From: a virus
Virus record (IMG/VR): IMGVR_UViG_3300021197_001863
Coordinates: 1 to 32,100 of that record
Strand: one strand, 5' to 3'
Length of the DNA stretch: 32,100 nt
Made by a program: the position numbers and the translations under genes. Below the pieces are notes generated by a model that was not told where the DNA came from, made no database searches, and saw only the letters and a list, made by a program, of their open reading frames with translations. Numbering within the stretch: the stretch's first letter is position 1; the number at the start of each line of letters is the position of its first letter. Below, piece after piece: positions 1-32,100 of this stretch.

Positions 1-93
1 TCAATAGCACACATCAATGACAAGATCGCTGATGAGTACAACAGAGTATTCAGCAAGATAGAAGTTCCAAAGAAACCCAGCATAATCACGTAA
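1..93 (+). CDS. C-terminal end of an unidentified gene (partial)
   Basis: An open frame enters from the left edge in frame 1 and ends at TAA 91-93. Only 30 residues are visible, ending in EVPKKPSIIT, and they contain no recognisable motif. The stop overlaps the next ATG by one base (TAATG), the tight coupling seen throughout this window, which supports a real gene end. The upstream part and the function are not visible. Confidence 0.6.
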   Translation, partial: SIAHINDKIADEYNRVFSKIEVPKKPSIIT

Positions 94-347
94 TGGCACA
101 CTTTGACAAACACTCGAAAAGTATCACTGCTCTTGTAGACGTATCGGAGGCCATGTTGAACGCGATGGAGAAACACGGTATAGATCCTGAGACTGTGGCC
201 AACAGGAACGAGTTCACTGTGATGATACACTTTTTGAAGAGTATAATCGATGGTGAGTTAAATATACCAAACGAACTGACGGATCGCATCAGAGACACAG
301 CGTTCCAGATAGACATGGATCAGAAGTTAGACAAAAAACTGAACTGA
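93..347 (+). CDS. Small protein of unknown function (84 aa)
   Basis: This 84-residue acidic, mostly helical protein starts at an ATG overlapping the previous stop by one base (TAATG). I see no signal peptide, cysteine cluster or membrane segment and do not recognise the family. The middle (around residues 40-70) alternates hydrophobic and charged residues as in a small helical bundle. It lies in the same operon as the QueD-like gene downstream. The alternative reading on the opposite strand is a shadow, since all neighbours read rightward. Its function is unknown. Confidence 0.65.
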   Translation: MAHFDKHSKSITALVDVSEAMLNAMEKHGIDPETVANRNEFTVMIHFLKSIIDGELNIPNELTDRIRDTAFQIDMDQKLDKKLN

Positions 348-416
348 TGATCGAGAGGACTCAAGACTTTCACCCCTCTATAAACACTCTGCAAGTCATC
401 AACGCAAGGAGAAACG

Positions 417-866
417 ATGACTTACTACTCAACTAAAACATACGGACACAACATAGGACTATCTGCGGTGTTCAGACAACCCAACGCAGATCACTCACAC
501 TGTCACCTACTGCACGGATATAGCCTGGCATTCAAATTCACATTTGGTTGCAAGGATCTGGACAACAAGAACTGGGCGGTGGACTTTGGTGGATTGAAAC
601 CTTTAAAGGCATGGTTAGAGAATCACTTTGACCATAAACTGGTCTTGGATGAGAATGATCCACATCTAGACAAGTTCAAGGAACTTGAAGAGTTGGACCT
701 CGCCGACATAAGAATATTCGATGGCGTGGGTGCTGAAAGGTTTGCGAAACATGCCTTTGATGCCGCTGATGACATAATCAGAGCGGCTACAAATAACAGG
801 TGCTACGTTGTTGAATGTGAATGTATGGAACACGGAGCCAACAGTGCCATCTATAAGAAAGAATAA
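417..866 (+). CDS. QueD-like / 6-pyruvoyl-tetrahydropterin synthase family protein
   Basis: This 149-residue protein has the T-fold layout of QueD/PTPS enzymes. The Cys29-H-L-L-H33-G-Y motif matches the CxxxHGH box, VDFGGLK (55-61) matches the conserved VDFxxLK strand, and D72-H73 matches the catalytic Asp-His dyad. A C-terminal acidic stretch (ECECMEHG) fits the pterin-anchoring Glu. Canonical QueD makes 6-carboxytetrahydropterin from dihydroneopterin triphosphate for queuosine or deazapurine synthesis. Two of the three usual zinc histidines look replaced (Tyr35 for the second His of HGH, Phe19 near the first), so canonical activity is uncertain. No queC, queE or folE lies in the window. A clear Shine-Dalgarno (AAGGAG, 406-411) fixes the start. 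Family assignment is fairly sure; activity is not. Confidence 0.85.
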   Translation: MTYYSTKTYGHNIGLSAVFRQPNADHSHCHLLHGYSLAFKFTFGCKDLDNKNWAVDFGGLKPLKAWLENHFDHKLVLDENDPHLDKFKELEELDLADIRIFDGVGAERFAKHAFDAADDIIRAATNNRCYVVECECMEHGANSAIYKKE

Positions 867-879
867 ATTCATATATGAT

Positions 880-1986
880 ATGGTGAGGGTAGGTCTCACG
901 CATAAGGCCTACTACTTCCAGATCTATGACACACCTCTTGGTCACAGATGGCTAGAAGGACTCAAAGACAATCTCAAAAAAGAGAGGATACTTGAGAAGA
1001 ACTTCTGTTTCCTCGGTTTTGCTGATTCCAAGAGAAATTTACACTATCTCGTAGGGGAGTTGAACAAGAACATCGCAATCATTAACTCATTCCAATTCTC
1101 ACCAGCGTATGAAAAAATTGATCCTTTCAGTTTAGATGATTTCCAGTACAGCAGTAGCCTGCCCATAGGGAAGGCAGTTGACGGTGACGTATCCAAGACC
1201 CCTGGCAAAAGGCTCAAGCACGAGAGTTGTAATCTCCTGCATAGGTATTTTGAAGAACTACAGGGCACAGCATGGCAGATATCATATCTCTACAAACAAG
1301 CGGACTCAGAGACAAAGTATGCGATAAGGCAACTCAACAACATCTGTCATGAGATAGAAAGTTGGGTGAATTCTGATCGTAAAAAAGCAATCGCACCAGA
1401 ATGGATGAGACCTTCACAGATAACGACATTTTTGAATGCACCGAGATATGATTTACACGAAGAGGACTTTGAACTGTTCAAGCAGAACAGGTATGACAGA
1501 GAGCTGGGTGGTGTGTACCTGCATTGGTCACAGGTGGGTAAAACACTGTATGAAGTTTTCAGGGACGAACACGCACCTAGGATGACCGAGGCGTTGTGTT
1601 CAGAGATCAATCATCAGAAATACTACTCTGGCGAATTCGACGTGGAGTGGGGACAGACCATCACAGAACAACACGATTTCAAGAAAGAGGAAATGGATGA
1701 CTACAGGACATGGTTGGAAGACAACGGTTATGAGTGGGATGATCCCAAGTTATCTCTTGGATACATCAAGATAGGGCAGGTCGACCTGCAGAGAACATTT
1801 GGTTCGGATGCCTCGATACACGACATACATAAAGTAATGAATGACAATTTAAACATAACCAGCATTAGGACCATACACGGACCATCGATAGAAACCGATT
1901 ACCCATACACGCTTGATAGTGATGACTGGAAACAGATACAGATAGAAGGATTGAAGCAGGGATATGAATCACGTAGTGTGCGTTAA
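880..1986 (+). CDS. Conserved T4-like marine phage protein of unknown function (368 aa)
   Basis: This is a large soluble protein with no membrane segment. I chose ATG 880, 13 bases after the QueD-like stop, rather than the ATG at 808, which would overlap that gene by about 59 bases and add a poor N-terminus. Notable segments are LEKNFCFLGF near the N-terminus, an acidic/aromatic core including FLNAPRYDL and GGVYLHWSQVGKTLYEVFRDE, and LGYIKIGQVDLQ towards the C-terminus. From memory, very similar segments occur in hypothetical proteins of cyanomyoviruses, but I cannot name a Pfam family or a function. It overlaps the next gene by 23 bases, implying co-transcription. Confidence 0.75.
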   Translation: MVRVGLTHKAYYFQIYDTPLGHRWLEGLKDNLKKERILEKNFCFLGFADSKRNLHYLVGELNKNIAIINSFQFSPAYEKIDPFSLDDFQYSSSLPIGKAVDGDVSKTPGKRLKHESCNLLHRYFEELQGTAWQISYLYKQADSETKYAIRQLNNICHEIESWVNSDRKKAIAPEWMRPSQITTFLNAPRYDLHEEDFELFKQNRYDRELGGVYLHWSQVGKTLYEVFRDEHAPRMTEALCSEINHQKYYSGEFDVEWGQTITEQHDFKKEEMDDYRTWLEDNGYEWDDPKLSLGYIKIGQVDLQRTFGSDASIHDIHKVMNDNLNITSIRTIHGPSIETDYPYTLDSDDWKQIQIEGLKQGYESRSVR

Positions 1987-2659
1987 GTGGGGGACCAAGT
2001 ATCCTTCGATATATGCAAACGTTCTGAACAGCATGGTGAAAAGGCATACCACAGTGCCATACCAGTTCCATTGCTTAACTGATGATCCCACCGGACTAGA
2101 CCCAGACATCAATGTGATAAAATTGCCCAAGGATCCTTGGATCAAATCATGGTGGAGCAAGTTGTGGATGTTCGCACCGGAAATGCCTCTGAAAGGCAAC
2201 ATATTATTTTTCGATCTCGATGTTGTGGTATTTGACAACATAGATCAGTTGTTCTCACACACAGGAAAGTTTAATATAATTAGAGACTTCAACAGGTGTA
2301 GAGTCAAGGACTGGAAACTGAGTAATTCCAGTTGTATGCGTTGGGAGGCGGGCACGATGAACTACCTGTGGAACGAATTTAAAGATAGGTCAGCACAGAT
2401 CATGCAACAGAATCACGGAGATCAGGACTGGATAACCAAGAGAGCCAAAGACGAGATCACTTGGTTCCCAGATGAATGGATAAGATCATACAAGTGGGAG
2501 ATGATAGGACTAAAGGACACTAAGTTACTGACCAAGGACGGAAAGAAATGGTTTAGAGAACCAGTGAAAATAAAACCCAACAACAAAGTGGCTGTGTTCC
2601 ATGGATCACCCAATCCGATGGAATGTGGAGACCAGTGGGTCATAAACAATTGGAAGTGA
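1964..2659 (+). CDS. Glycosyltransferase, GT8-like (DxD motif)
   Basis: This 231-residue protein has the layout of a small GT-A glycosyltransferase. A Rossmann-like N-terminus leads through WWSKLWMF to LFFDLDVVVF (81-90), whose D84-L-D86 is the metal and nucleotide-sugar binding DxD motif. GDQDW near the middle and FHGSPNP near the C-terminus match the distal His-containing region of GT8-type enzymes that transfer sugars such as glucose or galactose. Donor and acceptor cannot be read from sequence. It overlaps the preceding gene by 23 bases and the next by one base. Phage enzymes of this type may modify virion, DNA or host surface glycans; which applies here is unknown. Confidence 0.75.
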   Translation: MNHVVCVKWGTKYPSIYANVLNSMVKRHTTVPYQFHCLTDDPTGLDPDINVIKLPKDPWIKSWWSKLWMFAPEMPLKGNILFFDLDVVVFDNIDQLFSHTGKFNIIRDFNRCRVKDWKLSNSSCMRWEAGTMNYLWNEFKDRSAQIMQQNHGDQDWITKRAKDEITWFPDEWIRSYKWEMIGLKDTKLLTKDGKKWFREPVKIKPNNKVAVFHGSPNPMECGDQWVINNWK

Positions 2660-2976
2660 TGGCGAGTTACGGCAAAGTGAAAGTCAAGAGGAATAACCCA
2701 AGGTTGAACGAGGTGCCAGAAGACTGTGGCTACATGCAACGGTTCGAGCACAACGTCGACATGAACAGCAATGGTGTAATGGCAGAATGCATAGACTGGT
2801 GCCAGGAAAACTGTGAAGGCAAGTGGGGTTGGTGGTTCGAACCCGTAGGAGAAATAGAGAATCCCAAGAGCCATTGGGAACATCAGAACGCATACATGAG
2901 TTTCGAGAAGAAATTGGACGCTACCAGATTCTGGATGAGCGTGGGAATACAGAACAGCAACAGGAGAGAAGTATAA
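2659..2976 (+). CDS. Small protein of unknown function (105 aa)
   Basis: The start is taken at ATG 2659, overlapping the glycosyltransferase stop (TGATG), with GGAAG just upstream. A start at 2623 would overlap the previous gene more deeply. The protein is rich in Trp and acidic residues. DWCQENCEGKWGWWF in the middle and YMSFEKKLDATRFWM near the end suggest a compact domain in which the C-terminal part resembles short phage proteins describing a field of the type F.D..DA..F. It has no membrane segment or signal peptide. I do not know the function. Confidence 0.65.
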   Translation: MASYGKVKVKRNNPRLNEVPEDCGYMQRFEHNVDMNSNGVMAECIDWCQENCEGKWGWWFEPVGEIENPKSHWEHQNAYMSFEKKLDATRFWMSVGIQNSNRREV

Positions 2977-2984
2977 TTACTAGT

Positions 2985-3320
2985 ATGAAACCATTCGAAA
3001 TAACAGACAGTGCAAAGGCACAGATCGAGAGATTGCTGGAGAAGAACACAGGCAAGTACGCAGTCAGCCTGGCGGTGCTAGGCGGAGGCTGTGCAGGATT
3101 CAAGTACGAGTGGGGATTCGCTGAAACCAAAGAAAATGTCGCTGAAGGCGATCACACGGAAGACTGGGGCACGGGCAGGTTCGTGGTTGATGAGACCTCG
3201 TTGTTGTATGTCATGGGCACCAAGATCGACTGGGTGGAGGAAACCTTTGGATCACAATTCGAGATATCCAATCCCAACAGTTCAAGCTCGTGTGGGTGTG
3301 GAGAATCGTTTGGCATATAA
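2985..3320 (+). CDS. A-type iron-sulfur carrier (HesB/IscA family)
   Basis: This 111-residue protein belongs to the IscA/HesB/ErpA family, which binds or transfers Fe-S clusters. All three conserved cysteines are present: C36 in GGGCAGFKY, and C103 and C105 in SSSCGCGESF. The length is typical of the family. The start is ATG 2985, nine bases after the previous stop; an upstream reading-frame extension overlaps the previous gene and is not conserved-looking. Such genes are common in marine T4-like phages and are thought to support Fe-S protein maturation during infection. The partner enzyme is not obvious in this window. Confidence 0.92.
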   Translation: MKPFEITDSAKAQIERLLEKNTGKYAVSLAVLGGGCAGFKYEWGFAETKENVAEGDHTEDWGTGRFVVDETSLLYVMGTKIDWVEETFGSQFEISNPNSSSSCGCGESFGI

Positions 3321-4063
3321 TGGATACCGCTTTCATAATAGGCAACGGTGAATCAAGAAATATTTTTCCAATAGGTAACCTAAAAGGTCATGGAACCATA
3401 TATGGATGTAACGCCATATACCGAGACCATCCAATGCTGTGTGATCACATTGTGGCGGTGAACCCTCCCATGTACGAGGAACTGACCCGGTGGCACAACA
3501 GTGGCAAGGAGTCACCCAGCATACACGGTCCAGACGACATCAGCACGTGGGACTACATCTGCGAGGGCGATCATGAACACGACATACCCGAAGGACTTAA
3601 GATTTACAGAGTGTGGCGTGGTGGTGACGTCAAAAAGGGAGGCAAGATTAAAACAAATGATTTCTCTAAGGCACGTGGCTCCGGTTGCAGTGCGGTCTTG
3701 ATGGCCGCTGAGTCGGGCGTTAAAAACATAGTGATAATGGCTTTTGACATAATGGGTGCCCAGCAGTGGGAGATTGAAACGCCCAGCAGGATACAGAACA
3801 ACATCTACAAGAACAGTATTAACTATCCGGACAGGGCCAGCATGAAGGCATATCTCAAATACGAATGGATGTATCAACTTAGACAGACGTTTAGGAAGTT
3901 TCCTGGAACGAACTTCTATTTCATCAACAGGAAGGAGTATCTAGAGGGCAATCCTTTCCTGAGGTGGTACTTCGATCAAACAAATATAAAGTGTGGTATC
4001 TACGCCGACCTACAGAGATGGATCACGGGATCACGTGACGACATTAGATGGAAAACACTATAA
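3320..4063 (+). CDS. Phage protein with IIGNGES motif, possible DUF115/MAF-like sugar-related enzyme
   Basis: The 247-residue protein starts at ATG 3320, overlapping the IscA stop by one base. FIIGNGESRN (5-14) followed by GCNAIYRDHP and later GCSAVLMAAESGVKNIVIMAFD forms a Rossmann-like pattern (glycine-rich loop, then strand-helix-strand). It recalls the MAF_flag10/DUF115 group (MptE-like proteins and flagellin glycosylation factors) and a hypothetical family frequent in marine phages. Together with the glycosyltransferase two genes upstream it hints at glycan work. Assignment to a family is tentative and no catalytic residue can be named. The gene ends convergently with the zinc-ribbon gene, overlapping it by six bases. 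Confidence 0.6.
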   Translation: MDTAFIIGNGESRNIFPIGNLKGHGTIYGCNAIYRDHPMLCDHIVAVNPPMYEELTRWHNSGKESPSIHGPDDISTWDYICEGDHEHDIPEGLKIYRVWRGGDVKKGGKIKTNDFSKARGSGCSAVLMAAESGVKNIVIMAFDIMGAQQWEIETPSRIQNNIYKNSINYPDRASMKAYLKYEWMYQLRQTFRKFPGTNFYFINRKEYLEGNPFLRWYFDQTNIKCGIYADLQRWITGSRDDIRWKTL

Positions 4064-4336
4064 AGTTTTAGTGCTACTTGCGTCAAGTTTATAGACCTTA
4101 CGCATCTTGACGCCCACGCTCTGTGCGAACTTTTTGGAATCACATTTACTACACACGTGCTTGTAGTCGTTTGAAGCACGATCTGGATCAACCTTTGACT
4201 TTGGTCTCATGAATGTCTCTGAACAGGCATCGCATTTGAACACATAGATCAGGTTCTTCCTGTGGTAGTTGTGCATGGTGCCTAGTTTGCTCTCCCTCTT
4301 GTACAACTTCATCGTCTTTAGGGTTTCTATGAACAT
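4058..4336 (-). CDS. Small zinc-ribbon protein
   Basis: On the minus strand this encodes about 92 residues (84 if the ATG at 4312 is used). It carries two CxxC knuckles, FKCDACSETF and HVCSKCDSKK, about 27 residues apart in a Lys/Arg-rich background: the pattern of a zinc ribbon that could bind nucleic acid. It is transcribed divergently from the fibre gene at 4368, leaving only about 30 bases between the starts, and convergently with the gene at 3320. No good Shine-Dalgarno precedes either start. Longer upstream reading is antisense to the fibre gene and is rejected. A transcription or DNA-binding role is possible but not shown. Confidence 0.7.
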   Translation of the reverse strand: MFIETLKTMKLYKRESKLGTMHNYHRKNLIYVFKCDACSETFMRPKSKVDPDRASNDYKHVCSKCDSKKFAQSVGVKMRKVYKLDASSTKTL

Positions 4337-4346
4337 ATTACTATTT

Positions 4347-4354
4347 AATAAATA
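4347..4354 (+). promoter_or_regulatory. T4-type late promoter motif (AATAAATA)
   Basis: AATAAATA matches the T4 late -10 element TATAAATA at seven of eight bases. It lies 13 bases before the ATG at 4368, with no Shine-Dalgarno in between. It is one of nine such sites before structural or lysis genes in this window. Confidence 0.6.
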
Positions 4355-4367
4355 CGAATAACACATT

Positions 4368-6374
4368 ATGGCGAGAACTAACATAGACATAGGAACACTG
4401 GGCAATCCGGCCACGGGCGATACTTTACGTACGGCCATGATCAAGATCAACAACAATTTCACCGAAGTTTACTCGTTGGTCAGGGACGGATCTTCTGGAC
4501 TGATAGCCACCGACGTAACGAACGGTGACCTGAAATTACAGGCCAACGGAACAGGTAACATAGAGATAGACCAACTATCAATAAATGGCGACGCAATCAC
4601 ATCAATAGTGACTAACGGTTCTGTTGACATCACCGGTAACGGCACAGGTGGCGTGAACATAGAAGCATTGAGTTTCAATGGAACAAGTATTTCAAGCACA
4701 GACAGTTCAAGAATCAACTTGAACGAAAACGTGACCGTAGACGGTGACCTCAATGTCACAGGAAATATCACAGGTACTTTCTCGGTATCGACAGTTGGAG
4801 ACATCACAGCCGTTGGGTCAACTTTGACTGCGCCATCCAACGCGGATCTAACACTGACAACGTCAGGTACTGGTTCAGTGAGTGTTGATGGAATACAGAT
4901 CAAAGGCACGGAATTGAGTTCAACCGACTCTTCACAAATAACAATAAAAGAAAATTTACACGTGACTGGGAACATCACGGGCACGATTGACGCTGACAAC
5001 TCAACAGTTTCAAACCTGGAAGTGGACAACTTCAAGGCCGCTTCAATTGTCACAGAAGCGGAAGGTATTGGAAGCAACGACAATGACACAACTCTACCAA
5101 CGTCGGCGGCCGTAAAAGATTACGTGGACGCAAGGGATATAGGTGACCTATCCGTAACAGGTTCGACGATATCAGCACCGTCAAATGCGGATCTGACTTT
5201 GACCACCTCAGGTACGGGATCAGTCAGCATTGACGGAATACAGATTTCAGGAACAGAAATCAGTTCGAGTGACTCAACACAGATCACAATAAAAGAAAAT
5301 TTACACGTGACTGGGAACATCTCTGGAACGATAACAGGAACAGTCACAGGCACAATTGACGCCGACTCGTCAACAATTTCCAACTTGGAAGTGGACAACT
5401 TCAAGGCCGCAACCATAGTAACTGAAAGTGAAGGCATCGGATCCAACGACAACGACACGACCATACCAACAAGTGCCGCTGTCAAAGACTATGTGGACAA
5501 CAACGCAGGTGGCACAACAGGTGACCTTGCAATAACGGGATCAACCATATCAACACCTTCAAACGCAGACCTAACACTGAGCCCAGGTGGAACAGGTAGT
5601 GTACAGACACCGGGAGTCACGATAACAGACAACAAGATCACATCAAATAGATCAAATGACAACTTAGAGTTAAACGCATCAGGCACAGGAACGATAGTGC
5701 TAGAGAATTTAAAAGTTGGCACGGGTGCCACAGTGACGACGATACTTGACGAAGACAACATGTCCTCTGACAGTGCCACGGCATTGGCTACACAACAGAG
5801 CATAAAAGCATACGTGGATTCACAGGCCGGCACAGGTGGCATGACATTCTCAGGCAACACAATGTCTGGATCAAGTAACGCAGACATAGAGATCACACCG
5901 GGAGGCACCGGAGCAGTAGTTTTAGGTGATGCCATCAGGATCAGAGACAACCACCTAGAAGGCACAAGATCAAACGAAGACGTCATCATTGATCCCGCGG
6001 GAACAGGGCAAGTGGTTGCCAACGCCGCTTTCAAATTCAACGCAGGTTACGTTGAGAATATAAACACACTGACTTCAAGTTCGACCATAACAGTCAACTG
6101 TTCACTGGCCAGCATACACAAGGTCACACTGGCAACATCAACGGAATTCAACATAGCAAACCTACCAACCGGTGGAACGGTTACGTTAATCATCACACAG
6201 GATGGCACAGGTTCAAGGACGGCCACTTTCGGCACTGACGGTTCTTCGGCCGTGAAGTTCCCATCCAACAGTAGCACACTTTCGACCGGTGCCGCTGACA
6301 TAGACGTTGTCACAATCATCAACGACGGAACCAACTTCCTGGGCAACATTGCCAAGGACTACAGGTCATCATAG
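4368..6374 (+). CDS. Tail-fibre-like structural protein A (668 aa)
   Basis: First of the fibre paralogues. The N-terminus GNPATGDTLRTAMIKINNNF followed by TEVY matches the signature shared with the genes at 7263, 11902 and 13326. The body is a Ser/Thr/Gly/Asn-rich beta-repeat built on variants of SNADLTLTTSGTGSVS, as in fibrous beta-helix or triple-spiral shafts. Two consecutive units of about 120 residues (roughly 140-260 and 260-380) are near copies. The C-terminal about 105 residues (from INTLTSSSTITVNCS) resemble a beta-sandwich tip found in other phage fibres, with QDGTGSRTATFG as its landmark. The protein is probably a distal fibre or fibre-like virion component. Receptor and exact position on the virion are unknown. 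Confidence 0.8.
   Translation: MARTNIDIGTLGNPATGDTLRTAMIKINNNFTEVYSLVRDGSSGLIATDVTNGDLKLQANGTGNIEIDQLSINGDAITSIVTNGSVDITGNGTGGVNIEALSFNGTSISSTDSSRINLNENVTVDGDLNVTGNITGTFSVSTVGDITAVGSTLTAPSNADLTLTTSGTGSVSVDGIQIKGTELSSTDSSQITIKENLHVTGNITGTIDADNSTVSNLEVDNFKAASIVTEAEGIGSNDNDTTLPTSAAVKDYVDARDIGDLSVTGSTISAPSNADLTLTTSGTGSVSIDGIQISGTEISSSDSTQITIKENLHVTGNISGTITGTVTGTIDADSSTISNLEVDNFKAATIVTESEGIGSNDNDTTIPTSAAVKDYVDNNAGGTTGDLAITGSTISTPSNADLTLSPGGTGSVQTPGVTITDNKITSNRSNDNLELNASGTGTIVLENLKVGTGATVTTILDEDNMSSDSATALATQQSIKAYVDSQAGTGGMTFSGNTMSGSSNADIEITPGGTGAVVLGDAIRIRDNHLEGTRSNEDVIIDPAGTGQVVANAAFKFNAGYVENINTLTSSSTITVNCSLASIHKVTLATSTEFNIANLPTGGTVTLIITQDGTGSRTATFGTDGSSAVKFPSNSSTLSTGAADIDVVTIINDGTNFLGNIAKDYRSS
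4941..5321 (+). repeat. Tandem internal duplication in fibre gene A with an exact 36-base match
   Basis: Bases 4941-4976 and 5286-5321 are identical over 36 bases (starting acaataaaag and ending gggaacatc), 345 bases apart. A second exact 24-base match (5018-5041 and 5387-5410) lies in the same units, which differ in length because the second copy has an extra TGTVTG-type insert. The flanking codons have diverged, so this is a real unit duplication with locally preserved or recently homogenised identity. Confidence 0.85.
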
Positions 6375-6383
6375 GAGGACTAG

Positions 6384-7220
6384 ATGCCTCTTGGTATACA
6401 CAGACACATCATCACAGTGGGCGGCAACTGGGATCCTTCAGACAGCGTCACCACAAGTTTTCACATCGATGCCGCAGACACATCAAGTTATTCACTCAGT
6501 GGTAGCAACGTTTCATCTATAACTGACAAGGCAGGCAATTTCTCAATCACTGTCAACGGCACACCAACCAGGGTCTCCAGTGCCCTCAACAGCCTCAATG
6601 TGTGGGACTTCAGCGGTTCCAGTGAGGACTTCACCACGTCGGACGAACAGAATGTCACGGATGGTTCAGGCAACCACTGGGCCATAGGTGTGTTCCTGGC
6701 AGACACTGTCAATGACACGCAGGACAGTTTCTACAGTTTCGAGAACAACACAGTATCGTCAGGGAGCAAGAGGGACTACGCGGTCAGCGCCGGTAACTCC
6801 AGTGCGTTCAACGGTGAGTTGGACCTGGACGGATTGAGTTCCAACAGGATCTCATCAACCATAGGTAACCTCCAAGCATTCGACTCAGCGGTCACCCTTG
6901 ACGCATTCCACATCGTGGGCACCATATTCAACAGCACCGGCAACCAGATCTCCACCAGGGTGGACGGCGCAGACGCATTCACTCCTGTGAACGACTACGA
7001 CAGAGGCATCAACCAGAAACAGGACGTGAGGATCATGCGAAACAGGGCCAACGAGAGGTTGGATGGCAGGGTTGCTGAATTCTTCGTGGTAGGCGCACTG
7101 CCGGGCACGGGCGGAACTGACATAACGGAGTTCCAAAAGGCTGAGGGATACCTGGCTCATAAGTGGGGTCTGACGGGAAATCTACCCAGTGACCACCCGT
7201 TCAAGAACATCTCTCCGTAG
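6384..7220 (+). CDS. LamG/concanavalin-like virion protein
   Basis: This 278-residue protein has a strong Shine-Dalgarno (AGGAGG, 6373-6378). FHIDAADTSSYS near the N-terminus and VWDFSGSSEDF in the middle are typical of LamG-like jelly-roll domains, and the C-terminus EGYLAHKWGLTGNLPSDHPF is a hallmark seen at the end of many marine LamG/concanavalin-A-like modules. These domains bind carbohydrates or form fibre tips. The gene sits nine bases after fibre A and before fibre B, so it is probably a fibre accessory or receptor-binding subunit. It lacks the N-terminal signature of its neighbours. Ligand unknown. Confidence 0.75.
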   Translation: MPLGIHRHIITVGGNWDPSDSVTTSFHIDAADTSSYSLSGSNVSSITDKAGNFSITVNGTPTRVSSALNSLNVWDFSGSSEDFTTSDEQNVTDGSGNHWAIGVFLADTVNDTQDSFYSFENNTVSSGSKRDYAVSAGNSSAFNGELDLDGLSSNRISSTIGNLQAFDSAVTLDAFHIVGTIFNSTGNQISTRVDGADAFTPVNDYDRGINQKQDVRIMRNRANERLDGRVAEFFVVGALPGTGGTDITEFQKAEGYLAHKWGLTGNLPSDHPFKNISP

Positions 7221-7245
7221 GCAGATTTATCAAATCATAAAAACC

Positions 7246-7253
7246 GCTAAATA
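7246..7253 (+). promoter_or_regulatory. Weak T4-type late promoter motif (GCTAAATA)
   Basis: GCTAAATA matches the late element TATAAATA at six of eight positions, nine bases before ATG 7263. No Shine-Dalgarno lies between. Position and context match the stronger sites, but the sequence alone would be weak. Confidence 0.4.
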
Positions 7254-7262
7254 TTAGTCGAT

Positions 7263-10200
7263 ATGGCACAAGAACTAATAAACATAGGCGCACAGGCCAA
7301 TGATGGGACAGGTGATACTATCAGGAACGCCGGCCGTAAGATCAACGCTAACTTCACAGAATTTTTCGCGTTGTCTGTTGTTGCGTCTGATATAAGATTC
7401 GAGCAAAACAACATCGTATCAAAATCTTCTAACGCCGACATAGTGCTCAAGCCTTCAGGAACAGGAAACATAGTATTCCCCGCCCTCACTGTTGAAGACA
7501 ACAACATCAAAATGACCAGGTCAAATGATGAGTTGAAAATCACGGCCAATGGATCTGGTAAGGTTGTAATAGACGGTATTGGATTCGCAGGCACATCTAT
7601 TGTGGGCACAGACTCCACAACCATCAACATCAATGAAAACTTGATAGTTGACGGCACACTGAATGCAGGTGCTCCTACCCTATCGTCTGCGGTCACGATC
7701 AATTCCACACTGGACGTCACAGGTGCAACCACACTGTCTACATTGACTGTTTCGGGAGCCTCATCTTTCGTGGGTACTACGACCATAGATAATCTTACTT
7801 TTAACGACAACATAATAGGTACGAGTTCAAATGCGGATTTGATCCTATCACCAGGCGGCACAGGTGTGGTAAGCGTTTCCAACCTCACAATAGACTCAAG
7901 CATAAATTTAACCGATAACGTGATCAAGGTCACACGTTCCAACGATGACTTTGTTCTTTCAGCAAATGGCACAGGTTCAGTCCAAATGTCAAAAGTTAAC
8001 ATCAGCGAAGGCACTGTGAACAACACAGTGTTAGGGGCAACCACACCAGGGGCAGGAACTTTCACTACATTAGCATTCTCGGGCACATCAATCGTGGCGG
8101 ACGGTGTCACTATAACTGATAACACGGTGACTGCAAATAGGTCAAATGATAATCTGGAACTTGAGGCCAGTGGATCAGGATACGTTAGGATCAATGATTT
8201 ATTTAACTTCCCCAACTCAGACGGTAACACAGGACAACTACTCCGGACAGACGGAAGCGGTCAGTTGTCGTGGGTCACTGCTCCACTATTGCTTGGACAG
8301 TCGGATATACAAGACGCAAGAAACACCATTGGGTTTTCATCGTCAACACAGTTAAATGCTAACGAGGCCATAGGTGCACACGAAAACATCGTTGCAGGCA
8401 GTGACAGTGTGGTGGACGCATTCGCCCAGTCCCAGTATGACAGTGCTTGGTACTTGATGTTGCAGAGGTACGATTCCGCTGACAGTTCGATACAGTACGC
8501 AGGCTTCAAAACGTCAGTGGCACAAGGAACAGCAAATGGAAGCACATTCGAGGCCGACAACTTAACGTCACAGATCATAAAGACAAATGGTGATGATGGA
8601 ATCATGCAAGTATCTTCAGACGTAAGAGGTGGAGATTCAACGGTCAGGCTCCTAGGACAGGCCGGCCTACTGGCAGACAGTACCACTTCGGCGTTATTCA
8701 ACTCAGTGAATTTTTTCAGAATCGGTCTAGGAGATAATGACTCGTCAGGATTCACAGACGGGAATGTGGCGACAAAAGTCACAGCAGACCTTGACAGTGC
8801 GACTGCAACACTTGACACCTTTGCCCACGCAAGTTTCAGGGGAGCGAAATATTATGTTTCGGTAAACAACACAACCACCAATGAAGTCATGAACGCTGAA
8901 GTCATCGTGGTTCATGACGGATCAGATGCTACCATACAGACATACAACCAGTTCTCAACCAACACGGGCAACACTGCACTGGCAACCTTTACCGCAGACA
9001 TAAGTGGCAGTGACGTAAGGTTAAGAGGTGCCAACGGGACCGCTGGAACATGTAGAGTCACAATGTACAGGATACTTTTGGCCGACAATGAGTCAGGTTC
9101 GAGTGGCACGTACCAGAGTGTCATTGCGGCACAGACGGTCAGCAACACCGCACTCACTACAATTGACACAGACACGTTCAGGGGTACAGCACATCCAGAC
9201 ATGAGTTCTCAGAAAATTGCTAATCAATTTGCAAAAACAAGTTTTGACAGTGTGTTCTATCACATGGTGCAAAAAGATGTAACGAACAGCGAATTTGTCA
9301 TGAACAAGTTGAGTTTGAATCATGGCATCAGTGCCGATGGTAGCACAGAAGTGGCAGGTGTCTCAGACAGTCATATCCTAAAATCAGGAGAGATGAACGA
9401 TATCACGGCCTTTGATGCAGGCATCAGCGGATCAAATGTAAATTTACTAGCAACAGGCCAGAGCGATGGCTCAACCACAGTCCAGAACTCATTGTCCTAC
9501 TATGGCATCGGACTTGGTCCAAACACAACAACTACCTCATCAGGAAACATAGGCACACACGCAGGTGTTACCTCCGGAGGCAACGTTGAAACAGTGATAG
9601 ATCATGTCATAGCAGAAGGTACAACACAGGGAAGTTTTGCCGCTGAAAGAACAGCCGCAGAATTTACTGCGAGTCAATTCAACGGTGCATTGTATCATGT
9701 TGTTACCAAGGATACGACCAACGGCAGTTTTGAAACACAGAAAATTTCAGTATTGCACAATTTCAATGATGGTTTCCTTACGTCATCAGCAGTGACTAGA
9801 ACAGATAGCGGTGACAATCATCCAACATTCAATGCCGACATGGTCACAGCAGACGACAGTGCATCCAAGATAAGATTAAGAATGACAGACGGTGATGGTT
9901 CATCTGTCACACCAGCAAACACAATGGGCTACTACAGGATAGGAATCGGTGACGATGACTCCACAGGATATGTGGGCGAACTAGGGCTAGTTCATGACAT
10001 CATGCATGTGTCAATCATCGACAGCACCGTGGTAACCCTTGATGCGTTTACTAAGGCTCCACACGCCGCGGCAAAATATTTTATAAATGTGAGAAATCAA
10101 TCAACTGGTGAAACCAGCAACATAGAATGTTTGATCACACACGACAACACCAATGCATACATAACATCATACAACGAGCACTTCTCAGGCAACAACAGCC

Positions 10201-11900
10201 TCATTACATTGACCGCAGACATAAGTGGTACAAGTGTCAGGTTGCGAGGTTCTGCAACGTCAGGCGCCAGCACAAAGGTAATTGTCAACAGGATAGTGGC
10301 ATTCGCTGACACAGAATCAGACGAGGCAACCACAGACAGCACAAGGAAAGTGATAGGTAACGTCACGACATCTAGTACAGCAACAACTTTTGACACATTC
10401 CAATCCAGCGACACGGATGCTGTACATTATGTGGTGTGCGGACAGAACGGTTCAGATGAGAAATTTATATGTGAGGCCACTGTTGTCACAGATGGCACGG
10501 GAGTTTTCATATCACAAGGTCCTAACGTAAGCACAAAAGGCACGGACATGTTGGAACTTACCGCTACTATTTCAGCAGGCACGGTCAGTGTCAAAGCAAG
10601 TTCCACTTCAGGCGCTTCAACGGCAGTGAGTGCTTATGCAGTAAGGTTGAAAGCACCTGTAGACAATTCGATTGTGCTGGACAGTTGGGCCATCGCTGAT
10701 GACAGAGGTGCCAAGTACTACATTTCCGCGGATGACACTATCAACGGACATGTCACAAACATGGAAGCCATGGTGGTACATGACGGCACCAATGCATTTA
10801 TCACAACGTACGACCAGCATAACAGCCATAACAGTTTGGTCTCATTCACCGCAGATATCAGTGATGGACAGTTGAGATTGCTGGCGACACCAACCACAGC
10901 AGATGTCAAGTTGAAATTCTACAGGATAAGATTAGCCGACAACGAATCAAACAGCACAGGAACTGACTTCAACACAGTGGGTGCAACCACAATATCAAGT
11001 TCGGCGACTGCAATAGACACTTTCGTAGATACACAATTCAAAGGTGCTCATTATGTGATTATCGCTCGTAACGCCAGTGAAGGGACTTCCGAAATAACGG
11101 AAGCCACAGTCTTGACCAATGGCACCACTGCTTTTGTGGCACAGGGTGCTAACGTTTCAAGCAAGGCATCATCGATGTTGACTCTTACCGCGGCACATGA
11201 TGGATCAAGCACTGTGACTCTGAGTGCGGCATCCAGTGCAGGTGGGAGCACCACTGTCAATGCACACAGGATTCACCTCAATGTGGAAGATGGAACCTCA
11301 TATGATGTTCTTGACTCGTTTGGGCACGGAACATATAAATTAGCGAACTATATTGTGGTAGGAAAAAATGCCGCAAACGAATCGCAGATAGCAGAACTAA
11401 TGGTTGCCACTAATGGCACGGCACCATTTATTTTACAGACAGGTGCAAATATCAGCACACACTCAGAGTCCGATGCATTAATGAATTTCACAGTCGCACA
11501 CAACGGCAGTAACGTAGAATTACGTGCAACAAACAACCAAGAATTAACCGACACCACAGTCAACATGTACAGATTGCATCTTAACAGGCTTGAGGGGTCG
11601 CCTAGTTCTGTAGCCACTCTCGACACATTTGACAAGACTGAGTTCAGGAGTGCAAAGTACACTGTTTCGATCAGTGACCCGGCCAGTGGTTCACTTGGAT
11701 TATACGAAACTCTAGACATAAATGTGGTACACGACGGTACTACTGTGTATCTGACCACGTTTGGCAGGATCACTAACCACACTACAGATCTAGTGGAATT
11801 CACTGCTGACATCAGTGGTGACGACGTGAGGTTGCGAGGCACGATAAGTAATACAAACACACACACGGTCACAGTGGTTAGAAGGGTAATGAAAGTTTAA
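7263..11900 (+). CDS. Giant fibre-like protein B with about ten C-terminal repeat domains (1545 aa)
   Basis: Residues 1-40 carry the shared signature (ANDGTGDTIRNAGRKINANF). Residues about 40-380 are beta-repeats with variants of SNADLILSPGGTGVVSVSNL, closely paralleling the protein at 11902. From about residue 384 to the end come ten divergent copies of a 95-145 residue domain, each running LDTF...F.GAKYYV, then E..VVHDGT.A.I, then FTADISG..VRLRG, then YRI.LAD.ES. Approximate copy starts are residues 384, 515, 652, 798, 925, 1042, 1138, 1250, 1349 and 1452. Copies 1, 3 and 4 are the most divergent. It is probably a long adhesin or fibre shaft; the repeated domain may bind glycans. No enzyme motif is visible. 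Confidence 0.8.
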   Translation: MAQELINIGAQANDGTGDTIRNAGRKINANFTEFFALSVVASDIRFEQNNIVSKSSNADIVLKPSGTGNIVFPALTVEDNNIKMTRSNDELKITANGSGKVVIDGIGFAGTSIVGTDSTTININENLIVDGTLNAGAPTLSSAVTINSTLDVTGATTLSTLTVSGASSFVGTTTIDNLTFNDNIIGTSSNADLILSPGGTGVVSVSNLTIDSSINLTDNVIKVTRSNDDFVLSANGTGSVQMSKVNISEGTVNNTVLGATTPGAGTFTTLAFSGTSIVADGVTITDNTVTANRSNDNLELEASGSGYVRINDLFNFPNSDGNTGQLLRTDGSGQLSWVTAPLLLGQSDIQDARNTIGFSSSTQLNANEAIGAHENIVAGSDSVVDAFAQSQYDSAWYLMLQRYDSADSSIQYAGFKTSVAQGTANGSTFEADNLTSQIIKTNGDDGIMQVSSDVRGGDSTVRLLGQAGLLADSTTSALFNSVNFFRIGLGDNDSSGFTDGNVATKVTADLDSATATLDTFAHASFRGAKYYVSVNNTTTNEVMNAEVIVVHDGSDATIQTYNQFSTNTGNTALATFTADISGSDVRLRGANGTAGTCRVTMYRILLADNESGSSGTYQSVIAAQTVSNTALTTIDTDTFRGTAHPDMSSQKIANQFAKTSFDSVFYHMVQKDVTNSEFVMNKLSLNHGISADGSTEVAGVSDSHILKSGEMNDITAFDAGISGSNVNLLATGQSDGSTTVQNSLSYYGIGLGPNTTTTSSGNIGTHAGVTSGGNVETVIDHVIAEGTTQGSFAAERTAAEFTASQFNGALYHVVTKDTTNGSFETQKISVLHNFNDGFLTSSAVTRTDSGDNHPTFNADMVTADDSASKIRLRMTDGDGSSVTPANTMGYYRIGIGDDDSTGYVGELGLVHDIMHVSIIDSTVVTLDAFTKAPHAAAKYFINVRNQSTGETSNIECLITHDNTNAYITSYNEHFSGNNSLITLTADISGTSVRLRGSATSGASTKVIVNRIVAFADTESDEATTDSTRKVIGNVTTSSTATTFDTFQSSDTDAVHYVVCGQNGSDEKFICEATVVTDGTGVFISQGPNVSTKGTDMLELTATISAGTVSVKASSTSGASTAVSAYAVRLKAPVDNSIVLDSWAIADDRGAKYYISADDTINGHVTNMEAMVVHDGTNAFITTYDQHNSHNSLVSFTADISDGQLRLLATPTTADVKLKFYRIRLADNESNSTGTDFNTVGATTISSSATAIDTFVDTQFKGAHYVIIARNASEGTSEITEATVLTNGTTAFVAQGANVSSKASSMLTLTAAHDGSSTVTLSAASSAGGSTTVNAHRIHLNVEDGTSYDVLDSFGHGTYKLANYIVVGKNAANESQIAELMVATNGTAPFILQTGANISTHSESDALMNFTVAHNGSNVELRATNNQELTDTTVNMYRLHLNRLEGSPSSVATLDTFDKTEFRSAKYTVSISDPASGSLGLYETLDINVVHDGTTVYLTTFGRITNHTTDLVEFTADISGDDVRLRGTISNTNTHTVTVVRRVMKV
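8411..11897 (+). repeat. Ten-copy divergent protein-domain repeat
   Basis: About ten tandem copies of a beta-rich domain, 290-440 bases each, occupy the 3' three quarters of fibre gene B. Conservation is at protein level (GAKYY, VVHDGT, TADISG, VRLRG) with clear nucleotide divergence, so these are old duplications. A single extra copy forms the C-terminus of the next gene (about 12985-13263). Confidence 0.85.
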
Positions 11901-11901
11901 C

Positions 11902-13266
11902 ATGGCACAGCAGACGCTTAACATAGGAACAAACGCAAACGACGGGACAGGCGATAATCTAAGAACCGCCATGACCAAGGTGAATGAGAATTTCACTGAA
12001 GTTTATTCTGCTCCCGGCTTTAATTTAGATACAGTCTCAATCTCCGGCAATGAAATAAGTGCTGTCAGATCCAACGATGACCTTGTTTTCAAACCAGCGG
12101 GCACCGGTGCAGTTCAATTCCCTGCCATAAAGATCGACGACAACAACATTGTAGGGACAAGATCAAATGAGGATATCAATCTGCTACCAGCGGGTACAGG
12201 TTCGGTGGTGTTTGGGGCAATCAAAATACAAGGAACATCTTTCAGTTCAGATGATTCCACAACAATCAACATCAACGATGGACTTGTTGTAGATGGAACA
12301 ATTAATGTCACGGGCACATCAACACTGACAGGTGCGGCAGACCTAGGTTCCACACTAGCAGTTCCGTCAGGACTAACAACTCTTTCAACTTTGGCTGTTA
12401 CCAGCACCACAAGTTTGGTAGGTACAACAACCATAGACAATTTAACATTCAACGACAACATAATAGGAACTAGTTCAAACGCCGACCTAAACTTGACTCC
12501 GGGAGGCACAGGCACTGTTACCATAGCAAATTTAACCGTTGACTCAAACATCAACATCACAGACAACGAGATCACAACCACGCAGTCAAACTCGGATCTT
12601 GTAATTGCCCCAGCAGGCACAGGATCTGTTTCAATTGCCAAAGTAGACATCGATAGCGGAACCATAGACAACACAACCATTGGAGGAGCAACTCCAGCCG
12701 CTGGAACTTTTACATCGTTGGCCACTACTGCATCTTTGGCCATAGATGGCGTTACGATTTCAGACAACACAGTTTCAACCAATTCGTCAAATGCCAATCT
12801 AGAGTTGACAGGTAATGGATCTGGTGGTGTAACAATAAGTGGTTTCACTATGCCAACTTCAGACGGTGCCAGTGGACAATTTATAACAACAAACGGACTT
12901 GGAGTGCTTTCATTCGCCACTGCTGGGGCCACCCTAAGTAATTCAACTATTGCAGATGCCACAACAACAGTTGCCACTTCATCGACTAGTGTGCTGAACT
13001 CGTTCGACAAGACAGTTGCCAGAAGTGCGAAATACTACATCTCTGCCACAGACGCCACGAACAGCAGATTTGAATTTGTGGAGGCCAATGTGGTACACGA
13101 TGGTACAAACGCTTTCATCTCAACGTTCGGTTCGGTTAGTGACCACACAGTAGGCCTAGCGACCTACACAGTTGGTATTAGTGGTGACGATGTGCAAGTC
13201 AAAGTTACAAATATCACTGACGACAGTATTGTATTCAAATTCCAGCGTATAGCAATGAACATATAA
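11902..13266 (+). CDS. Tail-fibre-like structural protein C (454 aa)
   Basis: The start lies one base after the stop of gene B, so the two are co-transcribed. The N-terminus carries ANDGTGDNLRTAMTKVNENF, followed by TEVY. Residues about 40-350 align with the same part of protein B almost block for block, including an identical TTIDNLTFNDNIIGTSSNAD segment. The C-terminal about 93 residues are one copy of the domain repeated ten times in B (NSFDKTVARSAKYYIS, VVHDGTNAFIS, FQRIAMNI). C is therefore B with one adhesin-like domain instead of ten: a short-arm paralogue or the ancestral form. Whether B and C assemble together is unknown. Confidence 0.8.
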   Translation: MAQQTLNIGTNANDGTGDNLRTAMTKVNENFTEVYSAPGFNLDTVSISGNEISAVRSNDDLVFKPAGTGAVQFPAIKIDDNNIVGTRSNEDINLLPAGTGSVVFGAIKIQGTSFSSDDSTTININDGLVVDGTINVTGTSTLTGAADLGSTLAVPSGLTTLSTLAVTSTTSLVGTTTIDNLTFNDNIIGTSSNADLNLTPGGTGTVTIANLTVDSNINITDNEITTTQSNSDLVIAPAGTGSVSIAKVDIDSGTIDNTTIGGATPAAGTFTSLATTASLAIDGVTISDNTVSTNSSNANLELTGNGSGGVTISGFTMPTSDGASGQFITTNGLGVLSFATAGATLSNSTIADATTTVATSSTSVLNSFDKTVARSAKYYISATDATNSRFEFVEANVVHDGTNAFISTFGSVSDHTVGLATYTVGISGDDVQVKVTNITDDSIVFKFQRIAMNI

Positions 13267-13293
13267 AAATTACATTAGGTTTATAAAAACTAA

Positions 13294-13301
13294 TATAAAT
13301 A
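13294..13301 (+). promoter_or_regulatory. T4-type late promoter (TATAAATA, exact)
   Basis: This is a perfect copy of the T4 late consensus, in the 59-base gap after fibre gene C. It is 24 bases before ATG 13326, and the expected leader contains a Shine-Dalgarno-like AAAGGA at 13311-13316. Confidence 0.75.
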
Positions 13302-13325
13302 TCTACAACAAAAGGATTTTAAAAC

Positions 13326-14786
13326 ATGGCAAGACAAGCAATCAACATTGGATCAAGTGCAAATGACGGCACAGGTGATCCGTTAAGAACAGCATTTGAC
13401 AAGATAAACGACAACTTCGTAGAACTGTACGGGACTGACAATGACATCAACACACTTGATGCAAACCTGGATGTAAGCACTCATGCTATCACAACAGGTG
13501 TCACGAACGGTGACATAACGATCACACCAAACGGTACAGGAAGCATCAAACTTGGTGCAATGAAGTTCGTTGGAACAACAATGAGTTCAGATGATTCAAC
13601 ACAGATAACGATCGCGGAAAACATACAAACAACAGGCACGTTGAACGTGTCTGGTGCAACAACTTTAGGTAGCACACTAGCAGTTGGAACATCATTGGCT
13701 TTGGCGACGGGTGCCACCGTGACGGGTATCTTAGACGAAGACAACATGGCAACAGATTCTGCCACGCAACTAGCCACGCAACAGTCTATCAAGGCATACG
13801 TAGATAGCACACTCACAGCACAAGATTTAGATTTTGCATGTGATGACTCAACAACACTTTCAATAGACTTAGATTCAGAAAGTTTACAGTTCTCAGGCGG
13901 AACTGGAATCACTACAGCAGGGACAGGCAACACAGTCACTATTGCAATAGACGGCACAGTAACAACATTAACTGGTAGTCAAACTTTAACAAACAAAGTG
14001 TTGACATCACCAACTATCAATGCCGCAACGATGACAGGCAATGTAACTGTTGATAACCTGATATTCAATGATACAGACATCAGCACCGCATCCAATGGAA
14101 ATTTAACTTTGAATCCTGGTGGTTCTGGAACAATTGAATTACACGCAGTCACCAACGTGACAGGTAACTTAACTGTATCGGGCACAACAAACACAGCGGA
14201 TGTTGCCACAACAGGAAACACGACGATTTCAGGATCACTCACAACAGGAACGTTCGCTGTTGGTGACTTGAATATCATATCTGACGGTACTATTACATCT
14301 GACACTAACGGAGACATAGCCATTGATCCTGCGGGAACAGGAGCCATTGTGCTTACTGGACCAATCACTCATGCAGGAACACAGACTACAACTGGACAGT
14401 TGAATGTTGACAACTTAAGATTGGACGGGAACGTTTTATCTGCCACATCGGGTGGGGTAACACTGACACCTGCAAATGGACAAAATGTAACTGTTTCAGG
14501 CACAAATGTCAAATTGACCGCGACAGAGGCCAACTTCACATTAATGGAGGCAACTACTGTGAGGGCAGACAAACTCGAAATTGATACTTCAAATGGTGAT
14601 TTGGATATTAATACACAGGGTTCAGGAACAATTGATTTTAATACACCAACACAGACCACTGTTGGTGCAGTTGGCGCCGCAACACATTTACCATTAGACT
14701 CTGCTAACGAAATTAGACCGCTAGGTTATTTGAAGATCAAAGTTGGTGGAGTGGATGCAGTTATTCCATACTTTAACGCAAGTTAA
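13326..14786 (+). CDS. Tail-fibre-like structural protein D (486 aa)
   Basis: The N-terminus has ANDGTGDPLRTAFDKINDNF, followed by VELY. The body is beta-repeat rich in Thr, Ser and Gly, with ATQQSIKAYVDS around residues 150-165 and the phage-fibre hallmark GSQTLTNKVLTSPTINAATM near residue 220. The C-terminal about 60 residues, with THLPLDSANEIRPLGYLKIK, form a different, more compact end, perhaps the trimer tip. It has a late promoter and a Shine-Dalgarno of its own. There is no chaperone or enzyme motif. It probably forms part of the fibre network with A-C. Confidence 0.8.
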   Translation: MARQAINIGSSANDGTGDPLRTAFDKINDNFVELYGTDNDINTLDANLDVSTHAITTGVTNGDITITPNGTGSIKLGAMKFVGTTMSSDDSTQITIAENIQTTGTLNVSGATTLGSTLAVGTSLALATGATVTGILDEDNMATDSATQLATQQSIKAYVDSTLTAQDLDFACDDSTTLSIDLDSESLQFSGGTGITTAGTGNTVTIAIDGTVTTLTGSQTLTNKVLTSPTINAATMTGNVTVDNLIFNDTDISTASNGNLTLNPGGSGTIELHAVTNVTGNLTVSGTTNTADVATTGNTTISGSLTTGTFAVGDLNIISDGTITSDTNGDIAIDPAGTGAIVLTGPITHAGTQTTTGQLNVDNLRLDGNVLSATSGGVTLTPANGQNVTVSGTNVKLTATEANFTLMEATTVRADKLEIDTSNGDLDINTQGSGTIDFNTPTQTTVGAVGAATHLPLDSANEIRPLGYLKIKVGGVDAVIPYFNAS

Positions 14787-14816
14787 TAGATAGCAACAAA
14801 GTCCTTATAAGGCAAT

Positions 14817-14975
14817 ATGAGAAAACACCGTAACGACCGTCACAGGTATACGTCAACACACTCCGAAATAAAACGCTTGGAGGATGCCATACGGCGAGAG
14901 CAAGACAAAATTACACGTGAAGGCTTGCGACAGCAACTAGAACACTGGATACGTACACAGAATAATCATAGGTAA
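14817..14975 (+). CDS. Small basic coiled-coil protein (52 aa)
   Basis: A 52-residue frame starts at ATG 14817 with AAGG (14808-14811) upstream and ends at TAA 14973-14975. It is rich in Arg, His, Gln and Glu. From about residue 16 to 48 it shows heptad-like spacing (IKRLEDAIRREQDKI) typical of a short coiled coil. It fills most of the gap between fibre gene D and the He_PIG protein. No family is recognised. Codon use (CGT/CGA/CGG alongside AGA/AGG) is somewhat different from the neighbours, so it could be a chance frame. Confidence 0.5.
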   Translation: MRKHRNDRHRYTSTHSEIKRLEDAIRREQDKITREGLRQQLEHWIRTQNNHR

Positions 14976-14980
14976 TTGCC

Positions 14981-14988
14981 AATAAATA
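14981..14988 (+). promoter_or_regulatory. T4-type late promoter motif (AATAAATA)
   Basis: AATAAATA lies 20 bases before ATG 15009. The predicted leader contains TAAGGAG (14995-15001), a good Shine-Dalgarno, so this message should have a normal leader. Confidence 0.65.
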
Positions 14989-15008
14989 CCCGTGTAAGGA
15001 GTAAAGTA

Positions 15009-17522
15009 ATGGCAACACCAGTGTGGACTACCACAGCAGGTAAAATTGCAACTATAGATGAACAAGCGTCATTTTCGCTACAACTTGAAGCGAATACCAG
15101 CGATTCAACGGCCATAACTTACTCCGTGATAGCAGGAAGCCTACCCGCAGGTATGCAGGTTACTACAGATGGCTTACTGACAGGTACTCCGGCTGAGGTT
15201 GCCAAAAGAACTCTTTACACCTTCGTCGTGCGAGCCACGGCCGGTACCGCTATCACAGACAGGACTTTTTCATTGGATGTGCAGGGTGCGGACACACCTA
15301 CCTTTACAACAGCATCTGGACAACTACAACTAGACGACTCGACCAGTGTTGGATTATACTGGGTCATAGATGGTTCCAGTGTGTCACTGCAGATGCAGGC
15401 CACGGACACAGACACCAGGGCAGGTCAGAGTTTGGTTTACGAGATCGTACAAGGATCACTACCACCCGGAGTTACCATGAGCAAGTCAGGATTGATTTCA
15501 GGAACCGTTCAACTCACGGATGATCAAAGATATGGAGAGCGTGGTGGATATGATGATGGTAATCCAGAGGATCAATGGGATGGTACATTTGATAGAACAG
15601 TCAGATCTAAAAGTATAAGCAAGAATTTTGATTTCATAATAAGGGTATCAGACGGAACCAGTTTCGTAGAACAGAACAACAACATATTTGTTTACTCCGC
15701 GGACTTCTGGAGAGTATCAAACACAGAGATCACTATTGACGCAACAGAAATACAAAACACGCCACTGACCATGGACCTCAGTGCCAACAGGAGACCTGTT
15801 TTCAGGACAGGTTCAGATTTGGGCACGTTCAGACACGACAACGCACTTGTGGTGAAAATCGATGTGGAGGACTTCGATCCGTTGCAAGGCGATCTGGAGT
15901 ACTCGATACAATCAGGATCTTTGCCCTCAGGTGTCGCCATCGACGCTGACACGGGAGAGCTTTACGGACAACTGGCAAGACAATCAGCGGTTGAGACAAA
16001 CTATGCCTTCACCGTGAGGGCCAACAGAGTTGTAAGCACAGACGTAAACGTGTTCACGGACCAGTCCTTCACAATGAAAGTTATTGGCGAGATAGACATA
16101 GGCATAGAATTCACAACACCGACTGTGGTGGGAACTCTTACAGCAGACATACCAAGTCTGCTATCAATAGAAGCAGTTACAGAAGAGGCCAATCGTGTGT
16201 TGAGTTATTCTGTCACGGCAGGATCTTTGCCAGCAGGAATTACATTATCAGAACAAGGAAACCTGATAGGCACAATAGATCCGAGTGAATTCACAGATTC
16301 CACGAGAGCATTTACGTTTACGGTCACAGTGAGTGACCAATACCAATCAGCGGCCACGGCAAAAGAATTCACATTGAACATCGATATCCCATACACTCAA
16401 ACCGAGTATGGCAACATGTCGGGCCATTCAACATCTTTCATTGATCAAAATATATTTTATAACATAGCACAAGATCCAAACATCAATTCTGTAGATAATA
16501 TATTCAGACCCGAAGATGACAATTTCGGGATGAAGGTCAAACCTGAAATGCTTATGATGTCGGGACTTGAAGCACAGACGTTGACTGCTTTTCAACAGCA
16601 GATGGAACAGAACCATGCTCCCAAGACCCTGTACTTTGGAGACATAAAGACAGCAGTGGCCAAAGAAGGCACTGATACAAAATACGAAGTTGTCTATATA
16701 GAAATCAAAGATCATCTTGTCAACAAGGATGGCCAATCTGTGTCCAGTTCGATTAATTTACGTGATGCTGTGTCAAAACCTTTACTAGGACCAAGGGCGT
16801 CTAGCATGAACGCCACAGCAGATTACGTAGATTATGAAGTGACCACGGACGGAGGACTATCGTTCAGCACAGCAGGATCTAAAGTAAGATATGCAAACCA
16901 ATTGAGTGCTGACCTAGGATTCATAGAAACAGTGTATCCAAATGCAGTAGCCAACATGAGGTCAAGAATGAAAAGCCTAGGACACAAGGAATGGGATTAT
17001 CTACCATTGTGGATGAAGACAACACAAGCAGGCGATCTTGCACCGTTAGGATATGTGACGGCAGTACCCATCTGTTACTGCAAACCAGGAACATCAGCAT
17101 TGGTCAAAAAAAGAATTGAGGACAAAGCACTAAACTTCAAGAATATTGCATTCACCATAGACAGATATGTGGTCAACAAAAGCAAAGTTGCCACGGAAAC
17201 GTTCACAGCGGATGGTACGACAACCAGTTTCGTTGTTGATGAACTGGTGCACGAGGAAGATGTATTGGTCAAAGAAGGAACAAGCAGGGTGTTCGTGGGC
17301 AAAGGTGTAACAGCCGACAACAACATAAAGCCAACATATCTCACAGCAGATGGCACTATTAGATCCGCAGATCATGAGTTAGGCATTACACTTTCTCACA
17401 ACACAACCACAATGAAAACAACGATCACTTTTACCAAAGAAATACCACAAGCAGGCACAATAATCAAGGTGGAGAGATTGAACGATAAATATCTTAAATT
17501 TAGAGATAAAGGAATACAATAA
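15009..17522 (+). CDS. Virion protein with four putative-Ig (He_PIG-like) repeats (837 aa)
   Basis: The start is ATG 15009, eight bases after a strong Shine-Dalgarno; a TTG 33 bases upstream is rejected. Four Ig/cadherin-like repeats are marked by GSLPAGMQVTTDGLLTGTP (about residue 40), GSLPPGVTMSKSGLISGT (about 146), GSLPSGVAIDADTGELYG (about 300) and GSLPAGITLSEQGNLIGT (about 401). The C-terminal part (about 480-837) is not repetitive and includes MKSLGHKEWDYLPLWMKT and a final beta-rich region. Large proteins of this kind occur in T4-like marine phages as virion structural proteins. It is probably a baseplate- or fibre-associated scaffold. The gene overlaps the next by one base. Confidence 0.8.
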   Translation: MATPVWTTTAGKIATIDEQASFSLQLEANTSDSTAITYSVIAGSLPAGMQVTTDGLLTGTPAEVAKRTLYTFVVRATAGTAITDRTFSLDVQGADTPTFTTASGQLQLDDSTSVGLYWVIDGSSVSLQMQATDTDTRAGQSLVYEIVQGSLPPGVTMSKSGLISGTVQLTDDQRYGERGGYDDGNPEDQWDGTFDRTVRSKSISKNFDFIIRVSDGTSFVEQNNNIFVYSADFWRVSNTEITIDATEIQNTPLTMDLSANRRPVFRTGSDLGTFRHDNALVVKIDVEDFDPLQGDLEYSIQSGSLPSGVAIDADTGELYGQLARQSAVETNYAFTVRANRVVSTDVNVFTDQSFTMKVIGEIDIGIEFTTPTVVGTLTADIPSLLSIEAVTEEANRVLSYSVTAGSLPAGITLSEQGNLIGTIDPSEFTDSTRAFTFTVTVSDQYQSAATAKEFTLNIDIPYTQTEYGNMSGHSTSFIDQNIFYNIAQDPNINSVDNIFRPEDDNFGMKVKPEMLMMSGLEAQTLTAFQQQMEQNHAPKTLYFGDIKTAVAKEGTDTKYEVVYIEIKDHLVNKDGQSVSSSINLRDAVSKPLLGPRASSMNATADYVDYEVTTDGGLSFSTAGSKVRYANQLSADLGFIETVYPNAVANMRSRMKSLGHKEWDYLPLWMKTTQAGDLAPLGYVTAVPICYCKPGTSALVKKRIEDKALNFKNIAFTIDRYVVNKSKVATETFTADGTTTSFVVDELVHEEDVLVKEGTSRVFVGKGVTADNNIKPTYLTADGTIRSADHELGITLSHNTTTMKTTITFTKEIPQAGTIIKVERLNDKYLKFRDKGIQ
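17484..17491 (+). promoter_or_regulatory. T4-type late promoter motif (GATAAATA)
   Basis: GATAAATA lies inside the end of the He_PIG gene, 30 bases before ATG 17522. The predicted leader carries AAAGGA (17508-17513) eight bases before the start. It could drive the 17522 gene separately from the upstream message. Confidence 0.5.
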
Positions 17523-18085
17523 TGGCTAGTAACATAGTACCAGGAAACATAGACGAAACATATCCTAAAGCAGGACAGGACAATAGCTCTCAGGGTTTTA
17601 GAGATAATTTTTTAGCGATCAAAAATAATTTTACCGAGGCCGTAACTGAAATAGTAAATCTACAGACAAACAAGGCAAATTTGAATGCCGCTAGTGATTT
17701 TACAGAAAATGAAGTAAGAAGGGCAAAGTTCAAAGACACATCAGAAACCATCTATGGTCATGGCAGTGTATCTAGTGGAAGTGTAACGTTGGATCATGAG
17801 AATGGTCATTACCAAACTTTAACCGTAACAGCAGACACCACCTTTGCATTCAGTAACTTTCCATCTGGTGCATTGGGTAGAATAATATTAGATATCACAG
17901 TAGCACCAGCATCAACAGGTATACTTACTTTCCCAAGTGCTGTGATCAAGGCAGATAATGTCACAGGCAGTGACGGAACATCAGATCAGGTAACTATAGG
18001 ATTGGGCAGGGCATTGTTTGAATTCATGTCACCAGATGGTGGCACAACTGTGCTAATGCACCAACTGGGCAAACAGTACGTATAA
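17522..18085 (+). CDS. Short fibre-like structural protein E (187 aa)
   Basis: The N-terminus has QGFRDNFLAIKNNFTEAVTE, a diverged form of the signature at the start of fibres A-D, followed by a short helical linker (residues 30-60). The remaining about 120 residues form a single beta-sandwich resembling the C-terminal tip of fibre A (TLTVTADTTFAFSNFPSGAL, then a DGGTTVLMHQ end). It thus looks like a fibre with the shaft removed, joining an attachment domain directly to a tip. The start overlaps the preceding stop (TAATG). It could cap or connect the longer fibres; this is inference. Confidence 0.75.
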   Translation: MASNIVPGNIDETYPKAGQDNSSQGFRDNFLAIKNNFTEAVTEIVNLQTNKANLNAASDFTENEVRRAKFKDTSETIYGHGSVSSGSVTLDHENGHYQTLTVTADTTFAFSNFPSGALGRIILDITVAPASTGILTFPSAVIKADNVTGSDGTSDQVTIGLGRALFEFMSPDGGTTVLMHQLGKQYV

Positions 18086-18100
18086 TAACTAAGGAGTCTA

Positions 18101-18352
18101 ATGTACTTCCATCCATTACAAGAAGAGATAGGCAACATGTCAGAGGAAGAAATCTCGAAACGTATAAAAGAGTTGAACAGGAAGGTTGCTATAGCGAGAC
18201 GTGGACGTAATCCTGAACTGCTTTTCAATCTGCAACACGCATTAAAGACTTACCAAGATGCCATCAGACAGAGACGTATAGAAGAATGGCACAAGAACAA
18301 TAAGAAATTGAGGAACGAACCAGACCTTGGTGACCTGGTCAACATCGACTAG
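18101..18352 (+). CDS. Small basic helical protein (83 aa)
   Basis: A strong Shine-Dalgarno (AAGGAG) lies seven bases before ATG 18101. The protein is almost entirely helical and Lys/Arg/Glu-rich, with ISKRIKELNRKVAIARRGRN and LQHALKTYQDAIRQRRIEEW as likely coiled-coil helices. It carries no cysteine, membrane or signal motif. Its position between virion genes and the 18365 group suggests a structural or assembly role. The family is not recognised. Confidence 0.65.
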   Translation: MYFHPLQEEIGNMSEEEISKRIKELNRKVAIARRGRNPELLFNLQHALKTYQDAIRQRRIEEWHKNNKKLRNEPDLGDLVNID

Positions 18353-18358
18353 TAAATA
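18351..18358 (+). promoter_or_regulatory. Weak late promoter motif (AGTAAATA)
   Basis: AGTAAATA matches TATAAATA at six of eight bases. It overlaps the stop of the 18101 gene and lies only six bases before ATG 18365, with no Shine-Dalgarno. This is the same geometry as the sites before 24491 and 25727. Confidence 0.35.
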
Positions 18359-18364
18359 GTTTTG

Positions 18365-19000
18365 ATGTCAAACACATTTTCTTGGAAGACAAAATTCAAA
18401 AGCATAATCATAGTTGACGGTGAACTGTTCGCCAATGAGTACAACCTGAAAGTATCACTGACTCCTCACACTGCTAGTCTAAAAGAACAGACAGAATATT
18501 TTGAACGTTTAAAAAATCTATTCGAACAGGTTTTTGGTAACACAATAACGACCTGGAGGGACGAACCCCTTTACCATACATTAAAGAAAAGTACAACAAA
18601 TAGATTCATTGAATTACCAAAGCCACCCTATGACCAGATCATGGCCGCGGTGTGTTTCTGTAAGGCCAACAGCATACTGGACAGCAAGATCGTAATAAAT
18701 CACATAGATCTGAGTTCATGGCAGGGAGATGGTATTACCTACACGGTTGACAAAGACAGCAAAGAGCTTATACTATTAGACAGACCCGATTGGTTCTCAG
18801 CGAAGTTCAGCAAATTTGATCCATGGTGGTTAAGGGCAGACACGGCAACATATGATCAAGAACTTGACAAAGGCATCTACACAGGACATTTCAGTTGGAA
18901 CACTCAAGAGATTCCTGTTGACAAGAAGCACGAGTATCATGCTAAAATATTTGAGTTCCAACCAAAGGTTTTAGATGGCGGCAAAGACAAAAATAAATGA
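18365..19000 (+). CDS. Conserved T4-like marine phage protein of unknown function (211 aa)
   Basis: This 211-residue soluble protein starts at ATG 18365 (a TTG one codon earlier is ignored). Features include an N-terminal beta-strand (FKSIIIVDGEL), a helical stretch around residues 38-60, and an aromatic/charged C-terminal half with DRPDWFSAKFSKFDPWWLRA. From memory, similar proteins sit beside the 173-residue polymerase-like protein in cyanomyoviruses; no function is known to me. It overlaps the next gene by 26 bases, so the two are probably translated together. Confidence 0.65.
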   Translation: MSNTFSWKTKFKSIIIVDGELFANEYNLKVSLTPHTASLKEQTEYFERLKNLFEQVFGNTITTWRDEPLYHTLKKSTTNRFIELPKPPYDQIMAAVCFCKANSILDSKIVINHIDLSSWQGDGITYTVDKDSKELILLDRPDWFSAKFSKFDPWWLRADTATYDQELDKGIYTGHFSWNTQEIPVDKKHEYHAKIFEFQPKVLDGGKDKNK

Positions 19001-19496
19001 TCACGGTGATGTGATATTCTCTGAAGAGGATGTCATTGAGTTACTTTACACAGATCCAAATTTCGACATATCAAAACTATACTTCGACAGCATAGACAAG
19101 TATTCCCACAATCTTAAAGAACTGGGCATAGACCTGCCTGTGATCAAAACAGCACCCGAGAGACCAATACCCGCAGAGTTCGACAAACAGAACTGTGACA
19201 AATGGCATATGCCTGAAAGTTATTACCAAATAAATGTTTTACAATGGTTGCTTGATAAATGTCAGAACGATGAAGAAAAATTACGAGTGCAGACCGAGTA
19301 TGATCTGTTCGAGAAGAAACAATTCATACGTGTGCTACAGTTTTTAATTTACTTTGTGGACACACTCAGAGCGAACAACATGGTCTGGGGAGTAGGACGT
19401 GGTAGTAGTGTGGCCAGTTTCTGCTTGTTCTTAATAGGCGTACACAAGATCAATCCCATGTTGTACAATTTGGACATCACCGAATTTTTGAGATGA
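18975..19496 (+). CDS. Truncated DNA polymerase III alpha (C-family)-like protein
   Basis: The C-terminal about 65 residues of this 173-residue protein resemble the start of the palm of bacterial DnaE. YDLFEKKQF...LIYFVDTLRANNM matches the helix before the nucleotide-binding loop, GVGRGSSVASFCLFLIGVHK (139-158) matches GPGRGSxxGSxVxYxLGIT, and LDITEFLR matches LxFERFLN. It stops just before the PDxDxD catalytic aspartates, so it cannot polymerise as DnaE does. The N-terminal half (1-105) is unrelated and acidic. The gene is complete, with no sign of frameshift. Similar short proteins occur, from memory, in T4-like cyanophages. A decoy, regulator or processing role is possible; none is demonstrated. 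Confidence 0.7.
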   Translation: MAAKTKINDHGDVIFSEEDVIELLYTDPNFDISKLYFDSIDKYSHNLKELGIDLPVIKTAPERPIPAEFDKQNCDKWHMPESYYQINVLQWLLDKCQNDEEKLRVQTEYDLFEKKQFIRVLQFLIYFVDTLRANNMVWGVGRGSSVASFCLFLIGVHKINPMLYNLDITEFLR

Positions 19497-19523
19497 TAAG
19501 TAATAGTAATAGGAGCATATAAT

Positions 19524-19910
19524 ATGGTAGCAAGAGCACCCAGAAAAAGAATGTACAGGACCATGCAAGGACGTATGGTGGACATAGAAAAACTTAGATC
19601 GGCCAACGAGTCAGTACAGGCAGTTGGTAACATGAATGTTAATGCCAAGGGAGATGTGTTAGGAGCAGGTGGAAAGGTGGTCACACCAAAGGAGCAGATT
19701 ATCAAAAAATACTACGAACAGCCAAAAGGCATGGTCAGTGACACACCAAGCAAAGGCAAACCAATGCCAGCACCAAAGGCAGAGCCTGTAAAGACAGTGC
19801 AGAAAATGACACCAGTTGCGGCCAAGCCAACCCCAAAAAAAACAGAAAAACCTAAAGCAGAGAGCAAGGCTAAAAAAGGCATAGACGCGGCACTTGACGG
19901 ACTGGAATAA
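19524..19910 (+). CDS. Small Lys/Pro/Ala-rich protein of unknown function (128 aa)
   Basis: The Shine-Dalgarno AGGAG (19511-19515) precedes ATG 19524. Residues 1-65 form a conserved-looking basic domain (MQGRMVDIEKLRSANESVQA, then GNMNVNAKGDVLGAGGKVV). Residues 75-120 are a low-complexity tail of Lys, Pro and Ala (KPMPAPKAEPVK, KPTPKKTEKPKAESKAKK), likely disordered and able to bind nucleic acid or acidic proteins, ending in an acidic amphipathic DAALDGLE. From memory, relatives exist in cyanomyoviruses as unknown or virion-associated proteins. The tail encodes the -35 region of the groES promoter. Confidence 0.65.
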   Translation: MVARAPRKRMYRTMQGRMVDIEKLRSANESVQAVGNMNVNAKGDVLGAGGKVVTPKEQIIKKYYEQPKGMVSDTPSKGKPMPAPKAEPVKTVQKMTPVAAKPTPKKTEKPKAESKAKKGIDAALDGLE

Positions 19911-19922
19911 ATCTGTTAAAAT
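19894..19922 (+). promoter_or_regulatory. Sigma70-type promoter upstream of groES
   Basis: TTGACG (19894-19899), a 17-base spacer and TAAAAT (19917-19922), with an extended -10 TG at 19914-19915. The -10 ends nine bases before ATG 19932. The elements lie in the end of the preceding gene and in the gap. Confidence 0.6.
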
Positions 19923-19931
19923 AATCCTATA

Positions 19932-20375
19932 ATGGGACAACTAGAAGATTTACAAGCAAAAGGTTTTGGATCACACGGAGGTAAGGAATACACCGTTGAT
20001 TACGACATAACACCACTCAAAAAAAGAGTGTTGGTGTCGGACATGCACTTTGGTGAGACAAAGACCAAGGGCGGAATCATACTCACAGACGACGACGGAT
20101 CAGAGGGTGGAATACATCCTAGATGGGGTAAAGTTTATGCCATCGGTAATCAACAGGAAGACGTCAAAGTAGGAGAGTGGGTAATGGTGTCACATGGACG
20201 TTGGAGCAGGGGATTCAAGATCAAGAAAAAAGGTGTTGAACTAGAAGTCAGAATGATTGACGAAAATGACATACTCCTTGTGTCGGACGAGGAACCAGAT
20301 CAGAACAGAATGCAGGCAGGTTACATCAACACAGGCGGTGCCCGACAGATGACCAAACTACCTGGAAATGACTGA
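19932..20375 (+). CDS. GroES-like co-chaperonin (gp31-like)
   Basis: This 147-residue protein has a Cpn10 fold signature: ITPLKKRVLVSDMHF, then a mobile loop GETKTKGGIILTDDDGSEGG (about residues 42-61) matching GroES ETKSAGGIVLT, then GKVYAIGN and VKVGEWVMVSHG. It should cap host GroEL, as T4 gp31 and bacterial GroES do, to fold phage proteins such as the capsid protein. About 20 extra residues at the N-terminus and 25 at the C-terminus exceed bacterial GroES (about 97 residues). A sigma70-type promoter upstream implies expression by unmodified host polymerase, and the gene overlaps the next by eight bases. Confidence 0.85.
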   Translation: MGQLEDLQAKGFGSHGGKEYTVDYDITPLKKRVLVSDMHFGETKTKGGIILTDDDGSEGGIHPRWGKVYAIGNQQEDVKVGEWVMVSHGRWSRGFKIKKKGVELEVRMIDENDILLVSDEEPDQNRMQAGYINTGGARQMTKLPGND

Positions 20376-21246
20376 TTCTAAACTACCACAACATATTCTT
20401 GATGAGGACCGCTTAGGTGTAGGATGGCTTCCTCCTTACTCAAATGACCGACAGTTATTGCAGGCACGAATAAATTTTTATAAAAATATAAAAAACGAAA
20501 CAATGCAATATATCACCTGTGAATACAAAGATTTTATTAATGCTTTTGAACGTTCACTCAGTTTGAATAAAAACATTTCAATCAAAGGATTAGACGAATT
20601 CAAACAAAAAGATGTTATCACGGGATGTCAAGATTTCATAAATCAAATTATCATGACACACGGGCTTAATAACATTCAGGTCCTGAGCGGAGGATACGGA
20701 TATTACAAACGTTTAAATCCTGAATTTCGTTTTGTAACACTGGACACACTAGAAGCAGGCAAACCATTAATATTAGAATATCCATTCTCAGGCAACGGAG
20801 CCAAACACCCAGATTTCTATAAATTAATAGAAAAATCAAATGACCTCGGAATAGATGTGTATCTAGACTGTGCTTGGTTACCATCATCATGGGAAATGAC
20901 TCTTGACCTGAATCAATCTTGCATCAAAGGAATTGCAATGAGTCTAAGCAAATGCTTCGGACTACATTGGTCTAGAATTGGAGTGAGGTGGATGAAAGTA
21001 ATGACAGAGGACACCATATCTATAGAAAACAAATTTAGAATGACATCTTTCCCAAATCTCATGATAGGGAAATACTATCTAGATCGTTTCCCTATGGATT
21101 TTTTAGTGGAAAAATACAAAGACAAATATTTCAAAATATGCAAAAAGTTAGATCTTGTCCCAACTAACAATATAGTCAGTGCATACAGCAACAAAAAGGA
21201 ATCAATGGTGGGTGTTGCAAACGCCCTCATAAAATACGATGAATAA
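20368..21246 (+). CDS. Divergent PLP aminotransferase-like protein 1 (fold type I)
   Basis: This 292-residue protein has the core landmarks of fold-type-I aminotransferases: LSGGYGYYKR, the NPTG-equivalent EYPFSGNG (137-144), VYLDCAW with D167 in the place of the pyridine-N Asp, and SLSKCFG with K195 as the likely PLP lysine, followed by R203-I-G. It is about 100 residues shorter than usual, apparently lacking most of the small C-terminal domain. It is a paralogue of the protein at 26747: both share PFS..G, SLSK.F...RIG.R and a FP.D/YP.D...KY motif. Substrate unknown. The gene is visibly more AT-rich than its neighbours (A-runs, AAT/AAA codons), hinting at acquisition. It overlaps groES by eight bases. 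Confidence 0.65.
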   Translation: MTDSKLPQHILDEDRLGVGWLPPYSNDRQLLQARINFYKNIKNETMQYITCEYKDFINAFERSLSLNKNISIKGLDEFKQKDVITGCQDFINQIIMTHGLNNIQVLSGGYGYYKRLNPEFRFVTLDTLEAGKPLILEYPFSGNGAKHPDFYKLIEKSNDLGIDVYLDCAWLPSSWEMTLDLNQSCIKGIAMSLSKCFGLHWSRIGVRWMKVMTEDTISIENKFRMTSFPNLMIGKYYLDRFPMDFLVEKYKDKYFKICKKLDLVPTNNIVSAYSNKKESMVGVANALIKYDE

Positions 21247-21490
21247 GTTACCATTACACACTTGTTACGTCTGCAACACACAATTCTTAAACGCAATATA
21301 CTGGTACGACAGTCTTTTTGATACGAAGTACGATAAGAGAATAATCAGACCTTTCTGTGGTCCACCTTGTGCCAACAAGTACAGAGAGATGTCAGATGTA
21401 AACAACTACCCACAACGCAAACCTTTGCCAAGAGGAGAAGAATGGCAATTGATACAAGACATCAACAACATTGAATATGAAACAGATTAA
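21239..21490 (+). CDS. Small zinc-finger-like protein (83 aa)
   Basis: The start overlaps the end of the aminotransferase-like gene by eight bases. Two cysteine pairs, CYVCNTQF near the N-terminus and FCGPPCANKY near residue 40, suggest a zinc-binding site of the CxxC...CxxxC type, as in small phage or treble-clef proteins. The C-terminal half is acidic and charged. It overlaps the following ParB-like gene by 14 bases. Function unknown; DNA- or protein-binding is plausible. Confidence 0.6.
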   Translation: MNKLPLHTCYVCNTQFLNAIYWYDSLFDTKYDKRIIRPFCGPPCANKYREMSDVNNYPQRKPLPRGEEWQLIQDINNIEYETD

Positions 21491-21866
21491 AATAAAAAAA
21501 GTAAAAGTAGAAATAGACCGACTAGTCACAATGGCGGAGATGGGACTAGGTGTAGAACGTCCTCTTAACAAAGAGAAAAGAACTTGGATAAGCAAGTTGA
21601 AGAAGGACGGTGCATGGGATCCAATACTTGTGACCCCTATAAAAGATTCGGGATACTACCTATTGACAGATGGATGGCACAGGGTACAGGCCGCGACAGC
21701 ACTGAAAAGAAAAACAATAAATGCGTTACAATTACCAGCAAATGTAGGACTGAGCATGGCCAAGGCCAACAAGATCTTGCGTGACATTGACAGAGAACAC
21801 GGATTCAAACTGCATTGTAGTGACATCATCGGACACTGGGCCATGATGGAAACACTGCTGGACTAG
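21477..21866 (+). CDS. ParB/sulfiredoxin-like domain protein
   Basis: This 129-residue protein starts at ATG 21477 within the previous gene's end. The centre reads DPILVTPIKDSGYYLLTDGW followed by HRVQAATALKRKT, matching the ParB N-terminal domain pattern (P..V.. then DG.HR..AA). Such domains bind nucleotides (CTP in ParB) or act as nucleases and regulators in phages. There is no helix-turn-helix domain for parS binding, so partitioning is unlikely. Its stop codon forms part of the -35 element of the next promoter. Function unknown beyond the domain. Confidence 0.7.
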   Translation: MKQIKIKKVKVEIDRLVTMAEMGLGVERPLNKEKRTWISKLKKDGAWDPILVTPIKDSGYYLLTDGWHRVQAATALKRKTINALQLPANVGLSMAKANKILRDIDREHGFKLHCSDIIGHWAMMETLLD

Positions 21867-21891
21867 ACAGATCACAGATACCTGCTATAAT
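21864..21891 (+). promoter_or_regulatory. Sigma70-type extended -10 promoter upstream of uvdE
   Basis: TAGACA (21864-21869), a 16-base spacer and a perfect TATAAT (21886-21891) preceded by TGc (21883-21885). The TAG of the -35 is the stop codon of the ParB-like gene. The -10 ends six bases before ATG 21898, so the message is probably leaderless. Confidence 0.7.
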
Positions 21892-21897
21892 AAACAC

Positions 21898-22941
21898 ATG
21901 GTACAACGTTTTGGTTTCTGTTGCAAATGGCTCAATGACACCAGTGAATTTGGTGGCATGAAAGTCAATGCAAAAGACAGGGACCTTAATGGCAGATCAA
22001 CTACAATGCGTTGGCTTCGTGAACACAAGGATGAAGCAGTACAACGACAGTGGGACATAATGACCCACAACACAACGGCCGCACGTAGATTGATTGAACG
22101 TGTGGGCACACTTCCACCCAACCGTAGGATGGTGCGTCTCGGTAGCGAGATGCTACAAGGCTACACAGAGAAGGACTGGAAGTCTTGGTGGCAACAACCC
22201 GACATACAGAGTCACCTAGAAGATTTATTCGCACCGGTCGGTGAGATGGCCAGGAAACTAGATGTCAAGGTCAGTTTCCATCCTGGACAATTCTGTGTGC
22301 TGGCAAGTGCCACTCCTGACATAGTTGAACGTAGCATAGAAGAATTTGAATACCATGCGGACATGGCACGTTGGATGGGTTTTGGCAAATCATTCCAAGA
22401 CGGTTGCAAGATAAACGTACACATCTCTGGCAAGCAAGGGCCTGATGGCATCATAAAAGCATTGCCCAGACTATCGCCCGAAGCAAGGAACCTGATCACA
22501 ATAGAAAATGACGAGATGAGTCATGGACTGGAACAGTCGTTGATGCTGGAGAAACATCTAGCATTGGTTCTGGACATACATCACCATTGGATAAGAGATG
22601 AAGAATACATTGAGGCAACAGATGACAGGGTCAAACGTGTGATAGATTCTTGGCGTGGACAGAGACCAAGTATGCACTATTCGTATTCTAGGGATGAACA
22701 CCTGGCAGTTGCAGGACTTGGCGACCGGACACACACGGAGATGCACGACATCAAGATGTTGCTAGAACGTGGTTGCAAGAAGCAGAAACTGAGAGCACAC
22801 TCGGATCTATTACCAAACAGGAAGGTAAATGACTGGGCACTGTCATTTTCAGAAAACTTTGACATACAGGTAGAAGCCAAAGGAAAAAACATGGCAACCG
22901 AACAATTATATAGACAAGCGAAGGAAACTTCTGTAATATAA
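21898..22941 (+). CDS. UV damage endonuclease (UvdE/UvsE family)
   Basis: This 347-residue TIM-barrel endonuclease would nick DNA 5' to cyclobutane dimers and 6-4 photoproducts. Family landmarks are RFGFCC at the N-terminus, RLGSEM, SFHPGQFCVLAS (H128), the metal-ligand region with E203 in LITIENDEM, and VLDIHHHW (D226, H228-H230). The C-terminus (WALSFSENFDIQVEAKGKN) is typical of UvdE. The length fits the family. Such enzymes are known from cyanophages and suit sunlit surface water. It is the first gene of an early-type transcript with the clamp loader (next ATG five bases downstream). Confidence 0.9.
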   Translation: MVQRFGFCCKWLNDTSEFGGMKVNAKDRDLNGRSTTMRWLREHKDEAVQRQWDIMTHNTTAARRLIERVGTLPPNRRMVRLGSEMLQGYTEKDWKSWWQQPDIQSHLEDLFAPVGEMARKLDVKVSFHPGQFCVLASATPDIVERSIEEFEYHADMARWMGFGKSFQDGCKINVHISGKQGPDGIIKALPRLSPEARNLITIENDEMSHGLEQSLMLEKHLALVLDIHHHWIRDEEYIEATDDRVKRVIDSWRGQRPSMHYSYSRDEHLAVAGLGDRTHTEMHDIKMLLERGCKKQKLRAHSDLLPNRKVNDWALSFSENFDIQVEAKGKNMATEQLYRQAKETSVI

Positions 22942-22946
22942 CACAT

Positions 22947-23873
22947 ATGAAAGATTTATGGGTAGAAAAATACAGACCTAAGACTCTGAAAGAGTACGTG
23001 GTCAGAGACGAAGCACAACGACAACAGATACAATCTTGGATTGACGACAAAGCGATCCCACACTTGCTATTGAGTGGTGCACCAGGGGTGGGTAAGACCA
23101 CACTGGCGAAGGTGTTGTTTGGAGAACTGGATGTCAGCAGTTATGACATCTTGGAGATAAATGCTTCAAGGGAAAACTCCGTTGACACGGTAAGAGAGAA
23201 GATCAACAACTTCGTACAGATCATGCCATTTGGTGATTACAAATATGTATTACTAGATGAAGCAGACTACATGAGTCCAAACGGACAGGCGGCATTACGT
23301 GGTGTGATGGAGATGTATCACACGTCAGCGAGATTCATATTGACTTGCAACTATCCCAACAGGGTGATACCAGCACTACACAGCAGATGTCAAGGCTTCC
23401 ACATGGAGACCATTGACAAGACAGAATTTACAGCGAGGGCATGTGAGATACTGATACAGGAAGGAATCACTCCAGATATAGAAATACTAGACACCTATGT
23501 TAAGGCCAGTTATCCTGACATGCGGAAGTGTATCAATATGTTACAACAGAATTGCAGAGATGGTAAACTGATGCCACCAGCATCAGGTGATTCAGGACAA
23601 CAGGACTACAGATTGCAGATGGTGGACCTATTCAAGCAAGGCAAAATACAAGAAGCAAGGAAACTTGTGTGTGCCCAGGCGAGGCCAGAAGAGTGCGAGG
23701 AGATATACAGATGGCTGTATGACAACTTGGAGATCATATCTACAGACGAGGACAATCAAGACAAAGCAGTCTTAATAATCAAACAAGGACTAGTGGATCA
23801 TTCATTTGTTGCTGATCCTGAAATAAATCTAGCAAGTGTAATGATTAAACTCGCAAGGTTGGGCAATGGGTAG
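22947..23873 (+). CDS. Clamp-loader ATPase (RFC small subunit / T4 gp44-like)
   Basis: This 308-residue AAA+ protein has an RFC box at the N-terminus (LWVEKYRPKTL), Walker A GAPGVGKTT (44-52), Walker B VLLDEAD (101-107), sensor 1 TCN (133-135) and the arginine-finger motif SRC (146-148). It should load the sliding clamp on primer-template DNA. The sequence resembles archaeal/eukaryotic RFC-S and marine T4-like phage loaders more than T4 gp44 itself. The C-terminal domain (about 200-308) is the collar. The expected small partner (gp62) is not recognised in this window. It overlaps the next gene by eight bases. Confidence 0.9.
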   Translation: MKDLWVEKYRPKTLKEYVVRDEAQRQQIQSWIDDKAIPHLLLSGAPGVGKTTLAKVLFGELDVSSYDILEINASRENSVDTVREKINNFVQIMPFGDYKYVLLDEADYMSPNGQAALRGVMEMYHTSARFILTCNYPNRVIPALHSRCQGFHMETIDKTEFTARACEILIQEGITPDIEILDTYVKASYPDMRKCINMLQQNCRDGKLMPPASGDSGQQDYRLQMVDLFKQGKIQEARKLVCAQARPEECEEIYRWLYDNLEIISTDEDNQDKAVLIIKQGLVDHSFVADPEINLASVMIKLARLGNG

Positions 23874-24138
23874 TAAGCACAACAAAAAAAGATACCTGAT
23901 TGTAAAGTACAGCCTAAACATGCAAGGCACATATGACGAGCTTATAGAACTTTCCAAGAAAAATGTTGGTCCAGGCAAGTTAGTCCAATCGGGTGTAGTA
24001 CTAGACCTTATCGATAAAGAAGTCTTAAAGTGCGAAGTACCCGGTCAGCCAAATCTAGTTGATCATATTTCATACGATACAGTATATAAACATTTCTATA
24101 AAACTTATGGAAATATGCTAGATCAGTTTATGAAATAG
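23866..24138 (+). CDS. Small protein downstream of the clamp loader (90 aa)
   Basis: This 90-residue basic protein overlaps the clamp-loader stop by eight bases. By position it could be the second clamp-loader subunit (T4 gp62), but gp62 is about twice as long and I see no sequence match. It has a beta-strand start (KKRYLIVKYSL), a central helix and a C-terminal amphipathic helix (YDTVYKHFYKTYGNMLDQF). Location suggests a replication role only by association. Confidence 0.65.
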   Translation: MGSKHNKKRYLIVKYSLNMQGTYDELIELSKKNVGPGKLVQSGVVLDLIDKEVLKCEVPGQPNLVDHISYDTVYKHFYKTYGNMLDQFMK

Positions 24139-24370
24139 CCTGATTGTACATCCGCTTGAGCATGGCCAATTGACTGGCTTTCCATAATCTCATCAATACC
24201 CTTCTTCTACGTCTGTCCTTCTGTTTCCTTATCTTGAGCCAATTCTGATTCTGCATATACAAGTTCACACGCTTGTCGTACACTCGTTTCTTCCTCATTA
24301 GTTTCCATAGTTTGCGTTGGAATAAAGGTCGCATTTGTAGGCCGTTTGATGATAACATAAGGTTCCTCAT
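24128..24370 (-). CDS. Possible small highly basic protein (80 aa)
   Basis: This minus-strand frame is extremely basic (KRRRRR-type runs and RKLWKLMRKKR) with tryptophans. It overlaps frame 24207-24413 in another reading frame, and its end overlaps the end of the 23866 gene convergently. No Shine-Dalgarno is clear. Codons look ordinary for this genome. Either this frame, the overlapping one, or both as a coupled pair could be real. Confidence 0.35.
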   Translation of the reverse strand: MRNLMLSSNGLQMRPLFQRKLWKLMRKKRVYDKRVNLYMQNQNWLKIRKQKDRRRRRVLMRLWKASQLAMLKRMYNQAIS

Positions 24371-24413
24371 AGGTTGTGGTTGATTTTGATCTGACGTGTC
24401 TTTGTCGACTCAT
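24207..24413 (-). CDS. Possible small protein of unknown function (68 aa)
   Basis: This minus-strand frame starts at ATG 24413 with balanced composition: a basic N-terminus (MSRQRHVRSKSTTTYEEP), then an acidic Thr/Glu/Gln-rich C-terminus. The composition looks more like a normal protein than the overlapping basic frame 24128-24370. No family or Shine-Dalgarno is visible. Between this gene and the 24491 start is a 77-base gap holding a late promoter in the other direction. Confidence 0.4.
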   Translation of the reverse strand: MSRQRHVRSKSTTTYEEPYVIIKRPTNATFIPTQTMETNEEETSVRQACELVYAESELAQDKETEGQT

Positions 24414-24476
24414 GTACAAATACTTAAGATCAAATTTCCAAATTAAGTATGCATATTTTACAACACAGATATTTAG

Positions 24477-24484
24477 GATAAATA
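24477..24484 (+). promoter_or_regulatory. T4-type late promoter motif (GATAAATA)
   Basis: GATAAATA lies six bases before ATG 24491, with no Shine-Dalgarno between. Transcription from a T4-type late site would start close to the ATG. Confidence 0.65.
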
Positions 24485-24490
24485 AGAACT

Positions 24491-24964
24491 ATGCATGACG
24501 TCTTAGACATAATCAAAAACGTACAATCTTTATACGCAGTAGGCCCTACTTTAGGCATATTGAAAGACTTCGAGAGAGTCGTAGACGAGCTAGACGTGTA
24601 CGTGTTCCAGAATTGGGAAGACGGAGAATTACTTTCAGGTCCGATCGATTCAAGACACTTCGTGACATGTTCATTCATGTGGCCAGCGGACAAGATGCCA
24701 GATCCAGCCGGTGGCAAGAGATTGCTAGACAAGGGTTGCAAAGTGACATACAAGAAAGACGAGTTATTGAAACCCAGACAGATCAAAGGGCCAGAGGATT
24801 ACAGGCCAGGCACTACCAAAGGAAAAATTGATGCACATGACATATGGGTAGTCGAAATAAAAATGCCAAAGAACTTAATGGGAAACATGAAGCATGGCCA
24901 GGACGAAATCGAAACACAGGACGCACCATCTATAGATTTAGGTAACACAAATGAAATTAGTTAA
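24491..24964 (+). CDS. Conserved phage protein of unknown function (157 aa), late gene
   Basis: The start follows a late promoter motif by six bases. The protein opens with a helix (VLDIIKNVQSLYAVGPTLGI), then a core with VYVFQNWEDGELLSGP and VTCSFMWPADKMPDPAGGKR, ending in a charged tail. It contains no enzyme motif. It overlaps the next gene by 14 bases, so the two form a unit. I recall similar pairs in T4-like marine phages without assigned function. Late expression suggests a virion or assembly role; this is inference. Confidence 0.65.
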   Translation: MHDVLDIIKNVQSLYAVGPTLGILKDFERVVDELDVYVFQNWEDGELLSGPIDSRHFVTCSFMWPADKMPDPAGGKRLLDKGCKVTYKKDELLKPRQIKGPEDYRPGTTKGKIDAHDIWVVEIKMPKNLMGNMKHGQDEIETQDAPSIDLGNTNEIS

Positions 24965-25694
24965 TGAAGGTTTAAAAGCAGGGGACCTAGACGGTGTTGT
25001 CAGCAAAAAATTCTCAGTTGATCAATACAAATCAAAAATGGGTGAAGACAAGAATATTTTAGTTCTTGGATTTATAGTTGATGGATCTGCACCAGCAAAA
25101 GATCTTGAACGTTTCGCTGAAGTTGGTTACAAGAGTGTGCTAGATGCTGACGCTACTCCAGGAACGTTGGAAGATGGCAAACACAGAGTGTTCATAGAAT
25201 TTGCAAGAACACCAGAGGTGGTCGGACAAATCATTGCATTCTTAGAAGATTTAAAAAAATTAACAAACATAGACGAATTCACATACACCTATCATAAAGG
25301 AGAAAATCCAACTGTGGTTTCCGCAGACACAATGGGAGAAGCAATACCAACTACACCCGAAGCATATGAACAAAGGATCAACGAAATGAAAGTAAGTGAA
25401 GCAAGGCATTTCTTTGACAAGTATGACATGATGGAATGCAGGATAGCAGAAAACATAATGACAGTGAAGAAAACAGGTGCTGGACACGATCTAAAATTTG
25501 AACTGCATAAGTTTGGACCAACAAATGAAATAATCAAAGAAGCAAAAGCATTCAAGATAGACATGGATTCGATTGCGGAATGCACACACCTTACAAAATA
25601 CTTCGGACCATACGACATCACAAAAACAAACGAGAACCAATTCATCTTCACAAAGGGCGATCAATCTGCTCTAGTAAGCAAAAGCGGCTGGTAA
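24951..25694 (+). CDS. Conserved T4-like marine phage protein of unknown function (247 aa)
   Basis: This acidic, soluble 247-residue protein starts inside the previous gene's end. The N-terminal half includes FSVDQYKSKMGEDKN and PAKDLERFAEVGYKSVLDAD, followed by RVFIEFARTPEVVGQIIAFL; the C-terminal half includes THLTKYFGPYD and FIFTKGDQSALV. It lies near the clamp loader and has about the length of sliding clamp gp45, but I see no clamp-like sequence, so I do not call it gp45. From memory, similar proteins recur in cyanomyoviruses and are probably virion-associated. Function unknown. Confidence 0.65.
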   Translation: MKLVNEGLKAGDLDGVVSKKFSVDQYKSKMGEDKNILVLGFIVDGSAPAKDLERFAEVGYKSVLDADATPGTLEDGKHRVFIEFARTPEVVGQIIAFLEDLKKLTNIDEFTYTYHKGENPTVVSADTMGEAIPTTPEAYEQRINEMKVSEARHFFDKYDMMECRIAENIMTVKKTGAGHDLKFELHKFGPTNEIIKEAKAFKIDMDSIAECTHLTKYFGPYDITKTNENQFIFTKGDQSALVSKSGW

Positions 25695-25713
25695 TATAAT
25701 ACACGCACTTATT

Positions 25714-25721
25714 GATAAATA
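25714..25721 (+). promoter_or_regulatory. T4-type late promoter motif (GATAAATA)
   Basis: GATAAATA lies five bases before ATG 25727 of the peptidase gene. No Shine-Dalgarno is present, the same geometry as at 24477. Confidence 0.65.
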
Positions 25722-25726
25722 ATTGT

Positions 25727-26188
25727 ATGAGATTAAGTGCAAACTTCACACTAGCGGAATTCACGAAAAGTCAGACAGCGACACGAAAAGGTCTTGATAA
25801 CACACCAGGCGAAGAACACCTAGCAAACGCAAAAGAATTATTTGCCAACGTGGTGCAAAAGGTCAGAGAGAACTTTGGCGTGACAGTGATCAACTCAGGA
25901 TACAGAGGGCCTGCACTGAACGAAGCAGTAGGTGGTTCAAGTAAATCACAACACTGCAAAGGCGAAGCAGTTGATATAGAATGTCCAGGCACAGGCAACT
26001 ATGATGTGGCCAAATGGATCTCAGAAAACTGTGACTTCGACCAATTGATATTAGAATTCTACACACCAGGCATACCTGACTCGGGTTGGGTACACGTTTC
26101 TTACAAGTCAGAAGGCAACCGAAAAAGCATACTGACTGCCATGAAGGAAAATGGTAAAACTGTTTACAAACCTGGTTTGATCCAATAG
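25727..26188 (+). CDS. M15 (VanY/peptidase M15A-like) peptidase, probable endolysin
   Basis: This 153-residue single-domain zinc peptidase matches peptidase M15A. SGYRGPALNEAVGGSSKSQH ends at H76, D83 is in GEAVDIE and H123 in GWVHVSY; these three are the zinc ligands. M15 phage enzymes cut peptide stems or cross-links of peptidoglycan. It has no signal peptide or holin fusion, so release would need a holin that I do not see in this window. The start is ATG 25727; an in-frame TTG five codons upstream is ignored. Under a late promoter it fits an endolysin; a virion-maturation hydrolase is the alternative. Confidence 0.8.
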   Translation: MRLSANFTLAEFTKSQTATRKGLDNTPGEEHLANAKELFANVVQKVRENFGVTVINSGYRGPALNEAVGGSSKSQHCKGEAVDIECPGTGNYDVAKWISENCDFDQLILEFYTPGIPDSGWVHVSYKSEGNRKSILTAMKENGKTVYKPGLIQ

Positions 26189-26214
26189 ACAAACTGACTT
26201 ACAGAATGTATACT
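26186..26214 (+). promoter_or_regulatory. Sigma70-type promoter upstream of the cargo cassette
   Basis: TAGACA (26186-26191), a 17-base spacer and TATACT (26209-26214) with TG just before it. The TAG of the -35 is the stop codon of the M15 gene, the same arrangement as before uvdE. The -10 ends ten bases before ATG 26225. Confidence 0.6.
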
Positions 26215-26224
26215 AACTATCAGT

Positions 26225-26746
26225 ATGCATAAAAAAATTAATTTAGATGTAGATTATACACATTTCCTGTCACATGAAATACCTAAAGGGACCACATGTA
26301 TAGCACACCAACTGGTTGAACTCAAAGACATACATGAAAAATTTCCAGGCGGCTTCCCTCAAACATATCAATTAGCCAACACTACCATACATCAGAAGTT
26401 CTGGGATAAGGATGAATGCGATTACGATGAGCTAGGAGAAAAACTAGGTATAGAAGCCGTGACAGTCAGCACCATCATGCAACCTCCAGGTAATGTGATA
26501 CCACTTCACAGAGATACATTCTATAAGATTAAGGTTGCGTATCCTGAAGACAAAAGAACAATAGTGAGATGTAACATATATCTCGAGGATTGGAAAGCAG
26601 GACACTACGTACAGTATCAAGACAACGTAGATATACATTGGACGCAGGGCAGTGGACATATGTGGGACAGTGAAGTATTGCACATAGGTGCCAACGCCGG
26701 CATGGAAAACAAGTACACACTGCAAATCAGTGGTTTCCTAAAATAA
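26225..26746 (+). CDS. 2OG-Fe(II) oxygenase-like protein 1
   Basis: This 173-residue protein has the facial-triad pattern of Fe(II)/2-oxoglutarate oxygenases: H95-R-D97 (VIPLHRDTFY) and H153 (EVLHIGANAG), in a double-stranded beta-helix context (TVSTIMQPPG, RTIVRCNIYLED, YTLQISGF). It resembles aspartyl/asparaginyl hydroxylase-type proteins frequent in marine phages. It is the first gene of the cargo cassette, after a sigma70-type promoter, and ends directly before the next ATG (TAA then ATG). Substrate unknown; it could act on a protein, nucleotide or small molecule. Confidence 0.75.
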   Translation: MHKKINLDVDYTHFLSHEIPKGTTCIAHQLVELKDIHEKFPGGFPQTYQLANTTIHQKFWDKDECDYDELGEKLGIEAVTVSTIMQPPGNVIPLHRDTFYKIKVAYPEDKRTIVRCNIYLEDWKAGHYVQYQDNVDIHWTQGSGHMWDSEVLHIGANAGMENKYTLQISGFLK

Positions 26747-27676
26747 ATGACTACAAGGTATACAGACCTTCCAGACAACAAAGATAAACCGTTCGGAGGA
26801 GCCTACAGTGTGCATGATATAGAAACTTGCCAGACAAGGGATGATGCGGTCAAAGAATACATATCCAATCAATCACTGTTGGACAACGAAGAAATCAAGA
26901 GCAAATATGTGCAGACATATAAAAAATGGATGTTCGCCACACACCCAAAAATCAAAGGGTGGGAGGACTACAACGAACTGTGTTTCACACAAGGCACAAC
27001 AGAATCTTTCGCTCAATTTTACTTGCGTTTCAAGGGCTCTAAAAGGCTAAGATTGGCCAAGGGAGAGTATTTCTACAATCAGATGATGAAAGGACTATGG
27101 TTCAAGGAAAAATTCGCATGGCTTGATGAGGACGAAATTAAACCCAATGACGTTGTGTTAATAAGCACACCGTTTTCCGACACAGGTGCAGTGCCAGACT
27201 ATCTAGAAAAGTTATTAACAGAATGTGATAAAAACAATGTACCGGTCATGCTTGATCTTGCGTATGTAAGTCTATCCGTCGATCAGCAATTGGATCTCTC
27301 ACATCAATGTATCGAATATGTGGTGTCGTCGCTGTCAAAAGTTTTTCCTGTAGAGTTACACAGGATCGGTATACGTATGCAGAGAAAGAAATTTGAAGAT
27401 CAACTGTACGTGATCAATGAAAAAAATTACAATTACATCAACGTTATGAGTGCATACGTAGGAACCAAACTTATGGAAAAATATCCTGCAGATTACATAT
27501 ACAAAAAATATAGACAGGTGCAGTTAGACATGTGTAACAAGTTAAATGTAGAAGCGTCGCCGTGTGTGTACTTTGGCATAGACAAACAGGGACAGTTTCC
27601 GGACTACAATCGTGGAACAGAATCAAATAGACTGTGTTTTTCTAGAGTATGGGACGGGAGAATGAAGGATGAGTGA
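26747..27676 (+). CDS. Divergent PLP aminotransferase-like protein 2 (fold type I)
   Basis: This 309-residue paralogue of the protein at 20368 carries LCFTQGTTESFAQFYLR, an NPTG-equivalent STPFSDTG (140-147), VMLDLAYVS with D170 for the pyridine-N Asp, and SSLSKVFPVELHRIGIR with K198 as likely PLP lysine and R206. The C-terminus includes EKYPADYIYKKYRQ, shared with its paralogue. It is shorter than typical class I enzymes (about 400 residues). In the cassette it could supply an amine for the amidinotransferase two genes downstream. The small size and altered NPTG mean activity is not assured. It overlaps the next gene by eight bases. Confidence 0.65.
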   Translation: MTTRYTDLPDNKDKPFGGAYSVHDIETCQTRDDAVKEYISNQSLLDNEEIKSKYVQTYKKWMFATHPKIKGWEDYNELCFTQGTTESFAQFYLRFKGSKRLRLAKGEYFYNQMMKGLWFKEKFAWLDEDEIKPNDVVLISTPFSDTGAVPDYLEKLLTECDKNNVPVMLDLAYVSLSVDQQLDLSHQCIEYVVSSLSKVFPVELHRIGIRMQRKKFEDQLYVINEKNYNYINVMSAYVGTKLMEKYPADYIYKKYRQVQLDMCNKLNVEASPCVYFGIDKQGQFPDYNRGTESNRLCFSRVWDGRMKDE

Positions 27677-28781
27677 TCCCTACTTTTATGATCAATGGCA
27701 GAACAATACATTAACTTTCAACATAGAAAAATACAATTTTCCACACTTGATCTTAAATGTGATCAAAGAAAAATTTCCTAATGTCTTATCATTAGAAACA
27801 ATTCACCAAGCGGTAGAACCATCACACATATCTGAACTATGTTTGTATGTGCAAAAAGCATTTGGCAGAAAAGAATACATGGTATTGTTCGATCAGTTTG
27901 CAGAAGAATACATAGCACCAAAATTAAAAGGCAGGCATTACTTGATTAAAAGGCAACCAACACTAAATTGTGTTATCCCTAATCAGGTTAAACATGCAAG
28001 AAGGCTTCCGTTCCATCAAGGAATATTTTATAACAACGGTAAAGGAATGGCAACAATGTGGATGCCATTGACCAAAGCATTTGGCACTAATACTATGTAC
28101 ATTGCCAACTTAGAAGACAGTAGAAATTTAACAAAAGAAGTAATAGACCAAAAATTAAGCCTAGACAAGTTTGAAGAAAAGTGCCTACAGATATGTAGCC
28201 CTGTTGAAAAATCACCAGGCGAGGTGCACCTTTTCACACAAGAGCATATACACGGCAATCTGAACAATGAGACTGGAGTCACACGATGTGCAATAGATTG
28301 GCATGTGCTTCCAGAAGGTGAGGAATACAATGGACGAGAGCCCGGAGGCTTTTTCCGATTGCCTGGAGATCATGAGCAATCTGACCATACAGATTATACA
28401 GGAAAAACTTTTATCTCGTATGTTGGAAATAATAGTAGGTATGATAAAAAAATTCCTATACATTTCCAACGTAAAGTAATCGACGAATACTGCAAAAGTA
28501 AAGGCATTGTTAACAGCGGTGTCCAATTCGAAAATGAATTTTTAGTCTGGCTACCTATACTAGAACACTATATCCAACAAAGAATACACGGAATTGTTAT
28601 GTTAAGCATACACAGTCTACCAAACGATAAAGCAAGGACCAACGAGCTATTGCACATGGCAATAGAAAACAATGTACAGTTACATTTTGCCAATGAGTTC
28701 TGTACACTCAAAGCACAGGAGGACCTAGACCGCATACAAACTTACTTGTCCTTTTCTCCTACTAAAGAAGGAACACAATGA
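27669..28781 (+). CDS. 2OG oxygenase (HxG variant) fused to sporadic carbohydrate cluster (LIC12192-like) domain
   Basis: This 370-residue two-domain protein joins families I recall as TIGR04324 and TIGR04323. Residues about 1-235 resemble the sporadic-carbohydrate-cluster 2OG-Fe(II) oxygenase: RLPFHQGIFYNN, then MWMPLTKAFGTNTMYI, then IHGNLNNETGVTRCAIDW (H195, R206). The iron site reads H116-Q-G118 where HxD is expected, as in Fe/2OG halogenases. Residues about 246-364 resemble the LIC12192-type domain (FISYVGNNSRYDKKIPIHFQ, then IHGIVMLSIHSLPNDKARTN, then LHFANE). In bacteria these two families are usually separate neighbouring genes in surface-polysaccharide clusters. The gene is AT-rich by eye. 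It overlaps the amidinotransferase by four bases. Substrate unknown. Confidence 0.65.
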   Translation: MSDPYFYDQWQNNTLTFNIEKYNFPHLILNVIKEKFPNVLSLETIHQAVEPSHISELCLYVQKAFGRKEYMVLFDQFAEEYIAPKLKGRHYLIKRQPTLNCVIPNQVKHARRLPFHQGIFYNNGKGMATMWMPLTKAFGTNTMYIANLEDSRNLTKEVIDQKLSLDKFEEKCLQICSPVEKSPGEVHLFTQEHIHGNLNNETGVTRCAIDWHVLPEGEEYNGREPGGFFRLPGDHEQSDHTDYTGKTFISYVGNNSRYDKKIPIHFQRKVIDEYCKSKGIVNSGVQFENEFLVWLPILEHYIQQRIHGIVMLSIHSLPNDKARTNELLHMAIENNVQLHFANEFCTLKAQEDLDRIQTYLSFSPTKEGTQ

Positions 28782-29839
28782 AAAGTATAGTATCAAGTCA
28801 TAATGACTGGGATCCTCTTGAAGAATGTTTTGTAGGTACGGCTACCCACGCTAGGTTTCCAACACTGGATCGCAGTACACATTCGTTTTGCTTCACTACA
28901 GAAAAGTATGACGACATATCTGGTATAGAAGGACCAGTTGATGAAAAAATAATCAACGAGTCCAACGAGGATCTCGACAAACTTGCTGAAACATTAACAG
29001 GACTGGGCGTTAAGGTTAGGCGTCCTACTGCTCAAGATCATTCAAAAATCTTTAGTACACCGGAGTGGACAACAACAGGATACCAGACATATTCCTGTAG
29101 AGATCTACTATTGCCCCTGGACAATCTCATAATAGACTGTGCATCACCATTGAGAAGTAGATATTTTGAAACACGGGCATACCGGGAATTTTTATACGAA
29201 GTCATGCACAATGGCACAGAGTGGGTATCGGCACCCAAACCTATACTACCTGATGAGATATATCAAGTAGAAAATCTAGGAGACCCGTCGACTCGTAATC
29301 TTGAAATAGTGTTTGACTCTCCAAACGTGGTGAGGCTAGGCAATGACTTGTTGTTCCAGGTCAGTAACTCCGGCACAGAACTAGGTGCACAATGGTTGAA
29401 AACAATACTAGAACCAAGAGGTTACAGAATACACATGGCAGATAAGTTTTATGCATTCGCTCATTTCGATAGCACAGTTCTACCGTTACGTCCTGGACTG
29501 GTACTGTTCAATGGTGACCGATTGAATCCAGACAGGTATCCAAAGATATTTGATAAATGGGATAAGATATTTTTCCCAGGAGACAAAATTGTTGACGTAG
29601 GTTGTGCATTACCTAACGGAGTCACAACCACTTCACCTTACATAGGACTGAATTTTTTCAGCGTCAATGAGAACTTGGTTGTCTGTGATAAGAATCAAAC
29701 ACACCTTCGTAGAGAACTAGATAAGCACGGTATAGAAAGTATAGGTCTCGAGATGAGGCATGCTAGAGCAATGGCCGGAGGCTTCCATTGTGTGACACTA
29801 GACACCAAACGTAAAGGATCTCGTCAGGATTATTTCTAA
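28778..29839 (+). CDS. Amidinotransferase (AGAT/StrB-like)
   Basis: This 353-residue protein belongs to the guanidino-group-modifying (AGAT/arginine deiminase) superfamily. It transfers or hydrolyses the amidino group of arginine through a Cys. The triad is intact: D180 in VFDSPNVVRLGND, H229 in FAHFDSTVLPLRPG, and C338 in GGFHCVTLDTKRKG. The 49-residue spacing between Asp and His equals that of human AGAT as I recall it. LLFQVSNSGTELGAQWL and GLNFFSVNENLVV also match AGAT landmarks. The Shine-Dalgarno AAGAAGGA precedes the start. It ends the cassette, three bases from the convergent gene. The amine acceptor is unknown: an amino sugar, amino acid or nucleobase are all possible. Confidence 0.85.
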   Translation: MKSIVSSHNDWDPLEECFVGTATHARFPTLDRSTHSFCFTTEKYDDISGIEGPVDEKIINESNEDLDKLAETLTGLGVKVRRPTAQDHSKIFSTPEWTTTGYQTYSCRDLLLPLDNLIIDCASPLRSRYFETRAYREFLYEVMHNGTEWVSAPKPILPDEIYQVENLGDPSTRNLEIVFDSPNVVRLGNDLLFQVSNSGTELGAQWLKTILEPRGYRIHMADKFYAFAHFDSTVLPLRPGLVLFNGDRLNPDRYPKIFDKWDKIFFPGDKIVDVGCALPNGVTTTSPYIGLNFFSVNENLVVCDKNQTHLRRELDKHGIESIGLEMRHARAMAGGFHCVTLDTKRKGSRQDYF

Positions 29840-29842
29840 TCC

Positions 29843-30955
29843 TTATTTTAGATTTTGGAATTCCGTAGGCAACTCGTCTATCTGCCTGACTATTTCACTA
29901 GAAATATCATTATGTAGATTTTTAGCCAGTTGGAAATTATGAAAAGTATCCTCTCCCTGTAGGTCCTGCCAGGATTGTGCCCAATCCTTGTTCTTTGTCA
30001 TTTGGGAGTAGAATAGTATCTCTCGACAGTATCTCTTTACAACATCCTGCAGTGACTCATTAGGTCTCCTGTTCATATTATTTTTGAAACGGAATCCCCA
30101 TTCTTTCATTTGTTGTGCTTCGGCATCTGCCCATATGGGCAACACAGGAGCAGTCGAAGTAAAACATTGGAGATGCTTCTCCGCGATGCCCCAGTGTACA
30201 TAATGATCATAAAAAACGTCTCGATCCATTGCCACAAAAAAATGACATTTGTTAAGACATTTGTTTAGGATGGATAGATTACGTTTATGATCAAACCTTA
30301 CATACTCTCCGCTGAGGTGACCTTGGTTCAAATCTTTTATGACCCTGTTTATACCAAGTGCATCATCTGGGTATGTTCTATCATTGGCTTTGATTTCGGG
30401 CATACCATACAAAGCGTTATCCAGAGCTCCAAGCTCTTTCAACATCATCAGTAAATGTGGCCCTGGGCCAATAGGATTGCTGGCCATGATCATGAATGAG
30501 TGTTCCATGTCATCGACCTTTCTGTGAAAGACCGGCGCTACTCCGCTCTCACTGAACATCTTGGAATATTGGTAGGCCATTGAATGTGTGTGTATGACTC
30601 TGACATTGTCGGGTACCGGCACCACTGATCTTATTTTTTCAAATGTCACTATCAAACGTGGTTTGCCTGTACGAACACAGGCTTGGTATAATTGTTCTAT
30701 ATGGCTGTCTAGAGATCCAGGCCCTAAATAGATGACAGGATTGCTCTCTACTGTATCATTTAATACATCTTTGTTCCAAATATACCAAAGCAAACTACTT
30801 GTGGGGGTTAAAAGGGGTCTGGCACCAAATCTAGCGTTGATAAACGGTACCGGATTGGCCCACTTAGGATTAATGTTATCCCATTCTGTTTCCCAAGGTC
30901 TCACTTCGAAGGGTTTTTCAAGCCTTTCTACTGCAATATTATTAGGAATGTTCAT
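29843..30955 (-). CDS. Glycosyltransferase-like protein of unknown function (370 aa)
   Basis: This minus-strand gene is convergent with the amidinotransferase. The start is ATG 30955 (a TTG one codon before is ignored). The N-terminal half has a Rossmann-like stretch (VIYLGPGSLDSHIEQLY, then KPRLIVTFEKIRSVV). The C-terminal segment DVFYDHYVHWGIAEKHLQCF leading to PVLPIWADAEAQQM resembles the D...TEK...F..P motif and following GF of GT10/fucosyltransferase-like phage proteins. That resemblance is weak. It could be the transferase that uses a product of the cassette on the opposite strand; no evidence beyond position. It is read divergently from the spanin gene (33 bases apart). Confidence 0.55.
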   Translation of the reverse strand: MNIPNNIAVERLEKPFEVRPWETEWDNINPKWANPVPFINARFGARPLLTPTSSLLWYIWNKDVLNDTVESNPVIYLGPGSLDSHIEQLYQACVRTGKPRLIVTFEKIRSVVPVPDNVRVIHTHSMAYQYSKMFSESGVAPVFHRKVDDMEHSFMIMASNPIGPGPHLLMMLKELGALDNALYGMPEIKANDRTYPDDALGINRVIKDLNQGHLSGEYVRFDHKRNLSILNKCLNKCHFFVAMDRDVFYDHYVHWGIAEKHLQCFTSTAPVLPIWADAEAQQMKEWGFRFKNNMNRRPNESLQDVVKRYCREILFYSQMTKNKDWAQSWQDLQGEDTFHNFQLAKNLHNDISSEIVRQIDELPTEFQNLK

Positions 30956-30972
30956 CAAGCGTAATTATCATC

Positions 30973-30980
30973 AATAAATA
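30973..30980 (+). promoter_or_regulatory. T4-type late promoter motif (AATAAATA)
   Basis: AATAAATA lies eight bases before ATG 30989 of the inner-spanin-like gene, with no Shine-Dalgarno. It sits in the 33-base gap between divergent starts. Confidence 0.6.
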
Positions 30981-30988
30981 CACACATA

Positions 30989-31462
30989 ATGTTTTCAACA
31001 ATAAAAATGGCGATCGCAATTATGTTAATCACCGGCATAGCGGGTGCGGGTGTGTACGTGATGAAACTACGGGCGGACAACGCCACACTGAAAGCCAACC
31101 AAATAGAATTAGAGAAAGGCATTGAAGCACAGACAAAGTTAATAGAACAACAGAAAGTGGACTTCGAGGCCATAATGGAGAGCAACAAGAAACTTAACAC
31201 TCTAGTGATGACTTTCAAGAAAGACCTAGACGAGTTGGACAAGCGTTTCAACAAGAAGAAAAGAGACGTTGGTAAATTGGCCATAGAAAGATCCAAATCC
31301 GTTGAACGTGTGATAAACAAAGGTTCGGCTGAAGCAACTAGATGTGTGGAACTGGCCAGTGGCGCAGAAAGAACAGAAGCAGAAATCAAAGCAACAAAGA
31401 AATCGGAGATAAACACGATGTGCCCAAGCCTGGCAAATCCTAATTTTGTACCTTATGAATAA
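30989..31462 (+). CDS. Inner spanin-like (Rz-like) protein
   Basis: This 157-residue protein has one N-terminal transmembrane segment (about residues 5-25, MAIAIMLITGIAGAGVYVM) and then a long Lys/Glu-rich coiled coil (about 28-110, e.g. LEKGIEAQTKLIEQQKVDFE). Topology and length match Rz i-spanins, which with an outer-membrane lipoprotein breach the outer membrane in the last lysis step. A lipoprotein gene overlaps its end by eight bases, as in Rz/Rz1. The cysteines near the C-terminus (ATRCVELAS, INTMCPS) could form disulfides. Late promoter upstream. An unrelated membrane coiled-coil protein is the alternative. Confidence 0.65.
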   Translation: MFSTIKMAIAIMLITGIAGAGVYVMKLRADNATLKANQIELEKGIEAQTKLIEQQKVDFEAIMESNKKLNTLVMTFKKDLDELDKRFNKKKRDVGKLAIERSKSVERVINKGSAEATRCVELASGAERTEAEIKATKKSEINTMCPSLANPNFVPYE

Positions 31463-31817
31463 AATTTTAGCAGTAGCATTGATATTATTACTCACAGGAT
31501 GTAGCATAGGCGGAGAGAAGAGGATCAAACTGTTTGCGGTTGAAGAGCCAAGACAGAAGTTGAACCTACCAGATCCAATGCCATTGACACTGGAAGACAT
31601 CCGTTGGATAATAATCACAAGTGAGAACGCACAAGAGGTTTTCAAGAAGTTGGAAGAGCAGGGAATAGACCCTGTGTTGTTTGGATTGACTGACAAGGAC
31701 TACGAGATGTTGGCCAAGAACTTCGCACAGATAAGACAGAAATTACAGGAAACAAATAGTCTCCTGGAAGAGTACAAGAAATATTACGAGGGAGAAGAGA
31801 ATGCAGACAGTAATTAA
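31455..31817 (+). CDS. Lipoprotein, probable outer spanin (Rz1-like)
   Basis: The start is ATG 31455, inside the end of the inner-spanin-like gene. A lipoprotein signal is clear: MNKILAVALILLLTGCS with lipobox L13-T14-G15-C16. Residues 16-60 are extended, and residues about 85-115 form a charged helix (AQIRQKLQETNSLLEEYKKY). Lipobox, size and partial overlap with a membrane coiled-coil gene fit an o-spanin, although at 120 residues it is longer than classical Rz1 and less proline-rich. Secretion of an ordinary lipoprotein is the alternative. It overlaps the ACP gene by 17 bases. Confidence 0.65.
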   Translation: MNKILAVALILLLTGCSIGGEKRIKLFAVEEPRQKLNLPDPMPLTLEDIRWIIITSENAQEVFKKLEEQGIDPVLFGLTDKDYEMLAKNFAQIRQKLQETNSLLEEYKKYYEGEENADSN

Positions 31818-32019
31818 AGTAATAGCAGAACATCTAGATGTTGCAGAGAGCAAGGTTACACCAGAAGCACACCTAGTTGATGATCTAGGTGCAGATCCAT
31901 TTGACACAATAGAACTAGTGATACAAGTGGAAAAAGCGACAGGTGTAAAAATATCAGAGGACGACGGTGACAAAGTCCAAACAGTACAGGATCTAATCAA
32001 CCTAGTGGAGAAAAAATAA
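31801..32019 (+). CDS. Acyl carrier protein homologue with Pro at the Ser attachment site
   Basis: This 72-residue protein is clearly ACP-like: VIAEHLDVAESKVTPEAHLV, then DDLGADPFDTIELVIQVEKA, acidic and four-helical in pattern. The conserved DSL motif, whose serine carries phosphopantetheine, reads D32-P33-F34. The serine codon is CCA, one base from TCA. The rest of the fold is well kept and the frame is open, so it is not decaying. It cannot be acylated in the normal way. It could act as an ACP mimic for host partners, a decoy, or a structural subunit. Its start lies in the preceding gene, with GGGAG just upstream. Confidence 0.85.
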   Translation: MQTVIKVIAEHLDVAESKVTPEAHLVDDLGADPFDTIELVIQVEKATGVKISEDDGDKVQTVQDLINLVEKK

Positions 32020-32100
32020 TGTGGACGTACAGATGTAAATTGAGAAGAGTGGTAGATGGAGACACGGTGGACGTGGACATCGACCTAGGCTTTGGCATAT
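32019..32100 (+). CDS. Staphylococcal nuclease (SNase)-like protein, 5' end only
   Basis: The frame opens at ATG 32019, overlapping the ACP stop by one base (TAATG), and runs off the window after 27 residues. YRCKLRRVVDGDTVDVDIDL is the N-terminal hallmark of SNase/thermonuclease domains, where VxDGDTxxV forms the calcium-binding and nucleotide loop. It would cleave DNA or RNA. The catalytic arginines are beyond the edge. Confidence 0.8.
   Translation, partial: MWTYRCKLRRVVDGDTVDVDIDLGFGI

Follow-up and report, generated by a model that had tools for sequence, protein, structure and literature searches.

Amidinotransferases of the type of StrB, an enzyme of streptomycin synthesis, are known to act on small amines. 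In surface-sugar clusters of cyanobacteria, homologues of TIGR04324 and TIGR04323 are encoded separately by neighbouring genes, together with homologues of NDP-sugar enzymes. LPS and host-recognition islands of T4-like marine phages, including P-SSM2 and the pelagimyophages, have been published (PMC2984593, PMC7029224). Here we describe a four-gene cassette in the window, the 32,100-nucleotide stretch of viral DNA that was analysed. The cassette (A to D) and its neighbours are as follows:

25712 to 26188, + strand: M15 peptidase, a probable endolysin; left neighbour outside the cassette (PF08291, 1e-19)
26225 to 26746, + strand: A, predicted small Fe(II)/2OG oxygenase, 173 aa (ORF, invariant residues, AF2 model)
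26747 to 27676, + strand: B, putative fold-type I PLP enzyme, class I/II aminotransferase-like, 309 aa (PF00155, HisC 1h1c, conserved residues)
27669 to 28781, + strand: C, putative fusion of a PhyH-like 2OG-oxygenase domain and a LIC12192/TIGR04323-like domain, 370 aa (TIGR matches, HQG, AF2)
28778 to 29839, + strand: D, putative StrB/AGAT-type amidinotransferase, 353 aa (phmmer against 1bwd, conserved residues)
29843 to 30958, - strand: E, distant member of f7, an unnamed family of 370-400 aa (hhalign against the f7 profile)
30989 to 31817, + strand: Rz/Rz1-like spanin genes; right neighbours outside the cassette (phrog_739, phrog_812)

The four cassette genes overlap or abut exactly as originally predicted, with intergenic spacings of 0, -8 and -4 nt for A-B, B-C and C-D, and are flanked by virion and M15-peptidase genes on one side and spanin genes on the other. 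The prediction that the cassette is expressed early was left without support: the sole promoter-like match near A is a sigma-70-like sequence at 26186-26214 that ends 10 nt short of the start codon and whose -10 box lacks conservation in relatives. No T4 late-promoter octamer was found near the cassette.

Comparison of D with StrB (1bwd) using phmmer gave an alignment spanning residues 2-352, the whole length of the protein (E 5.9e-88). Residues D109, R128, D180, H229, D231 and C338 are conserved in 116 homologues, position 180 being either D or E (Glu in 47/116); we take these positions to include the catalytic Cys/His/Asp and arginine-binding Asp/Arg, roles assigned from family knowledge. 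Judged by its sequence, D is a StrB-like amidinotransferase with intact catalytic residues, in agreement with the predicted AGAT-type enzyme and triad; with StrB as its closest relative of solved structure, D merits the term 'streptomycin-like'. Creatine synthesis, the role of AGAT, was considered and rejected, no methyltransferase partner having been noticed near D. Enrichment of viral GAMT has been reported (PMC11360552) and concerns a different gene from D.

B matched Pfam Aminotran_1_2 (PF00155) at 28.2 bits, above the cut-off of 19.7, and gave a profile match to HisC (1h1c, 1.6e-5). The expected Schiff-base Lys, pyridine Asp and carboxylate Arg (K198, D170 and R295) are present in 110/110 homologues, with Y173 and R206 likewise invariant or nearly so, and weaker matches included both transaminase and decarboxylase types. 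B can be assigned to the class I/II (HisC-like) PLP enzymes, whereas classical sugar aminotransferases are of the DegT type, which makes sugar transamination by B uncertain. Of the predicted aminotransferase-like activity, the class I/II PLP enzyme with its cofactor residues stands; a sugar transaminase is not certain.

No match to A was found in Pfam or NCBIfam. The protein nevertheless carries the motif H95-x-D97...H153, with all three residues retained in 168/168 homologues and R115 invariant, and its AF2 model (pLDDT 91) adopts a prolyl-4-hydroxylase-like DSBH fold (Z 12.4 to 3gze). Motif and predicted fold identify A as a 2OG oxygenase, as had been proposed, and its HxD motif as one of the hydroxylase type. 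In B and A, the residues for PLP and Fe/2OG, respectively, are invariant, which on sequence evidence favours the usable cofactor sites on which the original prediction depended.

Within C, residues 27-210 matched TIGR04324 (6.6e-17; 61.9 bits, below the curated cut-off of 150 bits) and residues 249-361 matched TIGR04323 (1.3e-14; 54.2 bits, just under the curated cut-off of 55 bits), bearing out the predicted 2OG oxygenase/LIC12192-like fusion with two sub-threshold matches. The iron motif reads H116-Q-G118...H195, accompanied by R206, and HQG is invariant. HxG was found in 89/89 phage C fusions with a readable motif, whereas the cellular TIGR04324 homologues compared retain HxD; this clean split makes C a candidate for a new reaction. 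The AF2 model of C (pLDDT 84) resembles PtlH (Z 13.8) and had the CurA halogenase as its top Foldseek match. C therefore presents HxG on a 2OG-oxygenase fold, as in Fe/2OG halogenases, yet the motif is compatible with other reactions, including those of non-halogenating two-His enzymes such as AspH, which is able to hydroxylate (PMC10947486). The proposed step 'oxidise or halogenate' can accordingly be sharpened to an HxD hydroxylase-type A and an HxG-bearing C, the latter halogenase-like but compatible with AspH-like chemistry. Searches of sequenced phage records (two queries) and of plasmids (query C) returned no match to the C family; no cultured carrier of C thus came to light. A serine-recombinase-like fold for the LIC12192 domain was weakly supported and is not claimed: one cyanobacterial copy of this domain matched Pox_F16 (E 7e-4), hhalign against resolvases gave a probability of 2.4%, and comparison with the PDB gave no useful match.

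Neighbourhoods were counted by taking 3 kb on both sides of each sampled gene. Among phage loci sampled by D, B was nearby in 51/52 and A in 49/52; at loci sampled by B, both D and A were nearby in 23/23. C is often present at B-D loci. The predicted co-occurrence in other phages is thereby confirmed, and the cassette recurs in many different aquatic phages, with varied gene orders and phage backgrounds. Because the genes co-occur across phages and are under strong purifying selection (dN/dS 0.02-0.11 across cassette genes), their grouping is far beyond chance. At the site that the cassette occupies in the window, however, relatives have only A, or A plus B in reverse orientation, as might be expected if the genes were under selection yet served some non-catalytic or unrelated purpose and merely hitch-hiked together in a variable cargo site. 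We regard this as very improbable given the conserved catalytic residues, the dN/dS values and a linkage maintained through rearranged gene orders and different contexts. A was rejected as a marker specific to the cassette, since A-family genes are widespread without B or D (loci sampled by A with the same flanks held B in 6/56 and D in 12/56); A-family genes lacking B or D often have f7, a radical SAM gene or a LegB-like gene close by.

E aligned with the f7 profile with an hhalign probability of 94.6% (E 7e-8) and found no family in Pfam, NCBIfam or PHROG. Members of f7 occur in most such clusters and lie within 4 kb of D in 41/52 loci. Assignment of f7 and E as glycosyltransferases was tried and gave no useful library match; it remains a suspicion, as does a GT-B-like C-terminal motif in E.

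Sugar, radical SAM or tail-fibre genes often accompany the cassette in relatives. At some loci it is joined by an NDP-sugar 4,6-dehydratase whose nearest match is LegB and by a short aminotransferase resembling LegC, at others by a cytidylyltransferase/mannose-isomerase protein and a GT8. Synechococcus phage S-SCSM2R carries D and an A-like gene within a run of glycosyltransferases, while D of Campylobacter phage CP220 adjoins nucleotide-sugar transferases and radical SAM genes. Together with the cyanobacterial TIGR04324/TIGR04323 clusters, these contexts point to a sugar substrate. The reading we favour, with a confidence slightly above even, is that of a modular unit tailoring a guanidino-sugar (or similar amine) for a host-surface glycan or one on the virion, such as on the tail fibre. 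It is consistent with the similarity of D to the inosamine-phosphate amidinotransferase StrB, with the conservation of PLP-, Fe/2OG- and arginine-handling residues in 110-168 homologues, and with a B-D(-A) linkage kept in several gene orders. The cassette is probably a real but unstudied phage route to sugar decoration.

Tail-fibre genes adjoin cassette genes in some relatives, and in cyanophage-like contigs C alone lies directly upstream of a tail-fibre gene of ~1950 aa; in the window, the nearest recognised tail-fibre-like gene ends at 14786. While the cyanophage arrangement would suit a virion glycan, it also fits modification of protein residues, for example in the tail fibre, with A and C hydroxylating and D guanidinylating lysine-type amines. 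The nearest folds to A, AspH among those listed, belong to enzymes acting on proteins as well as small molecules, with prolyl hydroxylases closest, and radical SAM/SPASM enzymes are present in relatives. We nonetheless consider a protein target unlikely, as B is a PLP enzyme of small-molecule type, StrB-type enzymes act on small amines and the TIGR04324/TIGR04323 homologues reside in carbohydrate clusters.

Counting against a glycan are the HisC-like rather than DegT-type B, the folds nearest to A and the window itself, where no NDP-sugar enzyme or proven glycosyltransferase was found beside the cassette; for the sugar-nucleotide and glycosyltransferase genes seen near it in relatives, the window offers only the unassigned E as a possible counterpart. 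A set complete without sugar-nucleotide genes could instead make a free guanidino metabolite during infection, whether an arginine-derived signal, an osmolyte, a toxin-like or a nitrogen-handling compound, and AGAT/StrB relatives do work in small-molecule pathways. This too appears unlikely, with copies in relatives embedded in sugar-type clusters and near tail-fibre genes, and no exporter or carrier seen conserved with the cassette. Hypermodification of phage DNA bases is well established and amine-bearing thymines are known; Thy1 genes near some cassette copies would accord with an amino-alkyl base capped with guanidine. We judge that quite improbable: in the window, which covers only a minor part of its genome, the cassette occupies a lysis/structural neighbourhood, and we noticed neither a base hydroxymethylase nor a base kinase or DNA glycosyltransferase beside the cassette.

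For the favoured glycan-tailoring unit, we infer the reaction order, substrate class, guanidino product, target and benefit. B would generate an amine, either by transamination between glutamate and a carbonyl compound or by decarboxylation, and D would transfer the amidino group of arginine to it. A may hydroxylate the scaffold and C perform a second C-H functionalisation at its Asp-less iron site, chlorination being possible. The unit would be supplied or attached by neighbours, namely f7/E and the NDP-sugar dehydratases, glycosyltransferases and radical SAM enzymes found in relatives. A change in receptor chemistry would be the likely benefit, giving superinfection exclusion, decoy escape or changed virion adsorption. 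A bolder version, which we hold to be rather unlikely, is a widespread viral pathway in which an amino-sugar displayed on host or virion is halogenated by C, as a phage-specific HxG 2OG enzyme fused to a LIC12192-type domain, and guanidinylated by D, a glycan chemistry undescribed in viruses. A recurring phage cassette that forms an amine, oxidises C-H bonds and adds a guanidine group would bring a chemistry without earlier record to the surface interactions of virus and host, and the compact four-gene set (guanidinylation adds 42 Da) offers a testable entry to the open question of what sugar genes do in marine T4-like phages.

We found no literature description of this enzyme combination, in keeping with the original statement that no described phage system of this kind was known to its author. 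The closest systems each share part of it. The published P-SSM2 and pelagimyophage islands (PMC2984593, PMC7029224) are likewise cargo of T4-like phages, near tail fibres in several groups, and GT8, RfaE-like and radical SAM genes occur in relatives; a recurrent unit of amidinotransferase, class I/II PLP enzyme and HxG 2OG oxygenase was not found described there, and the words 'amidinotransferase' and 'aminotransferase' are absent from the main text of PMC7029224. In the CP220 and S-SCSM2R clusters a homologue of D (27% and 35%) lies among genes for radical SAM enzymes and glycosyltransferases; the stretches scanned gave no match to B or to C, and an A-like gene was detected in S-SCSM2R alone. 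The halogenases SyrB2 and CurA Hal share with C the HxG/A...H motif and PhyH-type fold at only 10-15% identity, and halogenation by C is a candidate activity. C has homologues of both 'sporadic carbohydrate cluster' proteins, arranged as in the neighbouring cyanobacterial gene pair, but as one fused protein with sub-cut-off scores and with HxG for HxD in every readable phage fusion. Finally, D shares with StrB and AGAT a full-length alignment and the same Cys-His-Asp and arginine-binding positions, but differs in the frequent replacement of D180 by Glu among its homologues and in its partners, namely 2OG oxygenases and a PLP enzyme of class I/II.

The window, a 32.1 kb IMG/VR virus record, appears to be part of a T4-like phage genome, judging from its T4-type clamp loader and its baseplate and tail-fibre proteins. 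The clamp loader shares 54% identity with counterparts in Pseudomonas phages of ~287 kb, such as PA5oct and Paride. The positions originally given for a four-gene cassette (26225-29839) proved exact, with all four genes on the same strand and spaced by 0, -8 and -4 nt:

26225-26746 (+): gene A, small Fe(II)/2OG oxygenase
26747-27676 (+): gene B, fold-type I PLP enzyme, class I/II aminotransferase-like
27669-28781 (+): gene C, PhyH-like 2OG oxygenase domain fused to a LIC12192/TIGR04323-like domain
28778-29839 (+): gene D, StrB/AGAT-type amidinotransferase
29843-30958 (-): gene E, immediately beyond D and on the opposite strand, a distant member of the unnamed family f7

Two virion-protein genes and an M15 peptidase gene flank the cassette on one side and a spanin pair on the other. 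Since close relatives hold A by itself, or A plus a reversed B, at this site, the position is a cargo site. Comparison of the window with close relatives gave dN/dS values of 0.02-0.11 for each of A, B, C and D. An acyl carrier protein gene (31801-32019, +) lies immediately 3' of the spanin genes, and very long ORFs around the tail-fibre region (4368-6374, 7263-11900 and 14976-17522) gave no or only weak PHROG matches.

Co-occurrence was assessed in two IMG/VR samplings, one seeded by D and one by B; counts were restricted to loci flanked by at least 3 kb on each side. The predicted association of the cassette genes was borne out: B lay within 4 kb of D in 51/52 D-sampled loci and D within 4 kb of B in all 23 B-sampled loci, the two samplings having some contigs in common and related contigs not being independent. 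A was present in 49/52 and 23/23 of these loci, respectively, and C in 6/52 and 18/23. Gene order varied (ABD, CABD, ABCD, a divergent a-c/B-C-D arrangement and others). The flanks varied too: the window group has M15/spanin genes and the CABD group PhoH/Thy1/exonuclease, and other loci lie in a helicase region or in regions with radical SAM and tail-fibre genes. Linkage maintained while order and flanks differ gives the appearance of a functional unit under shuffling. The majority of loci sampled with A lacked B and D; A therefore belongs to phage sugar-type clusters in general, and B-D is the specific core.

Most clusters with the cassette are accompanied by f7, a common family of phage proteins of 370-400 aa (for example L054:1944-3098 and L272:1374-2492), which lay within 4 kb in 41/52 D-sampled and 18/23 B-sampled loci. 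No informative Pfam, NCBIfam or PHROG match was found for f7/E, and two queries against 50,697 phage records returned no matches.

B scored above the Pfam cut-off for class I/II aminotransferases, with histidinol-phosphate aminotransferase nearest by profile; its PLP lysine, pyridine aspartate and C-terminal arginine were invariant across 110 homologues. D is an amidinotransferase closest to StrB. Its catalytic and arginine-binding positions were kept in 116 homologues with the exception of the catalytic D180, which was replaced by Glu in 47/116 phage homologues; this replacement might move transfer towards arginine hydrolysis. In some phages (L073, L075, L076 [12671-13657]) the main copy is accompanied, at a distance of a few kb, by another amidinotransferase paralogue that is divergent.

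Family searches (Pfam, NCBIfam) gave no match for A. A confident jelly-roll model (pLDDT 91), built from a profile of 20 homologues, resembled prolyl-4-hydroxylases and other 2OG oxygenases, and residues H95, D97, R115 and H153 were invariant in 168 homologues.

C is the most unusual part of the cassette. It matched two families, both under the curated cut-offs: TIGR04324 over the N-terminal 240 residues and TIGR04323 over the C-terminal part. In cyanobacteria the homologues of these domains are neighbouring separate genes, in clusters that include NDP-sugar-dehydratase-like genes and others apparently concerned with surface sugars, and phage C is thus the fusion of a functional pair. The predicted structure (pLDDT 84) is that of an oxygenase of the PhyH type: it superposed on PtlH with Z 13.8 and an rmsd of 3.6 for 210 residues, and its Foldseek matches included the CurA halogenase and SyrB2. 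HxG was found in 89/89 phage fusions with a readable motif, with the distal His and 2OG arginine conserved; cellular single-domain homologues retain HxD. HxG/A is a signature of Fe/2OG halogenases. The motif is nonetheless a lead to halogenase activity and not proof of it, because AspH hydroxylates with two histidines (PMC10947486) and removal of the Asp from a prolyl 4-hydroxylase did not produce a halogenase (PMC2767507). The LIC12192/TIGR04323 domain (28389-28778; cyanobacterial homologues L225-L228) may have a degenerate serine-recombinase-like fold, given one weak Pox_F16 match and a weak in-register resolvase alignment. In cyanophage-like contigs, C is also found with none of A, B and D, a short distance upstream of a long tail-fibre gene.

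In relatives, the cassette neighbours radical SAM proteins, further 2OG oxygenases, a carbamoyltransferase, a flavin halogenase, a GT8 glycosyltransferase, a cytidylyltransferase/mannose-isomerase protein, and a 4,6-dehydratase (LegB closest) with a short LegC-like aminotransferase. Phage S-SCSM2R carries D and an A-like gene amid glycosyltransferases, and Campylobacter phage CP220 carries D alongside radical SAM and nucleotide-sugar transferase genes. Several phages (L026, L031, L033, L034 and L035) have a tryptophan-halogenase-like flavin enzyme (family f68) close to the cassette. Among cells, the closest D homologues include those of a Bdellovibrionota contig (L122:521-4890) and of a Synechococcus lacustris contig. 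The first, which ends in a uvrC-like ORF, carries homologues of A, D, B and f7 and is the closest cellular counterpart of the cassette; the second has B and D together with two A genes and a LegB-like gene. In a gammaproteobacterial contig (L129), a D homologue lies amid genes that, read by eye, appear to be for surface-sugar synthesis.

The cassette could in principle modify a protein or DNA, or yield a free metabolite. That it acts on a sugar is an inference from the proximity of D to StrB, the carbohydrate origin of the C domains and the neighbour genes of relatives. On the best-supported reading, B would supply an amine, D would cap that amine with an arginine-derived amidino group, carbon would be functionalised by A and C, and neighbouring genes would activate the unit or join it to a glycan.

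We found no description in the open-licence literature of a phage unit combining an amidinotransferase, a PLP enzyme and 2OG enzymes. Phage LPS and host-recognition islands as such are already known: P-SSM2 carries 24 LPS genes (PMC2984593), and pelagimyophages carry GT8, rfaE and radical SAM cassettes that have been read as modifying the O-chain against co-infection (PMC7029224).

Follow-up and report, generated by a model that had tools for sequence, protein, structure and literature searches.

An acyl carrier protein gene at the end of a phage record

The window analyzed in this study is an entire virus record of 32.1 kb, whose last genes comprise two spanin genes, a gene for a small acyl carrier protein (ACP), and the start of a nuclease gene (Table 1). 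The ACP open reading frame runs from an ATG start codon at 31801 to a TAA stop codon at 32017–32019, contains DDLGADPFDTIEL, and is translated in full as MQTVIKVIAEHLDVAESKVTPEAHLVDDLGADPFDTIELVIQVEKATGVKISEDDGDKVQTVQDLINLVEKK. Downstream, the nuclease gene is of the SNase type; its positional counterpart on contig L002 matches PF00565 (4e-13). The clamp loader of the window (phrog_168, 2.1e-78) has its nearest cultured relatives among PA5oct-like phages (54% identity), which places the window phage among the T4-like phages.

Table 1. Features at and around the ACP gene of the window.
Feature	Position	Strand	Evidence
M15 peptidase; probable lysis-cassette endolysin	25712..26188	+	PF08291, 1e-19
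Rz-like inner-membrane spanin	30989..31462	+	phrog_739, 8.8e-12
Rz1-like outer-membrane spanin lipoprotein; overlaps the ACP start by 17 bases	31455..31817	+	phrog_812, 1.7e-8
Ser-less ACP, 72 aa, predicted pI ~4.4	31801..32019	+	profiles, AlphaFold model
D32-P33-F34-D35-T36-I37-E38, start of the recognition helix; D32, F34, D35, and E38 invariant across the family	31894..31914	+	
CCA codon for Pro33, at the position where 4'-phosphopantetheine attaches in ACPs (Ser36 in E. coli); helix II of the model begins here	31897..31899	+	
SNase-type nuclease, gene start; overlaps the ACP stop (TAATG) and is truncated where the record stops	32019..32100	+	sequence

ACPs are among the most conserved carriers in biology and are defined by one serine. 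At this site, the initial annotation of the window had read D-P-F instead of D-S-L with a CCA codon, and the reading is exact. The protein nevertheless passed Pfam PF00550, the phosphopantetheine-attachment domain (E 6.5e-10; 39.6 bits against a cut-off of 20.8), and the NCBIfam subfamily model NF002148 (75 bits against a cut-off of 71), and it matched PHROG 5934, “acyl carrier protein” (8.6e-14), but it missed the equivalog cut-off of TIGR00517 (68.6 versus 70.45 bits). Among solved structures, it is closest to bona fide ACPs (Aquifex 2ehs, E 1.6e-16), while all matches among 50,697 GenBank phage records stayed below 60% identity, so that no close relative was found there. By fold and profile, the protein belongs to the ACP superfamily; since the defining serine was tested and is missing, we advise against annotating it as a carrier.

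A phage family without constraint at the carrier serine

Related proteins were collected by alignment and pattern scans of IMG/VR, which resulted in a family of 44 members with distinct DNA that fall into 3 clades; a later scan brought more clade C contigs with the same residues at the site. The family forms one side of a branch with an SH-aLRT value of 93 when columns 33–34 are removed, and is characterized by phenylalanine after the site. The phosphopantetheine serine is missing in 40 of the 44 sequences, with the site occupied by E (12), P (11), D (11), S (4), V (3), A (1), N (1), or I (1). At this position, P, A, or S occurs in clade A, to which the window belongs; members of clade B show D, E, V, I, N, or P, and those of clade C only D or E. 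Serine is thus present in 4 members of clade A (L011, L012, L015, and L018) and in none of clades B and C. Proline is encoded by CCA, CCG, or CCT in L001–L010 and L016, and is also found in L065–L067. A sequencing or assembly error or a private mutation, for which the initial annotation had allowed in case of serine-bearing relatives, has a negligible probability and is refuted by the relatives: Pro recurs in 11 distinct sequences from many contigs, and 7 other residues occupy the site across the 44 sequences. The 4 serine-bearing relatives do exist, but the other 40 vary at the site without constraint across whole clades.

The serine site ranked first in variability among the 72 columns of the alignment (2.46 bits; 44 family sequences) and underwent at least 15 amino acid changes on the tree compared to a column median of 2, using a codon tree built without that codon. 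Because one collecting pattern had fixed D32, F34, D35, and E38 and might have introduced bias, we repeated the count on clades A and B alone, which had been gathered with other peptides as well and without fixing positions 32–38. In these sequences, the site again ranked first of 72 columns (2.42 bits, 9 steps), and L25, L29, D32, F34, D35, E38, and E44 were invariant in 25 of 25, so the result held in this set. Clade C alone shows an alternation of D and E, and the site ranks 11th. The acidic recognition helix II with the equivalents of E. coli D35, D38, and E41 is kept in all 44 sequences (25/25 in the unbiased set). Gene-wide dN/dS ratios with the site codon left out amount to 0.067, 0.208, and 0.244 for clades A, B, and C, respectively; these low values together with the variable serine site indicate that the protein is under selection and the serine is not. 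Low dN/dS and open reading frames also rule out a pseudogene. Judged from the alignments, the whole family has lost constraint at the carrier-serine site.

Other ACPs and carrier enzymes in phages

Comparison with other phage ACPs gave a different picture, since all 8 examples from GenBank retain serine in a D-S-L or D-S-F context (one has DSF). Similarly, an IMG/VR pattern allowing Ser, Thr, Cys, Trp, or Arg at the site returned, among the matches listed, 118 confirmed ACPs outside the family, of which 118 have D-S-L and none has phenylalanine at +1. The matching non-Ser pattern found 61 stretches in total that mostly belong to the F-type family described here, plus 12 separate ACPs of D/E/Q/A/V-L type. 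These 12 proteins from viral contigs (L282, L283, and L286–L295) have leucine at +1 (DEL, DDL, DQL, DVL, and DAL) and are scattered on a poorly resolved tree with 7 label changes. From these placements, it seems that loss of the serine in viral ACPs happened more than once and in several lineages.

On cellular contigs, the non-Ser pattern gave, among the matches listed, mostly chance hits plus a few true Ser-less ACP-like domains (L156 and L188 from Verrucomicrobiaceae MAGs as well as L157, L187, L131, and L183). The 2 Verrucomicrobiaceae MAGs share a 347-aa open frame with a Ser-less ACP-like domain.

The 34 phage records that we searched encode exactly one ACP each. They contain no second, normal ACP, no phosphopantetheinyl transferase/holo-ACP synthase (AcpS; PF01648 matched in 0/34 records, with controls positive in 10 of 14), and no ketoacyl synthase (KAS), again with positive controls; all of these records are fragments, so that such absences are no proof for full genomes. 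The Ser-bearing family members also come without AcpS in their records. Overall, gp23, considered as a guide to the host, is present in 2 records only. With the serine missing in 40 of 44 sequences and neither AcpS nor another ACP in these records, the earlier statement that the protein cannot be a normal carrier has held up, and we consider it very likely that the window ACP family is not a carrier.

Genome neighborhood

In the window and most T4-like contigs of clade A, the ACP gene lies at the spanin genes (phrog_739 and phrog_812). Clade C contigs have it between the endolysin gene and the spanin genes, followed downstream by genes for DnaJ, peptide deformylase, and a Clp ATPase as annotated on L065 of clade A. 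The clade C-type endolysin is of the GH108 type in its homologue from L065. This cluster of DnaJ, peptide deformylase, and Clp ATPase downstream of the lysis cassette (L065 3978–6208 and equivalents) is shared by clades A and C. Two clade A contigs and clade B have the ACP gene beside tail or head genes: In L014, it is flanked on one side by a tail tube protein gene and on the other, at a distance of one gene, by a head closure gene, and in clade B, it separates a virion structural gene (phrog_11591, 3.7e-92) from the gene of the tail sheath stabilizer gp15 (PF16724, 2.2e-27), with start and stop codons that abut the neighbors and a NUDIX gene after gp15. The same two neighbors overlap directly in PA5oct, where there is no ACP and the structural protein is 37% identical, and an annotated lysin occupies this place in Atu_ph07 and Phosso. 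The junction of structural gene and gp15 is therefore an insertion slot that is empty in PA5oct, holds a lysin in Atu_ph07/Phosso, and holds the Ser-less ACP in clade B (L416–L418 versus L038). Taken together, these contexts indicate that the ACP is an added gene favoring lysis-linked places.

No canonical T4 late promoter was found near the ACP gene, as the sole TATAAATA of the window is located at 13294. Several non-lysis genes separate the M15 endolysin from the spanins (26225–30958), among them an amidinotransferase-like gene (28778–29839) with relatives in Campylobacter phages and S-SCSM2R. The window further encodes an A-type iron-sulfur carrier-like gene (2823–3320; PF01521, 7.7e-14).

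Fold and recognition surface

AlphaFold2 run on a 34-row alignment predicted the window ACP as the four-helix ACP bundle with a pLDDT of 93.2 and helices at residues 2–12, 33–47, 53–57, and 62–70. A Foldseek search with this model found ACPs at a TM of up to 0.95 and 0.8–0.9 Å, and many of these structures come from complexes that include a partner enzyme, e.g., FabZ, FabF, and Nfs1-ISD11. The start of a helix is a position that generally suits Glu, Asp, Pro, Ser, and Ala. In the predicted structure, the residues found at the site look like such helix-start tolerance once selection for attachment is gone. The residues D35, D38, and E41 of E. coli ACP, which correspond to D32, D35, and E38 of the window protein, are used by ACP partners (PMC13343975, PMC3340395).

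An apo-ACP that may act on host lipid enzymes

We propose that the family has given up carrier function and that the ACP is retained for its shape. The protein, which cannot accept phosphopantetheine, would be made late, together with lysis or virion genes, and, as a permanent apo-ACP, would offer the standard ACP recognition helix to ACP-binding proteins. The likeliest targets would be host enzymes of phospholipid or lipid A synthesis that use acyl-ACP or, alternatively, some other ACP partner for which the arm is dispensable, and competition with host ACP could then shut down or redirect envelope lipid synthesis around lysis. This proposal draws on the predicted fold, the unconstrained serine site, the acidic face of helix II that is kept, purifying selection, the lack of AcpS and KAS in the records, and the lysis/tail neighborhood, from which we infer that the protein works by contact with other proteins and not in lipid production. 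We assign a probability of about 50% to the reading as a non-carrier ACP that acts by protein binding as a decoy for host ACP-binding lipid enzymes around lysis.

Previous work provides precedents for arm-independent effects of ACPs. Glycerol-3-phosphate acyltransferase was reported to be inhibited more strongly by the apo form of ACP, which can bring growth to a halt (PMC3896788), and apo- and holo-AcpP have the same stimulating effect on MukB (PMC8602292). The mitochondrial ACP (mACP) of Plasmodium, which has no such serine, is nevertheless essential and partners with Isd11-Nfs1 (PMC8547962). Points against a decoy are the 4 clade A members that keep Ser, the tail or head genes beside the ACP gene in clade B and 2 clade A contigs, which would also suit a structural role, and the lack of a canonical T4 late promoter nearby; moreover, changes of M44 to I, F50 to T or L, and (in part) E48 to K compared to AcpP may weaken FAS binding. 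The idea of an apo-mimic raised in the initial annotation is partly supported, as it fits the ACP fold, the invariant D32/D35/E38, and the free serine site, but its stringent-response version is unlikely because apo-ACP is stated in a review not to bind SpoT. IscS is an unlikely target as well, despite the A-type Fe-S carrier gene of the window, because S36T in E. coli ACP abolishes IscS binding (PMC13343975).

After the decoy of host lipid enzymes, we favor a role without any host target, in line with the subunit mentioned in the initial annotation, in which the ACP is a small acidic subunit of a phage-made complex and its fold serves as docking module on a tail, neck, or lysis protein, though we consider this rather unlikely. 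It would fit the clade B gene wedged with abutting codons between virion structural protein and gp15, the proximity of the L014 ACP to tail tube protein and head closure, the clade C position between endolysin and spanins, and the tail or head genes beside clade B and 2 clade A contigs. However, neighbors vary by clade (lysis, neck, or tail tube) so that no single constant phage partner is adjacent, the neck genes of PA5oct without ACP indicate that the neck does not need one, and the conserved face is the face used for host enzymes.

Third in our order, and improbable, is an unmodifiable substrate that blocks host holo-ACP synthase and thereby starves host ACP of its arm. The substrate of AcpS is apo-ACP, and the family has kept acids of the D35/D38 type while replacing Ser with unmodifiable residues, but holo-ACP is abundant and probably long-lived, which would make a late AcpS block slow, and the residue after the site is Phe and not the usual Leu. 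Even less credit goes to the view that Ser-bearing members are working carriers and Ser-less ones recent losses on the way to decay. This view could account for the serine of the 4 clade A members, but Ser is found nowhere in clades B and C, Ser-less lineages keep open frames and low dN/dS, the Ser-bearing members lack AcpS in their records, and their Phe at +1 has a counterpart in the one GenBank DSF but in none of the 118 non-family Ser-bearing viral ACPs (among the matches listed).

A broader extension of the decoy reading, which we regard as tentative and somewhat doubtful, is that phages repeatedly made the host ACP an unmodifiable decoy that hijacks host enzymes binding ACP and thereby stops envelope lipid synthesis at lysis, in a large T4-like family and in the separate DDL, DEL, DQL, DVL, and DAL lineages. 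If true, repeated ACP decoys would be a host-takeover strategy not described before. A viral family under selection in which the serine is the least conserved residue would be a case of natural evolution separating the “arm” of ACP from its “surface”. Such proteins could be tools for finding host processes that depend only on the surface of ACP and might perhaps inhibit lipid synthesis in bacteria by nature, and phage ACPs annotated as “auxiliary metabolic genes” may be non-metabolic.

Comparison with known ACPs

No reports of Ser-less phage ACPs were found in the open-access literature. The window protein resembles bacterial AcpP (PF00550; NF002148, TIGR00517) in fold (TM 0.95), length, acidity, the DxLGAD-x-[FL]D motif, and the equivalents of D35/D38/E41, but differs from it by belonging to a phage family without the phosphopantetheine serine in 40 of 44 members, by Phe instead of Leu at +1, and by a score below the TIGR00517 cut-off. 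ACP genes are also carried by Brevundimonas phage Bajun, Xanthomonas phage XbC2, Olleya phage Harreka_1, and other GenBank phages, and the ACP of XbC2 is located two genes from an O-spanin, comparable to the spanin-side ACP of the window; unlike the window ACP, all 8 that we examined have D-S-L or D-S-F, with 46–47% identity at most. Two co-isolated cyanophages encode ACP together with ACPS (PMC3037559) and thus are similar in being T4-like marine phages with an ACP, but their own ACP synthase makes a working carrier likely there, while none was found in the 34 records studied here. The ACP of Plasmodium falciparum mitochondria has likewise been retained for binding to a protein partner despite loss of the Ppant serine (PMC8547962); that eukaryotic protein binds Isd11-Nfs1, whereas the phage family arose separately and is highly variable at the site.
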